From an uncultured Burkholderiales bacterium (GTDB taxonomy: Bacteria; Pseudomonadota; Gammaproteobacteria; Burkholderiales; Thiobacillaceae), in the NCBI GenBank assembly GCA_938038385.1, contig CALHRD010000022.1, forward strand, positions 1 through 64,000: a stretch of DNA of 64,000 nucleotides. Reading direction: 5' to 3'. Of the stretch, positions 1-64,000 are shown piece by piece. How positions within the stretch are numbered: position 1 is the stretch's first letter; each line of letters starts with the position of its first letter. The position numbers were made by a program, and so were the translations under genes. The notes under the pieces were generated by a model. That model saw only the letters and a list, made by a program, of their open reading frames with translations, had not been told where the DNA came from and did no database searches.

Positions 1-1595
<1,595 letters not shown>

Positions 1596-1599
<4 letters not shown>

Positions 1600-1784
1600 A
1601 CCACGATCTCTTTGACCTCGTATTGCTCGGGCACGTCTTCCATGACCATGCTCAGATAAGCGTCCTTGAGGTTCTCTTCGAGTTCCTCCAGCGTTTCACC
1701 CTGGCTCATGATCTCAGGGTGTTCCAACAGTTTGCCCACCCAGAAACGATCCGACTTCCAATAGGCCATCTTCAGTTGCTGCAT
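1596..1784 (-). CDS. hicB: HicB-family antitoxin
   Basis: A 62-residue HicB-like antitoxin. It carries the partial RNase-H-like core (YWKSDRFWVGKLLEHPEIMSQGETLEELEENLKDAY) seen in short HicB proteins, without a C-terminal DNA-binding domain. It begins at an ATG 5 nt after the gltB stop and overlaps hicA by 4 nt. Antitoxin-before-toxin order and coupling fit a functional pair in which HicB masks HicA. With no visible DNA-binding domain, autorepression is uncertain; expression probably follows the gltB promoter. Confidence 0.88.
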
Positions 1785-1789
1785 CGGGC

Positions 1790-4700
1790 TCAATCCTTCA
1801 AGAGGCTGTCCAGGGTCAAGGCCTTGGGCTTCACCAGCCAGAAGCGGTCCACCACCTCGTCGAAGTTGTCCAGCATCCAGCGGGCGCGGGCGCTGCCGGT
1901 GTGGAGCAGGTGCCTCTCCAGACGGGACTTGAGGAAGCTGCGGTATTCCCCGGTCTTCTCGTCGTTGATCGGGTTCATGTCCACCAGCTCGTTGTTCAGG
2001 CGATGCACGAACTGGCCGTCCTCGTCGAACACCAGGGCGAAGCCGCCGGTCATGCCGGCGCCGAAGTTCAATCCCGTGGCGCCCAGCACGACGATGTGGC
2101 CGCCGGTCATGTATTCGCAGCAGTGCTCGCCCACGCCCTCGACCACCGCCTGGGCGCCGGAGTTGCGCACGCCGAAGCGCTCGCCGGCCATGCCGGCGGC
2201 GTAGAGCTCGCCGCCGGTGGCGCCGTACAGGCAGGTGTTGCCGACGATGATCGCCTCGTGCGCCGCGAAGGCGGAACCCCTGGGCGGATAGATGATGATG
2301 CGGCCGCCGGCCATGCCCTTGCCCACGTAGTCGTTGGCGTCGCCCTCCAGCTCCAGGGTGAGGCCCCTGTGGTTCCACACGCCGAAGCTCTGGCCGGCCG
2401 AGCCGGTGAGCCGGATATGCAGGCAGTCGTCGGGCAGGCCCTCGGCGCCGTGCGCCTTGGCGATCTCGCCGGAAAGGCGCGCGCCGATCGAGCGATTGAC
2501 GTTGCGGATGCGGTATTCCAGCCGCTGCGGCGTCTTGCTCAGGATACCCGGCAGGGCATCGTGCACCATGCGCTCGGCGAGCTCGCCCTGGTCGAAGGAC
2601 GGGTTGGACGGCTGGATGCAAAAGCGCGGCTCTTCCGCCGGGATGCCGCCCTGGGAGAGCAGCAGGTCGAGCTTGAGCCGCTTCTGCTTGTCCGACTCGC
2701 CTTCCAGCAGCTCCAGGAGGTCGGTACGGCCGATCAGGTCCTCGAAGCGGCGCACGCCAAGCCTCGCCATCCACTCGCGCGTCTCCATGGCCACGAAGGT
2801 GAAGAAATTGACCACCATCTCGGGCAGGCCGATGAAGTGCTGTTTACGCAACCGGGCGTCCTGGGTGGCCACGCCGGTGGCGCAGTTGTTCAGGTGGCAG
2901 ATGCGCAGGTATTTGCAGCCCAGCGCGATCATCGGCGCGGTGCCGAAGCCGAAACTCTCCGCTCCAAGGATGGCCGCCTTGACCACGTCCAGGCCGGTCT
3001 TCAGCCCCCCGTCGGTCTGCACCCGCACGCGCCCCCTCAGGCCGTTGGCGCGCAGCACCTGCTGCGCCTCGGTGAGCCCCAGCTCCCAAGGCGTGCCGGC
3101 ATACTTGACGCTGGTCAGGGGCGAGGCGCCCGTGCCACCGTCATAGCCGGAAATGGTGATGAGGTCGGCGTAGGCCTTGGCCACACCCGCTGCGATGGTG
3201 CCCACGCCGGGTTCGGCGACCAGTTTCACCGACACCAGGGCGTTGGGGTTCACCTGCTTCAGGTCGAAGATCAGCTGGGCCAGGTCCTCGATGGAGTAGA
3301 TGTCGTGGTGCGGCGGCGGCGAGATCAGCGAGATGCCGGGCTTGGTGCATCTCAAGCGCGCGATCAGCTCCGAGACCTTGTGGCCGGGCAGTTGCCCCCC
3401 CTCGCCGGGCTTGGCCCCCTGGGCGATCTTGATCTGCAGCACCTCGGCATTGACCAGGTAGTGGGGCGTGACGCCGAAGCGGCCGCTGGCCACCTGCTTG
3501 ATCTTGGACATCTTCACCGTGCCGTAGCGGGCCGGGTCCTCGCCGCCCTCGCCGGAGTTGGAGCGCCCGCCGATGCGGTTCATGCCCTCGGCCAGGGCCT
3601 CGTGCGCCTCGGGCGAGAGCGCCCCCAGGCTCATGCCGGCCGAGTCGAAGCGCTTGAGGATGGACTCCACCGGCTCCACCTCCTCCAGCGCGATGGGCTG
3701 CGTGCTCTCCTTCAGCTTCATCAGGTCGCGGAACATGGCCACGGGGCGGCTGTTGACGATCTCGGCGTACTGCTTGTAGGCCTCGTAGGAGCCGGTCTGC
3801 ACCGCGCGCTGCAGGCCCTGCACCACGTCCGGGTTGTAGGCATGGAACTCGCCGCCGTAGATGAACTTGAGCAGCCCGCCGGCCGGCACCGGACGCAGCG
3901 GGTTGAAGGCGGCCCGCGCCAGACGCTTCTGGTCGGCCTCGAAGTCGCTGAAGTCCGCGCCCGAGACGCGCGAGACGGTGCCCTTGAGGCACAGGTTGAC
4001 CACGTCCTCGTGCATGCCGACGATCTCGAACAGCTGCGCGCCGCGGTAGCTGGAGATGGCCGAGATGCCCATCTTCGACATCACCTTCAAGAGCCCCTTG
4101 TCGATGCCCTTGCGGTAATTGGCCAGGGCCTTGGTCGCGGGCAGCTTGATCTCGCCCGAGCGCACCATCTCCAGGATCGACTGGTAGGCGAGCCAGGGAT
4201 AGACGGCGGTGGCGCCATAGCCGATGAGCGCCGCGATCTGGTGCGGGTCGCGCGCCGTGCCCGTCTCCACCACGATGTTCGCGTCGCATCTCAGTCCCGC
4301 GTCGATCAGCGCGTGGTGCACGGCGCCGACGGCGAACAGGGCGTGGATGGGCAGCCGCGCCCGGTCGATGCGGCGGTCGGACAGCACCACCACCACGGCG
4401 CCGGCGCGCACGGCCTCCACGGCCTGGGCGGCGAGCCTCTCCAGGGCCGCCTTGAGGCCGATCTGCGCCGGGTCGTAGGCGAGATCGAAGGTGACCGCGG
4501 CATAGGCCGGGTCGGTCTGGGTGGTCACGGCGACGAAGGCGTCGTGCGAGAGCACCGGGGAATTCACGCCCAGCCGGTGGGCGTGCTCCGGCGTTTCCTC
4601 GAACAGGTTGCGCTCGCGCCCGAACACCGTATGCAGGCTCATGACGATGGCCTCGCGGATGGGGTCGATGGGCGGGTTGGTCACCTGGGCGAACTGCTGG

Positions 4701-6244
4701 CGCAGGTAGTCGAAGGGCGAGCGCACCTGTTGGGAGAGCACCGCCATGGGGGTATCGTCGCCCATGGAGCCGACCGCCTCCTGGCCGTCCTCGGCCAGCA
4801 CGCGGATGACCTGGTCCAGTTCCTCGAAACTCAGGTTGTGCAGCTTCTGGTGGGTCGCCACGCCGGCCGCATCCATCTGCGGGCAATCGGCGTCCTCCTC
4901 GGGCTTGGTTTCCACCCGGCGGCCATGCGCCTTGAGCCATTGGCGGTAGGGCTGGTTGCCCTTGAGCAGGGCGTCGATGTCCTCGGGCAGCAAAAACCGG
5001 CCGGTTTCGAGGTCGGCGGCCACCATCTGGCCGGGACGCACGCGGCCTTTGGCGAGCACGTTTTCCGGCCCGTAGTCCCATACCCCCACCTCGGAGGCGA
5101 TGGTCACATAGCGGTCCTTGGTGATGACATAACGCGCGGGCCTCAGACCGTTGCGGTCGAGCAGGCAGACCCCGTAGCGGCCGTCGGTCAACACGATGCC
5201 GGCCGGGCCGTCCCACGGCTCCATGTGCATGGAGTTGTACTCATAGAAAGCCTTCAGATCCGGGTCCATGTGCGCGACGTTCTGCCAGGCCGGCGGCACC
5301 ATCATGCGCAGTGAGCGGAACAGCCCCGCCCCGCCCATGACCAGGCCCTCCAGCATGTTGTCGAAGCTCATGGAGTCCGAGCCGCGGTAGCTCACCATGG
5401 GGCGCACGTCCTCCATGTCCGGGATCAGCGGCGAGGCGAACTTGCGCTCGCGTGCCCGGCTCCAGTTGCGGTTGCCGGCCAGGGTGTTGATCTCGCCGTT
5501 GTGCGCGAGATAACGGAAGGGCTGGGCCAGGCGCCACTCGGGCCAGGTATTGGTGGAGAAGCGCTGATGGAACACGGCCAGCGACGAGGCGAAGCGCTCG
5601 TCGTTCAGATCCGGGTAGAACACCGGCAGATAGGCCGGCATCACCAGGCCCTTGTAGGCCATCACCCGGCCCGAGAGGGTGGGCATGTAGAAGGTGGGAT
5701 CATTCGTCTCCAGGGCCTTTTCCGCGCGGCGACGGGCGATGTAGAGTTTGCGCTCGAAGATCTCCGCGTCCACGTCCTCCGGGCAGTTGACGAACAACTG
5801 CTCGATCACCGGCAGGCTGGCCTTGGCATATTCGCCCAGGGCCGATTCGTCGGTGGGCACGGGGCGAAAGCCGAGAGGTGCCAGGCCCTGACCCACGAGC
5901 TCGGTCATCAGCAGGTCGCGGGCATGTTGCGCTTTGGTCGCCTCGCGGTTCAGGAAGACCAGGCCGGCGGCGTAGCGCGCGTTGAGCTGCCAGCCCATGT
6001 CGGCGGCCACCGCGCGCAGGAAGGCGTCCGGCTTCTTGAACAGCAGGCCGCAGCCGTCGCCCGACTTGCCGTCCGCAGCGATGGCGCCGCGGTGGGTCAT
6101 GCAGGCCAGCGAAGAGATGGCAGTGGCCACCAGCCAGTGCGAGGCCCGGTCGTCCAGCTGGGCGATCAGTCCAAAACCGCAGCTATCCTGCTCGAAGTCA
6201 GGGCTGTAGAGCGTGCCGCACAGACGGCCTTGTCGATCTTCCAT
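1790..6244 (-). CDS. gltB: glutamate synthase large (alpha) subunit
   Basis: A 1484-residue GltB of normal length. A 21-residue propeptide ends before Cys22 (sequence CGFGLIAQ), the N-terminal nucleophile of the class II glutaminase domain. Central and FMN-binding TIM-barrel domains follow ([31 protein letters not shown]). The [3Fe-4S] ligands are Cys1110, Cys1116 and Cys1121. The C-terminal GxGxG beta-helix occupies about residues 1230-1440. It hydrolyses glutamine and channels ammonia to 2-oxoglutarate to give two glutamates, using electrons from GltD. It is first in the operon. The 142-nt gap to topB may hold the promoter, but no confident motif was seen. Confidence 0.97.
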
Positions 6245-6386
6245 GGTTCTGAACGCCGCTTGAGAGGTGTGTACAAAAAGGGCGGGAATTCTAGCGCGGA
6301 CAAGGGCTTGCCGCCAACCGTGAAGGCATCAGGGTGATAGGCAAGCGCTTCCCGGCCATATATCGACCGGACATGCCGCGAGAGGT

Positions 6387-9098
6387 TCAGGCAGCTGCCT
6401 TTGCCGGCTTGCGCGCAGACCGGGCGGGTCGCTTGACTGGCGACTTCGTCTTGGCGGCCAGCAGTTCCAGCGCCGTCTCCAGGGTCACTTCCTCGGGCTT
6501 GAGGGTCTTGGGCAGCGTGGCGTTGACCTTGCCATGGGAGACGTAGGGACCATAGCGACCGTCCTTGAGCATGACCGGCCCGCCATCCCCGGGATGCACC
6601 CCCAGCTCGCGGCCGGTCGGGGCAGTCTTGGCCTCACGAGCCTGACGCGGGGCGCGGGGCTCGAACTCGAAGCCGACCTTGCCGTCCTTGTCGCGTACCA
6701 GGTAGGCGGAGAACTTGCGCCGGGTGCGCGCGGAGACGAAGCCGGTGAGCAGGTCGGTCCTGCCCTCGGTCAGAAGTTTGCGCATCTGGACGGGTTCCAC
6801 CGGCTGCTGCAGGATCAGTTTGCCGCTGCGGAAATCGCAGCTCCGTTGGGGGCCCACGCTGCGTTCGCAGACATAGGCGTTGCCGTGCTGGTAGACCGGG
6901 GCTCCGCACTTGGGGCAGGGACCCAGGCTCTCCTGGCCGGAGAAGTCGACCGCCTCCTCCGCCTCGCCCTCGCGCGGCTGGCCGAATTCGAATTCCGGCT
7001 GTTTGGCGTCGTTCAGTCGAATCTCGGCGTCGAACGGGCGGCCCATCTTGTTGCGGAAGCCGGTCAGCGGTCCTACCCTGCCTTCGCGCAGGAGGGTCTC
7101 CATTTCCGCGACCTCGAGCTGGCGGCCGGCGACGATCTTCCAGGCACTCCAGTCGCATGACTGGCAGACGAATTTCTTGTAGGTCTCCTTCACCACGCCG
7201 CCGCATTTGGGGCAGGGTGCGGAAAGGGTGGCGAAGTCGCCGGGCACGGTGTCCGACTCATAGCGCTTGGCCCGCTCGACGATCTCGCGCGTGAGCGCCA
7301 CGATGTGGCTCATGAATTCGTCGCGGCTGAGCTGGCCGCGCTCCATCTGGGCGAGCTTGTATTCCCAGGCCCCGGTCAGCTCCGGCGAGGTGAGTTCGTC
7401 CACCCCCAGGCCGCGCAGCAGGGTGATGAGGGAAAAGGCCTTGGCGGTGGGCACCAGCTCTTTGCCCTCACGCAGCAGATAGGCCTCGGAGATCAGGTTC
7501 TCGATGATCTGCGCCCGGGTGGCGGGCGTGCCCAGGCCGCGTTCGGCCATGGCGGCGCGCAGTTCCTCGTCCTCGATCATCTTGCCCGCGCCCTCCATGG
7601 CGGAGAGCAGGGTGGCCTCGGTGAAGCGCGCGGGGGGTCGGGTCTGGTTCGCCTTGATCTCCACCGCCAGCGTGCCGAGGGTCTCGCCCGGCACCAGGGG
7701 AGGCAGGGAGGGACTACCCTCCTCGCCCTCCATCTGCGCTTCCCGGCCATAGACCGCGAGCCAGCCGGGGTTGACCAGTACACGTCCCTCGGTCTTGAAG
7801 GCGTGGCCGGCCACCCGCGTGATGCGGGTGGTGACCAAATATTCCGCTGCCGGATAGAACACCGCCAGGAAGCGCCGGGTGACCAGCTCGTAGAGCTTCT
7901 GTTCGAGCTCGTTCAACGACTTGGGCGCCACCCCGGTGGGGATGATGGCGAAGTGGTCGGAGATCTTGGCGTTGTTGAAGATACGCTTGTTCGGTTTCAC
8001 CCAGCCCTGTTCGAGTATGGTGTCGCCAAAGCGCGCAAACGCGTCGGGCAGGTGGCTCAGCACCTCCTTGACCGTGCCGAGATAGTCCTCGGGCAGTGCC
8101 CGGGCGTCGGTGCGGGGGTAGGTGAGCACCTTGTGTTTTTCATACAGGGCCTGGGCCAGGCCCAGGGTGGTCTTGGCCGAGAAGCCGAAGCGGCTGTTGG
8201 CCTCGCGTTGCAGACTGGTCAGGTCGTAGAGCAGCGGCGAGAGCTGGCTGGACGGCTTGACCTCCTCAGTGGCCTGCGCCGGCTGGCCCTCACAGGCGGC
8301 GCGGATGGCTTGTGCGCGGGCTTCGTCCCAAAGTCGGTAGGCGGTGGCCTGGTCGTCGTCCTCGGTCTTTTTGAATTTCTCGTCGAACCAGCGCCCGGTG
8401 TATTCGCCGCGCTCGCCGCGGAAGCGGGCTTCGATCTCCCAGTATGCGCGGGGGACGAACTTGCGGATGCGTTCCTCACGCTCGACGACGATGGCCAGGG
8501 TGGGGGTTTGCACGCGGCCGACGGTGGTGAGGTGGAAGCCGCCGGTCTTGGAGTTGAAGGCGGTCATGGCGCGGGTGCCGTTGATGCCCACCAGCCAGTC
8601 GCTCTCCGCCCGGCATACCGCGGCGGTGCGCAACCCTTCCAGCTCGGCGGCGCTGCGCAGGGCGGCGAAGCCCGCACGGATCGCCGCCTGGGTCATGGAT
8701 TGCAGCCACAGGCGCCTGACCGGTTTCTTCGTACCGCTGTGCTGCACGATGTAATTGAAGATCAGCTCTCCCTCGCGCCCGGCGTCGCAGGCGTTGATCA
8801 GGCCCTCGACGTCCTTGCGCCTGATCAGGCGTTCGAGCAGTTTGAGCCGATCCTGGGTCTTGTCGATGGGCTGCAAGGCGAAGCGCGGCGGGATCACCGG
8901 CAGATGGGCGAAGGACCACTTGCCGCGCTTGACCTCGTATTCCTCGGGTACGGTCAATTCCAGCAGATGGCCGATCGCGGAGGACAGGACATAGTCGTCC
9001 GACTCGAAGTAGTCCTTCTCCTTGTGAAATCCGCCCAGGGCGCGGGCGATGTCCTGGGCGACCGACGGCTTCTCGGCGATGATCAGTTGTTTGCCCAC
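6387..9098 (-). CDS. topB: DNA topoisomerase III (type IA)
   Basis: A 903-residue type IA topoisomerase, starting at GTG. It has the Toprim domain (IIAEKPSVAQDIA; DAGREGELIF acidic triad), the catalytic Tyr327 in VLTYPRTDAR, and two C-terminal zinc-finger segments (CPKCGG...CQSCDW and CPKCGAPVYQ...CERS...CDF). A topoisomerase-associated repeat (DGRYGPYVSHGKVNATLP) and a Lys/Ala-rich tail follow. It relaxes and decatenates DNA through a covalent 5'-phosphotyrosine. Overall similarity is to TopB rather than TopA because of the compact N-terminus; the extended zinc-finger tail is a TopA-like trait. It follows smg on the same strand, as in many betaproteobacteria where dprA-smg-topoisomerase cluster. 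Confidence 0.92.
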   Translation of the reverse strand: MGKQLIIAEKPSVAQDIARALGGFHKEKDYFESDDYVLSSAIGHLLELTVPEEYEVKRGKWSFAHLPVIPPRFALQPIDKTQDRLKLLERLIRRKDVEGLINACDAGREGELIFNYIVQHSGTKKPVRRLWLQSMTQAAIRAGFAALRSAAELEGLRTAAVCRAESDWLVGINGTRAMTAFNSKTGGFHLTTVGRVQTPTLAIVVEREERIRKFVPRAYWEIEARFRGERGEYTGRWFDEKFKKTEDDDQATAYRLWDEARAQAIRAACEGQPAQATEEVKPSSQLSPLLYDLTSLQREANSRFGFSAKTTLGLAQALYEKHKVLTYPRTDARALPEDYLGTVKEVLSHLPDAFARFGDTILEQGWVKPNKRIFNNAKISDHFAIIPTGVAPKSLNELEQKLYELVTRRFLAVFYPAAEYLVTTRITRVAGHAFKTEGRVLVNPGWLAVYGREAQMEGEEGSPSLPPLVPGETLGTLAVEIKANQTRPPARFTEATLLSAMEGAGKMIEDEELRAAMAERGLGTPATRAQIIENLISEAYLLREGKELVPTAKAFSLITLLRGLGVDELTSPELTGAWEYKLAQMERGQLSRDEFMSHIVALTREIVERAKRYESDTVPGDFATLSAPCPKCGGVVKETYKKFVCQSCDWSAWKIVAGRQLEVAEMETLLREGRVGPLTGFRNKMGRPFDAEIRLNDAKQPEFEFGQPREGEAEEAVDFSGQESLGPCPKCGAPVYQHGNAYVCERSVGPQRSCDFRSGKLILQQPVEPVQMRKLLTEGRTDLLTGFVSARTRRKFSAYLVRDKDGKVGFEFEPRAPRQAREAKTAPTGRELGVHPGDGGPVMLKDGRYGPYVSHGKVNATLPKTLKPEEVTLETALELLAAKTKSPVKRPARSARKPAKAAA

Positions 9099-9111
9099 GG
9101 AGACTCAGCAG

Positions 9112-9177
9112 GGTAGCGACAGACGCGGACCGTCCTGACGGTTCCGCAGCGGAACGGGCAGGACACTCGCGGCTACC
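9112..9177. repeat. REP-like nested palindrome upstream of topB
   Basis: Three nested inverted repeats are seen between smg and topB: GGTAGC/GCTACC outermost, GTCCTG/CAGGAC, and a central GTTCCGC-A-GCGGAAC. The element lies 14 nt before the topB start on the transcribed side, so it would fold in the topB leader. It has no T-run. It is either a dispersed palindromic repeat or a leader hairpin. Confidence 0.55.
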
Positions 9178-9228
9178 GATGGCCGAGGCCCGGTCAGGCT
9201 CGGCTGGGGGAGGGGGCGGGGCATGGTG

Positions 9229-9684
9229 CTAGTGCAACGTGGCGGGATCGTCGTTTTCCCGCACCAGGTCCTCGAGCCACAGGGCGGAGAGGGGGCCGCC
9301 CAGCTTCCATAGGGCGAGCAGCGCGATCCACTTGATCTTCTCCGCCGGCACCACCTCTTCCTCCAGGGCCAGCGCGCGCTCGATCACCCACTCGCGCGCA
9401 TAGGCGGAGAGCAGGCCGGCGTTCTCCAGATAGGTGAGAAAGCCGCGCCCCTCCGGTGTGAGGCGCACGAGCTCGTGTTCGTTATACAGGCGCATGCCGC
9501 TGTGGGAGAAGCCGTCTTCACCTTCGGGGTCCAGTTCGGACAGGCCGTCGAGCCATGTCAGGGCCTGTTCGATCTCGGCCTGGTCGAAACCGGCCGTGGA
9601 CAGTTTCAGGGCCAGGGCCTCGGCGTCGGGGTAGTGGTCGTCCACCAGGTAGTGGTCGTAGAGGTATTGGATGATCTCGAACAT
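9229..9684 (-). CDS. smg: Smg family protein (DUF494)
   Basis: A 151-residue protein of the Smg/DUF494 family. It opens with the family signature MFEIIQYLYDHYL and continues as an acidic, mainly helical protein. Function is poorly defined; smg is almost always next to dprA in beta- and gammaproteobacteria, as here (31 nt downstream of dprA). Full length. A role in DNA processing is only suggested by its neighbours. Confidence 0.9.
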   Translation of the reverse strand: MFEIIQYLYDHYLVDDHYPDAEALALKLSTAGFDQAEIEQALTWLDGLSELDPEGEDGFSHSGMRLYNEHELVRLTPEGRGFLTYLENAGLLSAYAREWVIERALALEEEVVPAEKIKWIALLALWKLGGPLSALWLEDLVRENDDPATLH

Positions 9685-9715
9685 GGTGGGAAGGGAGGCG
9701 AGCTGCGAACGTTGC

Positions 9716-10804
9716 TCAATACAGACGCTGATAGAGGCCGCCAGGCAGTGTGGCGATACGGCTTTCCAGTTCCAGCGAAAGTAGCATCGCCGAAAGGGTA
9801 TCCACCGTCAAGCCGGACAGGTTCACGAGGGTCTCCATCGAGACCGGATCAGGACCCATCAGTTGCAGCAGCGTTTCGGCGGCCGCAGGACCGCTGGGGT
9901 TGGCTGGCGAGGGCGAGGGGACCGGGGCATGCCACTGCCAGCGCAATTCATCGAGGATGTCGTCGACGCAGTCCACCAGCTTGGCCCCCTCGCGTATGAG
10001 CCGATGGCAGCCCTTGGACAGGGGAGAGTGGATGGAGCCGGGCAGGGCGAACACCTCCCGCCCCTGCTCTGCCGCCAGCCGCGCGGTGATCAGGGAGCCA
10101 CTGTCCAAGGCTGCTTCCACCACCAGCACCCCCAGCGCCAGGCCGCTGATGATGCGGTTGCGGCGCGGAAACTGGCCTGGACGGGGTGGGGTGCCGAGGG
10201 GGAACTCGGACACGATCGCGCCGCGGGCCGCCAGCCGATGCGCCAGCTCCCTGTTGCGGGCCGGATACACCCGGTCGAGCCCCGTGCCCACGACGGCCAG
10301 GCTGGCGCCGCCGGCGAGGGCCCCCTCGTGGGCAGCTGTATCGATCCCCAGAGCCAGGCCGCTGACGATGGTGAGCCCGGCCTCGGCCAGCGTCTGGGCG
10401 AAGGCCGCCGCATCGCGGCGCCCCTGGGGGGTGGCATGGCGACTGCCGACGATGGCCAGCATGGGGCGTTGCAGCAGTCCGCGCTCGCCCTTGACGTAGA
10501 GCCAGGGTGGCGCATCCGGCAGGCTGCGCAGTCGCTCCGGGTAGTCCGGGTGGGTGATGGGGAGCAGATGGTTGCCGGGCTGGGCCAGCCAATCCAGGGT
10601 CGCTTTGTGTTGCTCGGGCGCAACGGGTTGGGTCAGGGCCGCGGCCAGGCGCTCACCCACCAGGGGGGCGAGCTGGCCCCGCGCGGCGGCCAGGATGGCG
10701 CAGGGGTGTCCAAAGGCGTCGAGCAGACGTCGGACCCCATCCGGGCCCAGGCCGGGGGTGGCCTCGAGGGTAAGCCAGCAGTGGGTCTCGTCCCTGTTGA
10801 GCAC
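9716..10804 (-). CDS. dprA: DNA processing protein DprA
   Basis: A 362-residue DprA with GTG start. An N-terminal helix-hairpin-like region (EATPGLGPDGVRRLLDAFG) precedes the extended Rossmann fold, with IVGSRHATPQGRRDA and IVSGLALGIDTAAHEGAL, and a C-terminal winged-helix domain (LLQLMGPDPVSMETLVNLSGL). DprA binds incoming single-stranded DNA during natural transformation and loads RecA. It sits 6 nt after the LysM gene and precedes smg, which suggests one operon. Competence genes themselves are not in view. Confidence 0.96.
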   Translation of the reverse strand: MLNRDETHCWLTLEATPGLGPDGVRRLLDAFGHPCAILAAARGQLAPLVGERLAAALTQPVAPEQHKATLDWLAQPGNHLLPITHPDYPERLRSLPDAPPWLYVKGERGLLQRPMLAIVGSRHATPQGRRDAAAFAQTLAEAGLTIVSGLALGIDTAAHEGALAGGASLAVVGTGLDRVYPARNRELAHRLAARGAIVSEFPLGTPPRPGQFPRRNRIISGLALGVLVVEAALDSGSLITARLAAEQGREVFALPGSIHSPLSKGCHRLIREGAKLVDCVDDILDELRWQWHAPVPSPSPANPSGPAAAETLLQLMGPDPVSMETLVNLSGLTVDTLSAMLLSLELESRIATLPGGLYQRLY

Positions 10805-10810
10805 GCCCGA

Positions 10811-11911
10811 TCAGGGGTTCTTGGCCACATCCCTGATGTAAACCGGCTCCTCGCTGTTCATGACCAGGGCATAGGCCACCCGGTCGAACACCCGGTAGAC
10901 GAACACGAGCCCGATGCGCCGCTCGGGCAGGGCGCTCGTATCCGTCTTGTCGGGAACGCAGTCGGACCGGGCCTGCAGGCCGCCAGCGAGGAAGGCGAGC
11001 TTGCCGGCCCGCAGGCAGCGGGGGTCGGCGACGGAACGCCCGGCCTTGAAAAGGCCCAGTACATGCCCGACTTCCAGGCCGTCCCTGCGACCCTGGTTGA
11101 GCAGCACGGTGGTGTAGGGGCCGGCGCCTTCGACGCCGCCGAGGGTGGCCATGACCCGCGCCTCGACCGCCTTATCCGGGGCATGCGGCGCGAACTGGAT
11201 GTCGCCGCCGGGGGGCAGGGGCAGGAGGCGGTCGCGTTCCAGGACCTCCTGCTGCGTATGCACGATGCGCAGCAGTTGCGGGTTGCCCGGCTGCAGGGTG
11301 CGCGCCTCGCCGACGTGGATGAGCTCGTGACCGAGGACCTCGCCCGTGATGGGGTCCTTCAGGGCGGCGCCATGTCGCACGATCTGCCAGTCCCGCGCAT
11401 CGCCGGCGTCGGCGTAGACCGTATCGTGGGCACCGAAGATCACCCGCTCGTCGCTGGAGCCCAGGATGCGCGGGGCGCTTGCCAGTTCGTCCGTGCCGAT
11501 CACCCCGCCCCGGTTGAGAAAAGGGGCGATGGCCTGGTGCGGGATGCTGGGGATGCCGGGCTGCGCTGTGGCTAGCGGTTCGGCCCTGACCTGGGGGGAG
11601 AGCCTGACGGTAGGGATGCCTCGCTCCAGGACCAGGCGGGGCTGCTCGCCGCGAACGAGGCGGATGCGGTCGCCCGGGTAGATGAGGTGTGGGTTGCGGA
11701 TCTCTTCCTTGTTCAGCCGCCAGACCTCGGGCCATTTCCAGGGGTCATTGAGAAAGCGGGCGGAGATCCCCCACAGGGTGTCCCCCTTGACCACCGTGTA
11801 GCTCTCGGGGGCGTCCCCCTTGAGCGTGACGCTGTCCGCACGGGTGGTCAGGGTCACGGCGGACAACACGGCCACGAACAATGGGGTCATGAACAAAGCG
11901 GATAGGCGCAT
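10811..11911 (-). CDS. secreted LysM-domain protein
   Basis: A 366-residue exported protein. It has an N-terminal signal peptide (about residues 1-25, ending TTRADS) and one LysM domain at about residues 38-86 (YTVVKGDTLWGIS ... NPHLIYPGDRIRLV), which binds peptidoglycan glycan strands. The remainder is a long beta-rich region of unknown function. A LysM gene directly upstream of dprA is common in betaproteobacteria. It is likely a periplasmic or envelope protein. It is divergent from def, and the two promoters should lie in 11912-12127. Confidence 0.88.
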   Translation of the reverse strand: MRLSALFMTPLFVAVLSAVTLTTRADSVTLKGDAPESYTVVKGDTLWGISARFLNDPWKWPEVWRLNKEEIRNPHLIYPGDRIRLVRGEQPRLVLERGIPTVRLSPQVRAEPLATAQPGIPSIPHQAIAPFLNRGGVIGTDELASAPRILGSSDERVIFGAHDTVYADAGDARDWQIVRHGAALKDPITGEVLGHELIHVGEARTLQPGNPQLLRIVHTQQEVLERDRLLPLPPGGDIQFAPHAPDKAVEARVMATLGGVEGAGPYTTVLLNQGRRDGLEVGHVLGLFKAGRSVADPRCLRAGKLAFLAGGLQARSDCVPDKTDTSALPERRIGLVFVYRVFDRVAYALVMNSEEPVYIRDVAKNP

Positions 11912-12021
11912 GGTCTCACCTGCTGGAATGGGTTTACTTATAATCGGCTCGACGGCTAACTTAATTTAATTCGTCAATTTTTGCACCTTCTTGAATAAGT
12001 GTTGATCACGGCCAACCTTGC

Positions 12022-12087
12022 GTGGGTCGGACTTGCCGGTCGGACATCAGTCCGACGCTTTCGGTGTCGGGCTAAAGCCCGACCCAC
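12022..12087. repeat. REP/BIME-like palindromic element
   Basis: The outer arms GTGGGTCGG and CCGACCCAC enclose two inner hairpins, GTCGGAC-ATCA-GTCCGAC (12039-12056) and GTCGGGCT-AA-AGCCCGAC (12066-12083). It sits in the divergent lysM/def intergenic region. The form is that of a dispersed REP doublet. No T-run is attached, so it is probably not a terminator. Confidence 0.7.
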
Positions 12088-12127
12088 GGACCATGCCGTG
12101 TGAGGACCACGGATTCAGGACCTTGTG

Positions 12128-12631
12128 ATGGCGCTGCTGAAGATTCTTCATTACCCGGACAAGCGGCTGCATACCGTGGCCAGGCCTGTGGAAGTGGTGG
12201 ACGACGATATCCGCCGGCTGGCCGCGGACATGGCCGAGACCATGTATGCCGCGCCGGGCATCGGCCTGGCCGCCACGCAGGTGGACCGTCACATCCAGAT
12301 GATCCTGGTGGACGTCAGCGAAAAGCGCAACGACCTGAGGGTTTTCATCAACCCCGAGATCGTCGAGGCCGAGGGCGAGGCCGTAGGTGAGGAGGGCTGT
12401 CTGTCCGTGCCCGGCATCTATGACAAGGTCAAACGCGCCCAGCGCATACGGGTGCGTGCCCTGAACCTGCAGGGCGAGCCCTTCGAGCTGGAGGCGGAAG
12501 GGCTGTTGGGGGTGTGCATCCAGCACGAGATCGATCACCTCAGGGGCAAGGTCTTCGTGGAATACCTCTCCCGCCTCAAGCAGGACCGCATCAAGCTAAA
12601 GCTGAAAAAGCAGCAGCGGGAAACCATGTAA
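12128..12631 (+). CDS. def: peptide deformylase
   Basis: A 167-residue Fe2+/Zn2+ hydrolase removing the formyl group from nascent N-termini. All three motifs are present: [17 protein letters not shown] with the metal Cys, and QHEIDHLRG with the metal histidines. The ATG at 12128 is preferred over the in-frame GTG at 12125 because the family begins with MALL-like sequence. It is followed by fmt, which adds the formyl group that Def removes, the usual pairing. It begins the plus-strand gene series reaching trkH. Confidence 0.97.
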
Positions 12632-12641
12632 GCGCAGCGAT

Positions 12642-12705
12642 GGGGGATGGGGAATGGGCGATGCGATAATCCAACCCCATCCCCCCATCCCCCCATCCCC
12701 CCATG
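12642..12705. repeat. GGGGATGGGG/CCCCATCCCC inverted repeat and octamer tandem repeat
   Basis: A GGGGGATGGGG arm at 12642-12652 faces CCCCATCCCCC at 12675. The latter starts a tandem run of about 3.7 copies of CCCCCCAT, ending at 12705. The final AT plus the next G form the fmt start codon, so no Shine-Dalgarno sequence precedes fmt. It looks like a short repeat inserted between def and fmt. Confidence 0.65.
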
Positions 12706-13644
12706 CGTCTCATCTTCGCCGGCACGCCCGAATTTGCCGCCCATGCCCTGGAGGCCCTGCACGCGGCCGGGCATGACATCGCCCTGGTGCTGACCCAGCC
12801 CGACCGGCCGGCGGGACGGGGGATGAAACTCAAGCCGGGTCCGGTCAAGGCCTTGGCCTCGCGCCTTGGCCTGCCTGTCCACCAGCCGGAGAGCCTGAGG
12901 TCCGAGGCGGCGCGCCGGCCCATCGCCGATGCCAGGGGCGAAGTGATGGTGGTGGCGGCCTATGGACTCATCCTGCCCCAGGCCGTGCTGGATCTGCCCA
13001 GGTTGGGCTGCGTCAACATCCATGCCTCGCTGCTGCCGCGTTGGCGCGGTGCGGCGCCCATCCAGCGGGCCATCCTCGCCGGCGACCGGGAGACCGGCAT
13101 CACCCTGATGCAAATGGAGGCCGGCCTGGACACGGGGCCCATCCTGGCCATGGCGCGGCTGCCCATCGGGCCGGAGGAGACGGCGGGCAGCCTGCATGAC
13201 CGGCTCGCGGTGCTGGGTGCGCGCGAGATCGTCGCCCTGCTGCCGCGTCTGGCTGCCGGTGAGGTGACGCCGCAGCCGCAGGACGACCGTCTCGCGGTCT
13301 ACGCCGAAAAGATCGGCAAGGCGGAGGCGCGCATCGACTGGCTGCAGCCGGCGGCGCAGATCGACCGGCAGGTGCGCGCCTTCGACCCGCATCCCGGCGC
13401 CTGGACACGCCTCGCGGGCGAGGTCCTCAAGCTCTGGCGGGTGCGTCCAGACAGCGGCCAGGGTCGGCCGGGCGAGGTGCTGCAGGCCACGCGTGCGGGC
13501 ATCGCCGTCGCCTGCGGCGAGGGGGCGTTGCGGATCCTGGAGCTGCAGCAGGCCGGCGGGCGGCGCGTCGATGCCGGGGCCTTCCTCGCCGGCCACGGGC
13601 TGGCGCCGGGCAGCGTGCTGGGGGAGCAGGCCGATCGCGGTTGA
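12703..13644 (+). CDS. fmt: methionyl-tRNA formyltransferase
   Basis: A 313-residue enzyme that formylates Met-tRNA(fMet) with 10-formyl-tetrahydrofolate. The N-terminal formyltransferase fold has [13 protein letters not shown] and the folate/catalytic segment [22 protein letters not shown] with the conserved Asn-His and SLLPRWRG loop. The C-terminal tRNA-binding OB-like domain covers about residues 205-305. The start is fixed by homology; it coincides with the end of a CCCCCCAT repeat and lacks an obvious ribosome binding site. Downstream of def, same strand. Confidence 0.97.
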
Positions 13645-13701
13645 AATTCTCCTGTCGGCAGCCATTTACGGCCACATCGCAATCACGGATTCGAGATCGA
13701 C

Positions 13702-14556
13702 ATGCTGAACAATTGGCTCAAGACGACGCTGCTCATGGCCGCCATCGTCGCCCTGTTCGGCGCCGTGGGCATGGCCATCGGCGGCGCGCAGGGCATGTTC
13801 ATCGCCTTGCTCGTGGGCGGGGCCATGAACCTGTACGCCTACTGGAACTCGGACCGCATGGTGCTGCGCATGTACAACGCACGCGAGGTCGATGCCGCCA
13901 GCGGCGGCGCCTTCCATGCCATGGTGCAGGAGCTCGCCGCGCGCGCCGGCCTGCCGATGCCGCGCGTGTATCTCATCGACGAGGACCAGCCCAATGCCTT
14001 CGCTACCGGCCGCAACCCCGAGCATGCCGCCGTGGCGGCGACGACGGGCATCCTGCGCCTACTCACGGCGCGCGAGCTGCGCGGCGTGATGGCGCACGAG
14101 CTGGCACATGTGAAAAACCGCGACACCCTCATCTCCACCCTGTCCGCCTCGGTCGCCGGGGCCATCTCGGCGCTGGCCCAGTTCGGCATGCTGTTCGGAG
14201 GCGGCAACAACCCGCAGCGCAGCGTGCATCCGGCAGTGCAGTTGATCATGGTCATCCTGGCGCCGCTGGCTGCCATGCTCATCCAAATGGCGATCTCGCG
14301 CGCCCGCGAATTCGGCGCCGATCGCGGCGGGGCGGAGATCAGCGGCGATCCCGAGGCGCTGGCCAGTGCGCTGGCCAAGATCGAGGCCTATGCACGGGGC
14401 ACGCCGCTGCCCACCGCCGAGCTGCATCCGGAGACGGCGCAGATGATGATCGTCAACCCGCTCTCCGGCGGCGACCTGGCCGGACTGTTCCGCACCCATC
14501 CGGCCACCGAGGAGCGCGTGCGGCGGTTGCTGGCACTGGCCCGCCACGGGGTTTGA
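13702..14556 (+). CDS. htpX: membrane zinc metalloprotease HtpX
   Basis: A 284-residue M48-family inner-membrane protease for quality control of membrane proteins. Two N-terminal membrane spans (about residues 8-28 and 32-50) precede the zinc motif in [14 protein letters not shown] further hydrophobic pair lies near residues 150-200, and the third ligand region is [13 protein letters not shown]. Length is typical. It lies in the def-to-trkH series; the position between fmt and rsmB recurs in betaproteobacteria. Confidence 0.96.
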
Positions 14557-14620
14557 TCTGACGGCCCAGGCTCGCCCCAAGGCGACAGCCCCCTCCGCCC
14601 GCCACCTGGCCGCAGGGGCG

Positions 14621-15835
14621 GTGGCGGCCGTCCTCGAGCAGGGGCACAGTCTGGATCGGGCCTTGCAGAGCCTGACAGCCGACGCACGGCTGCGGCCGGC
14701 AGTCATGGATCTGAGCTATGGCGCGCTGCGCCGCCTGGGTCTGCTCGACAATCTGCTGACGCAGCTGCTCGACCGCCCCCTCACCGATCCTGCCATCCGA
14801 TATCTGCTGCTGGTGGGCCTGTACGAGTTGCTGGAGGCACGTACACCGGCCTATGCGGTGGTGAACGAGGCGGTTGCCGCCGCCCCGCGGCGCGCTCGCG
14901 GCCTGGTCAATGCCGTGTTGCGCAATTTCCAGCGCCGGCGCGAGGCCCTGCTGGAGGCTGCCTCGACCGATCCGGTGGCACGCTGGAACCATCCGACGTG
15001 GTGGATCGAGCGGCTGCAGCAGGAATACCCGGATGCCTGGCAGGCCATTCTGGATGCCACCAACGCGCATCCGCCCATGACCTTGCGCGTCAACCGCCGG
15101 CGCACGCGTGTGCAGGACTACCGCCGCCGCCTGGCGGAGCATGGACTGGCAGCGGAACAGACCGGTGAGTGTGCGCTCATGCTCGATCGGCCCGTACCGA
15201 TCTCGGAATTGCCGGGCTTCGCGGAGGCACTGGTGTCGGTGCAGGATCTCGGCGCCCAGTATGCCGCCCCGCTGCTGGACTGCCGCGACGGCATGCGCGT
15301 GCTCGATGCCTGCGCGGCACCGGGTGGCAAGACGGCGCACCTGCTGGAGTGCCACGATCTCGATCTGACTGCCCTCGATCTCGCGCCCGAGCGGCTGCTG
15401 CGGGTGCGGCAGAATCTGGAACGACTGGGCTTCGCGGCACGCGTGCTGGCCGCCGACGCCGCAGCGCCGCGGGACTGGTGGGACGGCCAGCCCTTCGACC
15501 GCATCCTGCTCGATGCGCCCTGCACGGCATCCGGGGTGGTACGCCGTCATCCGGACGGCAAGTGGCTCAAGCGTGCCGGCGATGCAACAGACCTGGCACG
15601 ACGCCAGGGGCAACTGCTGGAGGCCCTTTGGCCCCTGCTCCGGGCAGGTGGTAAATTGCTCTACGCCACCTGCAGCCTGTTCGGGGCGGAAAATCGGGAA
15701 GTCGTGCGCACATTCCTGGAACATCACCCCGAGGCTGCGGAAGAACCGCTGGACCTGCCCGGCGGCAGGCATGGACAACTGCTGCCGGACAGCCATCACG
15801 ACGGATTCTTCTATGCCCGCCTGGTCAAGACGTAG
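14621..15835 (+). CDS. rsmB: 16S rRNA m5C967 methyltransferase RsmB
   Basis: A methyltransferase that makes 5-methylcytosine at position 967 of 16S rRNA. It has an N-terminal NusB-like RNA-binding domain (about residues 1-130) and a Rossmann SAM domain with MRVLDACAAPGGKTAHLLE and the catalytic-cysteine segments DAPCTASGVVRRHPD and YATCSLF. The GTG at 14621 gives 404 residues, but the frame stays open upstream to about 14552 and the encoded residues (TAQARPKATAPSARHLAAGAVA) resemble the normal N-terminus. The true start may be a non-ATG codon near 14558. The 3' end overlaps the next gene. Confidence 0.93.
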   Translation: MAAVLEQGHSLDRALQSLTADARLRPAVMDLSYGALRRLGLLDNLLTQLLDRPLTDPAIRYLLLVGLYELLEARTPAYAVVNEAVAAAPRRARGLVNAVLRNFQRRREALLEAASTDPVARWNHPTWWIERLQQEYPDAWQAILDATNAHPPMTLRVNRRRTRVQDYRRRLAEHGLAAEQTGECALMLDRPVPISELPGFAEALVSVQDLGAQYAAPLLDCRDGMRVLDACAAPGGKTAHLLECHDLDLTALDLAPERLLRVRQNLERLGFAARVLAADAAAPRDWWDGQPFDRILLDAPCTASGVVRRHPDGKWLKRAGDATDLARRQGQLLEALWPLLRAGGKLLYATCSLFGAENREVVRTFLEHHPEAAEEPLDLPGGRHGQLLPDSHHDGFFYARLVKT

Positions 15836-16379
15836 GTTCATCGGTAGCACGGCGCTGTGCGCCGTGGCCGCCTGTCTGCCCGTGCGGGCGATGGCGGAGG
15901 GCATCGTCCTGCTCAAGGCGGAACTCGAACTGCACGGCGAGATCTGGCAGCTATCCGGTGGTTATGAGATCCAGCTCTCCCCCACACTGGTGGACGCCCT
16001 GCGCCGGGGCGTGCAGCTCACCTTCGTGCAGGCCTTTCAGGCGCGCAGACCGCGAACCTACTGGTTGTCCGAGGACATCGCCGAGGTGACGCGGGTGATA
16101 CGACTGTCGTACAACGCCCTGCTGCGGCAGTATTACGCGACGGTGAGCGGGCATACCACGACGCATTCCAACCTGGCGGATCTGCTCGACTACATCGGTG
16201 ATTTCAGCGACTGGGCGGTCCTGCACCAGTCCCAGGTCAGCCGCAGGCACAATTACGTGCTGTCCGTGCGCATGTATCTGGACACCTCCCAGTTGCCCAA
16301 GCCTCTCCAGGTCAACGCCGTGGCCTCGCAGCGCTGGCAGCTCGACAGCGGTTGGCGGGAATGGAACTTCCGGCCATGA
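15813..16379 (+). CDS. DUF4390 exported protein
   Basis: A 188-residue protein. The ATG at 15813 lies inside the end of rsmB (23-nt overlap). The N-terminus carries a twin-arginine-like signal (SRRRFIGSTALCAVAACLPVRAMA), so it is probably exported to the periplasm. The rest is a beta-rich DUF4390 domain, a family regularly found immediately before ntrY in betaproteobacteria. Its function is not established; linkage suggests a role with the following membrane sensor kinase. Confidence 0.85.
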   Translation: MPAWSRRRFIGSTALCAVAACLPVRAMAEGIVLLKAELELHGEIWQLSGGYEIQLSPTLVDALRRGVQLTFVQAFQARRPRTYWLSEDIAEVTRVIRLSYNALLRQYYATVSGHTTTHSNLADLLDYIGDFSDWAVLHQSQVSRRHNYVLSVRMYLDTSQLPKPLQVNAVASQRWQLDSGWREWNFRP

Positions 16380-16476
16380 ATGCCCCCAGGACCGGTCATC
16401 GCCCGGCCCGCCCACCGCGGGGGAGCAAGAAACACCCGGGGCGGCCCGGCGCAATGCTCGAGCGGATGCGGCGTAG

Positions 16477-18606
16477 ATGATCTACCTGCTGGTTGGCGGT
16501 TTCATCGTCGGCGGCGCACTCATCGCGCTCCTGTCGCTGGCCGCGGCCGACACCAGCCTGTTCGCCGAGAACTTCCCGCTGTTGCTGTTCCTGAATGCGG
16601 GCGCCGTGGTCGCCCTGGTGCTGCTGATCGGCTATCAGGTCCATCTGTTGCGCCGGCGCATCCGCGCCGGTATGTTCGGCGCCAAGCTGACTGCACGCCT
16701 GACGCGGATGTTCGTGCTGATGGCCCTCGGTCCCGGTGTGGTGGTATACGCGGTCTCGGTCCAGTTCCTGATCAAGTCCATCGAGTCGTGGTTCGACGTG
16801 CGCATGGAGAGGGCACTGGAGGGGGGGCTTTCCCTGGGCCAGTCGGCTTTGGCGTACCTGGAGCGCGATCTGATCAAGAAGGCGGAGACCCTGGCCCAGC
16901 AGTTGTCCGACCAATCCGTGGCCGTGCAGTTGGATCGCCTCAACGACCTGCGTGAGGCAGCGGGTGTGCAGGAGGCCGCGCTATTCGGCGCCGATGGCCG
17001 ACTGCTGGGCTTTGCCTCGGCGGACAAAGGCGGTCTCGCGCCGCCGGTGCTGGACCAGGGGGCGCTCTGGCAGGTGCGTGTGCAGCAGCCGTGGTCGCGG
17101 GTGGAGGTGATCCCCGGCAGCTCGAACATGATGGTCAGGGTGGCCGCGCCGGTGAACGTGGTCTCCCTGGTCGACCCCTTGCGCATCCTGCAGGTGATCC
17201 AGCCGGTGCCCGACAATCTGGCCCAGGCTGCCATGCAGGTGGAAGCGGCGCGCAGTCAGTACCAGGAACTGGCGATATCGAGGGTGGGGCTCAAGCGGCT
17301 CTATGGCCTGTCGCTCACACTGGCCCTGGCCATCGCCCTGTTTGCCGCCATCGCGCTCGCCTTCATGCTTTCGCAGCGCCTGGCCGCACCCCTGCGCGTG
17401 CTGGCGCGCGGTACGCGGGCGGTGGCCCGCGGCGACTACAGCCAGGTCCACGCGGTCACCAGCCGGGATGAGCTGGGCATGCTCACCCAGTCATTCAACC
17501 GCATGACCCAGCAGCTCGCCGAGGCGCGCAATGCGGCGCAGGCCCACCAGGACCGCCTGCTGGAGGCCAAGGCCTATCTGGAGGGGGTGCTCGCGCGCCT
17601 GACCGCGGGTGTGGTCACCCTGGATCACCATCTGGTGGTGCGCATCGTCAACCCGGCGGCGGCGGCCATCCTCGGCCGGGAGCGCATCGAGCTGGAAGGT
17701 CGCCCCCTCGAACAGTGGGGCGAGGCGGAAGACCCCCTGCATCGTCTGGCCCTGGCCATCCGGGACCACTTCCAGCGCATGCCCAACACCAGCTGGCAGG
17801 GGCAGTGGGAGTACCAGCGCGGTGACGCACAACGCGCCCTGGTCCTGCGCGGCGCGCCGCTCACGCCGCACGAGTCGCCGGATTACGCCCTGGTCATCGA
17901 CGACGTCACCCAGTTGGTGCAGGCGCAGCGTGATGCCGCCTGGGGCGAGGTGGCCCGGCGGTTGGCGCACGAGATCAAGAACCCGCTTACCCCTATCCAG
18001 CTCTCGGCCGAGCGCCTGCAGGTGAAGCTTGCCGACCGCCTGGACGATGCCTCGCGCCAAACCCTGGTGCGCTCGACCGAGACCATCATCAATCAGGTTG
18101 CGGCCCTGAAGGGATTGGTGGACGCCTTCTCGCAATATGCGAAACTACCGGCTCCGCGCATCGAACGCCTGGATCTGAACGCCTTGATCAAGGAAGTGGC
18201 CGTGCTCTACGAGGGTCATCGACCTCCCAGCCTGAATCTGGCGCCGGGGCTGCCGCCGGTGGCGGGAGACCCTGCCCTGTTGCGCCAGCTGTTGCACAAT
18301 CTGCTCAAGAACGCCGACGAGGCCCTGGTCGACGTGGCCGAGCCACGCGTGGAGGTGGCCACCCGACGGATGGAGGAGGGGGTGGAGATGTGCATCGCCG
18401 ACAACGGCCCCGGCTTTCCCGAACAGCTCTTCAGCCGGCTGTTCGAGCCCTATGCGACCACCAAGGCCAAGGGAACCGGTCTGGGGCTCGCCGTGGTGCG
18501 CAAGATCGTGGAGGAACATCACGGTGTGATCGAGGTGCGTAACGTGGAAGGCGGCGGTGCGCAGGTCTGTGTGACCCTGCCCGTCCTGGAGCAGAAGCAT
18601 GAGTGA
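16477..18606 (+). CDS. ntrY: NtrY-like membrane sensor histidine kinase
   Basis: A 709-residue sensor kinase. The N-terminal half has hydrophobic spans near residues 1-25, 35-55 and 75-100, an extracytoplasmic region to about 280, another span near 285-305 and a HAMP segment (ALRVLARG-like, about 305-360). A PAS domain follows at about 370-480. The phospho-acceptor is His498 (RRLAHEIKNPLTPIQLSAERL). ATP-binding N and G boxes are seen (LLKNADEAL; DNGPGFP; KGTGLGLAVV). A stop codon lies directly before the ATG, fixing the start. The gene overlaps ntrX by 8 nt. It probably senses a nitrogen, redox or envelope signal; the ligand is unknown. Confidence 0.92.
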   Translation: MIYLLVGGFIVGGALIALLSLAAADTSLFAENFPLLLFLNAGAVVALVLLIGYQVHLLRRRIRAGMFGAKLTARLTRMFVLMALGPGVVVYAVSVQFLIKSIESWFDVRMERALEGGLSLGQSALAYLERDLIKKAETLAQQLSDQSVAVQLDRLNDLREAAGVQEAALFGADGRLLGFASADKGGLAPPVLDQGALWQVRVQQPWSRVEVIPGSSNMMVRVAAPVNVVSLVDPLRILQVIQPVPDNLAQAAMQVEAARSQYQELAISRVGLKRLYGLSLTLALAIALFAAIALAFMLSQRLAAPLRVLARGTRAVARGDYSQVHAVTSRDELGMLTQSFNRMTQQLAEARNAAQAHQDRLLEAKAYLEGVLARLTAGVVTLDHHLVVRIVNPAAAAILGRERIELEGRPLEQWGEAEDPLHRLALAIRDHFQRMPNTSWQGQWEYQRGDAQRALVLRGAPLTPHESPDYALVIDDVTQLVQAQRDAAWGEVARRLAHEIKNPLTPIQLSAERLQVKLADRLDDASRQTLVRSTETIINQVAALKGLVDAFSQYAKLPAPRIERLDLNALIKEVAVLYEGHRPPSLNLAPGLPPVAGDPALLRQLLHNLLKNADEALVDVAEPRVEVATRRMEEGVEMCIADNGPGFPEQLFSRLFEPYATTKAKGTGLGLAVVRKIVEEHHGVIEVRNVEGGGAQVCVTLPVLEQKHE

Positions 18607-19852
18607 GATACTGGTCGTGGACGACGAGCCGGGCATCCGTACCCTGGTCCAGGAGATCCTGGAGGAAGAGGGCTACGAGGTGCGTCTGGCGGAAAACGGC
18701 GAAACAGCCCGCAAAGCCATGCAGGACAAGGCGCCGGACCTGGTGCTGCTGGACATCTGGATGCCGGACCTCGATGGCATCAGCCTGCTCAAGGAGTGGG
18801 TGAGCAGCGGTCAGGCCAACATGCCGGTGGTGATGATGTCCGGCCACGGCACGATCCATACCGCGGTCGAGGCTACCCGCCTGGGCGCCTTCGATTTCCT
18901 GGAAAAGCCGGTGCCTTACAAGCGCCTGCTGGAGACGGTGGAACGGGCGCTGCGCCAGGCGCCCAAATCCCCCGCATTGCCCGATGAACTGCCCGGGCTG
19001 GGCAACAGCGAAACCGTCCGTCTCCTGGTTCAAAAGCTCAAGCACGCCGCCAACAGCGGCGGGGCGATCCTGTTGTCGTGCGAACCAGGTGCCGGTGCCG
19101 AGGCCTGCGCCCGGTTTCTGCACCTGCCCCGGACCCCCTGGGTGGTGGTGAAGGACCCAGCCCTGCTCGCGGACCATCCTCAGCAGTTGCTGACCGAGGC
19201 CAAGGGCGGTCTGCTCTTCGTGCCCGAAGTGGGCGGTCTGACCCCTTTCCAGCAACGGGGTCTGGAGATGGTCCTGGCAAGACACCAGGACTACGCGGTA
19301 CGGGTGGTCTGCGCCAGCTCCGTCAATCTCGCCGAGAAGGCGGCCCAGGGCAATTATTCCCGCGATCTCTACAACACCCTGGCGCGGGTCGCCGTGCGCG
19401 TGCCCCCTTTGCGCGAGCATCGTGAGGACATCCCGGTGCTTGCCCGACAGATCCTCGATCAGGCGTCAGCAAAGGGGGGGCAGTCTGCGTGCAGCTTCAC
19501 CGACGAGGCCTTGCAGGCCCTGAGCGCGCATGACTGGCCGGGCAATCTGGACGAATTGCGCAACGTGGTGACCAGCCTGGTCGTGGCCTCGAACGGGGCG
19601 ATGATCGAGGCCAAGGACGTACAGGCCATGCTGGGTCTGCCGGAGCGCAACCAGGCCCTGGCCATGGGGATCAGTCTGGACATTCCCCTGAAGGAGGCGC
19701 GGGACGCGTTTGAACGGGTCTATCTGAACGCGCTGCTGCAGGAATGCGGCTGGGCGGTAAGCAAGGCAGCCGCCCGCGCCGGCATGGAGCGAACGGCCTT
19801 CTACCGCAAGCTCAAGAGTCTGGGCATAGAATTGCCGGCGAGGAACGACTAG
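18599..19852 (+). CDS. NtrX-like response regulator with degenerate AAA+ domain
   Basis: A 417-residue response regulator. The receiver domain (1-120) is intact, with Asp9/Asp10, phospho-acceptor Asp52 (LLDIWMPD) and the lysine in FLEKPV. The central domain aligns with NtrC-type AAA+ modules (LPPLREHREDIPVLA, WPGNLDELRNVV) but is shortened: the Walker A site reads CEPGAGAEAC with no lysine, and the GAFTGA sigma-54 loop is absent. The C-terminus is a Fis-type HTH (AVSKAAARAGMERTAFYRKLKSLGI). It is therefore unlikely to hydrolyse ATP or activate sigma-54; it may act as a plain DNA-binding regulator. Partner kinase is the overlapping ntrY. Confidence 0.88.
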   Translation: MSEILVVDDEPGIRTLVQEILEEEGYEVRLAENGETARKAMQDKAPDLVLLDIWMPDLDGISLLKEWVSSGQANMPVVMMSGHGTIHTAVEATRLGAFDFLEKPVPYKRLLETVERALRQAPKSPALPDELPGLGNSETVRLLVQKLKHAANSGGAILLSCEPGAGAEACARFLHLPRTPWVVVKDPALLADHPQQLLTEAKGGLLFVPEVGGLTPFQQRGLEMVLARHQDYAVRVVCASSVNLAEKAAQGNYSRDLYNTLARVAVRVPPLREHREDIPVLARQILDQASAKGGQSACSFTDEALQALSAHDWPGNLDELRNVVTSLVVASNGAMIEAKDVQAMLGLPERNQALAMGISLDIPLKEARDAFERVYLNALLQECGWAVSKAAARAGMERTAFYRKLKSLGIELPARND

Positions 19853-19902
19853 TGCCGAGTGCCGGGTAACAGCGCCCAGCACCCAGCACCCAGCATCCAG
19901 CG

Positions 19903-21276
19903 ATGAAAATCATCATCCTCGGCGCCGGCCAGGTGGGCTCCAATCTGGCAGCCAGCCTGGTCTCGGAAGCCAACGACATCACCGTGGTGGACGTGGACGC
20001 CGCCAAGCTGGCCGAGCTGCAGGACCGCTACGACCTGCGCACCCTGGTCGGGCATGGCTCGCATCCTTCGGTACTGCGCGCCGCCGGCGCCCAGGAGGCC
20101 GACATGCTGGTGGCCGTCACGCAGTCGGACGAGACCAACATGGTGGCCTGCAAGCTGGCCGCCACGCTGTTCAACATCCCCACCAAGATCGCGCGCATCC
20201 GGGCGGCGGACTACATGAAAAACCCGCTGCTGTTCCAGCCCGAGAACATGGCGGTCGACTACACCATCAGTCCCGAGCAGGAGATCACCAACTACCTGCG
20301 CCGCCTGATCGATTACCCGACGGCCCTGCAGGTGGTCGATTTCGCCGACGGCCGCATCCGTCTGGTCGTGGTCAAGGCGCGCCACGGCGGGCCGCTGGTG
20401 GGGCATGAGCTGCAGGATCTGCGCCGGCACCTGCCGGAACTCGATGCCCGCGTGGCCGCCATCTACCGCCGCGACCGGGCGATCGTGCCGGAAGGCAGGA
20501 CCGTGATCGAGGACGGCGACGAGGTCTTCTTCGTCGCCGCCACCGAAAACATCCGCGCGGTGATGAAGGAGATGCACCACTCGGACCAGTCGGTGCGGCG
20601 GGTGATGATCGCCGGCGGCGGCAACATCGGCAGCCGGCTCGCCGCCGCCCTGGAGGACGACTACGAGGTCAAGCTGATGGACCACAACAAGCAGCGGGCC
20701 GAGGTCCTCGCCCAGCGGCTGCGGCACACTCTGGTCCTGGTGGGGGACGCCACCGACGAGGAACTGCTGCTGCAGGAGAACGTGGACGAGATGGACGTGT
20801 TCTGCGCGCTGACCAATGACGACGAGGACAACATCATGTCCTGTCTGCTCGCCAAGCGCATGGGTGTGCGCAAGGTCATCGCCCTGATCAACCGCCCCAC
20901 CTATGTCGACCTGCTGCAGGGCGGCGAGATCGACATCGCCCTGTCGCCGGCCCAGGCCACCATAGGCCCGCTGTTGACGCACATCCGGCGCGGTGATGTG
21001 ACGGTGGTGCACAGCCTCAGACGCGGCGCGGCCGAGGCCCTGGAGGCGGTGGTGCATGGCGACGAGAAGAGTTCGAAACTGGTGGGACGGCGCATCGAAC
21101 AAGTGCCCTTGCCCGAGGGTGCCAGCATCGGCGCCATCCTGCGCGGCGAAACCGTGATCATCGCCCATCACGACACGTTGATCCGGCCGGAGGACCACCT
21201 GATCATCTTCGTTCCCAACAAGCGCCAGGTGCCCCAGGTGGAGCGGCTGTTCCAGGTCGGCCTGGGCTTTTTCTGA
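19903..21276 (+). CDS. trkA: Trk potassium uptake regulatory protein TrkA
   Basis: A 457-residue peripheral membrane protein that gates the Trk potassium transporter. Two RCK units are present, each with an NAD(H)-binding Rossmann fold (MKIIILGAGQVGSNLA at 1-16 and VMIAGGGNIGSRLA near 232) followed by a TrkA-C domain. Length is standard. trkH follows after 18 nt, so the channel and its regulator are co-expressed. A short CCAGCAC tandem repeat lies just upstream (19876-19895). Confidence 0.97.
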   Translation: MKIIILGAGQVGSNLAASLVSEANDITVVDVDAAKLAELQDRYDLRTLVGHGSHPSVLRAAGAQEADMLVAVTQSDETNMVACKLAATLFNIPTKIARIRAADYMKNPLLFQPENMAVDYTISPEQEITNYLRRLIDYPTALQVVDFADGRIRLVVVKARHGGPLVGHELQDLRRHLPELDARVAAIYRRDRAIVPEGRTVIEDGDEVFFVAATENIRAVMKEMHHSDQSVRRVMIAGGGNIGSRLAAALEDDYEVKLMDHNKQRAEVLAQRLRHTLVLVGDATDEELLLQENVDEMDVFCALTNDDEDNIMSCLLAKRMGVRKVIALINRPTYVDLLQGGEIDIALSPAQATIGPLLTHIRRGDVTVVHSLRRGAAEALEAVVHGDEKSSKLVGRRIEQVPLPEGASIGAILRGETVIIAHHDTLIRPEDHLIIFVPNKRQVPQVERLFQVGLGFF

Positions 21277-21294
21277 CGGCGATCGGGGCGAGCG

Positions 21295-22752
21295 ATGCAC
21301 AGACTGGCGCCCATCCTGCACGTGCTGGGCCTGATCGTCATGGTCTTCGGGCTGTCCATGCTCCTTCCCCTGACCGTCTCGCTGGTGCAGGCCGACGCTG
21401 CCCAGCGCGCCTATGACGAGGCGCTGGCCATCACCCTGGTCAGCGGTCTGTTGCTCTGGCTCCTCTCCCGACGCCACTACCGAGAGATGCGCAGCCGCGA
21501 CGGTTTTCTGCTGGTGGTGCTGGTCTGGTCCATCCTGCCGCTGTTCGCCTCCCTGCCCCTCATGTTCTACCTGCCGGACCTCAGTTTCACCGATGCCTAC
21601 TTCGAGGCCATGTCCGGACTCACGGCCACCGGTTCCACGGTGCTCGCCGGGCTGGACGACCTGCCCAAATCGCTCAACCTGTGGCGCACGCAGCTACACT
21701 GGCTGGGCGGCATGGGGGTGATCGTGCTGGCGGTGGCCATCCTGCCCCTGCTGGGTGTGGGCGGCCGGCAGATGTTCAAGGCCGAGGTGCCGACCCCGAT
21801 GAAGGACACCAAGCTCACGCCGCGCATGACCGAGACGGCCAAGGGGCTGTGGCTGGTGTACATCCTGCTCACCGCGGCCTGTCTGCTCTCCTACCACCTG
21901 GCCGGGATGCAATGGCTGGATGCCCTGATCCACGCCTTCAGCACCATGGCCCTGGGCGGCTTTTCGTCCTATGACGCCAGCCTGGGCCACTTCGACTCGG
22001 TGGCGCTGGAGGTGGTCACCATGGTCTTCGCCCTCCTGGCGGCGATGAACTTCGCCAGTCACTTCCTCTTCCTGCGCAGCCGCAGCTTCCGGGTCTATCT
22101 GGCCGATGCCGAGATCCGCGTCTTTCTGAGCGTGGTCCTGGCGAGCTGCCTGGGGATAGCCATGTACCTGTGGGCCAAGGACATCTATCTCGATTTCCCG
22201 AGTGCCCTGCGCTATGCGGCCTTCAATACCATTTCGCTCGCCACCTCCCTGGGCTACGTCAACGACGACTACAACGCCTGGCCCTACTTCGCCGCCCTGT
22301 GGATGCTGTTCCTGGGCAGCTTCGCCGCCTGCTCCGGCTCCACCGGCGGCGGCATCAAGATGATGCGCGCCAAGCTGCTCTACAAGCAGCTGTATCGGGA
22401 ACTGATCAAGCTCATGCACCCCAACGCGCAGACCCCCACCAAGCTGGGCGAGCACGTGGTACCCAACAAGATCATCTTCGCGGTGCTGGCCTACTTCTTC
22501 GTCTATGTGGCCAGCATCGTCATCTTCACCCTGGCCCTGGCCGCCTCCGGGCTGGACGTCTTCACCGCCTTCACCGCGGTGGTGGCCACCCTCAACAACA
22601 CCGGCCCAGGGCTGGGCCAGGTCGGCCCGGCGACCAACTTTGCCGTGCTGAACGATTTCCAGACCTGGGTCTGCACCCTGGCCATGCTCATGGGGCGGCT
22701 GGAACTCTTCACTCTGTTGGTGGTTCTGATGCCTGCATTCTGGAGAAAGTAG
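21295..22752 (+). CDS. trkH: Trk potassium transporter membrane subunit TrkH
   Basis: A 485-residue integral membrane protein of the SKT superfamily with about ten predicted membrane spans. Selectivity-filter-like pore loops include MSGLTATGSTVL, FSTMALGGFSSYDAS and FNTISLATSLGY, and the fourth NNTGPGLGQVGP. It carries out potassium uptake together with TrkA. It closes the plus-strand series; the region after it holds a dispersed repeat. Confidence 0.96.
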   Translation: MHRLAPILHVLGLIVMVFGLSMLLPLTVSLVQADAAQRAYDEALAITLVSGLLLWLLSRRHYREMRSRDGFLLVVLVWSILPLFASLPLMFYLPDLSFTDAYFEAMSGLTATGSTVLAGLDDLPKSLNLWRTQLHWLGGMGVIVLAVAILPLLGVGGRQMFKAEVPTPMKDTKLTPRMTETAKGLWLVYILLTAACLLSYHLAGMQWLDALIHAFSTMALGGFSSYDASLGHFDSVALEVVTMVFALLAAMNFASHFLFLRSRSFRVYLADAEIRVFLSVVLASCLGIAMYLWAKDIYLDFPSALRYAAFNTISLATSLGYVNDDYNAWPYFAALWMLFLGSFAACSGSTGGGIKMMRAKLLYKQLYRELIKLMHPNAQTPTKLGEHVVPNKIIFAVLAYFFVYVASIVIFTLALAASGLDVFTAFTAVVATLNNTGPGLGQVGPATNFAVLNDFQTWVCTLAMLMGRLELFTLLVVLMPAFWRK

Positions 22753-22917
22753 GATGGAACGACCCCCGACTCACTGCGTTCATCGCCCCCCGCATGGGCG
22801 GTCGGTACGCTTGGGGCGACCCGGCGCGTACCAGGATGAAACGACCCCCTGACTCGCTACGCTCGTTTCCCCCCGAGGGGGTGGTCAGTTCCTTCGGAAC
22901 GGCCGTGCGGAACTGAC
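22751..22917. repeat. dispersed 84-bp repeat (22833-22917) with a degenerate tandem copy before it
   Basis: Bases 22833-22916 match the reverse complement of 53624-53707 at 81 of 84 positions. The unit contains a GTCAGTTCC/GGAACTGAC inverted repeat and a CCCCCCGAGGGGG palindrome. A diverged copy of the same unit seems to precede it (22751-22832), starting with a similar AGGATG-AACGACCCC sequence. The repeat ends exactly at the start codon of the next gene. It is probably a non-autonomous repeat family of this genome. Confidence 0.8.
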
Positions 22918-23247
22918 ATGGCTGCCTTGGAGACCTTCGAAAACATGCTTGCCCAGGGCCGGGACAATGCCCTGCTGCGCTATTCACTGGGCAACGAATA
23001 CCTCAAGGCGACTCGACCCGCAGAGGCCGTCGTGCATCTGCGCCAGGCGGTCAGGCAGGATCCGCGCTACTCCGCCGCCTGGAAGCTTTTGGGTCGGGCG
23101 CTCGCCGAGACGGGGGCACTCGCCGATGCGCTGGCGGCCTATCGTGAAGGCATCGCCGCGGCCGAGGCCAAGGGCGACATCCAGGCCGCCAAGGAGATGA
23201 AGGTGTTCGCGCGGCGTATCGAGAAGCAGCTCACGCCAGGTGGATGA
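22918..23247 (+). CDS. tetratricopeptide-repeat protein
   Basis: A 109-residue protein with about two to three TPR units (ALLRYSLGNEYLKATRPAEAVVHLRQAVRQDP; SAAWKLLGRALAETGALADALAAYREGIAAAEAKGD). No signal peptide is seen, so it is probably a cytoplasmic protein-interaction adaptor. It follows a dispersed repeat that supplies the upstream sequence. Its specific partner cannot be read from the context. It may be co-transcribed with yggX, 61 nt downstream. Confidence 0.85.
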   Translation: MAALETFENMLAQGRDNALLRYSLGNEYLKATRPAEAVVHLRQAVRQDPRYSAAWKLLGRALAETGALADALAAYREGIAAAEAKGDIQAAKEMKVFARRIEKQLTPGG

Positions 23248-23308
23248 CGCCGCCAGGGCCTTGGGCTAACATCGACCACATCGTCTGTTTTTCCAGGAGT
23301 GACCGACC

Positions 23309-23578
23309 ATGGCACGCATGGTGCAATGCATCAAACTGGGCCGCGAGGCCGAAGGCATGGACTTCCCCCCCTACCCGGGCGAGTTGGGCAAGCGGATCTA
23401 CGACAGCGTCTCCAAGGAGGCGTGGGCGGGCTGGATCCGGCTGCAGACCATGATCATCAACGAGAACCGGCTCAACCTGGCCGACGCCCAGCACCGCAAA
23501 TACCTGATGGAGCAGGCCGAGAAATATTTCTTCGGCGAGGGCGTGGGCGCGCCGCAGGGCTTCGTCCCGACCCGGTGA
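23309..23578 (+). CDS. yggX: YggX family Fe(II)-trafficking / oxidative damage protection protein
   Basis: An 89-residue YggX protein opening with the family signature [28 protein letters not shown], including the conserved cysteine at residue 7. In enterobacteria YggX limits oxidative damage to Fe-S clusters and DNA. Full length, with GGAGTGACC upstream of the ATG as ribosome binding site. ubiE starts 8 nt after the stop. Confidence 0.95.
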
Positions 23579-23586
23579 AGTCCGCC

Positions 23587-24324
23587 ATGCCCGATCCCAC
23601 CGTCGACTTCGGCTACCAGACCGTTCCGGAACACGAGAAGGCCAGGCGCGTGGCCGAGGTGTTCCATTCGGTGGCCGACCGCTACGACGTGATGAACGAC
23701 TTCATGTCGCTGGGTCTGCATCGCCTGTGGAAACACTTCATGGCCGGTCAGGCGGCCCTGCGGCCGGGCATGCGTTGCCTGGACATCGCTGGCGGTACGG
23801 GCGACATCGCACGGCTACTGGCCGACGGCGTCGGCGCAACGGGTGAGGTCTGGCTGACCGACATCAACGGCTCCATGCTGGCCGTGGGCCGCGACCGCAT
23901 GCTCGACGAGGGCCGGCTGCTGCCCTGCGCGCAGTGCGACGCCGAACGTCTCCCCTTCCCTGCCGACTGCTTCGACCGTGTCACCGTGGCCTTCGGCCTC
24001 AGGAACATGACGCACAAGGACGTGGCGCTGCGCGAGATGCTGCGCGTGCTCAAACCGGGCGGCAAACTGCTGGTGCTGGAGTTCTCCCGCGTGGCCAGGC
24101 CGCTGGCGCCGCTCTATGACCTGTATTCCTTCCAGGTCCTGCCCAGGATGGGGCAACTGGTGGCCAAGGATGCGGCGAGCTACCGCTATCTGGCCGAGTC
24201 CATCCGCGTGCATCCCGACCAGGAGACCCTCAAGGCGATGCTGGAGCAGGCCGGCTTTTCCAGGGTGGACTATTTCAACCTCAGCCTGGGCGTGGTGGCC
24301 CTGCACACCGGCTACAAGCTCTGA
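23587..24324 (+). CDS. ubiE: ubiquinone/menaquinone C-methyltransferase UbiE
   Basis: A 245-residue SAM-dependent methyltransferase that C-methylates the quinone ring precursor. Motif I is [15 protein letters not shown]; family blocks include [21 protein letters not shown] near the N-terminus and [34 protein letters not shown]. The ATG at 23587 fits the family start ([18 protein letters not shown]). The gene ends 9 nt before the left att repeat, so the island begins directly behind it. Confidence 0.97.
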
Positions 24325-24333
24325 CGGAAGGGG

Positions 24334-24390
24334 TGGTGCGCGGGACGGGAATCGAACCCGTACACCCGAAGGTTCCGGATTTTAAGTCCG
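24334..24390. repeat. left attachment site (57-bp direct repeat, tRNA-Leu 3' fragment)
   Basis: This 57-bp block is identical to 51754-51810, from the anticodon-loop region to the encoded CCA of tRNA-Leu(UAA). The sequence after 24390 diverges from the tRNA, so this copy cannot encode a tRNA. It is the att site left by site-specific integration. Confidence 0.95.
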
Positions 24391-24494
24391 CCCAGACCCC
24401 GCATCGCCAGGGGCTTACGGCAGTGAAGCCTTTATAAATCAATCGGTTGGCTTACCCGTCGTTACCCCAGTTTACCGCAACCTACCTAATTCAG

Positions 24495-24512
24495 TGTGAC
24501 AAAATGTGACAA
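24495..24512 (+). promoter_or_regulatory. candidate integrase arm-type site, left end
   Basis: TGTGACAAAATGTGACAA, itself an imperfect tandem of TGTGACAA. The same 18-mer, with one mismatch (A to C) and the same orientation, occurs at 51676-51693 near the right end. Paired sites just inside both att repeats are typical of tyrosine-integrase arm binding. Role inferred. Confidence 0.5.
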
Positions 24513-24598
24513 GCAGGTGGTAACTGGTGACTGCTTTGTGTGCCCGGATTCGCCTGACCAGTAGCTACACATGACTCCCGAAAAAATGGAGTCATGGT

Positions 24599-24856
24599 AT
24601 GGAAAAACTGCTAACCCCTGCGGAACTCGCCCAGCTGCTGGGCGTGGCTGTGCAGACCATCTACAACCGGCTGCATGAAGGCCGACCGCTACCGCCCTGC
24701 GTCAGGATAGGGCGCTTGCCACGCTTCACTGATGTCGAGGCATGGCTCGCGGCTCTCCCGATGCAAAATCAGCCTGCTTCGCCGACTAAACGCCGGCCTG
24801 GACGTCCAACCAAAGCCGAGCAAATCGCTCGGCGCAATGCAAACCTCTACGCATAA
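24599..24856 (+). CDS. excisionase-like helix-turn-helix protein
   Basis: An 85-residue protein with an N-terminal MerR/AlpA-type winged HTH (LTPAELAQLLGVAVQTIYNRLHEGRPLPPCVRIGRLPRFTDVEAWLA) and a basic tail (SPTKRRPGRPTKAEQIARRN) with an AT-hook-like RPGRP. Such proteins act as recombination directionality factors or as island regulators. Its position 208 nt inside the left att site fits an excisionase. ATGGTATGG precedes the start; a GCCCCG/CGGGGC hairpin without a T-run lies downstream (24862-24881). Confidence 0.8.
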   Translation: MEKLLTPAELAQLLGVAVQTIYNRLHEGRPLPPCVRIGRLPRFTDVEAWLAALPMQNQPASPTKRRPGRPTKAEQIARRNANLYA

Positions 24857-25023
24857 ACCAAGCCCCGGCCAGTAACGGGGCATAGGACAACAGAGGCCCG
24901 TGCTAGTAGTTCAGAGAGCACGGCCGTCACTATGACGCACCCCACCAAGGGTGCGCACAATCAGGACATGCAGCAGCCCGCTTTACGCGGGAAGCCCTGT
25001 CAGCCGGGGCCGGAGACGGCCCC

Positions 25024-26448
25024 ATGCATGCACACGCACTTACACCATCGCAACTTGCCCTGGCACCCTATTGCCGGCCTGGGTTTGAGGCAGCGCAATA
25101 TCACGACGCCAGCCGCCCGGGCTACCTCGTTTTCGGTTATTCGACTGCCACCGGACGGCAGATAGCGCGCGACGCTTTCCGGCGGAAAGAAGCAGGCGAA
25201 CACTACGATGGATGGGAGCTCGGCGCCGGTTACCGCCAGCGGTCTCTCCCACTACGGGAGATGCCTCGTGTACTGGCTGACCCAGCCAGACATCTACCCA
25301 TCTCCGCTAACGACCCTGGTACCGATATCTGGGTTTCGCAAGGTGAATTCACCCGTCCCAACCGCCAAAAAATTAACCTGGCGCGCATCGCAGTGTGTTG
25401 GGTCGATATCGACTTGCGGCACGAAGGTGCACCCACCCGATTGTCCAGCCTGACACCCGACAAGGCTCTTGCACTAGTCCTGGCACGCATTGCCGAGAGG
25501 GGGTTGCCGCCCGCATCAATGGTGTTGTGGACCGGACGGGGGCTGTGCATTAAGTGGTATACGGATGTTCTGCCCAAAGCCGCCTATCCGCGATGGGCCG
25601 CCGCACAGGCAGCTCTGGTCGAGACTTTCGCAGACCTGGGTGCAGATGCGGCAGCTCGCGATGCATCCCGCATACTGCGTCTAGCAGGTACCTATAACAG
25701 TAAATCGGGCACGCTTTGCGAACCCATCTACGTAAATGAGTTTTTTGGCGAGGTACAGCGTACAGCGTTCGACGACATCGCTGACGCCGTGTTGCCATTT
25801 ACACGGCAGCAGTTGGCAGAGCTTCGCGCCAAACGCGCCGCAGCGGCAAAAGCGCGCAAACAGCGGCTGGCGAATCGCCTGATTGCCCTGGAGGGTAGCA
25901 GGCGGGCATCGGGTAATCTTCAAGCATTCAATCCTGTGCGCCTGGCATGGCTGCAGCTAGACGACTATCGAAAACTCGCCAGCCTGCGTGCGGTGGGGCA
26001 AAGGCCGGAGGGTTGGACAAATAGCCTGGTTTGGCTTGCCACCTCGGCACTGGCCGTGGCGGTGTGGGCTGACGCAGACCGCTGGGACAACGAACTGGCG
26101 TCCCTGTGCCGTGAACTTGCTCCACACTGGTCTGCGTCACGCATTGCCCAGGCAACATCCACTGTACGCAGTCGGATGCAGCAAATGTCGCAGGGTATGT
26201 GGGTCGACTGGCAGGGGAAAAAGCGCCCGCCGGTATACACGCCGCGGCACTCGACCATCCTCCAGCAATTGGGTGTGACTGACGCCGAGGCTGAACAGCT
26301 GTTCGTAATCATCCCAAATGACCTAGCCCGCGAGCGAGACCGCCTTCGGCAGCACGAGCGTCGCCGCGGCATGGGTGTGCCGACACGGCAACAATGGCTG
26401 GAATCGCATGAGCAGCGCAGGGCCCACGCGCGGCTGTTGCGGGCATAA
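25024..26448 (+). CDS. primase-like (AEP superfamily) replication protein of the island
   Basis: A 474-residue protein that I read as an archaeo-eukaryotic-primase-like replication protein. The catalytic hhDhD-type motif is CWVDIDL (Asp128, Asp130), followed by the glycine turn WTGRGLCIKW and the conserved ARDASRILRLAGTYN block (211-225), as in RepB/RepA-type plasmid primases. The C-terminal half is helical, with a region near 340-400 that may be a DNA-binding or helicase-docking domain. No helicase motif is seen. It probably primes replication of the excised island. It has no close operon partner downstream. Family assignment is by motif only. Confidence 0.65.
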   Translation: MHAHALTPSQLALAPYCRPGFEAAQYHDASRPGYLVFGYSTATGRQIARDAFRRKEAGEHYDGWELGAGYRQRSLPLREMPRVLADPARHLPISANDPGTDIWVSQGEFTRPNRQKINLARIAVCWVDIDLRHEGAPTRLSSLTPDKALALVLARIAERGLPPASMVLWTGRGLCIKWYTDVLPKAAYPRWAAAQAALVETFADLGADAAARDASRILRLAGTYNSKSGTLCEPIYVNEFFGEVQRTAFDDIADAVLPFTRQQLAELRAKRAAAAKARKQRLANRLIALEGSRRASGNLQAFNPVRLAWLQLDDYRKLASLRAVGQRPEGWTNSLVWLATSALAVAVWADADRWDNELASLCRELAPHWSASRIAQATSTVRSRMQQMSQGMWVDWQGKKRPPVYTPRHSTILQQLGVTDAEAEQLFVIIPNDLARERDRLRQHERRRGMGVPTRQQWLESHEQRRAHARLLRA

Positions 26449-26901
26449 GGCAAGACTTGGCGGGAAATTGCTCAAGCCTGTGACTATCCTTCCGCTGACG
26501 CGGCGCGGGTGGCGGTTGCCTAGTATAGGACAGCGAAAAAGCCCGTCCGTATATCTGATTGGACGGAGTCCCCCAATCGGTTCCCTTGGAACCAATGCCG
26601 ACCGGTAGGGAGGCGGGGAGGTTAAGTCTTGGCAAGGTGTTAGATATCCGGCTTGAGCCACCCCCTCCTATCCGTTACGGGCAACACCCTAGGGATGGCC
26701 CCTATTTTCTGATGCGCTAGGGAAATGGTCTATGAAAATCTATTTGTTAGGGGATTGTGTCCCGGTTACCAATCGTGGCTAGTGAACACATGGGCTGTTC
26801 TAAGACAACATCCACCGAGAGTGTGACTATATAGCTGTGAGACTGTTGTCTCTGGCCATCCAGTTCGGGATGGCTAAAACTTTTTTAAGGAGTGTTTTCA
26901 A
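26449..26901. other. non-coding stretch with hairpins
   Basis: No convincing gene is seen in 453 nt. The stretch holds a CCGTCC/GGACGG hairpin (about 26540-26565) and, near its end, GCCATCC-AGTTCG-GGATGGC (26855-26874) followed by TAAAAC and six T residues at 26881-26886. The T-run merges into the AAGGAG ribosome binding site of the next small ORF, so this may be a terminator or attenuator. An antisense 81-codon ORF here looks spurious. Confidence 0.4.
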
Positions 26902-27048
26902 ATGACTTTTTTCTATGTTCGTGTTTCGGACGAGAATCTGCCTGTGATTATGGCTGGCTTGGGTAGCATAAATACGCTGGGTGAACGCTTTGATGCAATA
27001 CTTCGGCGTTTTGATGCCATTTTCGAATACTATAAAGACTCGGTTTAG
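26902..27048 (+). CDS. small 48-residue ORF with strong ribosome binding site
   Basis: An ATG at 26902 follows AAGGAG (26887-26892) at 9 nt. The product is 48 residues (starts MTFFYVRVSDENLPVIMAGL, ends FEYYKDSV), with no membrane span and mixed acidic/basic composition. It precedes the 27067 HTH gene by 18 nt and may be co-transcribed. I do not recognise the family. The good ribosome binding site and normal codon use support it as real. Confidence 0.45.
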   Translation: MTFFYVRVSDENLPVIMAGLGSINTLGERFDAILRRFDAIFEYYKDSV

Positions 27049-27066
27049 AAAAAATATGAAGCACAC

Positions 27067-27555
27067 ATGCAAAGATTGCTCTCTGCATGTTGGGACTGCG
27101 ATAACGCTCCAGATTGGCTAAACATCTGGTTCTCTACGCAACTTGATATAGCAGAAGACTATGGGGTCGCCCTTGAAGAGGTGCTGGAAAGAGATGCCAT
27201 GCTAGGGATGATTTATGATGCGCCGTGGCCAGAAAACTATGTTCTTGAGGAGCTGGTGTCCAGGCAAATAGTGGAGCTCTTCGACCCGACCATTGATAGT
27301 TCGAAACTTTCATCCATGAATCTCATGGAACTTCGTGAGAACGCGGGAATAAGTCAAGATGAGGCTGCGCGTTACGTTGGAGTGCCATTGCATCAGTGGA
27401 TAAAGTGGGAGAATAAAGAGGAGGAGGTGCTGGAGTGTTATCAGTGGGCCGTCCACGCAATCTCCACTCCTTCAGCATGGAGAGAAATTTGCCATATCAG
27501 ATTTTCACAAAGGGGTGCCGCCGGCACCGCAGCAAGTGACGTTATTGCTTCTTAA
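27067..27555 (+). CDS. Xre-like HTH protein of unknown role
   Basis: A 162-residue protein. The N-terminal 85 residues are acidic and unrecognised (WLNIWFSTQLDIAEDYGVALEEVLERDAM). Residues 90-140 form a likely Cro/CI-type HTH (NLMELRENAGISQDEAARYVGVPLHQWIKWENKEEE). It is probably a small island regulator. It has lower GC than neighbouring chromosomal genes, in line with foreign origin. No strong Shine-Dalgarno is seen before the ATG; translation may be coupled to the small ORF before it. Confidence 0.6.
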   Translation: MQRLLSACWDCDNAPDWLNIWFSTQLDIAEDYGVALEEVLERDAMLGMIYDAPWPENYVLEELVSRQIVELFDPTIDSSKLSSMNLMELRENAGISQDEAARYVGVPLHQWIKWENKEEEVLECYQWAVHAISTPSAWREICHIRFSQRGAAGTAASDVIAS

Positions 27556-27837
27556 ACTCTGAGGCAAAGTGGAATAGTCACAAAGCCGGACAGGTTTGCC
27601 CGCCCGAGGTGTCAGGCCAGCGGCGGGTAAGTCTGTTAGGCGGTTTCTATTTCTCGGTGCATCCGACTTGGCAGGAGACGCAAGTGGCATACTAGGCAGA
27701 GACTACGAGTATAAGTTCGCGTGGGGTGTGTCGATTATGCAGGCCGTGGCAAATCAGCTATAGTCAATGTAAAGTTACCTTTCGTAGGCGGAAGGTGGCC
27801 CATCTTGCATAGTCGCCAATGACATTTTTATATTGAT

Positions 27838-28160
27838 GTTGGTATCTGGCTTTTCTCCTCGGCCTATCACCCATCAGCGGGTGGGTTGTACCTGTAACTA
27901 CGGAGAAAAGCATGTCAATATCCCCTTCTTGACTGTTCACTATCCACACGGCATCGGGTATCGTTTTCGTAGTTGAAGCAAGCAATGCCCATGAAGCAAG
28001 ACTGCACGCCCAAGACCCCCGCATTAGCAGCGCTATTAGCCGCATGCTACAGCAAGCATTGTCGACGGTCGTCGGGGTTGAGCCCATCCGCGGGTCAAAG
28101 CACACCGTTAAAAAGCTCCGTTTTCAGCGAAGACTTCTTCAGCTATTCAGCCAGAAATGA
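27838..28160 (+). pseudogene. possible decayed ORF interrupted by an in-frame stop
   Basis: One plus-strand frame reads as protein-like sequence across an internal TGA at 27930. The downstream part (FVVEASNAHEARLHAQDPR then ISSAISRMLQQALSTVVG, ending LFQRRLLQLFSQK-like) has ordinary amino-acid composition and stops at 28158-28160, just before a GGGGGGC/GCCCCCC hairpin (28164-28182). No start codon with a ribosome binding site was found. The family is unknown; chance is not excluded. Confidence 0.22.
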
Positions 28161-28714
28161 GATGGGGGGCGCGAGGCCCCCCGAGAATCAGAATCAGCTC
28201 CAGTGCCCTGGAAGCTGCTCCGATGCCATCTTTTACGCCATCCCTGGCGTACTCCATGCACGCTGCCAACGCACATGGGGAAGCTACTACCGAGTCGCCC
28301 TGCCACAGGCTCACTCACCTTTCGACAGCTCCCACCTTTCGGTACTCCCTCAGACTTACAGCCCGTCAGCCTTCGGTTTCAGACCCTACTCAGCAAGTCT
28401 CCCCCGCTTCCGGTTACACGCATTGCCTATGCGTCCGGTTCAGCGGTTCCCACGTTATACGACAGTGCCAGTGTTTAGCATGCACGCTCCAATTGCAGGA
28501 TGTTCTAGCGGATCTTCCGCTTCACCCCTACTGCGTTACGCAGTAACAGGCTTTCGGGTTCCCAGGATTCCAAGACGGATACCCTACCCCCTGCAATTTT
28601 CATCACGTCAGGCTTGGCCAGTCTTCCCAGCCACATGCATCACACCCCCCAAGCAACTTCAAGAGTCGCCTTATCCGGTTAAGCTATCAGCGCTGGTTGT
28701 GGCTTGCGCCACAC
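28160..28714 (-). ncRNA. candidate structured RNA, possibly the 5' part of a group II intron
   Basis: Read on the minus strand from 28714, the sequence starts GTGTGGCGCAAGCCAC, a GUGYG-like start with an immediate GNRA-loop hairpin. It goes on with many GAAA-capped stems (GGGAACCCGAAAGCC, GAGGGAGTACCGAAAGG, GCTGTCGAAAGGTGAG). This is the style of group II intron domains I-III. No domain V consensus and no reverse transcriptase gene were found, so it would be truncated, or a different large RNA. Inference from pattern only. Confidence 0.3.
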
Positions 28715-28854
28715 CCGAGCGGGTGCGCTAGTTCTCCCTTGCACCCCTCGCACATTTCTGTGCGCTCAGCAGCCTCCGGCGGGTCATCGGTTGTACGGTC
28801 TCCCGCACCCCCGAGGCAGGCCTTTACCTGCTCATCCGTCGTCAGGAACATCAT
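28687..28854 (-). CDS. possible 55-residue cysteine-containing small protein
   Basis: A minus-strand ORF from ATG at 28854 to TGA at 28687 encodes MMFLTTDEQVKACLGGAG and ends with a cysteine cluster, CEGCKGELAHPLGCGASHN, which might bind a metal. The ribosome binding site is weak. Its 3' end runs into the start of the candidate structured RNA, so it may instead be a truncated upstream exon. Unrecognised family. Confidence 0.25.
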   Translation of the reverse strand: MMFLTTDEQVKACLGGAGDRTTDDPPEAAERTEMCEGCKGELAHPLGCGASHNQR

Positions 28855-28895
28855 GACATTTCCGTCCCGCGTCCGTTTCCGTGTCGCCCAATCCC

Positions 28896-29067
28896 TTCAC
28901 CCGTAGGTGAATCGGGTCGAAGGGGGCATTGCAGCCCCCAGCGCCCGGTTGTTTGCCGCACCAGCTCGATTAAAAGCATGCGGCTTCCGCTGTCTGGGTC
29001 GGTTGGCAGCCGACCTTAGGTCCTATCCAGGACACGGTGAAGCTCGGTCGGGTTGGCAGCCCCGACC
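28896..29067. repeat. cluster of strong stem-loops, two with the same TTGGCAG loop
   Basis: In 172 nt there are TTCACC-CGTA-GGTGAA (28896-28911), GGGGGC-ATTGCA-GCCCCC (28922-28939), GGTCGG-TTGGCAG-CCGACC (28997-29015) and GGTCGGG-TTGGCAGC-CCCGACC (29046-29067). The last two are near-copies with a conserved loop. A weaker CCCC-ATAA-GGGG hairpin follows near 29082. Such spacing suggests protein-binding hairpins, an origin, or RNA structure. Confidence 0.55.
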
Positions 29068-29246
29068 AAGTTTGTCCTCCCCCCATAAGGGGATTCTGGC
29101 AGGGCTGCGCCCACGTGTTGGCATCACGCTGGCTTCATCACAGTGTAGCGATGACTGGGCGACGCCAAGGATTCGCCGGGGGGTGGCTATACACAGGTGC
29201 ACAGGATGGCTGTGCATTTCTACAAGACATTTTCATGGAGAAAATA

Positions 29247-29795
29247 ATGGTAATGGTCAATGGAATCGAATTCGACAGTGAAAAGCTCTCCCGTCCCGGT
29301 ATTGGGCTTATTGTGCTACTACTGGAGGAGGCCGAGCGACGAGGGCAGGATGTAAAGTCCCTGGCTTTGACGCTGAACGTTACGTACGGCTACGTCATGC
29401 AGCTCGTTAATGGAATGCGGCAGGTTCCTCTTGTAACGCGCGAGTTTTTGTGCGCATGTGCTGAGTATCTCGATGCGCCGGTGATTGCTGTCATGGTCGC
29501 AGCGGGCTTCATCACCTCGCGTGACCTGGTGAAGCCGGGGCAAGCGCCCACGCGTATCCGGGAGGCGATAGCCGAAATTCGCCAGGACCCTGCGTTCGGT
29601 CCGTGGCTGCCAGGCAACGTTGAAGCTACGGATGACGACACGAAAGCCTTTTTGGCCCTGTGCTACCAGAAGGCAACCGGTCGGCAAGTACTTACGGACG
29701 ACAGTGCGATGGACCTAATGGCTGAGCTGGATGTGGCCTTGGGACTTGCACGAGCTGCGTCGCAGCGTGAAGAGCAGGAAAACGAACGGGTTTAA
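29247..29795 (+). CDS. HTH DNA-binding protein of unknown role
   Basis: A 182-residue protein. The ATG at 29247 is chosen because GGAG lies 6 nt before it; an in-frame ATG at 29235 is possible. Residues 20-75 look like a Cro/CI-type HTH (VKSLALTLNVTYGYVMQLVNGMRQVPLVTREFLCACAEYLD). The remainder is helical with an acidic C-terminus. A rho-independent terminator follows at 29815. It lies between the non-coding region and the BREX operon, so it may control replication or the island; a role in BREX control is only possible. Confidence 0.65.
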   Translation: MVMVNGIEFDSEKLSRPGIGLIVLLLEEAERRGQDVKSLALTLNVTYGYVMQLVNGMRQVPLVTREFLCACAEYLDAPVIAVMVAAGFITSRDLVKPGQAPTRIREAIAEIRQDPAFGPWLPGNVEATDDDTKAFLALCYQKATGRQVLTDDSAMDLMAELDVALGLARAASQREEQENERV

Positions 29796-29814
29796 GTCCG
29801 ACGCAGATGATTTT

Positions 29815-29842
29815 AGACCTCCCTTCGGGGAGGTCTTGTTTT
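29815..29842 (+). terminator. rho-independent terminator
   Basis: AGACCTCCC-TTCG-GGGAGGTCT followed by TGTTTT. A nine-base-pair GC-rich stem with a stable UUCG tetraloop ends 20 nt after the stop codon of the 29247 HTH gene. Confidence 0.85.
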
Positions 29843-30149
29843 GGTATGCAGGCGGTAAGATGATAAATACGAGTGATAGGGGAGCGCTGAATAAGTCCTA
29901 TCTCGTCGTTCTGGCAAGGGCCTGAGTCCAGGGAATTCAGTGGGATGTGAAGGCGCAAGAGTTGTGGCGGCAATTTAATCAGTGGTGCCACAGAAATACG
30001 ATGTTTGCTTGGCACTTCAGAATATGAATTCATCGCTTATTGCAGCCGACTTGTCCGACGACGCCGTGTGAATTGTTCCACCGTGCAAGACGCCCCCTCG
30101 ACACACGGAACAGTAAAGTCGGTGGTAGATTTGCTCGCGGGCAGAGCCT
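29843..30149. other. 307-nt stretch without a supported gene
   Basis: Short overlapping open frames occur on both strands, but none has a good ribosome binding site or recognisable domain. I see no repeat or RNA gene. Confidence 0.4.
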
Positions 30150-30356
30150 TCATAACTCGCGAGATACGCGGTTTTCGCGCAGATGCGCGAGGAGGTCCTC
30201 CACATTAGCCAGTGACTCGTCGAGTTGGCGCCTGGTGATGCGTGTCATGCGTGACAGTTTTTTTGTAAGGCGCGTCAACTCGCGCAACTCCTCAGGCGTG
30301 GCCAGGCGGCCTACCTTGCGTGGGCTCTTTATGTGATGGAAGGGTCTGAGTCGCAT
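30150..30356 (-). CDS. small basic helical protein, unknown
   Basis: A 68-residue Arg/Lys/Leu-rich protein (MRLRPFHHIKSPRKVGRLATP then a heptad-like helix LRELTRLTKKLSRMTRITRRQLDESLANVEDLLAHL). GAGGT lies 4 nt before the ATG. It sits 149 nt downstream of brxL on the same strand and could be the tail of the BREX transcript. No family is recognised; a small coiled-coil or nucleic-acid-binding protein is possible. Confidence 0.4.
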   Translation of the reverse strand: MRLRPFHHIKSPRKVGRLATPEELRELTRLTKKLSRMTRITRRQLDESLANVEDLLAHLRENRVSREL

Positions 30357-30505
30357 TGTGACCTCAGATTAGCACAGTAAGCGACGGAGCCGAGCGACGA
30401 GCGAAAGCAGGTCATTGTCACAGCGAGATTCATGGTGAGGGTCGGCAGTAGATGGGAGGTGGGTTCGTGCCTGCACTGCATAACCACACACATTTGAGAA
30501 TCTCT

Positions 30506-32551
30506 TCACTCCACTAAGGCCTTCAGGAGCGCATCCCTGGCGTCCTGATAGAACTGGATGTCCACTTTGGTTGCCATGTCGTCGGACAGGTCATACAACT
30601 GGCGGCGGCAGCCTACGGGTACCAGCAGGGCCTGGGCACCCTTTTCCACCGCGATTTCGGCGATGGTCACCGCATTGTGGATGGGTTCGATGGAGCCCCC
30701 CAGGTTGATTTCGCCAACCACGATGAGGCCGCCGCGCACGGACTTGCGCAATAGCGCCCCGCACAGCGCAATCAGGGAAGCCACTCCCAACTTCGCTCCG
30801 GTCTTCGAGGCATCAAAAGTGCGCAGCTGGATGCTGAACTCGTGCGCCCTTGGGTCACGGTCGCCGACGAGCTGGGCCGCCCTCGCGTATAGATTCTGCT
30901 CGGCGAACCGCACGGATTCCTGAAACGCCGGTGGTGTAGGCTTGTTGAGGATGCGTACGCCCGAGCCAGGTCCCTCGTTCACCTCGATGCGATACAGACC
31001 CGGATGGTCTTCCGCGCCGCCCGGGCTAATCGCCCACACCTGGCCAGGTTCCAGGGGGTCGCTGCCGATGCTGTTCTCGCTTTGCAGTTCGGGGGTAACG
31101 ACGAACTTCTCCACCCCATCCTCGGCCATGGTGTAGCTGAAATGGGTGTTGCGGAATTCCGCCGCACCGATGCGTTTCTGCTGTTCCTTGACCCGTCGAC
31201 GCACCTCCATCGCCAGCCGCACGGCCCACTCCAAGTCGGCATCGGGTACCTCGGCATTGGCGTCGGGATGAAGGAGCTTCAGCAGTCCGCTAACGGTCTT
31301 ATTGACCGCATTGATGTCGCGGCCGCTGAGCGCCCCGCCATAGAAGACCCGGTTCTGCAGCACGCCCACCCGGCTTTGGTTGCGCAGTTGCGTGAAACAC
31401 TCGGACAGGAAGTCGCTGACCAAGCCGAAGTGCTCGGTGAACAGCGCGGGATTGAGCTTGGGCACATCCCACCCCGGCAGATAGGCGTGGATGCGGTCCA
31501 TGAAGGCCGTGTCGTTGCGCATCTCCGGCGGAAGCGGCCCGAACAAATGGCTGATGCGCTGCTGGTGTTCCACGTCCACGTCAAAGTTGCCCACCAGGAC
31601 GATGCTGCCGTCTGCGCGGATGTTTTCCTTGCCCCGACTGAACTCGCCGGACTCCATGTAGCCCTTCATGATGTTCACGCCGTCCTTCTGGTCGAAGGAC
31701 ACTCCGGAAACCTCATCGAAGCAGACCACGTCGTACTGGCACACCAGACCCCGCTGACCGTTGGCGTTGTTGACGAACATCCGCGCCACGGTGGCCTTGC
31801 CGCCGGAGATGAGATGGGCATAGGGGGACACCTGCTGGTAGAGGTGGCTCTTGCCGGTGCCGCGTGGCCCCAGCTCCACCATGTTGTAATTCCGCTCCAC
31901 GAACGGGACCATGCGCAGAAACATGGCGTCCTTGGCGCGCTCATTGAGCAGCCCCGGCTCAAGCCCTACACTGCGGAGAATGAAGTCTTTCCACTCGTCG
32001 GTGGTAAAGCGCCTGCGGCCTTCCCCAAGCACCTGGAGCACCTCGCGTTTGGACAACTGGATAGCGCGCAGGCTATCGACGCCAAAGGGCCGTCCATGGC
32101 TTTCCTGGGCGATAGAACTGTCATAGCTCAGGGTGACCTCCGCATAGAAGCCTCCCGTCAGCATCCGCTCATGCTCCTTCACCAGCTCGGGCGCGATACG
32201 GACGTCGTTGAGCCGCAGGCTGGGCAATATGGCCACGTAGGAATCCGTCTTGGCATCTAACCGAGCGGTCACCAGGTCGATGATTTTGACGGAGCCGGTT
32301 TCCCGGGCGCGTGCCTTGAACAGCTCCTCCTCTCCGGCTCGCACGGTGCGGTCGCGGAGCTGCCGCTCTACGATGCCCAAGCCTTCCTGGATTTCATCCT
32401 CGTTCGTGGTGGCGCAGTAGCGGCCAAGCAGGAACTCGACGACATAAGTGGGCACCGGAAACTGGCGGCTGAAGGTTCGCACCAATTCCTTACGCACCAC
32501 AAAGCCTTCAAAGGCCTCTGCCGCTTTCCGGTCCAGTTCATCTAGCTGCAT
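30506..32551 (-). CDS. brxL: BREX system Lon-like AAA+ protein BrxL
   Basis: A 681-residue BrxL, the hallmark of type I BREX. An N-terminal helical DNA-binding region (1-200) precedes an AAA+ domain with Walker A GPRGTGKS (228-235) and Walker B DVVCFDEVSG, then a C-terminal Lon-protease-like fold (about 560-681; LGVASLIALCGALLRKSVRGG, GEINLGGSIEPIHNAV). The Lon catalytic Ser motif (GPSAG) is replaced by GAKLG, so peptidase activity is doubtful; BrxL is known as a DNA-binding AAA+ motor needed for defence. It is last of the BREX operon, 3 nt after pglZ. Confidence 0.96.
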   Translation of the reverse strand: MQLDELDRKAAEAFEGFVVRKELVRTFSRQFPVPTYVVEFLLGRYCATTNEDEIQEGLGIVERQLRDRTVRAGEEELFKARARETGSVKIIDLVTARLDAKTDSYVAILPSLRLNDVRIAPELVKEHERMLTGGFYAEVTLSYDSSIAQESHGRPFGVDSLRAIQLSKREVLQVLGEGRRRFTTDEWKDFILRSVGLEPGLLNERAKDAMFLRMVPFVERNYNMVELGPRGTGKSHLYQQVSPYAHLISGGKATVARMFVNNANGQRGLVCQYDVVCFDEVSGVSFDQKDGVNIMKGYMESGEFSRGKENIRADGSIVLVGNFDVDVEHQQRISHLFGPLPPEMRNDTAFMDRIHAYLPGWDVPKLNPALFTEHFGLVSDFLSECFTQLRNQSRVGVLQNRVFYGGALSGRDINAVNKTVSGLLKLLHPDANAEVPDADLEWAVRLAMEVRRRVKEQQKRIGAAEFRNTHFSYTMAEDGVEKFVVTPELQSENSIGSDPLEPGQVWAISPGGAEDHPGLYRIEVNEGPGSGVRILNKPTPPAFQESVRFAEQNLYARAAQLVGDRDPRAHEFSIQLRTFDASKTGAKLGVASLIALCGALLRKSVRGGLIVVGEINLGGSIEPIHNAVTIAEIAVEKGAQALLVPVGCRRQLYDLSDDMATKVDIQFYQDARDALLKALVE

Positions 32552-32554
32552 TCG

Positions 32555-34885
32555 TCACTCCCCAATGACCGTGGGCTGCTTGGCGAGCAGTTCACCGGAT
32601 TCGTCGTATAGCACCACGAAGGCCGCTTGCCCCTCGGCCTCGTCGTTCGAGACGACCAAGGAGACCTTTCCATCCTGCACAAGCTTGGCAGTAGTGGCCA
32701 GCGTAGAAGCGGCATCGGCTGCTTTCGCGCGGATATCCGCCCACACGCCAAAGGCATTCCCCTGCACCTCGATTCGGCAGCGCAAGCCATTCCAAACGAT
32801 GGCCTTGACCTCCACGGAAGGCTTGCTCTGCCCCGAGGACTTCGTCTTGACGTTGATAACCGGTATCAGCGACTCCTGCAGGCTCAGGCCTCCATGGGCG
32901 TACTCCGCCCCAGCGATGAAGCTGGAAATGCCGGGTGCCATTGCGATGGGAACCTCCGGTGCCCAGCCCCAGCCCAGGGCCAGGAAATCGGTCTTGGCGT
33001 TTTCCTTCAGCACGGCGCACCGTCCCCAGCGGGTGTCCGCCATGTACTTGGGCAAGTCCACCTTCGGCATGCCCCCCGGCACCAAGAGCCAGCCATGGTC
33101 CGTCACCACCCGAATGTGCCGCCAACCGGCCTCGGCCAGTTCCTGGATGCGCTCAACAATCGGCGGGAGAAGGCGCTCCATGTCCCGCGCCAGCTTGATG
33201 CCGTTCTGGTGTCCGTAGTTGTCCAAATCTCCCACCTCGGTCCAGGCCTTGCCGCTTGCATCCCCGCTGTCGCTGGAGGTCAGGTATTGCCAGCCTTCCT
33301 CGGCCAATAGGCGTCGGAAGTGATGCGTGTTGAGCGCCTTGCCTTCGCCTTTCACACCCGGCTCAAAATCGCTGTCGGACGCGCTGCCCGTTACGCGATG
33401 CGCAATGGGCGAAACCCAAGGCTTGCCAGATGCCGTCACCGAAGGCACGGAGGTCCAGGCGGCATCGAGTTGGATGTCATGCCCGGCTGCCTGAAGCAGG
33501 GCAACCAGCCGGTGCGCAACGTCGTAACGCAGGCCGTCCACGAAGACCATGCACAGTCCCGCCACATAGGCGGCCGGCTCAGGCTCCTTTAGGACCGGGC
33601 TGCCGCCAATGCCGCCTTCCAACTTGGCCTGCTCCTGCAGGCGAACCGCGCTTTCCTCAAGCCAAGGCAGATAGAGGGTACGCAAGACCGTCTCCACCGC
33701 CGCCAGGTCAGGTTTCGTGTGCACGCACCCCATTGCCGAAACGGCAGCGCTGTCGATATGCCACATTTGTTCGCGGTAACGCGCAGCCATCGCCGCGACG
33801 TTGCCAGAGAGGGGTGAGCTTGCCAGCGCGCCTAACTTCGCCAGGTGTTCCAGTGCCTGGGCCAACGGCGCCAACCCCATCTGCGCCCAGATCTGGTGCC
33901 GGCGCTCGGCATGTCGTCCTTCCAGTTCCACCAGTTTTTTCTGGGCGTCGGTCCGGGTCAATTGGGCAAAGCTGCCCAGTTCGGCACGCAGCGCGGCTTC
34001 AGCATCGTCGTTGGCCTTTGGGTAGCCCGAACAGTCGGCAAACATATCCGCTGGCAGGCTGACACGACGCAGCAAATCCAGCACGTGCGGATAGCGCGCA
34101 TAGGCCTCGGCATAGCGTTCCCACACCTGGCTCCATGCCCCTTGCCGCGCCGCAAGCCGCTCTGCTGCCGTGAGTTCGCCGTCCTTCTCAGGATGCAATC
34201 CCAGGTCCTGACGGCAGCGCCCGACAAAAGCCGCCCAACGCCCCTCACCCCAGCTGGTCCGAGTGGCGTTCGGGTCGTTCATCCATGTCAGCACGTCGCG
34301 CACGGGGTCGGCCACCAGGAGGTGGTCGAAGTCGGCAGCCTTCAGGTGCTTGCCGGCGAGCTGTTCGATGGGGGTATCCATCAGGGCATCCAGCGCCCTC
34401 AACATGGCCTCCTGGCTTGCCTTGTCTTGACCGACTTCCAGGCCCAACCCGCCTTTTTTCGAACTTAGGAAGGCATTGACCGTCCAGTCCTTGGCATTCA
34501 CCTGGGTCCAGAACACGCCGCGATACTGCAGTTCGGCTATGGGCTGAAGATGACGCGGGCAACTCTCGATGGCGCGCAGGTCGGCTCTACTCACGCCGGG
34601 CAGATACAGAACAGGAATCCCTTCGCCCAATGCCACTTCTGGCAGCTTCCCGGCCAATGCGCACTTGAGCCAAATCGCTGGCCCCTGCAGTGCAGCGAGG
34701 TCGTACTCGCCCAGGCTGAGTATGGGCATGCCAGCTGCCCTCAAGCGGCTGACAACCGAAGTCCACTGACGCTCGGCATCCGTCCACAGGATGGCCACAG
34801 GCCCGTCCTGCACGCTCTTGTTGAACTTGGCTGCGTCGGCTAGCGCCACTTGCAGCGCATTGAAGAGGCTTGGCTTTGCGCTCAC
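32555..34885 (-). CDS. pglZ: BREX phosphatase-like protein PglZ
   Basis: A 776-residue PglZ of the alkaline-phosphatase superfamily, essential for BREX methylation and exclusion. Metal-site segments are seen at VFVDGLRYD (Asp450), SVPSVTASG (Thr) and VVTDHGWLLV (Asp-His). The C-terminus is a beta domain (about 680-776). GTG at 34885 is chosen: it overlaps the stop of the DUF262 gene (GTGA) with GGGAG just upstream, indicating translational coupling. A longer frame opens at 34957 but would run far into the neighbour. The sequence looks closest to the type B PglZ of type I BREX; the subtype is uncertain. Confidence 0.92.
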   Translation of the reverse strand: MSAKPSLFNALQVALADAAKFNKSVQDGPVAILWTDAERQWTSVVSRLRAAGMPILSLGEYDLAALQGPAIWLKCALAGKLPEVALGEGIPVLYLPGVSRADLRAIESCPRHLQPIAELQYRGVFWTQVNAKDWTVNAFLSSKKGGLGLEVGQDKASQEAMLRALDALMDTPIEQLAGKHLKAADFDHLLVADPVRDVLTWMNDPNATRTSWGEGRWAAFVGRCRQDLGLHPEKDGELTAAERLAARQGAWSQVWERYAEAYARYPHVLDLLRRVSLPADMFADCSGYPKANDDAEAALRAELGSFAQLTRTDAQKKLVELEGRHAERRHQIWAQMGLAPLAQALEHLAKLGALASSPLSGNVAAMAARYREQMWHIDSAAVSAMGCVHTKPDLAAVETVLRTLYLPWLEESAVRLQEQAKLEGGIGGSPVLKEPEPAAYVAGLCMVFVDGLRYDVAHRLVALLQAAGHDIQLDAAWTSVPSVTASGKPWVSPIAHRVTGSASDSDFEPGVKGEGKALNTHHFRRLLAEEGWQYLTSSDSGDASGKAWTEVGDLDNYGHQNGIKLARDMERLLPPIVERIQELAEAGWRHIRVVTDHGWLLVPGGMPKVDLPKYMADTRWGRCAVLKENAKTDFLALGWGWAPEVPIAMAPGISSFIAGAEYAHGGLSLQESLIPVINVKTKSSGQSKPSVEVKAIVWNGLRCRIEVQGNAFGVWADIRAKAADAASTLATTAKLVQDGKVSLVVSNDEAEGQAAFVVLYDESGELLAKQPTVIGE

Positions 34886-36567
34886 GCCAGCTCCCATTTT
34901 TCTGTAAGCAGACCTAGCAAATCTGCCTGCCGCTTCTGGACGATGGCCGGCGTCCATTCCCGGGTGTTGAGCACCTGGGTGGTTAGAACGTAAGACGAAA
35001 CCCCGCTGCGCCCGACAAAGTACGCCTTCTTCTTGGCCTCGAAATCATAGTTCTGTGCAGCTGAATTGCGACGCTGATTCAGGGGCACCAAGTTCGCAAG
35101 ACGGTGAACCCAGTTCAACCGCTCATCTGCCGAAGGCCACCATGCCGCCCACTGTGACCCCTCGGCAACCGTCTGCGGCAACACATGCTCAATAGTTAGC
35201 AGCATTGGGTCGTAACTGGCCGCGCCATCGGACAGGAAGGAGTCCAAACGCAGCATCAGGTAGTTCCGACGGCGCGCGGTCATGAGGTAAACATTCCCAT
35301 CGAGCGCGCGCCGCATGGCATCCTTCTCGTCTGGGCTCAGGTCGACCTCGACTACCGGCGATGCCATCGAATGCGGCGCTTCAAGCGCTCGCAAAACCGA
35401 TGCGTAGCGTTCAATCCGCGAGTTCACGTCATAGGCGCAGACATGCATGACTGCCGCCAGGCGCTCCAGCTTGCGGAGAAACCAAAGAACGTAAGCCGCA
35501 TCCGAAGCCTTGTCGGCCAGAAATTTCATGGCGGAAGGCAGCCAATCCGAGTTGTCGATGCGGTTGAGCCAATGCAGCAGCGCATTCACCTCGGCGGCAT
35601 TGGACGTCGATGCATATTGGCACTGCTTGGCGATGAGGTAGGCGTCCGTGTAGGGCTGGACCACTTTGGTGACCAGGTCTTCTGCGGAAGATGCCTTGGC
35701 GATGACCTTTTCGCGGAACTCCTCCAGCAAGGCACGCCGCGCTTTCTCCTTCGCGTAAATCATGCGGATGTGGCCGAAGACCTCAGCGAATCCGTCCCGA
35801 CCCGTCTCGACTTCCAACTCTTCCCAAGCTTCCGTGTACTCATCCTGCTTGGCGGGGGCGATGCTGCCGATGATGTCTGACTTGATGATGTCGGTCGGCA
35901 GCAGGTCCAAGCCGCGGCTGTTCAGCACAGAGAAGACCCGGAAAGCTGACTGCTGGCTGGGCGTGGAAACGGCCACCAGAAAACAGCGCTGCACCAGAAA
36001 CGAACCGAACTCGACCAAGCGTGGGATGTCATCTGCAAAGTGCATGTCGATTCGCTGCATGAAGAGTTCCGCATTGCGCCGTATGTTTCGCTGCGACTCG
36101 TTGTCCAACTGGGCGGGGTCAAGAGCCACCAACTCCTCGAGCCGGAGCCCCTGCACGTAGTCCGAAAAGAACTGTCGGTCCCGTTCGCGCAATGCGAGAC
36201 GAGGCTTGGGCTTAAGGCCTTGGGAAGCACGCCCAGGCTCTCGGATATAGCTCTCGAAGTCAGCCCGCAAATCACCGTCGAAGCGTGAGGTAATGGCCGC
36301 AAGCAGAATGGTCAGCGTGGTCAGCCGTTGCTGGCCGTCAATGACCTCGGCGTTCGGATGACCCTCGTCCTTGATAAGGACGATGCTGCCCAGGAAGTAG
36401 GTATCGTCCTTCTCCTTCAGGAAGAAGTCATACAGGTCGGAGAACAACTCGCCCGCCTGCACCTCGGTCCAAGCGTAGGGCCGCTGATACGACGGGATGG
36501 AGTAGTCAAAGTCCGAGCTGAAAATCTTCGCGAGAGGATATTCGGCGCCGCTGATTTTCTTGGTCAT
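34882..36567 (-). CDS. DUF262-DUF1524 GmrSD/BrxU-like restriction nuclease
   Basis: A 561-residue single-chain GmrSD-type enzyme. The N-terminal DUF262 (ParB/Srx-like NTPase) carries IPSYQRPYAW and the signature IDGQQRLTTL (residues 76-85). The C-terminal DUF1524 has an HNH-type nuclease core, TIEHVLPQ, then LANLVPLNQRRNSAAQN. Such type IV enzymes cut modified phage DNA; BrxU, a homologue, accompanies BREX in other bacteria and covers phages that evade BREX by modification. The ATG at 36567 is chosen by homology over an upstream frame extension. It is embedded between hsp70 (11-nt gap) and pglZ (4-nt overlap). Confidence 0.85.
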   Translation of the reverse strand: MTKKISGAEYPLAKIFSSDFDYSIPSYQRPYAWTEVQAGELFSDLYDFFLKEKDDTYFLGSIVLIKDEGHPNAEVIDGQQRLTTLTILLAAITSRFDGDLRADFESYIREPGRASQGLKPKPRLALRERDRQFFSDYVQGLRLEELVALDPAQLDNESQRNIRRNAELFMQRIDMHFADDIPRLVEFGSFLVQRCFLVAVSTPSQQSAFRVFSVLNSRGLDLLPTDIIKSDIIGSIAPAKQDEYTEAWEELEVETGRDGFAEVFGHIRMIYAKEKARRALLEEFREKVIAKASSAEDLVTKVVQPYTDAYLIAKQCQYASTSNAAEVNALLHWLNRIDNSDWLPSAMKFLADKASDAAYVLWFLRKLERLAAVMHVCAYDVNSRIERYASVLRALEAPHSMASPVVEVDLSPDEKDAMRRALDGNVYLMTARRRNYLMLRLDSFLSDGAASYDPMLLTIEHVLPQTVAEGSQWAAWWPSADERLNWVHRLANLVPLNQRRNSAAQNYDFEAKKKAYFVGRSGVSSYVLTTQVLNTREWTPAIVQKRQADLLGLLTEKWELA

Positions 36568-36578
36568 TTTGTTTGCGC

Positions 36579-38408
36579 TTACGAAACCCCATGACCTGCA
36601 TTGGCACCCACTTTTGGCAACCCGTTGGGGAAGGTGGCACATCGGCATAAAGGATCATTAGATGGACGGCCACAGAGGGAGCAGGGTTCGTAGTAAAGCT
36701 TTTCCTCCACTTGCAACTGAGGCGGGTAATGCCTTACGTCAAAATACGCCCGATTGAACCGATACAAGACTTCGCCAGGCACCAGCCACAAGTCCTCATC
36801 TGCGGCAATGTTGGAGCGCATGGCCAAACTACCTGGCTCATGCGACGCTTTCGATTCAGCCGTGTCATCAAATGATTCCTCACCCAGCCAACCGCGTTCC
36901 CCTGTCGGCAGGGCGAGGGCGAATTCAAGGTCATGGATTTCTGCTTCTGCAATGCCGCGTTGATTCAATGAACGAGCCGTCGCCTTCAAAATAAGATTTT
37001 CATCCACTGACACGTCCAAGCTCAGACGTTCACGGAAAGGTGCTGCCTTTTTATCCACAGGAACAATCAGGTTGGCCAAGTGGCGGCGCGTGTCATTTGG
37101 CAGAATTTTTGGGCCAGGCCTTCTCGGGGCCATTAACTGAAACTTCCCATAACCGTCAGTGGGATCGACACAGTACAGACTGAAGTTTTCGCTACGCGTC
37201 TCGTTCTCTTGTGGCATCTCCAGGCCGGCCGTCAGCAAGGGCATGTAAGAATTACGCGCAAGCGCCAGCTCCACATTCTTGGCGAGATGCAGCCGCGCAT
37301 CGTCATTTGCCACCCACGCTGCCCCCTCCGAAATCAGCGACGCCGTGCGATCGGATATATGCACCCGTTGCGGACCAAAAAGCTGGTGAAGGCGCGATCT
37401 GATGATTGGCATATTCGCCATCCCGCCGGTTGCCAAACACAGCGCAACCGACGTCGTCGAACAACCCTGTCCTTCTAGCAGCTTCTCAATTCGCGCAATG
37501 CCCGCATCGATCAGGTGCGCCACCATGTTTTCCAGGTCGTCCCTAGAAAGCGGAAAATCCAGGTCGGGATCTTCAAGTCCATGAAAAAAGTTGGGGACAT
37601 ATACGTTCACTCGGCTGCGCCTGCTCAAGTCTATCTTCGCCCGTTCACATGCATGCATCAGACGCGGGCGTGCCTCAGGGCTTGCCATAACCTCTTCCCC
37701 CAGTGCACGGGCATCCCGAACGCGTTTTTCCACCTCGTGCTTGAGAGCGTCATCAAACAAATCCCCCCCCACCTCATCGGTACCGTCGTTGGCCACTTGG
37801 ATAAGCATGCCGTCCACCAACCGGCACAGAGTCAAATCCAGAGTGCCACCGCCCCAATCGAAGACCAATATCAGTTGCCGGTCGTAACGGCGAAGGGTAG
37901 CTGCAAAGTCCTCGCTGGTTCGCAAGAATCCATACAAAGCCGCCAACGGCTCATGGACAAACTGGACGATGCTCATTCCCGCCATTCGAAAGGCATCCCT
38001 CAGAAGCGCTCGACGGTGCCCTTCCATATTCACAGGGATGGTAACCACGGCCTTATCGACTTCGAGATTTTTGACAACACGGCTGGCCAAGGCTTGCTCG
38101 CGCACATATCCCACCACGTCGGCCACAATATCGACAGGATTGCGTTCCACGCCGCCCACGAAGACACTTTCTTTGCCGAGCAGCGTCTTAGGCGAGCGCA
38201 CAACATTGCCTTGCACACCCAACCCTGCTTGCCCCAAGCGTTCGCGCGCTTCCCGCCCGACAATCGTCTGTGTTCCCTCGTAGCACACGACGGATGGAAT
38301 GGGCAGGCCCTGTTCATCGGCAAAACTGATCACACGATCCCCTTGCACGATGGAGATAAGGCTATTCGTCGTACCAAAATCGAAGCCAACGACTGCCATC
38401 TCAGTCAT
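36579..38408 (-). CDS. divergent Hsp70-family ATPase with C-terminal cysteine cluster
   Basis: A 609-residue Hsp70-like protein, not housekeeping DnaK. Nucleotide-binding motifs are kept: phosphate-1 VVGFDFGTTNSLISI, phosphate-2 LVFDWGGGTLDLTL, adenosine LCLATGGMANMPIIRSRL and the EPLAALYGF helix. After about residue 380 comes a beta-rich region that may be a reduced substrate domain (LSLDVSVDENLILKATARSL). The helical lid is lacking, and a zinc-ribbon-like cluster (Cys576, 579, 588, 590) replaces the DnaK tail. It overlaps the coiled-coil gene by 8 nt. A role in defence as an ATP-driven sensor or assembly factor is inferred from position only. Confidence 0.85.
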   Translation of the reverse strand: MTEMAVVGFDFGTTNSLISIVQGDRVISFADEQGLPIPSVVCYEGTQTIVGREARERLGQAGLGVQGNVVRSPKTLLGKESVFVGGVERNPVDIVADVVGYVREQALASRVVKNLEVDKAVVTIPVNMEGHRRALLRDAFRMAGMSIVQFVHEPLAALYGFLRTSEDFAATLRRYDRQLILVFDWGGGTLDLTLCRLVDGMLIQVANDGTDEVGGDLFDDALKHEVEKRVRDARALGEEVMASPEARPRLMHACERAKIDLSRRSRVNVYVPNFFHGLEDPDLDFPLSRDDLENMVAHLIDAGIARIEKLLEGQGCSTTSVALCLATGGMANMPIIRSRLHQLFGPQRVHISDRTASLISEGAAWVANDDARLHLAKNVELALARNSYMPLLTAGLEMPQENETRSENFSLYCVDPTDGYGKFQLMAPRRPGPKILPNDTRRHLANLIVPVDKKAAPFRERLSLDVSVDENLILKATARSLNQRGIAEAEIHDLEFALALPTGERGWLGEESFDDTAESKASHEPGSLAMRSNIAADEDLWLVPGEVLYRFNRAYFDVRHYPPQLQVEEKLYYEPCSLCGRPSNDPLCRCATFPNGLPKVGANAGHGVS

Positions 38409-39651
38409 CTCCTTTTAGTTGCTTGATTTCCTCACGCAAAGCCTCGGTCACTCGCTCGGCATGGTCAATCATGATATGTACCTTCGGTGGGTTTCTGGTC
38501 AGCGCCTGCAAGCCCTGTTCCAGCATTCTTACGTCAGCATCCAACCGCCTCAGCAGCCGCGTACGCTGCTGTTCCAGGTCGTGACGCAAATGTGCAGCCT
38601 CTGTTCCGGCATCCTTACGTACGGACTCGATCTGCCCCTTGAGTTCAGCCTCGGTTCTTTCCAGGGCTGCCCGTGCCTCCTCAATTGCTGCATTGGCAGA
38701 TGCTAGTTTCGCTTGCAGGCTGGCGACTTGCCCCCGCAAGTCTTCCGACTGGCGCGCGGCCGCTTCGCTTGCCACAAGGCATTCATTAGCCTGACGTCTA
38801 TAACCCTCACAGGCCACGCCGATTCCCGCAAAGTCGGCCATGCCGGTCAAGGCTTCTAGTTTGCTGGTGTCTGTGTCCAGCTTTTTGGCGGCTGGCGCCC
38901 AGAGGGTGGCGTACAGCATATCGATCACATTGGGGAGGGACAGTCCTCTCGTCTCCGCGAGCCAGATCGCCAGGCAATTTGCAGCGTTCGTGCGTAATTG
39001 ATTAAATTCCGAGTCTTTCAAGAACTTAGCCTGTTTCTCGGCAAGGCAACCCTTGGTTGCTTGAACCAAGGCTTTCAGCCCCATTTCTGGGGGGAGAGCA
39101 CCCTCCAAGTTGCTTATCGCGGCTTGCAAGTCACTCTGCGAAAACAGCGGGTGTTCCAGCATCCGCTCTCGCACGAATTCACGCAGTGCGCCGCGCAATC
39201 CGGGATAGGCCTCAACCTGTCTCGCCACCAGCAAAAGCTGCCGCGGCACGGCAAAAAGTTTGTCTCTATTAACAAGCTCGGATAGCCGCTTAAGTGCCTC
39301 TTCAGACAGACGCGGATCTTGGGCGATTTGCCGTTCGACCTTGGCTTTTAGCGGAACTCTTTTCCCTTTCAACCGGTAGGCATGGGCGATAAACTGCTCC
39401 AAATTCTTGATTTCATTTTTCGGCTTATTGGAAGACTGTTTGTTGCCCTTCTTTGCCTGCTCAGAAGTACCCCCTGCCGATTCACTGGCCTTTCCTGCAG
39501 CATCCGGACTGTTCGCTTGTTGTTCATCACCCGCCCCCGTCTCTCCAGGAGCAGCTTGCTGCCCGCTCGGCGGCGGATAAGGATTAGGCTCTGAATAGCG
39601 GGTCAAGCCGCTCTTCGCATCGGTGATTGGTATGCGCTTATCTTCGGTCAT
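38401..39651 (-). CDS. coiled-coil protein of the BREX-embedded cassette
   Basis: A 416-residue protein with no recognised domain. Residues 1-80 are Ser/Gly/Pro/Gln-rich and probably disordered. Residues 85-270 are helical (LEQFIAHAYRLKGKRVPLK; ALREFVRERMLEHPLFSQSDL). Residues 280-410 form a long coiled coil (LRGQVASLQAKLASANAAIE; RTRLLRRLDADVRMLEQGL). The ATG at 39651 is preferred to GTG at 39654. It lies 11 nt after the zinc-finger gene and overlaps hsp70 by 8 nt. A coiled coil beside an Hsp70 may serve as nucleotide-exchange or scaffold partner (GrpE-like in concept); no homology supports this. Confidence 0.75.
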   Translation of the reverse strand: MTEDKRIPITDAKSGLTRYSEPNPYPPPSGQQAAPGETGAGDEQQANSPDAAGKASESAGGTSEQAKKGNKQSSNKPKNEIKNLEQFIAHAYRLKGKRVPLKAKVERQIAQDPRLSEEALKRLSELVNRDKLFAVPRQLLLVARQVEAYPGLRGALREFVRERMLEHPLFSQSDLQAAISNLEGALPPEMGLKALVQATKGCLAEKQAKFLKDSEFNQLRTNAANCLAIWLAETRGLSLPNVIDMLYATLWAPAAKKLDTDTSKLEALTGMADFAGIGVACEGYRRQANECLVASEAAARQSEDLRGQVASLQAKLASANAAIEEARAALERTEAELKGQIESVRKDAGTEAAHLRHDLEQQRTRLLRRLDADVRMLEQGLQALTRNPPKVHIMIDHAERVTEALREEIKQLKGDD

Positions 39652-39662
39652 CACTGTTCTCT

Positions 39663-40766
39663 CTATTTGCCCAGGCCTGCAGCACTCAAGCGCTCCGCCC
39701 AGCGGGCGGCAACAGGCACATTGATCAGGCTGCGCGCCGTTTTCTTTGCTAGCGTCATGTCACCCGCGGCTGCCGCTGCCTCCGCCAGCAGAATGGTCAA
39801 CTTCAAGCGGTCGTATTCAAGCTCGTCGCGCTTGATCAGCGCCGATATGTTCTCGATTTCACCCGCCAATTCGTTCGCGGGCATCTCCACCCAACGAAGA
39901 ATACGCAGCGTCTCGAAATCGGTTAACAGATCCTCTAGCACGCTGTCATTGTGCTGTTCAGCCCTATCTATCGCTTTCCAAGAGGCAGATTTGAGCGCGG
40001 CTGCAAACTGCTTGGACGCCCTCTGCAGACGGCCTGGCGGCGCAAAGTCCGCTGCGTCGGCGAAATGGTTGAAGTGAAAAGCGATCAGCGCCTGCACCAG
40101 GCGACCGAGCCGTCTATCGTAGTCTTGTAAAGCTGACGCCGCTTGATTGAAGCGGTCCACATAGGCTTCGTAAGGAAGCGAGGTGCTGGCATCCTTTTCC
40201 TTGGCCATCACCCCATACAAGTACTGGCAGATGCTGTCGTAATAGGCCTCGGCGGTGGTATACGGCTTGCATTTTTCGATGAAGGATTCCACGGTCTTGG
40301 CGGTGAGCTCCTTTTTCTTGGCCAATTCCAGGAAGCACGCCTCGACACCTTTCAGATCCCTTTCCTGAGCGATGGAAATGTCCAACTCGAACACCGAGCG
40401 AGCACCCTCATTGATGAGCTCGACCCTGACCTTGTCACGGTTGATCGAGGCCAGCCGGGCCGGCACATCCTTTGGAGGGACTCTCTGATCGTTGACGAAA
40501 GCATCCGTGCAGCGCTCCAAAACAAAATCCGATGGCGAGGCCGTTCTGGACAGCCGAAATGGCGTCGTTCCCAGTTCGATCCCCCTCACAAATAGCTCGG
40601 GTCTTCGGGAAGGATGTGCCTCAAATCGGTGGCGGCGAAGCGCATCCATGGTGTCGAAGCGCTGCTCACAGTGTTTGCAGGCGTAAACAGGCTTTTCCGG
40701 GACATAAGTGACCCCCAGCCCGGTTGGCTCATGAAACTCGATGTACCCCGTATGCCAAAACCCCAT
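39663..40766 (-). CDS. C2H2 zinc-finger protein of the BREX-embedded cassette
   Basis: A 367-residue protein with a canonical C2H2 zinc finger near the N-terminus: Cys30, Cys33, His46, His51 in YACKHCEQRFDTMDALRRH. C2H2 fingers are uncommon in bacteria and suggest DNA, RNA or protein recognition. The rest (90-367) is helical with no recognised fold (EACFLELAKKKELTAKTVES; YDRRLGRLVQALIAFHFNHF). AAGGAGG lies 6 nt before the ATG, the strongest ribosome binding site in the cassette. It starts 16 nt after pglX. Function unknown; it probably acts with the next two genes. Confidence 0.78.
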   Translation of the reverse strand: MGFWHTGYIEFHEPTGLGVTYVPEKPVYACKHCEQRFDTMDALRRHRFEAHPSRRPELFVRGIELGTTPFRLSRTASPSDFVLERCTDAFVNDQRVPPKDVPARLASINRDKVRVELINEGARSVFELDISIAQERDLKGVEACFLELAKKKELTAKTVESFIEKCKPYTTAEAYYDSICQYLYGVMAKEKDASTSLPYEAYVDRFNQAASALQDYDRRLGRLVQALIAFHFNHFADAADFAPPGRLQRASKQFAAALKSASWKAIDRAEQHNDSVLEDLLTDFETLRILRWVEMPANELAGEIENISALIKRDELEYDRLKLTILLAEAAAAAGDMTLAKKTARSLINVPVAARWAERLSAAGLGK

Positions 40767-40782
40767 GTGCCCCTCCTTTTCC

Positions 40783-43700
40783 TTATTCTTTATGAGCCGC
40801 TCGCTTTTCCGCCAGCGTCAAATGGTGGTCGTTGATGCGGTCGCCCTTGAACACCTTGAACCAGGGGGCCGACTCCACGTCCTTGCCCCGGTCTTTGTCC
40901 CACTTGATGTTGAGCTTGGGCGGTTTGTTGTGGCGCAGGACCTCGGCGGTCATGAAGGGGCGGATGTTGAGGCGCACGCCGTCGTTAAGGTCGGGGTCCC
41001 AGCCGATGGGTTGGCTCTCCAGGGGCTTCCAGCGGACGAAGATGTCGTAGGGGGCTTCGCCTTCGAGGATTTTCTCCAGCTTGGCCTTCAGCGACTGCGC
41101 GGCGGCCAGGCGCAGGTCGGCGCCGTCCACGCCGTCGCGGGCGGCGCGTTCCTGGGTGCGTATCCAGTCGCCCAGGTAGGTGTAGATGAGCGTCTCCAAG
41201 TTCTTGCGGTCGAGCTTGTGGTAGTTGACCAGGGCCGCGAAGCCGTCCTTCAGGCCGTCCCAGACGTGCCAGATGAAGGGCCGGTGGTGGAAGCGCTTGC
41301 AGTGCTGCTCGAAGAAGCGCTCGCGCAGCCAGTAGTCCAACCCCTTGCCGGCGCAGTCAGCCTGGTCGAGCAGTTTGTCCAGGGTGCCTTGCTGCCAGTC
41401 CGCGCCCCAGGCGGCGATGAGCAGGTCCAGCAGGCGTTCGGCGGCCGGTTTTTCGCCGCGCACCGGGGGCAGGCAGACGATGCCGTCGTCATCGGCCAGG
41501 GCGGCGAGCTTGGCCGACTCAGCAATCCAGGCATGGGCCTCATCGGAGAGTTCCATCTCGGCGTCGGTCTCCGCCGGCCAGCGGTAGCCCAGCAGACGGG
41601 CAACGGCCACCTGCAAGGGGTCGGTGGCCGGCTTGGGATGGCCGTGGAATATCCACTGGGTGGGGTCGTCGGAGTAGGGTTTGGGCAGGCCGTTGGGATA
41701 GCGCTCGGCGGCGACTTGCTGCCAGTGTGCGAGGTCGAAGGGGACCTTGACCAAGGTGGCATTAGTCACGTTCATTTTCTGATTTATTTTTCTAACTTCC
41801 CGCCCATATTCGCCGCCTTCGCAATACACCCACAGCGCTGGGAGGTTAGCCTCATTCAACAACGTAATTACCGCACAGTTGCAGTCGAAACGGTCACCCG
41901 AATACAGGGTGACAGGTAGTTGGCCCATCTGGCTAACCACTACCCCATGCTTGCTCCAAGCAGACTTACCCCTGAATGTTGCGCCCTCCTGACACACTTC
42001 CGTAATAGCGCCGTATCCATCTTCCCAGAATAGAATCGCTGAGCGACCACCAAACGACCGCGTTTCATTGACGGTACTTTGGAAGAGAACCCACCCACCG
42101 TGTATAGCAGGAATCTCCCATAAGCCACGTTGAAAGCGCGGTATATCCGAGGTCGCGATTCCTTGCCATGCATTTCCGTAGTTCAAGAGCAACTCGCCTG
42201 TGCCCCGCTCCTGCAAGGAAATAATGCTGTCTGGATTCTTGAGCTGGGCGGATTGAAGAAAGAGTTGAGGAGCAAGAGCGCGTAAAGCGTGGGCCTTTTT
42301 CGTCGCCCCTTCGACGCGTGTCAAATCAAGGCCGAAGAAGCGGTGAGCTTCTGTTGGCTGCTGGTTGGATAGCGCAAGCAACAGACTCTGTACGACTTCA
42401 CCAGAAATGGTTTCAAAAGCCCCAGACCCCAACTGAAAGAGTGCCAGAACAGATGTTTCACGAAGTAAATGAGCGCGCTGTTTAGCGTACCGGCTAAGAA
42501 ACAGCCAGTTCTGGGGAATGACCACCTGAACCACACCCCCTTCCTCCAGCGCCAAGTCCAAGTTGCGTTCCAGGAAGACATTAGCCAAGTCCTGTTTTGC
42601 ATGTGGATAGTGGGCGTCGCAAAAATCCTTGAGATGGTCGGACTGCCTGCCTCTTGCTAGATACGGCACATTGGTAATGACCAAGTGGTAACGCTGGGCC
42701 AGGATGCGGGCGGCATCCAGCAAGCCCTGGGCACTCACAGCGGCATCCCAGAGGTCTTGGCTGTCGTTCAACAGGCCTGCCCGCTCCTGGGTCAGGGCGG
42801 TGCTGAGCATGGCATGAAGGCCAGCGTAGTCACTAGTGGCCAGGTCGTTGCGCAGGCTGCGCCAAGGGTCGAGCAGGCTTCCGAGGAGCGGCGCCTCGCG
42901 CATGCTGGCGTGGAGCAGCTTCAGGTCCTGGCGCAGCAGGACGGCATGAGGCGCGTCGTCCGGCACCAGCGCGGCCCAGTCCTCGGCTTTGGCCGAAACC
43001 TTGAGGCCGCAGCAGGCGATGTTGAGGGCCGGCAGCACGCGGTAGCCCAAAGGCTTGCCCTCACCCCCGGCCCCTCTCCCGCTTGCGGGAGAGGGGAGGT
43101 CAGGGTAAGTCCACGCGGCCAGGGCCAGGGCGAAGGCGGCGATTTCCACGCAGCGGGGGTCGATTTCCAGCCCGTGCAGGTTGTCGGCGATGACCGCATC
43201 CACCGCCTCGCGCGCGCTGAGCCCCTCCGCCTGCATGCGCATGGGCACCAGCAGGTGGAAGGCGGCGACGATGAAGTGGCCGGAGCCGCAGCAGGGGTCG
43301 AGGAGCTTGAAGTCCTTGAGGGTGTCGGGCCAGCCCTCGAACTTGCCGGCGGCGGGCGTGCCGTCTTCCAGCGTCCTGAGATAGGCCAGGTCCACTGGGC
43401 AGGGCTCGCCGGGGTGGCGAGTCTGCCACCACGCGCCCAGCGAGTTGTGGAGCAGGAACGCCACCATGTAGGGCTCGGTGAAAAGCTGGGTGACGGCGGG
43501 GAGTTCGTCGGCGCCGATTTTCACCTCGGAGGCGTTCACCTCGTCCTTGCGCTTGGCCTGCCAGAACTGATAGACCCAGCCCAGGCTATCGGAGGCGCGG
43601 AAGGTGTCCACATCCAGGCCGGAGACGAGCTTGGCCAGTTCGCGCTGGTGCTCGGGGGCGAGGCGTAGCTGCAGGGCCGGGGCGTCCTTGCGGAAGACCT

Positions 43701-44121
43701 GGGGCAGCATGCGGGCGGCGTAGCGCCCGGCCAGTTCCCAGCCATCCAATGCGCCTTCGTCCTTGGCGAGTTCGTCGCAATCGGCCAGGGAGACGGCCAC
43801 GCCGTCCGGGTGCATGAGCAGGTTGTTTTCGGCCAGGAACCGGGCGAAGAGCATGCGGTGCCAGTGCTCGTAGGCGACTTCCCAGACCAGGTGGCGGATG
43901 TCCTGCCGTTCGTCCTTGTGCTTGACGTCGCCCAACTGGCGGCCGTGCAGGCGCAAGCGCCGGCGCAGTTCGCGCTGCTCTTCGGTGAGGTGGGCCGGCG
44001 CGCTGGGTTCACCGATGCCCAGGTGTTCCAGGGCGGCGCGGGCGGCGGTTTCGGCGACGTCACGGGCCGCCTTGACGGTGTTTTCCAGGCGGGTGCGCAG
44101 GGGTTTGCTCAGGGGCTTCAT
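40783..44121 (-). CDS. pglX: BREX adenine-specific DNA methyltransferase PglX
   Basis: A 1112-residue N6-adenine methyltransferase of type I BREX, which marks host DNA at the BREX site and helps block phage replication. SAM motif I is LDPCCGSGHF (274-283) and the catalytic NPPY-type motif is NVPY (484-487). The C-terminal half is probably the target-recognition region. The ATG overlaps the vapC stop (ATGA), so its translation is coupled to the toxin gene. Oddity: residues 343-356 (PSPASGRGAGGEGK) are encoded by a REP-like palindrome inside the gene. Confidence 0.96.
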   Translation of the reverse strand: MKPLSKPLRTRLENTVKAARDVAETAARAALEHLGIGEPSAPAHLTEEQRELRRRLRLHGRQLGDVKHKDERQDIRHLVWEVAYEHWHRMLFARFLAENNLLMHPDGVAVSLADCDELAKDEGALDGWELAGRYAARMLPQVFRKDAPALQLRLAPEHQRELAKLVSGLDVDTFRASDSLGWVYQFWQAKRKDEVNASEVKIGADELPAVTQLFTEPYMVAFLLHNSLGAWWQTRHPGEPCPVDLAYLRTLEDGTPAAGKFEGWPDTLKDFKLLDPCCGSGHFIVAAFHLLVPMRMQAEGLSAREAVDAVIADNLHGLEIDPRCVEIAAFALALAAWTYPDLPSPASGRGAGGEGKPLGYRVLPALNIACCGLKVSAKAEDWAALVPDDAPHAVLLRQDLKLLHASMREAPLLGSLLDPWRSLRNDLATSDYAGLHAMLSTALTQERAGLLNDSQDLWDAAVSAQGLLDAARILAQRYHLVITNVPYLARGRQSDHLKDFCDAHYPHAKQDLANVFLERNLDLALEEGGVVQVVIPQNWLFLSRYAKQRAHLLRETSVLALFQLGSGAFETISGEVVQSLLLALSNQQPTEAHRFFGLDLTRVEGATKKAHALRALAPQLFLQSAQLKNPDSIISLQERGTGELLLNYGNAWQGIATSDIPRFQRGLWEIPAIHGGWVLFQSTVNETRSFGGRSAILFWEDGYGAITEVCQEGATFRGKSAWSKHGVVVSQMGQLPVTLYSGDRFDCNCAVITLLNEANLPALWVYCEGGEYGREVRKINQKMNVTNATLVKVPFDLAHWQQVAAERYPNGLPKPYSDDPTQWIFHGHPKPATDPLQVAVARLLGYRWPAETDAEMELSDEAHAWIAESAKLAALADDDGIVCLPPVRGEKPAAERLLDLLIAAWGADWQQGTLDKLLDQADCAGKGLDYWLRERFFEQHCKRFHHRPFIWHVWDGLKDGFAALVNYHKLDRKNLETLIYTYLGDWIRTQERAARDGVDGADLRLAAAQSLKAKLEKILEGEAPYDIFVRWKPLESQPIGWDPDLNDGVRLNIRPFMTAEVLRHNKPPKLNIKWDKDRGKDVESAPWFKVFKGDRINDHHLTLAEKRAAHKE
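43058..43106. repeat. REP-like palindrome inserted in pglX
   Basis: The core is a perfect inverted repeat, CCCCTCTCCCGC-TT-GCGGGAGAGGGG, at 43071-43096, flanked by CCCTCACCCCCGG and AGGTCAGGGT. This form is familiar as an intergenic REP element of proteobacteria. Here it lies in frame within pglX, between motif I and the NVPY motif. Confidence 0.8.
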
Positions 44122-44522
44122 GCAGCGGCCAACCAGTTTTCCAGCTTGAGACCGGGGTAGTCCTTAAAGTCGGCTTCGTTGTTGGTCACCAGGGTAGCGC
44201 CAAGGCTCAAGGCATGGGCGGCGATGAGGCGGTCCATTGCATTGCGGCGGCGGTCCGGGACGATGGCACGTAGGCGGCCATAGGCCAGGGATGCCGCCAC
44301 ATCGAAGGGCACGATGGGAACACGGCTCACAATCATGTCGAGCACCATTTCATCTCGCGCGCGGTTGGCGGCCTGCATCTCAATGCCCGCCCGCAATTCA
44401 GCATGCGTCACGGCCGACATGACGGCCTGCCCCTGTCGCAACCCTTCAAATCGAGTACGCAACGAAGGGGGATGCTGCTTGGCGAGGTAGATGCAGATAT
44501 TGGTGTCGAGCATGTACAGCAT
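44118..44522 (-). CDS. vapC: VapC-family PIN-domain toxin
   Basis: A 134-residue PIN-domain ribonuclease. Acidic residues are in place: Asp6 (MLDTNICIYLAK), Glu near 42 (THAELRAGIEM), Asp near 97 (NAMDRLIAAHAL) and the TNNEADF end. VapC toxins cleave tRNA or rRNA. It follows vapB by 3 nt and overlaps pglX by 4 nt. Placement between brxC and pglX, on the operon strand, means loss of the BREX transcript would also deplete its labile antitoxin. Full length. Confidence 0.92.
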   Translation of the reverse strand: MLYMLDTNICIYLAKQHPPSLRTRFEGLRQGQAVMSAVTHAELRAGIEMQAANRARDEMVLDMIVSRVPIVPFDVAASLAYGRLRAIVPDRRRNAMDRLIAAHALSLGATLVTNNEADFKDYPGLKLENWLAAA

Positions 44523-44525
44523 CGC

Positions 44526-44801
44526 TCACCCCTTGCTTGCCTTGCTGGAGTTGTTTGCAAAGACGCCACTCCAATCACGCTCATGCTCTTCATGGAACTC
44601 GCGCCCTTCCGCCATGAAATCGGGGCTGAACATGGCGAATACGTCCATCAGGTCAGCCAATGTCTTCGTTTCCACCGGCTTTACCACCAGGGTGTTGCCG
44701 ACACGCTCGATTTCGACCTCCTGGGAGGCTTCGACGATGGCCAGTTCCTTGGGGATGCGGATGGCGAGGGAATTTCCACTCTTGAATACACGGGTCAGCA
44801 T
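44526..44801 (-). CDS. vapB: VapB-family antitoxin (AbrB-like)
   Basis: A 91-residue antitoxin with an N-terminal AbrB/SpoVT swapped-hairpin DNA-binding domain (MLTRVFKSGNSLAIRIPKEL ... VEIERVGNTLVVKP) and an acidic, helical C-terminus (about 50-91) that would mask VapC. Two adjacent ATGs occur; the second, at 44801, sits better behind GGAGG. The 53-nt gap after brxC is the widest in the operon and could hold a promoter or operator for vapBC. Confidence 0.9.
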   Translation of the reverse strand: MLTRVFKSGNSLAIRIPKELAIVEASQEVEIERVGNTLVVKPVETKTLADLMDVFAMFSPDFMAEGREFHEEHERDWSGVFANNSSKASKG

Positions 44802-44854
44802 CATGGCCTCCTGAAACCAATGTATATACAGGATATACCGCGTAGGTGGTTGGT

Positions 44855-47800
44855 TCAACCTGGGATGACTGGCCCGTGTTCGAGCTGCTTGAGCAGGGCG
44901 GTCTCGGCTTCCGCCAGCCAGGCCTTGACCTCGTCGGGGCTGTTGAGCGCACGGCTGGGCAGGCTAACCCGCCGGACGGTGGGCATGAGCTTGCGCGCAG
45001 CGGCGAGACGAGCTTGGTCAAAGCGGCTGGCCAGGGCCTCGCGCCGGTCCGCCCAACGGGCCAGGGGGCAATCGTCCAGGGCCTGTTCCAAGGCGGCGGC
45101 GGAACTCATGTCCGGTATCTGGGCGGGTTCCAGACCAGCTTCCTTTAGGAGAAGGGTCTGGTCGGCGGCGCTCAGCTTCTGCCAGGACTCATCGGCCTGG
45201 AGGGCGCTCAGACGTTGGGTGTACTCGTCCTGGAAAGCCTGGACGTGGTGGTTCAGTGAGCGGCGGAGCAGGTCCACCGTTTTTTCCAAAAGGGCCTGGA
45301 CGGGGTCGGGGTTGGACAGCAAGGCGCGCTGGTCGGCGATAGCCTTGGCCTCTTGTGCCAGGTCGGCGTAAGGGCCGAGTTCCTTGGCTTGCGCGAGCAG
45401 GCTGGTCAGCTGCACCCAATTGGGCCAGCGCTTGTCGATGGCTTGAGCGGCCTGCTGCCAGGCCTGGGCTTCCGCCAGGAGCTTGTCCTTGTCGGCATGC
45501 AGTTGTACCAGCAGGGTGTTGCCGGTGAGCTGTTCGAGCTGGTTCAGATGCGCCTTGTCCGGGACAGCGGGCTTGGGGGCATCGCCGCCGGCCCGGTCGG
45601 CTCGGGATTTGAGTTCTTCCAGCAACAGCATGGCCTTCTGCAGCTCTTCCTGGGGCTGGCAGGGAATGCCCAGGTCCTGCATGAGCTTGCGCAGCTGGAT
45701 GAGTTGCACCGGGGTGATGGTGACGGACTCCGGCTTGAAGGTGGTCTGGGTGAGCTTGTTGCGCTCCAGGCCCTTGGCATCCACCGCCTTGTGCGCCGCA
45801 TCCAGCGCGCGCAAATGGCCGCTGGCCAGCAGCGCATAGAGCGCGCCGTCCACCGCATCCTGCGGCCAGCCATAGGGCGGCCCACGGAAGTGGTCGCGGA
45901 TTTCGCTGCCTTTCTTGCTGCCGGCGATGTACTTCAGTATCGCGGCGCAGACCGGGTGTTTGTCGGTGTCGCCCTTGTAGCCGACGGCTTCCAGGGCTTG
46001 GCTGTCGTTCTTGCGCGCCCGGTCCAGGACTTTGTCCCAACCGGTCTGGTCGGCCACGTCGAACTGGGGATAGAGGCGGATGACGGATTTTTGCCCAGCG
46101 GCGGTGAGCTTGCCGGCCAGGTCGTCGGGGTCGGTGACCTCGGTGCCGCCCGCCTGGAAGACGCGGGCGCCGGCGAATACCTCACCAAGCAGCGTCTGAA
46201 TCTGGCGCTCGGCGGCGTTGAGTTTGGTGGTCATCGCGCTGCGGGCTTCCTCTCCCTCGGGAGTGGAGGGCATGCCTTTGACGTCCAGCGTGGCCCTGGC
46301 CGCCTTCATGGCGACGATGGCATTGGCCAGCTCAGTCTTGTTGCGGGCGGGCAGGTAAACGAACAGGCTGGGGTCGCTGTTGCCGACGGCGCGGGCCTCG
46401 GCCAGGAAGGATTTCTCGTCGGTCTGCCAGCCATCCTGAATCCAGGCGACGATGCGCTCGGCGTGGTCCTTGGGCAGCTCGGCGTCGAAGCTCGCGGAGA
46501 GGTCGCGCGCCTCCTTGCCTTGGGAAAGCCGCACCTGGCGCAGGATATCCAAGGCCTGCTTGCGGAAAAGGTCGGCACGCTCCTGCTCGATGCGGGTGAC
46601 GGAGCTCTTGAGCTCCGATTCCTGGTGCCGGTATTCGTCCTGCCAGGCGCTGCTCTCGCGCGTTTGCAGGCGGTATTCCACCCCGTGGGTCGTGGTGATG
46701 CCCATGACCAGGCCGGCCTTCTCTTGCAGTTCGTGCAGCAGGTCGGGGATGCGCTTGCGCAGGTCGGCCGAGCCGGCGGGCAGGTCCACCACAAGCAGGT
46801 CGGCCAGGGTGTCGGCGGTGGCGCGTACCCCGGTATCGGCCACGGCCTCCGTGGGCAGCTTGCCGATGAGGTAAATCAGCTTGAGCAGACGCGCCTTGAG
46901 CGGGTCGTCGCCCTTGCCGGCAGCCAGGGCCTCGATGTGGTTGTAGGCCTCGCGCGACAGGGCGGCGGTTTGCAGCAGGCTGATGGCGTTCTGGTCGTAG
47001 ATGAAGTCGCCCGGCACCACATGGCCCAGCGGCTGGTCACCGGTGGCGATGACGGCTTCATGCACTACGCGCAACTGGTTGCGCAGCTGGGCCACCGTGC
47101 CCGTGGTGTCCACGGCGCGCATGACCCGCTCCCAAAAGCGGCGACGCACCGGCAGGATGGGATAGTCGGCCACCATCACTTCTTCGTCGGCGACGGTGTG
47201 CTCCAGCTTGGTGCCGTGGAGGTGGCGCGAAATCTCGCCGAGGCAATCCTGTAGGACCTGTTCCACTTTGGGCACCGCGCTGGGTTTCTTGGCCAGGATG
47301 ATTTCGCGGATGACACCCTCCACGTCCGTGTCGGACAGGGAGACCTGGATCGGGAAACGGCCCAGCAGCTTGGACAACGTGGGCGTGCCGGCCAGGGCGG
47401 TCTGCCCGGTGCCGACGAAGAGCAGCCGGCCGCCGAAGTGCTTGCAGCAGGTCTCGACTGCCTCCTGCAGGCGGTAGGCGCGGTCGGCGCTGTCGCCGAT
47501 GTATTGCTGCACCTCATCCAGGACGATGACCGTGAGGGGGAACTTGTTGTCGTGGGCCAGGGCATCGTGGATGGCGTCCACGAGCTCGTCGTTGGAAAGG
47601 TCGGTGACCTCGCGGTATTGGTCCTTGAGGAGCATGCGGGCGTTCTTGGCGTTGTCCGCGAAGTCCGGATAGACCTTGAGTAGCGCGCTCGCCAGCACCG
47701 GGGAGACGTACATCTCCTTGAGCTCGCGCTCGAAGCTCTCGCCCTGGGCCTCGACTTCGGCCTTCAAGGCGTCCAGCAGACCTTTGCCCTTGAGCCAGAG

Positions 47801-48313
47801 AACAAAGCGCCCATGGTGGTATTTCTCCGGCAACCCCGCCGAACGGAAGATGATTTCCTGCAGCGCGACGCGCACGCTGTCCGACGCGCTGGCGCCCAGC
47901 TTGCCGGACGCGGCCCTGAGACCGCCGAGGCGCTTGCCTTGGGTGGTCAGCTCCTTGAGCAGGTCGCGCACATTGTCGGGGAGGCGGGCGATTTCGCGGG
48001 CCATGGCGCCATCCGGGAAAGCCAGGTCGGTCCACAGCGTGCGCAGCATCTTGGCCATGTGCGACTTACCGCTGCCGTAGAAGCCGCTAATCCAGACGCC
48101 AGGTTGCTCGGCGGCGTTGGTCAGGTTCTTGAGGAAGGCATCGAGGATGCGCTCCATGCCCTTCTCGTACTGGCCATTGCAGACGAAGGTTTCCAGTTCG
48201 TAGCGCAGGACCGTCAGGGCGCTTTCCGAATGGTCCTCGGAAACCTCGGCGACGCCGTTGTTGACCAGGCGGTTGGCCTTCGGGTCCTTCGTGAAGATGG
48301 CATGGTTAAGCAT
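44855..48313 (-). CDS. brxC: BREX P-loop ATPase BrxC
   Basis: A 1152-residue BrxC (PglY-like, DUF499-related) ATPase required for type I BREX. Walker A is GFYGSGKS (77-84); a Walker B-like strand is VIVLDEVQQYIGD. The middle and C-terminal parts are long helical and coiled-coil regions (about 540-1150). The N-terminus (MLNHAIFTKDPKANRLVNNG) matches the family start. It begins 17 nt after brxB. Its exact biochemical act in BREX is not known. Confidence 0.95.
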   Translation of the reverse strand: MLNHAIFTKDPKANRLVNNGVAEVSEDHSESALTVLRYELETFVCNGQYEKGMERILDAFLKNLTNAAEQPGVWISGFYGSGKSHMAKMLRTLWTDLAFPDGAMAREIARLPDNVRDLLKELTTQGKRLGGLRAASGKLGASASDSVRVALQEIIFRSAGLPEKYHHGRFVLWLKGKGLLDALKAEVEAQGESFERELKEMYVSPVLASALLKVYPDFADNAKNARMLLKDQYREVTDLSNDELVDAIHDALAHDNKFPLTVIVLDEVQQYIGDSADRAYRLQEAVETCCKHFGGRLLFVGTGQTALAGTPTLSKLLGRFPIQVSLSDTDVEGVIREIILAKKPSAVPKVEQVLQDCLGEISRHLHGTKLEHTVADEEVMVADYPILPVRRRFWERVMRAVDTTGTVAQLRNQLRVVHEAVIATGDQPLGHVVPGDFIYDQNAISLLQTAALSREAYNHIEALAAGKGDDPLKARLLKLIYLIGKLPTEAVADTGVRATADTLADLLVVDLPAGSADLRKRIPDLLHELQEKAGLVMGITTTHGVEYRLQTRESSAWQDEYRHQESELKSSVTRIEQERADLFRKQALDILRQVRLSQGKEARDLSASFDAELPKDHAERIVAWIQDGWQTDEKSFLAEARAVGNSDPSLFVYLPARNKTELANAIVAMKAARATLDVKGMPSTPEGEEARSAMTTKLNAAERQIQTLLGEVFAGARVFQAGGTEVTDPDDLAGKLTAAGQKSVIRLYPQFDVADQTGWDKVLDRARKNDSQALEAVGYKGDTDKHPVCAAILKYIAGSKKGSEIRDHFRGPPYGWPQDAVDGALYALLASGHLRALDAAHKAVDAKGLERNKLTQTTFKPESVTITPVQLIQLRKLMQDLGIPCQPQEELQKAMLLLEELKSRADRAGGDAPKPAVPDKAHLNQLEQLTGNTLLVQLHADKDKLLAEAQAWQQAAQAIDKRWPNWVQLTSLLAQAKELGPYADLAQEAKAIADQRALLSNPDPVQALLEKTVDLLRRSLNHHVQAFQDEYTQRLSALQADESWQKLSAADQTLLLKEAGLEPAQIPDMSSAAALEQALDDCPLARWADRREALASRFDQARLAAARKLMPTVRRVSLPSRALNSPDEVKAWLAEAETALLKQLEHGPVIPG

Positions 48314-48330
48314 TGGATATCGACTCTCTC

Positions 48331-48885
48331 TCAGTCTGCCGCCACGAGGGGAACGGCCATGTAGTTCCAGCCATCCCGCGCGTCGAGCAAGCGGTAGTTG
48401 TTATTGGCATACTCACCCGGGAAGAAGACCAGCAGGCGGCCGGGAACGGCGTCGGCAATCTTCTCCACCACGTGCGATACACGGGTCAGGCCGAACAGAC
48501 TGCCTACTCCGAGCAGAGCGGTCACGGTATTGGCGTCGGCCCCTTCCGCGATTTTCTTGCGCAGGTCTTGTTCCAGCGCCTGGGTGAAACCGGCTATCTG
48601 GCCAGCGACATAGCCGTCCAAGTCCTCCGGGTTTTCGAAGTAGCTTTCGCGGTAGCGTTGCTCGGCCATCCAGGCAGGAAAGGCATCGGTGATGTCGATG
48701 AGCTGCCAAGCGTGCCCAGCGGCCTTGGTGGCGATTTCGAACTCGACCAGATTGGCCCGCATGCGCAGTTCGTCATGTGGGTCGTAGACCGCGAAAATCA
48801 CGCGCTGAATACCGGCCAGCCCCTGTTGCCAGGGCACGGCAATGTGTTCGCGGTAGACGGTGAGCAGCTTAGCGACCCTACTCAT
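48331..48885 (-). CDS. brxB: BREX protein BrxB (DUF1788)
   Basis: A 184-residue DUF1788 protein, a core part of type I BREX with unknown biochemical role. The family traits are an N-terminal helix, the VIFAVYDPHDELRMRANL segment and a C-terminal RLLVFFPGEYANNNYRLLDARDGWNYMAVPL strand block, as expected. Length is typical. It overlaps brxA by 8 nt and precedes brxC by 17 nt. Confidence 0.93.
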   Translation of the reverse strand: MSRVAKLLTVYREHIAVPWQQGLAGIQRVIFAVYDPHDELRMRANLVEFEIATKAAGHAWQLIDITDAFPAWMAEQRYRESYFENPEDLDGYVAGQIAGFTQALEQDLRKKIAEGADANTVTALLGVGSLFGLTRVSHVVEKIADAVPGRLLVFFPGEYANNNYRLLDARDGWNYMAVPLVAAD

Positions 48886-49696
48886 ACAGCCATCCCTCTT
48901 CCTCCGGTGTTAGATAGCCAGGAAAGCGCACTTCCATCACCCCACCGGCATTCATGAAGACCAGCAAGCCTCTTCGGGAGGCTGATTTTGCCTGAGTGAG
49001 TGGCTCATCAGACGAGCCATACAACAAACGCACCCAATCCGTTGAAAACAGCCTTTGCGCGCGCAATCCCTCCAGATAGCCCAGAAACAGGGCAAATGTC
49101 AGATTGACCGGAGTGACTGGTGGCTGCGTGCGAATCTTGCGCACGCGGCCTTGCAGGAAGCCCGCCTGCGTCCAGCTTCCGTTGATATTCTGCGCGAAAG
49201 ACTTCAGGGACGCGGCGCTAAAGCGGCCGGGGTCAGCCTTGTACAGGACGTCTTCTACTTCCGTGCGCGTCAAGGGCTCCCCGGGCTGCCTGGCGAGGAT
49301 GAGGGGGCGAGTCAGACGCAGCAGCGGGTCGCGGGCGAGCGCCAGCGTCAATGCTAGGACAGGACGGGCCTGGACATCCTGCTGCCAAAGACGGCGAAAA
49401 ACCCGGAACAGACAGAGCTTGTCGTCCAGGCCATAGAGCTCGACCAGGTGTTTTAGAGTCAGTTTTCTGGACTTGGCCGTCCCCTTGCCCAAGAGGTTGT
49501 CATCGAGAACCAGCCTGATGTAGTCCGGCTTGCCAGCGTCCATGGGCGCTGCATCGAGCAGAGCCCGCAGCTCATTGAGCATGATTGTGCGGCTTGCATG
49601 GGCACCGCTGCGACCCGCACGAAACCCCAAAAGCGCCATGCGGGTGTGATACCCCATACTGAATGCTGGCATGTTACTGAGTGTGTTAGAGGCCAT
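48878..49696 (-). CDS. brxA: BREX protein BrxA (DUF1819)
   Basis: A 272-residue DUF1819 protein that opens the type I BREX operon; BrxA family members are small helical DNA-binding proteins. Conserved stretches include MLNELRALLDAAP, LTRTEVEDVLYKADPG and a C-terminal GLLVFMNAGGVMEVRFPGYL. Start choice is open: ATG at 49696 is used, with GTG 49723 and ATG 49672 also in frame and no clear ribosome binding site at any. The BREX promoter should lie in 49697-49920, facing away from the divergent gene at 49921. Confidence 0.9.
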   Translation of the reverse strand: MASNTLSNMPAFSMGYHTRMALLGFRAGRSGAHASRTIMLNELRALLDAAPMDAGKPDYIRLVLDDNLLGKGTAKSRKLTLKHLVELYGLDDKLCLFRVFRRLWQQDVQARPVLALTLALARDPLLRLTRPLILARQPGEPLTRTEVEDVLYKADPGRFSAASLKSFAQNINGSWTQAGFLQGRVRKIRTQPPVTPVNLTFALFLGYLEGLRAQRLFSTDWVRLLYGSSDEPLTQAKSASRRGLLVFMNAGGVMEVRFPGYLTPEEEGWLYE

Positions 49697-49920
49697 GGCT
49701 ACTGAACTCTGGCGCCTGAGCACTGATACCCCATCCGTACCTGCGGGAGTTTAGATGCGAAGGGCCGGCTATGCATGCTCGATGCGAGTTGTCGTTGCCA
49801 GCTATTATGGCCTGAGCTTCGCGCTTGGAATCCTTGTATGTTCGCGCGTCTTAGACATGTGCACAGGCTCGCCGAAGGCTCGCTATATAAGGTGTTACCT
49901 TTTGTTTTGTCGTCCCCACG

Positions 49921-50664
49921 ATGTCCTACGACCCGCCTGTACTGTTGCACAAAACCGTACTCATGCAACGCATCGCGGATTACATACGCCTTGGCTACCA
50001 TTGGCACACCTCCGGCACCGTGCAACTGCACAAGACAACGACATTCGTGCGAAAAATCTCGTCTCTGTATCTGGTGCACATTCGGAAGGATGAACGCTAC
50101 CGCCGCAAACGCCAAAACCTGGGGAATGCAGTGCTCTTATTGTGGCAGCCGGAGCCCTCATCCGGCACCATTGCCTGGTGGCTTCTGGTTACGGATGGTC
50201 ACCACCCCGCGCACCAGCTCGAAAGACTACGCAACGCACAGCGCGAACGCGTGAATGTGACAGGTTACGAGCTCGCCCTCATGACGAAGCCCGACCACGC
50301 CAAGCCCGTGCTCACCTGGCGCATGTCGAAAGAGACGTACGAGGCTTGGCGAGAGCGCATCATCAAGTCTGTACGTGCAAAGACGGACATGCAGCTTAAC
50401 CAGGCATGGTACTCGCTCTATCGCACCCCTGGTTTTGCTGGCATCCGCCAGCAGGTCGGAAAGCTGGTTGCTCTCTTCCGAGCGGAATATCAGCGTAGCC
50501 GCTCTGAACCGTTTTCCCTGCCGCGGATGAAGCTGCGCTATGTCCAGCGCCTTAAAAACACACAAATACCCCTCAGCGCTGTGCTGCGCCAAGCTCATGC
50601 ATCTTCACGGTTGGCCGCCGCTGCATCAACCGCCGCCAACAACTCAGTGCGCGTCGGGTTGTAA
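49921..50664 (+). CDS. unrecognised island protein divergent from BREX
   Basis: A 247-residue basic protein (Arg/Lys-rich, with Trp clusters such as TIAWWLLVTDGHH). I do not recognise a family, and no HTH or membrane span is seen. It is transcribed away from brxA with 224 nt between them, a usual place for a BREX regulator, but it does not look like the WYL-type BrxR. Its 3' end overlaps the 3' end of the integrase gene by 70 nt (convergent). It may be an island maintenance protein tied to the integrase. Confidence 0.6.
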   Translation: MSYDPPVLLHKTVLMQRIADYIRLGYHWHTSGTVQLHKTTTFVRKISSLYLVHIRKDERYRRKRQNLGNAVLLLWQPEPSSGTIAWWLLVTDGHHPAHQLERLRNAQRERVNVTGYELALMTKPDHAKPVLTWRMSKETYEAWRERIIKSVRAKTDMQLNQAWYSLYRTPGFAGIRQQVGKLVALFRAEYQRSRSEPFSLPRMKLRYVQRLKNTQIPLSAVLRQAHASSRLAAAASTAANNSVRVGL

Positions 50665-51599
50665 TAGCGCATGGCCATTTGCAGCGTTTTCCAGCCCATG
50701 ACCTTTGCCAGAGTCTGGACTGTCAGATGGGGTGCAAGTCGAGAAGCAGCTTCGTGTCGCAGGTCGTGAAAGCGCAAATTCTCAATGCCCGCACGCTTAC
50801 AGACACGGGCAAACACTTTCGAGAGGTCTTTGCTCTTCTCGAACTTGAACACTTTGCCATCGGGCTGACGCGGTAGGGATTGCAGCGCATCCGCGGCAAT
50901 CTTGGACAACGGCACCATGCGCCGGCTGCCGTTTTTCGTCATCTCAAGTGTGATGGTGCGGTCGGCAAGGTAGACCTGCCGCCAGTTCAGCGCGACCAGC
51001 TCGCCTGCGCGCATGCCGGTCGCAATCGCAAGCTTCACAATGGCTTCAAGCCACAGGCTGTGCTCACGGCAAGCATGGAGTAGCCGTTGTTCCTCGCCAT
51101 CGAGCAAGCGTCGGTCTCGCCCGGGTGGGAGTGTTGGTTTGCGGATGTTTGCAATTGGATTTTCGAGCGGTAGTCCCCATTCTTTGCGTGCCTGCGTGAA
51201 CAGGTGGCTGATGATGGCCAGTTCGAGGCGCACAGTTGCAGCGCTGACTTCGTTCAGCCTGTCGTCCCGGTAGCGGGCGAAATCCATGCTGCGCAGACCG
51301 GCCAGAGTGCGTTTCGCCAGGGGATGCTGCAACCAGGTACGTATGCGGTCGGTCTCCTGCTGCGCGCCGCGCTTGCGCACTGTGTTTTCCCGAAGATAGC
51401 GCTGCAAAGCTTCTGCAAGAGTGGTGCGTTCCGCTTCTGTGCGGTCGACGTAGGCACCTCTGACCATATCACCCTCGATGCTCAGCGCCCATTTCTCAGC
51501 ATCATTTCGTGTCTCGAATGTTGCGCTTTGCTTAGGGTATCCCTTACGTCGGATGATTACTTGCCACTGGTGCTCGCCGCGCTTGCGTATCGTTGCCAT
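50595..51599 (-). CDS. int: tyrosine-type site-specific integrase
   Basis: A 334-residue phage-type integrase. An N-terminal SAM-like core-binding domain (about 50-150) precedes the catalytic domain with Arg197 (GMRAGEL), His278-x-x-Arg281 (HDLRHEA), Trp303 (GWK) in the second-histidine position and nucleophile Tyr312 (MRYYNP). The ATG at 51599 (MATIRKRGEHQWQV) is chosen over a longer frame because GGAG lies upstream and it fits the family start. It lies 155 nt from the tRNA-Leu gene and should catalyse integration at its 3' end. Confidence 0.94.
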   Translation of the reverse strand: MATIRKRGEHQWQVIIRRKGYPKQSATFETRNDAEKWALSIEGDMVRGAYVDRTEAERTTLAEALQRYLRENTVRKRGAQQETDRIRTWLQHPLAKRTLAGLRSMDFARYRDDRLNEVSAATVRLELAIISHLFTQARKEWGLPLENPIANIRKPTLPPGRDRRLLDGEEQRLLHACREHSLWLEAIVKLAIATGMRAGELVALNWRQVYLADRTITLEMTKNGSRRMVPLSKIAADALQSLPRQPDGKVFKFEKSKDLSKVFARVCKRAGIENLRFHDLRHEAASRLAPHLTVQTLAKVMGWKTLQMAMRYYNPTRTELLAAVDAAAANREDA

Positions 51600-51675
51600 A
51601 CCTTCGTCTCCATAAAAAGTTGGGGACGGGTATAGCCACCGGTCAGGCAGGTCAGTCTCAGCTAGAAAAACACGC

Positions 51676-51693
51676 TGTGACAAAATGTGCCAA
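51676..51693 (+). promoter_or_regulatory. candidate integrase arm-type site, right end
   Basis: TGTGACAAAATGTGCCAA, 17 of 18 identical to 24495-24512 and in the same orientation. It lies between the integrase start and the right att repeat, 60 nt from the latter. Function inferred from pairing. Confidence 0.5.
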
Positions 51694-51753
51694 ATACACC
51701 CTAAACGTGGATATCAAGGTCTGGAATGGTTGTGCAAACCATTGATTTCTCAA

Positions 51754-51810
51754 TGGTGCGCGGGACGGGAATCGAACCCGTACACCCGAAGGTTCCGGAT
51801 TTTAAGTCCG
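51754..51810. repeat. right attachment site (57-bp direct repeat)
   Basis: Exact copy of 24334-24390, lying within the intact tRNA-Leu gene and covering the anticodon arm, variable arm, T arm and CCA end. It marks the integrase-proximal end of the island. Confidence 0.95.
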
Positions 51811-51838
51811 GTGCGTCTACCAGTTCCGCCACCCGCGC
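51754..51838 (-). tRNA. tRNA-Leu(UAA)
   Basis: An 85-nt leucine tRNA gene with encoded CCA. Acceptor arms are GCGCGGG (5', at 51838) and CCCGCGC (3'). The anticodon arm is CCGGA-CTTAAAA-TCCGG, giving UAA. A long variable arm (AACCTTCGGGT) and TTCGATT loop are present. Its 3' 57 nt are repeated exactly at 24334-24390, so the island insertion has restored the gene. Confidence 0.95.
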
Positions 51839-51942
51839 CCGAGGGCCCGCATGATACAGGGGATTCGGCAGTGGGGATGCAAAGCCGCCCGGCGGGGTAT
51901 GGAGCATCGCCGCGTTGAGGTAATGCGGTCGGCCCCTGCATC

Positions 51943-53622
51943 TCAGTCATCGGTTGGCGCCTGCCAGCCGATCTCGCGATGTCGGGCCAGATGGCGGGGA
52001 GTCCAGCTATGCGGTGTCTTGTGGACGAAGCGCTGCCGGGCCACGTGGTAGCTGACGTCGAAGCCGTAAAAGTTGCGCTGCATGCGGGCCAGTTCCTCGG
52101 ACCGATAGGCAGCCAGGGGTTTGGCCGCCTCGTCCGAGGTCCGCCGTTTCCGCTTGAGTTGCAGGCGGGTCGCATGATCGGGCGCATGCGCCAGGGCGGT
52201 GGCCCGCAGTCGTACCGCGTGCAGGAAGCCGGCGTGGTCCGGGGCCAGGCAGTCATCGACGACACCCATGCGCAGGGCCGCAGCCGAACCCAACGGCAGG
52301 CGCCGCTGCATCAGTTGCCGCGCCCCGTCTGGGCCCAGCCGCCGCGGCAGCAGATAGGTCCAGTATTCGGAGCCGTACAGATTGCCCATGTTTTTGTAAT
52401 GCGGGTTGAGGACCACGCCCTTGCGCACCCAGACCTCGTCCGCCGCCAGGGCGAGGAAGGCCCCGCCGGCGCCGGCATTGCCCTGCAGTGCGGACACGGT
52501 GAGCTGGCTGTCGGTCTCGATGATGGCCCGGCACAGGTCGTCCATGGCGTTGATGTTGCGCCAGGATTCGTCGGCGGGGCTTTCGGCCGCCTCGATCAGG
52601 TTCAGATCCATGCCGTTGGAGAAAAAGTCTGTGCCGCCCATGAGGACGATCACCCGCGTGGGGCGCGCGCGTGCCCGTTCGTAGGCCTCGAGCAGCGCCG
52701 CGCAGGCGGCGCTGCCCATGGCGCCGTTGTAAAAGTCGAAGTGCAGGTAGCCGACGGCATCCGCCTCCTCGTAGCGAATCGGCGGGTCGAGCTCGGGCAG
52801 CTCGGGCAGTTCGGCCGCTTCGGGGAGGGCCAGCAGGGCCGGCAGCTTGAACGGCAGGGGGGTGGCGGGGCGACGCAGATGGCCGATGTGTACGGCGCCG
52901 TCGGCCGTGGCGCGCACGATGCCGGCGCCGGCCCGGCCGAGGAGCTCGCCCGGCCTGCCCGTGGCGGGGTAGGCACGGGCATCGAACAGGCGGCAGGGAT
53001 GCCCGAGCAGGCTGTCCGCCACGCCCGGACTACCGTCGGCGCTGGCGATCTTGCGCAGCACGCTGGCGGTGTCGTCGCGTGACCAGGTGATGGCGCGCTC
53101 GGCGTCTTGCACGAGGGGCCGCAGCGGACGCTGTGCCACCCTGGTCGGCTGCCAGCGCCCGGCGCGGTAATCCGTCAGCCGCGCCACGGCCTCCAGCACG
53201 GCACCTACGGCCGCTTCGGTGACCTCGTTGCGATAGAGACTGGACTTGGTGGCCTGGCGCATGGGGAAGTTCGCCGTTGCCCAGACCGGTCCGGCATCCA
53301 GCTCGGCTTCCGCCTGCAGCACGGTCACCCCCCATTCCCGCTCGTCCTGCAGGATGGCCCGGTCGAGGGCGGACGGGCCGCGGTCGCCGACGATGCCCGG
53401 ATGCACGACGAGACAGACCTGCCGTCGCCAGACATTTTCCGGTATGGGGCGGCGCAGATAGGGAGCGAGGATCAGGTGGGGCCTGAACAGCTCGACCGCT
53501 TCCCGCGTGACCGCATCGTTGATGTCGAACTCCACCGACAGTTCGTGCCCAGCCTCGGTAAGCTCCACGTACAGGCGTTGGGTCAGGCTGTTGAAGGCGT
53601 GGGTGAGGAGTAGCAGGCGCAT
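51943..53622 (-). CDS. hypX: hydrogenase maturation protein HypX/HoxX
   Basis: A 559-residue two-domain enzyme. The N-terminal half resembles N10-formyl-THF transferases (VHPGIVGDRGPSALDRAIL; VTVLQAEAELDAGPVWA). The C-terminal half is an enoyl-CoA-hydratase/crotonase fold (VIVLMGGTDFFSNGMDLNLIE; ALQGNAGAGGAFLALAADEVW). HypX makes the CO ligand of the NiFe centre from formyl-tetrahydrofolate via formyl-CoA, allowing maturation in air. It lies 105 nt downstream of hypE, same strand, with a dispersed 84-bp repeat directly before its start, which may separate its transcription from the hyp operon. Confidence 0.93.
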   Translation of the reverse strand: MRLLLLTHAFNSLTQRLYVELTEAGHELSVEFDINDAVTREAVELFRPHLILAPYLRRPIPENVWRRQVCLVVHPGIVGDRGPSALDRAILQDEREWGVTVLQAEAELDAGPVWATANFPMRQATKSSLYRNEVTEAAVGAVLEAVARLTDYRAGRWQPTRVAQRPLRPLVQDAERAITWSRDDTASVLRKIASADGSPGVADSLLGHPCRLFDARAYPATGRPGELLGRAGAGIVRATADGAVHIGHLRRPATPLPFKLPALLALPEAAELPELPELDPPIRYEEADAVGYLHFDFYNGAMGSAACAALLEAYERARARPTRVIVLMGGTDFFSNGMDLNLIEAAESPADESWRNINAMDDLCRAIIETDSQLTVSALQGNAGAGGAFLALAADEVWVRKGVVLNPHYKNMGNLYGSEYWTYLLPRRLGPDGARQLMQRRLPLGSAAALRMGVVDDCLAPDHAGFLHAVRLRATALAHAPDHATRLQLKRKRRTSDEAAKPLAAYRSEELARMQRNFYGFDVSYHVARQRFVHKTPHSWTPRHLARHREIGWQAPTDD

Positions 53623-53623
53623 A

Positions 53624-53707
53624 TCAGTTCCGCACGGCCGTTCCGAAGGAACTGACCACCCCCTCGGGGGGAAACGAGCGCAGCGAGTCAGGGGGCTGTT
53701 TCATCCT
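53624..53707. repeat. dispersed 84-bp repeat, second copy
   Basis: 81 of 84 positions match the reverse complement of 22833-22916. In both places one end lies at, or within a few bases of, a start codon (TPR gene and hypX), in the same orientation relative to that gene. It may carry a promoter or leader, or may simply tolerate such sites. Confidence 0.85.
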
Positions 53708-53727
53708 AGGCGTCGGGGCTCACCTGT

Positions 53728-54780
53728 TCAGCAAATTCGTGGCAGCTGTTCTCCAGCCAGCCAGTCCACCATGCGACGTCCGCCGAAGCGGGTCTGCATC
53801 TGCACGAAATGCCGGCCGTCCTCCACCACCCGGCCGATGCGGGCGGCAGCCCGGCCCAGGGGATGGGCGCGCATGGCGGCGACCAGCCGCTCGGCATCCG
53901 ATTCGGCGCAAACGGCGACGAGCTTGCCTTCGTTGGCGATGTTGAGCGGATCCAGACCCAGCAGCTCGCACGCAGCCTCCACTTCGGGTTTGACGGGGAT
54001 CGCGGCCTCGTCCAGGTGGATGCCGACGCCCGACTGATGGGCGATCTCGTTGAGCGTGGCGGCCAGACCGCCGCGGGTGGGGTCGCGCATCAGCCGCAGT
54101 TCGGCGCCGGTGGCGAGCATGGCGGCGGTCAGCCCGTTGAGCGCCGCCGAGTCGGACAGGATGGGGGCGTCGAAGGCGAGGTTCTCCCGCCGGCTCATGA
54201 TGGCCATGCCGTGGTCGCCGATCGTGCCGGAGATGAGCACCGCATCGCCCGGCCTGGCGAGGTCGCCGGACAGGGTGAGCCCCGCTGGCAGGGCGCCCAC
54301 GCCGGTGGTGGTGATGAACAGGCCGTCGCCCTTGCCCTGCTCCACCACCTTGGTGTCGCCGGCCACCAGTCTGACGCCGGCCCGGTTGGCGGCCTCGGCC
54401 ATGGAGCCGACGATGCGGGCCAGGTCGGCGAGCGGGAAGCCCTCCTCGAGGATGAAGCCGGCGGTGAGGTAGAGCGGCGCGGCCCCCATCACCGCCACGT
54501 CGTTGACCGTGCCGTGTACGGCCAGGCTGCCGATGTCGCCGCCGGGAAAGAACAGCGGCGAGACGACATGGCAGTCCGTGCCGACCACCAGTCTGCCCCC
54601 GGCCGGGGGCAGCACGGCGCCGTCGTTGCCCTGGGCCAGATACTCGTTGCCGAGATGGCGGGTGAACAGTTCGGCGATGAGCTGCGCCATGGCCCGTCCG
54701 CCGCCGCCATGGCTCATTTCCACCCGGCCGTGCTTCAGGTCCAGCGGACGGGCATAGCCGGGTTTGACCGTGCCGCTCAT
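53728..54780 (-). CDS. hypE: hydrogenase maturation protein HypE
   Basis: A 350-residue ATP-dependent dehydratase that converts the carbamoyl group on its C-terminal cysteine into thiocyanate, the source of the CN ligands. The C-terminal PRIC motif with that cysteine is present. Also seen are ATP-binding AIR-synthase-like segments (GNDGAVLP; VVGTDCHVVSPLFFPGGD) and MRDPTRGGLAATLNEIA. The ATG overlaps the hypD stop (ATGA). Full length. Confidence 0.96.
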   Translation of the reverse strand: MSGTVKPGYARPLDLKHGRVEMSHGGGGRAMAQLIAELFTRHLGNEYLAQGNDGAVLPPAGGRLVVGTDCHVVSPLFFPGGDIGSLAVHGTVNDVAVMGAAPLYLTAGFILEEGFPLADLARIVGSMAEAANRAGVRLVAGDTKVVEQGKGDGLFITTTGVGALPAGLTLSGDLARPGDAVLISGTIGDHGMAIMSRRENLAFDAPILSDSAALNGLTAAMLATGAELRLMRDPTRGGLAATLNEIAHQSGVGIHLDEAAIPVKPEVEAACELLGLDPLNIANEGKLVAVCAESDAERLVAAMRAHPLGRAAARIGRVVEDGRHFVQMQTRFGGRRMVDWLAGEQLPRIC

Positions 54781-55913
54781 CGAGCGGCCTCGCTTTCCTT
54801 GTGGCGTCCATAAGTGTAGTGCGCCGCGCAGGCACCCTCCGAGGACACCATGCAGGAACCCATCGGGGTCTCCGGCGTGCATACAGTGCCGAACAGCTTG
54901 CAGTCGGTGGGCCGCTTCACCCCGCGCAGGATGGCCCCGCACTCGCAGGCCTTGTTGTCGGACACCGGTGTGTAATCGAGTTCGAAGCGTTTCTCCGCAT
55001 CGAACTCGGCATAGGCCGCGCGGATCTTCAGCGCGCTGTAGGGCACCTCGCCCAGGCCACGCCACTCGAAGCTGCGCCTGAGCTCGAACACCCCGGCCAC
55101 CAGGGCCTGGGCCTTGGCGTTGCCGTCGGGGGTGACGGCACGGGTGAATTCGTTCTCCACCTCGGCGCGGCCCGCGTTGACCTGGCGCGTGAGCATCAGG
55201 ATGGCCTGCATCACGTCCAGCGGCTCGAACCCGGCGATCACCACCGGCTTGCGGTATTCCTCGGCGAAGAATGCATAGGGCCGGCTGCCGATGATGGTGG
55301 AGACGTGGGCGGGGCCGATGAAGCCGTCCAGGGGCACGCTGCCGAGCGTGCGCACCTCGGGCGATTCCAGGATGCTCATGATGGCCGGCGGCGTGAGCAC
55401 ATGGCAGCAGAGCACGGAGAAGTTGCCGAGCCCCTCGGCGCAGGCCTGGCGGATGGCCACCGCGGTGGGCGGCGTCGTGGTCTCGAAGCCGATGGCGAAG
55501 AACACCACCTGTTTGTGCGGATTTTCGCGGGCGATCTTGAGGGCGTCCGTGACCGCATAGACCATGCGGATGTCGCCGCCGCGCGACCGCGCCCGCATCA
55601 GCGACAGGCCCCCAGAGGCCGGTACGCGCAGGGTGTCGGCATAGGTGCAGAGGACGACTCCGTGCGTCAGCGCGAGCCGGATTGCCAGGTCGATGCGGCC
55701 GATCGGCAGCACGCAGACCGGACAGCCGGGGCCGTGGATCATGCGCACGTTTTCGGGCAGCAGGTCGGGCACGCCGTAGCGCGAGATGGCGTGGGTGTGG
55801 CCGCCGCAGAACTCCATGAAATTGTAGCGGCGCTCGGGACGCGCCTCGGCGGCGATGGCACGGGCGATGCCCTGGGCGACCTCGCCATCCCTGAACTCAT
55901 CGACATACCTCAC
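54777..55913 (-). CDS. hypD: hydrogenase maturation protein HypD
   Basis: A 378-residue [4Fe-4S] scaffold protein on which Fe(CN)2CO is assembled with HypC. Signatures are FMEFCGGHTHAISRYG, IHGPGCPVCVLP and the Fe-S cysteines in the C-terminal part (ACECGAILRGVKRPTDCKLFG, CTPETPMGSCMVSSEGACAAHY). It starts with GTG (MRYVDEFRDGEV), overlapping the stop of a 47-codon frame whose start repeats the same residues, MKYVDGFRDGEV. So the hypD 5' end seems to have been duplicated. Overlaps hypE by 4 nt. Confidence 0.95.
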   Translation of the reverse strand: MRYVDEFRDGEVAQGIARAIAAEARPERRYNFMEFCGGHTHAISRYGVPDLLPENVRMIHGPGCPVCVLPIGRIDLAIRLALTHGVVLCTYADTLRVPASGGLSLMRARSRGGDIRMVYAVTDALKIARENPHKQVVFFAIGFETTTPPTAVAIRQACAEGLGNFSVLCCHVLTPPAIMSILESPEVRTLGSVPLDGFIGPAHVSTIIGSRPYAFFAEEYRKPVVIAGFEPLDVMQAILMLTRQVNAGRAEVENEFTRAVTPDGNAKAQALVAGVFELRRSFEWRGLGEVPYSALKIRAAYAEFDAEKRFELDYTPVSDNKACECGAILRGVKRPTDCKLFGTVCTPETPMGSCMVSSEGACAAHYTYGRHKESEAAR

Positions 55914-56053
55914 CCGATCACCTCCGGCAGGCCGACAGGGCTGGGGCGAGGTCGCCGCATCCCGCTCCGGGGTCGCATCCCCGCGGCGCGGGGCCCCTGC
56001 TCCGCCCTGCGCGGTCGCACCTCGCCATCCCTGAACCCGTCGACGTACTTCAT
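55910..56053 (-). CDS. 47-residue ORF derived from a duplicated hypD start
   Basis: Begins ATG at 56053, overlapping the hypC stop (ATGA), and ends in TGA overlapping the hypD GTG. The first 12 residues copy the HypD N-terminus (MKYVDGFRDGEV versus MRYVDEFRDGEV). The rest (RPRRAEQGPRAAGMRPRSG) is arginine-rich and comes from about 105 bp of inserted sequence. It is probably a by-product of the insertion that keeps hypC and hypD translation coupled rather than a functional protein. Confidence 0.55.
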   Translation of the reverse strand: MKYVDGFRDGEVRPRRAEQGPRAAGMRPRSGMRRPRPSPVGLPEVIG

Positions 56054-56286
56054 GTGTCCTGTGCCTGTACCGTCAGTCCCGCCTCGGCCATCAGGGCCAG
56101 TGTTCGCTCCGCCTCCTCCGGGTCCAGGCGGGTGAGCGCGTAACCGACGTGGACGATGACGTAGTCGCCCACCGCCACGTCCTCGACCAGGGCGAGCGAG
56201 ATCTCCTTGCGCACCCCACCCAGGTCGACGATGGCCTGGTCGCCGTCTCCGATCTGCACCACCCGTGCCGGTATGGCCAAACACAT
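56050..56286 (-). CDS. hypC: hydrogenase maturation chaperone HypC
   Basis: A 78-residue HypC/HupF family chaperone beginning MCLAIPARVV; Cys2 binds the iron that receives CN and CO on HypD, and HypC then delivers it to the hydrogenase large subunit. The conserved strand VDLGGVRKEISLALVEDVAVGDYVIVHVGYAL is complete. It lies between hypF and hypD. Full length. Confidence 0.95.
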   Translation of the reverse strand: MCLAIPARVVQIGDGDQAIVDLGGVRKEISLALVEDVAVGDYVIVHVGYALTRLDPEEAERTLALMAEAGLTVQAQDT

Positions 56287-56340
56287 CTGCCTATCCCTTC
56301 ATGTCATGACGTGGATGTCGCCCGAGCAGGGTCCAAGGTC

Positions 56341-58872
56341 TCAGGCGCCTGCATTCAGATGCCGCATTGCAACCCAGGCCTGGCCCAGGCTCAACCCCCC
56401 GTCGTTCGGGGGTATTTGCGCCGACGCGAGCACGCGCATGCCCTGCTCACCCAAGCGCGAGGCCAGGCGGCGAGACAGGATATGGTTCAGGAAGCAGCCA
56501 CCGCCGAAGGCGACCGTGTTCAACCTCTCCCGTCGCGCCGCCCACATGACCCAGTCCGCCAGACCCTCGGCCAGGGTGGCGTGGAACAGGGCGGCGCCAC
56601 GGCGGGCATCGCCTTCATCCGCCAGCCGTGCCAGCAGGGGCAGCAGATCGAGGCGACCATCCGCATGCAGGACATAACCGTCGGTCATCGGCGACACTTC
56701 GCCGGCCTGCTCTGCCAGCCCCTCCAGCAGCATGGCCGCCTGGCCTTCGTAGGCCATGACCTGCCGCACCCCCAGCAGTCCTGCCGCCGCGTCGAACCAG
56801 CGCCCCAGGCTGGTGGTGGGCGGGCAGAGGGTCTGTCTTTGCAGCAATGCGTGCATGCGCCCGGCCAGGGGCCGACCCGGGAAGCGGCGGGCGATCTCAT
56901 CACCCCGGCCGAGCAGGTGCAGGGCAGCCGCGGCCATACGCCAGGGCTCGCGCGCCGCCTGGTCGCCACCGGGCAGGGGTAGCGGGCGCAGGTGGCCCAA
57001 CCGGGTGAAGGCGGCGCCTTCAACCCGCAGGAGTTCACCCCCCCAGGACTTGCCGGACGCATCGGGGCCATGCTGCACGCGTCCCGCAGCCAGCTCGGGG
57101 CTGGGCTTGGCGGCGAGGGCATCTTCGCGGCCCAGCCCGATACCGTCCAGGGCTAGGCCCAGAACGGGGCCATCGACGCCGTGTTCGGCCATGACGGCGG
57201 CGATGTGGGCGTGATGATGCTGCACGGCAATGGCCGGCGCTCCCCAGTCCGCGGCGAGCTGCAGCGCATGGCGGGAGCTGAAGAAGTCCGGATTGAGGTC
57301 GTGCGCCACCGCCGCCGGGCGCACCTGCAGGATGTCGAGCAGATGCCGCGTCACCTCGATGAGCATGTCGCAGGTGGCCGGGTTGTCCAGGCCGCCGATG
57401 TGCTGGGAGACGTAGGCCTCGTCGCCTCGGGTGACACAGACCGTGTTCTTGAGATACCCGCCCAGGGCCAGCACCGACGGACCGGCGGCTGCCAGCCGGA
57501 TGGGGCGCGGTGTATAGCCGCGGGCGCGGCGCATGAATGTGAGGGGTGAGGAGGGCTCCTCGTCTACCCGCAGCACGGAGTCGTCGCAGCGCACCACGAT
57601 GTCGCGGTCGTGCAGCAGCAGGGCGTCGGCGATGCCGGCAAGGCGGGTCCGCGCCTCCTCGTTGCCGATCACCAAGGGCTCGCCGCCTGGGTTGGCACTG
57701 GTCATCACCAGGAGCAGGTCCTGGGGGGTGTGCATCCAGCCGGTGCCCGCCGGCCGACCGGCGGCCTCATGGTAGAACAGCCAGTGCAGGGGGGTATAGG
57801 GCAGCATGACGCCGAGCCAGGCCAGGCCCGGGGCGATACCGGCCAGGGCCCGGTCGGCGTCGGGTCGCTTGCGTAACAGGACGATAGGCCGCTCCGGCGA
57901 TTCGAGCAGTTCGCGTTCCGTCGCGCCGAGCTCTGCCAGAGGCTCGACCGAGGCGAGGTTGGCGGCCATCACGGCGAAGGGCTTTTCATCGCGGCCCTTG
58001 CGTGCACGCAGACGCCGCACGGCCCCGGCATTGCGGGCGTCGCAGGCGAGATGAAAGCCGCCCAGACCCTTGATGGCCACGATCTCGCCGGCACGCAGGC
58101 GCGCCAGGGTTTCGGCAACGGCGTCGGAATCCCTCCGCCGCTGCGCGGCGAGTTCCTTTGTCAAGGCGGCGCATCCCCCGGCGGCGGCATCACCATCGCC
58201 TTTGTCAAGGGAGCGGCCCGCCGGATCGGGGGTCTGCCCGCCTGATGAGGGGGGTGGCCGAAGGCCGGGGGGTTCCAGCCACAGTCGCGGACCGCACACC
58301 GGGCAGGCCGTGGGTTCAGCGTGGAAGCGCCGGTCGGCCGGGTCGGCGTATTCGCGCGCGCAGGCCGGGCAGAGCGGGAAGGCGGCCATGCTCGTGCGGG
58401 CGCGATCATAGGGCAGTCCGTAGGTCAGGGTGTAACGCGGCCCGCAATGGGTGCAGTTGATGAAGGCGTAGCGCCAGCGGCGGTCCTGCGGGTCGAACAG
58501 CTCGGACAGGCAATCCGGGCAGACCGCCGTGTCATGGCCGATCATGGTGGCAGCGGGACCGCTGCCGCTGTCGGCGATGAGGAAGTCGGTGTGTTCGCCA
58601 CTCGCCGGCGCGTCGCGCCAGGCGAGTTCACGCAACCGTGCCAGCGGCGGCAGGTCATCGGGCAGGCGCCGGGTGAAGGCGTCGACGGCCTCGGCGTTCC
58701 CCTCCAGCAGGATCTCCACGCCGCCCGCATCGTTGCGCACCCAGCCCGCCAGTCCCAGTTCGTGCGCCAGGCGCCAGACCAGGGGGCGGAAGCCCACGCC
58801 CTGGACGACGCCCGACACCCGCACCCTGCGCTGCAGCGTGTTGGGCGGGGTAGCCGTCATGGGGGCATTCAT
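56341..58872 (-). CDS. hypF: carbamoyltransferase HypF
   Basis: An 843-residue HypF that makes the carbamoyl group for HypE from carbamoyl phosphate and ATP. In order: acylphosphatase domain (VSGVVQGVGFRPLVWRLA, about 15-100), two zinc fingers (CPDC...CTHC; CPAC...CPVC), YrdC-like domain (VAIKGLGGFHLACDARN; GVMLPYTPLHWLF) and a C-terminal Kae1-like domain (VQHHHAHIAAVMAEHG; VAFGGGCFLNHIL). The ATG at 58872 starts MNAPMTATPP. A Pro/Gly/Asp-rich stretch between zinc fingers and YrdC looks inserted. hypB lies 8 nt upstream. Confidence 0.95.
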   Translation of the reverse strand: MNAPMTATPPNTLQRRVRVSGVVQGVGFRPLVWRLAHELGLAGWVRNDAGGVEILLEGNAEAVDAFTRRLPDDLPPLARLRELAWRDAPASGEHTDFLIADSGSGPAATMIGHDTAVCPDCLSELFDPQDRRWRYAFINCTHCGPRYTLTYGLPYDRARTSMAAFPLCPACAREYADPADRRFHAEPTACPVCGPRLWLEPPGLRPPPSSGGQTPDPAGRSLDKGDGDAAAGGCAALTKELAAQRRRDSDAVAETLARLRAGEIVAIKGLGGFHLACDARNAGAVRRLRARKGRDEKPFAVMAANLASVEPLAELGATERELLESPERPIVLLRKRPDADRALAGIAPGLAWLGVMLPYTPLHWLFYHEAAGRPAGTGWMHTPQDLLLVMTSANPGGEPLVIGNEEARTRLAGIADALLLHDRDIVVRCDDSVLRVDEEPSSPLTFMRRARGYTPRPIRLAAAGPSVLALGGYLKNTVCVTRGDEAYVSQHIGGLDNPATCDMLIEVTRHLLDILQVRPAAVAHDLNPDFFSSRHALQLAADWGAPAIAVQHHHAHIAAVMAEHGVDGPVLGLALDGIGLGREDALAAKPSPELAAGRVQHGPDASGKSWGGELLRVEGAAFTRLGHLRPLPLPGGDQAAREPWRMAAAALHLLGRGDEIARRFPGRPLAGRMHALLQRQTLCPPTTSLGRWFDAAAGLLGVRQVMAYEGQAAMLLEGLAEQAGEVSPMTDGYVLHADGRLDLLPLLARLADEGDARRGAALFHATLAEGLADWVMWAARRERLNTVAFGGGCFLNHILSRRLASRLGEQGMRVLASAQIPPNDGGLSLGQAWVAMRHLNAGA

Positions 58873-58880
58873 ACCGTGCG

Positions 58881-59900
58881 TCAGGCCTTTGCCGCCAGTT
58901 GCGCCTCCAGTTCGGCGATGCGGCGCCGGAGCAGGTCCACGTTCTCCAGCCGGGCGAGGCGGGCCCGCTCCAAGCCAGCCAGCAGCCAATCGAGCCAGGC
59001 CTGCATGCCCTGCCCGCTGACGGCGGAGAGTTCGAGCACCTCCAGCCGCGGGTTGACCCGGCGGGCATACTCGACGCAGCGGGCAACGTCGAAGGCGAGA
59101 TGCGGCAGCAGGTCCACCTTGTTGAGCAGCATGAGGCTCGCGGCGTGGAACATGTCGGGATATTTCAGCGGCTTGTCCTCGCCTTCCGTCACCGACAGGA
59201 TCACCACCTTGTGCGCCTCGCCCAGGTCGAAACTCGCGGGGCAGACCAGATTGCCCACGTTCTCGATCATGAGCAGGCTGTCGTCGGACAGGTTCAGGCG
59301 TTCGATGGCGTGGCCCACCATGTGGGCGTCCAGGTGACAACCCTTGCCGGTGTTGACCTGGATGGCGGCTGCCCCGGTGGTGCGGATGCGGTCGGCATCC
59401 ATGCTGGTCTGCTGATCGCCTTCGATGACCGCCACCCGTGCCCGTCCCTGCAGGGCCTCGATGGTCTTCACCAGCAGCGTGGTCTTGCCCGAGCCCGGAC
59501 TGGAGACCAGGTTCACGGCGAAGATGCCGCGCTCGGCGAGCCGCTTGCGGTTCGCGGCGGCATGGGCGTCGTTCCGGGCCAGGATGTCCCGTTCGATGCT
59601 GACCATGCGCGCCTGGCTGAGGCCGGGGGCATGGGCATGCGCCGGGCCGAGCCCGTAGTGCAGATCGCCGCCGGGGGGGTGCTCGTGCGCGTGGGGCGCG
59701 TTAGCAGCGTGCAATTCGTCATGGACATGGTCATGGCCGGTATGGGCATGGCTGTACGCGTGGCTGTGGGGATGGCTGTGTACGCTGCCGTCGGCATGGC
59801 TGTGCGCGTGGGTGTGCAGGTGTTCGTGGGGATGGTCGTGGTCGTGGGCCTCGCCCTCGATCCGGGTCTCGCCCTGGCCGCAGCCGCATACGTTACACAT
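58881..59900 (-). CDS. hypB: hydrogenase nickel incorporation GTPase HypB
   Basis: A 339-residue HypB. The N-terminus has the metal-binding cysteines MCNVCGCG, then a long histidine-rich stretch (about 20-95) that probably stores nickel. The GTPase domain follows, with Walker [27 protein letters not shown] and NKVDLLP. It hydrolyses GTP to drive nickel insertion with HypA. Residues after about 290 end in a helical LEAQLAAKA. The ATG at 59900 is chosen because it starts the CxxCxC motif. Confidence 0.96.
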
Positions 59901-59911
59901 GCTTGGAACTC

Positions 59912-60253
59912 CTATTCCACGAGTAGATCCTTGACCCGCATCTGCGTGCCGCCGGAGGGTTGTAACTGGTGCCCGCCGCAGCGCGGACAGGGGTCGTAAA
60001 AAGCCCTGATCGGCACCGTCGTGCCGCATAGCATGCACCAGGCCTCGCCGGGTGTGTGTTCGATTTCCACCCGCGCCCCCTCGGCGAGCGTGCCGTGCAG
60101 GACGGAATCCAGGCAGAAGCGCAGGGCGTCCACCTCCACCCCGGCAAGTTCGCCTATCTCCAGCCGGACCTCCCGGACCCGGGTAAAACCCTGCTGCCGG
60201 GCGGCCTCCTCGACGATCTGCAGGATACCCTCGGCGAGCGACATCTCATGCAT
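59912..60253 (-). CDS. hypA: hydrogenase nickel incorporation protein HypA
   Basis: A 113-residue nickel chaperone. It begins [11 protein letters not shown], where His2 binds nickel, and has a zinc site made of CMLCG and CPRCGG. It works with HypB to insert nickel into hydrogenase. The ATG at 60253 is fixed by the family's MHE start. The gene overlaps hupK by 8 nt and precedes hypB by 11 nt. Confidence 0.96.
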
Positions 60254-61418
60254 GGCGTATCTCAACCTGGCAGGCAACGCAGGGATCGAGGGATGCCACC
60301 ACCCGGCGGGCGCGTTCCGCCAATCGCGTGTCCGCGGGCATGGCGGTCAATGCTTCTGCGAGGGCTCCCTCGGGATGGAAGTTCCATTCCGTGGGGGCCA
60401 GGATGCGGTAGTCGGTCACCAGGCCGGCCTCGATGCGCACAAAGTGCAGCAACAGGCCGCGCGAGGTCTCCACGCCGGCCACGCCCATCCCTTCGTCGAG
60501 CGGCCAGGCGCGCACCACGGCGGGGCCGTCTCCCTGCAGACGGGACGGCAGCCGGGCCAGCTCGACCAGCCGGCCCAGCAGGCGGGTGGCGCTGCCTCTG
60601 CCCATGTCGGCGATCCAGGCCGACAGGGTGGGGTCGTCGCAGAGGCGTGACAGGACACCGGTCTCCGCCGGACTCTCGCGCCAGAGCGGGCGGGTGCAGA
60701 AGACCGGCTCCCCGAATACCTGCAGGGCGAGGCCGCGGAGCGCGTCCGCCTGCCACCGCGCCAGGGCTGGCAGGAGGGGGATGGCGGTGACGGGGGGGTC
60801 GGGATCGCGCAGGAACCCCGCCAGACGCCGTGCCGGCGGTGTCGCCGCCGCCTCGCACCAATGCCGCAGGGCTTCGGGGTCGCGGGAGAGCCAAGCGGCA
60901 GGCGGCTCGCCCAGCAGATGCTCGGTCAGGATGCGGGTGAGGGCATCGGCCAGGGCATCCGCCTCCTCGCCGGCCGCGACGATGCGCCGCAGCGGTGTCG
61001 GGTCGGGCGCCGCGGCCGCCTGACCGGCCGTCGGCATCAGCAACTGCCAGAGATGTTCACGCGCCTGCTCGGCCAGGACCTGTCTTTCCCGTCGCGCCAG
61101 CCGATCTGCCGACAACGCCTCGCCGGTCGCCGCTTCCGCCGCCGCCTCGGCGGCCAGGCGCTGGGCCCGGCCACACAAGGTGTAGAGGCGTCCGACCCGC
61201 TCGGCCGCCTCCCGAGCCGTGCCGCCCGCCAGTAGGCGTTGGGCCAGATGGGGGCGGGAAGAGGCGATGGCGACCCGGTCCACGCCGTCGCCCAGCTGGA
61301 AAAGGGTGACGCGGATATGCCCCTCCAGGGTCTCGAGGGGGGAGGGTGCCGGGGTGCGCATACGGGTGTCGTGGTCAGGACAGTCGATGCGCACGAGCCG
61401 ATGCCCCCGCGCCCGCAT
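60246..61418 (-). CDS. hupK: HupK/HoxV-like hydrogenase assembly protein
   Basis: A 390-residue protein related to the NiFe-hydrogenase large subunit. The C-terminal [13 protein letters not shown] resembles the large-subunit DPCxxCxxH motif, but the N-terminal CxxC pair of true large subunits is not seen, as in HupK/HoxV scaffolds thought to help place the Fe(CN)2CO unit during aerobic assembly. Middle part is Ala/Leu/Arg-rich and helical. AGGAGGT lies just before the ATG at 61418; an alternative in-frame ATG is at 61361. It opens the visible hyp operon. Confidence 0.82.
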
Positions 61419-61507
61419 GACCTCCTACAGCGAGGCGGGCGCGTCAACCGGACGCGATCGGATTACGCAGGCTTGCCGAAAAGCTGTTATTATCAGCAAA
61501 TTCTGAG

Positions 61508-61530
61508 ATGGGCGTTTGGCCCATTTTTTA
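61508..61530 (+). terminator. terminator-like hairpin before rimP
   Basis: ATGGGC-GTTTG-GCCCAT followed by TTTTTTA, ending 12 nt before the rimP start. It is either a terminator of upstream transcription or an attenuator in the rimP-nusA-infB leader, where similar U-rich hairpins are common. Confidence 0.65.
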
Positions 61531-61541
61531 TTTGTGTGGGC

Positions 61542-61997
61542 ATGGATCTACAGGCACTGATCGAGCCGACCGTCACCGGTCTGGGTTATGAACTGGTTGC
61601 CCTGGAACGGGTTGGGCGGGGATTGCTGCGACTGTATATCGACAAGCCGGGCGGTGTCGACCTGGAGGATTGCAGCCGGGTGAGCCACCAGCTCACACGC
61701 CTGCTGACGGTGGAGAACGTGGCCTATGACCGCCTGGAGGTGTCCTCGCCAGGCCTGGACCGGCCCCTGGTGAAGGCGGCGGACTTCGTCCGCTTCACCG
61801 GCGAGCGGGCGCAGTTGCGCCTGCGCATGCCCCTGGACGGCCGCCGCAGGTTCGTGGGCGTGCTGCTGGGGTTGGAGCAGGATCGGGTGCGTCTGCAGTC
61901 GGATGCGGGTGTGATGGAGCTTGCCCTGGACGATATCGAGTCGGCGCGGTTGGCGCCGGATTTTGGCATGAAGGAAGTGGCCCGGAGGAAGGCATGA
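61542..61997 (+). CDS. rimP: ribosome maturation factor RimP
   Basis: A 151-residue RimP needed for 30S subunit maturation. Family blocks are [60 protein letters not shown] and a C-terminal Sm-like beta domain ending [11 protein letters not shown]. The ATG at 61542 is used; an in-frame GTG at 61536 is possible. The stop overlaps the nusA start (ATGA). Confidence 0.96.
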
Positions 61998-63469
61998 GTC
62001 GGGAAGTCTTGCTGTTGGTGGATGCGCTGGCGCGCGAGAAGAACGTAGACCTGGAGGTGGTGTTCGCTGCCCTCGAGACAGCCCTGGCCCATGCCACCAA
62101 GAAGCGTTTTCTGGATGATGTGGATGTGCGCGTGCAGATCGACCGCCGCAGCGGCGACTACGAGGCCTTTCGTCGCTGGGAGGTGCTGCCCGACGACGCC
62201 GAGATCGAGCATCCCGCACGTCAGCTCACCCTCTCCGAGGCCCGCCAGCGCGATCCCGGCGTGGAACTGGGCGGCTTCATCGAGGAGCCGCTGGAGGCGG
62301 TCGAGTTCGGTCGCATCGGCGCGCAGGCCGCCAAGCAGGTCATCCTGCAGAAGATCCGCGATGCCGAGCGGGAACAGGTCCTGAACGATTTCCTGGCCCG
62401 CGACGAGACCCTGGTCTACGGCAGCATCAAGCGCATGGAGCGCGGCAACGCCATCATCGAGTCCGGGCGCATCGAGGGACTGCTGGCCAAGGATCAGATG
62501 ATCCCGCGGGAAAACCTGCGCGTGGGTGACCGCGTGCGCAGCTATCTCCTGCGCGTCGAGCGCGGCGGACGCGGCCCGCAGCTCATCCTGTCGCGCACGG
62601 CGCCGCAATTCATCATGAAGCTGTTCGAGCTCGAGGTGCCGGAGATCGGCGAGGGCCTCATCGAGATCAAGGCGGCGGCGCGCGACCCCGGCGTGCGCGC
62701 GAAGATCGCGGTCAAATCCAACGATCCGCGCATCGATCCGCAGGGCACCTGCATCGGCGTGCGCGGCTCGCGCGTGACGGCGGTGACCAACGAACTGAAC
62801 GGAGAACGGGTGGACATCGTGCTGTGGTCGCCCGACCCGGCCCAGTTCGTCATCAATGCACTGGCTCCGGCGGAGGTCTCCAGCATCGTCGTCGACGAGG
62901 ATCGCCACAGCATGGACGTGGTCGTCGACGAGGCCCAGCTGGCCAACGCCATCGGACGTGGCGGGCAGAACGTGCGCCTGGCCTCCGAACTCACGGGCTG
63001 GGAGATCAACATCATGACCGAGTCCGAGGCCGCGGACAAAAAACGGCAGGAAGCCACCGACATCCGCGCCATGTTCATGGAGAAACTGGATGTGGATCAG
63101 GACGTGGCCGATGTGCTGGTGGAAGAGGGCTTCACCAGCCTGGAGGAGGTGGCCTACGTGCCGCTTGCCGAGATGCTGGAGATAGAGGCCTTCGACGAGG
63201 ACAGCGTGAACGAACTGCGTGCCCGTGCCCGCGACGCCCTGCTCACCGCGGCCATCGCCCGCGAGGAGACGGTGGAGAAGGCGGCCACCGACCTGATGAC
63301 CCTCGAGGGCATGGATGCCGAGACCGCCGCCCAGCTCTCCGCCCAGGGCGTGAAGAGCACCGAGGATCTCGCCGATCTGGCGGTCGATGAACTGGCGGAG
63401 CTCACGGGCATGGACGAGGAGCGGGCCAAGCGTCTGATCATGGCCGCGCGCGCGCCCTGGTTTGCCTGA
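61994..63469 (+). CDS. nusA: transcription termination/antitermination factor NusA
   Basis: A 491-residue NusA. The N-terminal RNA-polymerase-binding domain (1-125) is followed by S1 (about 130-200, [19 protein letters not shown]), KH1 and KH2 ([38 protein letters not shown]) and two C-terminal acidic repeats (about 360-490, [40 protein letters not shown]) that contact the alpha subunit. Standard proteobacterial form. It lies between rimP and infB. Confidence 0.97.
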
Positions 63470-63519
63470 AGACATACGAATGCGAGGCCGGGCGCGGTGG
63501 TGAGACAAGCGAGGACCAG

Positions 63520-64000
63520 ATGAGAGTCGATCAATTTGCCAACGAACTGAAGGTGCCGGCGGCGCTGCTGGTCGAGCAGCTGCGTGCCGCCGGCGTGTCG
63601 GTCAAGTCGGAAGGGGATGTCCTCACCGATCAGGACAAGACGCGGCTGCTCGACTATCTGCGCGACAAGCACGGGGCAACGGCGCCGAAGACCAAGATCA
63701 CCCTGACGCGCAAGAAGACCACCGAGATCAAGACCGCCGACAGCACGGGCAAGTCGCGCACCATCCAGGTGGAGGTGCGCAAGAAACGGGTGCTGGTCAA
63801 GCGCGAGGCGCCGCCGGCGGAACCCGCGCCGGCCACCCCCGCCAAGCCCGAGGCACCCGCCCCCATCCTCACTGAGGAAGAGCTCAAGGCGCGCGAGGAG
63901 GAAATGCGGCGTGAGGCCCAACTGCGCGCCATCCAGGAGGCCGAACTCAAGGCCAAGCAGGAACGCGAGGCAGCCCGCCGCGAGGCCGAGGAGGCGGCGC
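63520..64000 (+). CDS. infB: translation initiation factor IF-2, N-terminal part
   Basis: The first 160 codons of infB, cut by the window end. ATG at 63520 begins [21 protein letters not shown], the IF2-N domain that contacts the ribosome (about 1-55). Then comes the charged Lys/Glu/Ala/Pro-rich linker ([20 protein letters not shown]). The GTPase domain lies beyond the window. GAGGACCAG precedes the start. It follows nusA by 50 nt in the conserved order. Confidence 0.95.

Follow-up and report, generated by a model that had tools for sequence, protein, structure and literature searches.

Analysis of three adjacent genes in a BREX operon revealed, by sequence and computation, a conserved and mobile cassette that is recurrently linked to unrelated defence systems. 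The genes code, in this order, for a C2H2 zinc-finger protein (ZF), a coiled-coil protein (CC) and an Hsp70-like protein (HSP70) that has ATPase residues and a lidless region resembling a substrate-binding domain (SBD). The best reading of this trio is a portable defence or defence-accessory cassette; its anti-phage activity, protein contacts and mechanism we infer. In a more specific form, which we hold to be evenly poised between true and false, ZF-CC-HSP70 would be a self-contained, horizontally mobile cassette of the chaperone type that serves phage defence and, in this window, is cargo of a type 1 BREX operon, housed between pglX and pglZ on an island at a tRNA-Leu gene.

The trio and the island that carries it

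The window is a stretch of 64,000 nucleotides from an uncultured Burkholderiales bacterium. Three packed genes had been described in the initial annotation at 36579–40766, and all three open reading frames are present there on the minus strand, flanked by pglX and by a gene for a GmrSD nuclease, which are on this strand too. The first gene, ZF (39663–40766, minus strand), encodes a protein of 367 aa, CC (38401–39654, minus strand) one of 417 aa and HSP70 (36579–38408, minus strand) one of 609 aa. A 16-nt gap separates pglX from ZF, and CC overlaps HSP70 by 8 nt. The gap between ZF and CC is 8 nt if CC starts at its first GTG and 11 nt if it starts at the ATG after that GTG. Thus, the spacing reported earlier (gaps of 16 and 11 nt, then an 8-nt overlap) was reproduced, with the 11 nt being a count from the ATG. 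In its longest version, the open reading frame of the GmrSD gene overlaps HSP70 by 70 nt, but its start is more likely an internal ATG slightly downstream.

The BREX setting, also noted at the outset, was borne out by matches to PADLOC models. The window contains a complete type 1 set, all on the minus strand: brxA (48878–49723, E-value 1e-95), brxB (48331–48885, 1e-75), brxC (44855–48313, 0), pglX (40783–44121, 0), pglZ (32555–34957, 3e-296) and brxL (30506–32551, 5e-304). The trio shares the PglX/PglZ slot with a second cargo, a gene for a type IV nuclease of the GmrSD family (BrxU-like, DUF262/DUF1524), which lies on the minus strand at 34882–36648 and separates the trio from pglZ. The BrxC/PglX slot is occupied by a VapBC-like toxin-antitoxin pair (44118–44858, minus strand) made up of a PIN toxin (44118–44522) and an AbrB-like antitoxin open reading frame (44526–44858).

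Next to the operon lie a tyrosine integrase gene (50595–51683, minus strand) and a tRNA-Leu(TAA) gene (51754–51838, minus strand), which is the integration site. The final 57 bp of the tRNA gene (51754–51810, the att site on the tRNA side) have an exact second copy at 24334–24390, the att site at the distal end of the island. These direct repeats and the adjoining integrase indicate that an integrative island of ~27.4 kb carries the BREX operon together with its cargo. The ZF gene is absent from all 116 other genomes sampled in the family, three of which belong to the same genus. When 60 genomes of the family were compared with the joined island flanks to look for an empty integration site, the two flanks were never found contiguous; in siblings they fall on different contigs. 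The GC content of the trio in the window is 55.8%, compared to 63–66% for the BREX genes.

Recurrence of the trio beside unrelated defence systems

A scan of bacterial genome contigs for ZF yielded 32 loci. ZF, CC and HSP70 follow each other in the same order and on the same strand in every one of the 26 genome loci that have a full-length ZF and enough downstream sequence, which rejects a chance arrangement: the trio is a real conserved module. HSP70 is broken into two frames in one locus (L015). Nearly all junctions within the trio range from −70 to +12 nt, and such tightness suggests translational coupling. The hosts include Beta- and Gammaproteobacteria, Acidobacteriota, Nitrospirales, Candidatus Binatia and Actinomycetota. 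The concern raised initially, that the three genes might be found together only here, does not hold, since all three recur together in at least four phyla.

The trio is also present on viral contigs. A search of these with HSP70 returned six contigs, five of them with the trio: two full trios and three distant ones, of which two are cut by the contig end and two have a middle gene below the CC profile threshold. The sixth match, with 25% identity, has no recognised ZF or CC. The peptide MGFWHTGY, used as a wider marker in viral contigs, was found in two contigs only, both of them trio-bearing. Copies of the trio are thus carried by viral contigs as well as by integrative elements and, in one case, a conjugative plasmid. 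Pairwise distances of the three proteins co-vary (r of 0.93 for ZF and HSP70, 0.89 for CC and HSP70), as expected if the cassette was inherited and moved as a unit. The trio is rare, occurring in about 1 in 400 relatives: a search with ZF found it in one of the 397 genomes sampled from the phylum, and searches with HSP70 in one of 398 from the order and one of 368 from the class, the window's own genome not being counted. In the numbering of loci, L054 is the same contig as L003 (the sequence was checked) and L064, judged by its equal length, is apparently the same as L011.

Defence neighbours were tallied as raw locus counts. The trio is inside BREX in eight loci: the window, L003 (a remnant), L012, L015, L016, L020, L034 and L055. 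It is placed between PglX and PglZ in the window, L012, L015, L016 and L020, as well as in L055, where the trio is a distant one; on the viral contig L034 it follows PglX. In L003, PglX and BrxL are reduced to fragments and PglZ was not found; ZF, CC, HSP70 and GmrSD remain open. In L008 the trio adjoins BREX. As a rough guide, if about one in ten genomes has one BREX locus, a random 20-kb locus should meet BREX in well under one case in a hundred.

Most trio loci are outside BREX: some lie within or next to another defence system, and others apparently stand alone. In L010, the trio is embedded in an Hma operon with the order HmaA, two small genes, trio, HmaB, HmaC; the GC content of this trio is 56.8%, compared to 66–67% for HmaA and HmaC, while the contrast between trio and BREX seen in the window is not present in L012 and L016. 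The trio occurs with a DUF1156 methylase and PLD-helicase in L004 and with HKD-Snf2 in L023, and directly follows PtuA-PtuB (Septu) in L002. It is adjoined by PsyrT in L005, by a type I restriction-modification enzyme in L007 and by a LeoA-like dynamin in L022. Seven loci contain a dynamin-family GTPase of ~970 aa with a C-terminal phospholipase-D-like MIT_C domain, which is encoded directly upstream in six and in the BrxC/PglX slot in one. No defence gene was found among the neighbours inspected in L013, L018, L019, L024 and L035, and some trios may therefore do something else.

On the HSP70 tree, the BREX label requires six changes, of which strongly supported branches force at least four. 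The locus distribution and the tree together rule out the trio as a core part of BREX. This agrees with the earlier statement that none of the three is a core BREX gene, as does the lack of a PADLOC family for all three. The description of the trio as built into BREX needs revision: although it lies in a BREX operon in the window, it is not an integral part of BREX, since most copies are elsewhere and the association has changed at least four times.

Features of the trio proteins and comparison with known systems

The protein previously read as an Hsp70-like ATPase matches Pfam PF00012 (2e-43). It consists of a nucleotide-binding domain (NBD) and a DnaK-like β substrate-binding region and has no helical lid. 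The hhalign alignment with DnaK (probability 99.9) reaches DnaK residue 501 and is gapped in the substrate-binding part. Likewise, profile alignment to the DnaK and HscA of the same genome spans the NBD, enters the β SBD and ends before the lid, which was not found after the SBD. The score against the DnaK equivalog model, 137.8 bits, is below the cut-off of 822.55. Since the genome encodes an ordinary DnaK with DnaJ, and HscA, HSP70 is an extra paralogue. Residues D10, T13, K74, E153, D184, the GGGT motif, D216 and GG328–329 are invariant in 26 HSP70 homologues; they include the equivalents of the catalytic Asp, Lys and Glu of DnaK and of its phosphate loops, and with these residues HSP70 would be expected to hydrolyse ATP. 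The place of the lid is taken by a near-invariant C-x2-C ... D-P-x-C-x-C cluster (36639–36683, minus strand), in which C576, C579 and C588 are invariant and C590 is present in 25 of the 26 homologues. This putative zinc site probably does bind zinc.

The designation of ZF as a C2H2 protein was upheld. Its finger (residues 28–53; 40608–40685, minus strand) has the form C-x2-C-x12-H-x4-H, and the four ligands C30, C33, H46 and H51 are invariant in 28 homologues, in which the pattern C-x2-C-x12-H-x3-5-H is conserved. The Pfam score of the window finger is below the curated cut-off (E-value 0.002); only in the L010 homologue does it exceed the cut-off (zf-C2H2_6, 7e-6). Sequence conservation extends over the finger, its helix included, and favours a fixed partner over varied DNA specificity. 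The N-terminus of ZF (40725–40766, minus strand) begins with eight invariant residues, MGFWHTGY, in 28 of 28 aligned homologues, followed mostly by xEFHE, and is modelled as disordered (pLDDT about 35–40). Invariance combined with predicted disorder is typical of docking peptides. Two distant trios retain a similar aromatic pattern, FGW...D..F, at the ZF N-terminus. Behind the finger, a β domain and then a TPR-like helical array are predicted.

CC was modelled as a short N-terminal hairpin, a disordered linker, a helical domain, a helix of ~110 residues and a C-terminal helix, in keeping with its initial description as a coiled-coil protein; conservation peaks at its C-terminal end. Foldseek produced no match with an E-value below 0.001 for either ZF or CC. 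Among the top structural neighbours that VIA-align gave for ZF residues 135–367, TPR proteins predominate, with Z values of at most 7.8, which common arrangements also reach, and a comparison of CC with solved folds by both programs gave nothing convincing; other parts of the two models were barely covered in the fold search. Neither a nuclease nor any other killing enzyme could be recognised among the three proteins.

PADLOC 2023 holds no model for ZF, CC or HSP70, NCBIfam gave no match above cut-off for any of the three, and ZF and CC belong to no PADLOC, NCBIfam or PHROGs family. No paper naming the trio was found in open-access full text, the part of the literature that was covered, and an existing name elsewhere is possible. 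The main text of a 2026 BREX survey (PMC12839542) mentions no Hsp70, DnaK or chaperone, and the DefensePredictor study (PMC13092281) no Hsp70. The initial statement that the trio is not known as a named system is thus in line with PADLOC and with the open-access literature. Given that ZF and CC have no family model and that no open-access paper describes the trio, we would rate its composition as categorically new on the evidence of neighbourhood and sequence.

Several known systems are nevertheless comparable in part. Experiments on BrxU, a GmrSD-family enzyme from another BREX island, showed that its protection does not depend on BREX (PMC8565348). Like the trio, BrxU is cargo of a BREX operon, a BrxU-like gene adjoins the trio in the window, and BrxU can serve as a model for the trio's position. 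The two differ in that BrxU consists of one nuclease, whereas no nuclease can be recognised in the trio, most copies of which occur outside BREX. By analogy, then, the positional counterpart of the trio is a cargo module such as BrxU and not a BREX subunit. The resemblance to DnaK-DnaJ-GrpE lies in an Hsp70 with intact ATPase residues and a β SBD, a zinc-binding partner and a coiled-coil partner. However, the HPD motif of J-domains is present in none of 28 ZF homologues, which also have no J-domain Pfam match, the GrpE profile hits CC with a best E-value of 3.6, in the coil only and not significantly, and HSP70 has a C-terminal cysteine cluster instead of a lid. A true DnaK-DnaJ-GrpE system is ruled out by the missing HPD, GrpE match and lid.

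In CoCoNuT systems, CnuD/CnuCD combine an Hsp70-like NBD/SBD with coiled coils in predicted defence operons, sometimes in a superoperon with BREX (PMC11090510). The trio is similar in pairing an Hsp70-like NBD/SBD protein with coiled coils in a defence context and differs in having no recognised McrB GTPase or McrC and in HSP70 motifs that are intact, those of CnuD being degenerate. The intact motifs and the lack of an McrBC model among annotated neighbours rule out CoCoNuT membership. The nearest functional precedent for a chaperone in phage sensing is bNACHT25, whose sensing depends on DnaJ as a host chaperone partner (PMC12169576); there, a housekeeping DnaJ acts with a NACHT effector, whereas the trio brings its own Hsp70 and includes no NACHT protein. 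Elsewhere the trio lies within or next to Hma, Septu, PsyrTA and DUF1156/PLD-helicase systems, but their PADLOC models include no trio protein.

Possible mode of action and alternative explanations

An Hsp70 that appears active from its sequence, a zinc-binding adaptor, a coiled-coil partner and no recognisable nuclease point to an ATP-driven protein-remodelling machine. In the mechanism that we propose, ZF would act as an adaptor whose finger, β domain and TPR-like array choose the target, most likely a protein or nucleoprotein complex that belongs to the phage or has been hijacked by it. The disordered invariant N-terminus of ZF and the CC rod would then dock the target onto HSP70, with CC being either a multimerising scaffold or a partner resembling an exchange factor. 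In the last step, the ATP cycle of HSP70 would clamp the target and then remodel or sequester it. The outcome could be a direct block of the phage or the release of a neighbouring effector (BREX, GmrSD, dynamin-PLD or Septu). The phage-sensing or complex-remodelling role suggested in the initial annotation is likewise conjectural.

The main rival, which we consider unlikely, is a private chaperone that folds or assembles adjacent large defence complexes (BREX, Hma, dynamin-PLD) and has no phage target. Catalysis that is intact by sequence and an SBD-like region would suit this role, and the neighbouring systems that could be recognised mostly contain large proteins. Yet these partners are mutually unrelated, most BREX operons manage without a trio found in so few relatives, and copies exist both with no defence neighbour found and beside the wrecked BREX of L003; moreover, a general folding aid should need neither an invariant zinc finger nor an invariant N-terminal peptide. 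The copies with no defence neighbour found, and those carried by a conjugative plasmid, by viral contigs or by integrative elements, would also fit a stress or maintenance function of islands or plasmids that simply hitchhikes in defence islands. A random passenger, however, would be unlikely to lie in line with the genes of BREX and Hma operons and to turn up time and again next to unrelated defence genes, and we regard this explanation as highly improbable.

The placement in BREX operons invites the idea of an accessory subunit that extends or regulates restriction, for example a sensor gating PglZ or BrxL: seven BREX operons, including that with the distant trio L055, share the slot after PglX, and PglZ comes next wherever the downstream end is covered. 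We find this quite unlikely, because the majority of copies are outside BREX, the link to BREX arose or disappeared at least four times and the same slot accommodates GmrSD/BrxU, with BrxU acting independently of BREX (PMC8565348). The Hsp70-like protein could instead bind aberrant or viral RNA and recruit effectors, the trio being a nucleic-acid or ribosome sensor of the CoCoNuT type. CoCoNuT does pair Hsp70-like CnuD and coiled coils with defence operons (PMC11090510), and contact with nucleic acid is conceivable for the C2H2 finger and the cysteine cluster. What makes such a sensor very unlikely is that CnuD is fused or linked to McrBC-type genes and has ATP motifs described as degenerate (PMC11090510), while HSP70 keeps all catalytic residues checked, no McrBC gene was recognised among annotated neighbours and the finger sequence is conserved, not varied.

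The remodelling machine proposed above may even represent a new class of prokaryotic immunity, in which an ATP-driven chaperone machine that stands alone, with an Hsp70, a zinc-finger/TPR adaptor and a coiled-coil partner of its own, remodels phage proteins and so disables them, and is portable into BREX, Hma, dynamin-PLD and other defence operons; we advance this tentatively, with the balance tilting somewhat against it. Known anti-phage systems are mostly nucleases, pores, NAD depletion and modification. If the proposal is true, a dedicated anti-phage Hsp70 machine would add a mechanism to these and tie proteostasis to bacterial immunity. The arrangement also suggests that BREX operons may serve as a chassis in which independent modules are exchanged at two or more cargo slots (BrxC/PglX and PglX/PglZ), in which case the 'BREX phenotype' of a natural operon may partly belong to its cargo. 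The L003 locus, with its decayed BREX and intact trio, is a natural starting point for work on the trio alone.

The dynamin-family GTPase and an apparent second cargo position

A dynamin-family GTPase of ~970 aa with a C-terminal MIT_C domain is encoded in the homologous locus L004 (7054-9978), and equivalents in L005, L008, L012, L017, L021 and L023 make it a recurrent companion of the trio. Its MIT_C domain is phospholipase D (PLD)-like, and the C-terminus of some BrxL proteins is related to that domain; no dedicated defence-system model exists for the trio-associated protein. In L012, this dynamin-PLD GTPase occupies the slot between brxC and pglX, where the window has a VapBC-like toxin-antitoxin pair (44118-44858, minus strand), while in L015 the slot is filled by a HEC-02-like pair. 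Given these differing occupants, it seems that BREX operons offer a second position for cargo, between brxC and pglX.

Actinobacterial trios, an apparently interrupted ZF gene and ZF fragments

The actinobacterial trios of L025 and L027 are followed by a conserved coiled-coil protein of ~450 aa (L025:6898-8262; L027:14235-15587), which has no Pfam match and is possibly a fourth subunit. On the conjugative Paenarthrobacter plasmid pA (L051), a hypothetical gene of similar size comes after HSP70. The zinc-finger gene (ZF) of this plasmid appears to be broken, since its 5′ portion is separated from the coiled-coil gene CC by an IS3-family transposase gene (L051:8460-11995); HSP70 is still intact. 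N-terminal ZF fragments spanning the first ~77 residues are found immediately after a BrxL gene in L029 (10001-10297) and L030 (4760-4990), and look like remnants of a BREX-adjacent trio.

Boundaries of the window island

The ~27.4-kb island is flanked by 57-bp direct repeats of the tRNA-Leu 3′ end (window 24334-24390 and within 51754-51838), between which it carries a tyrosine integrase. Immediately beyond it lie hydrogenase accessory ORFs (HypX-, HypE-, HypD-, HypF- and HypB-like; window 51943-60038).
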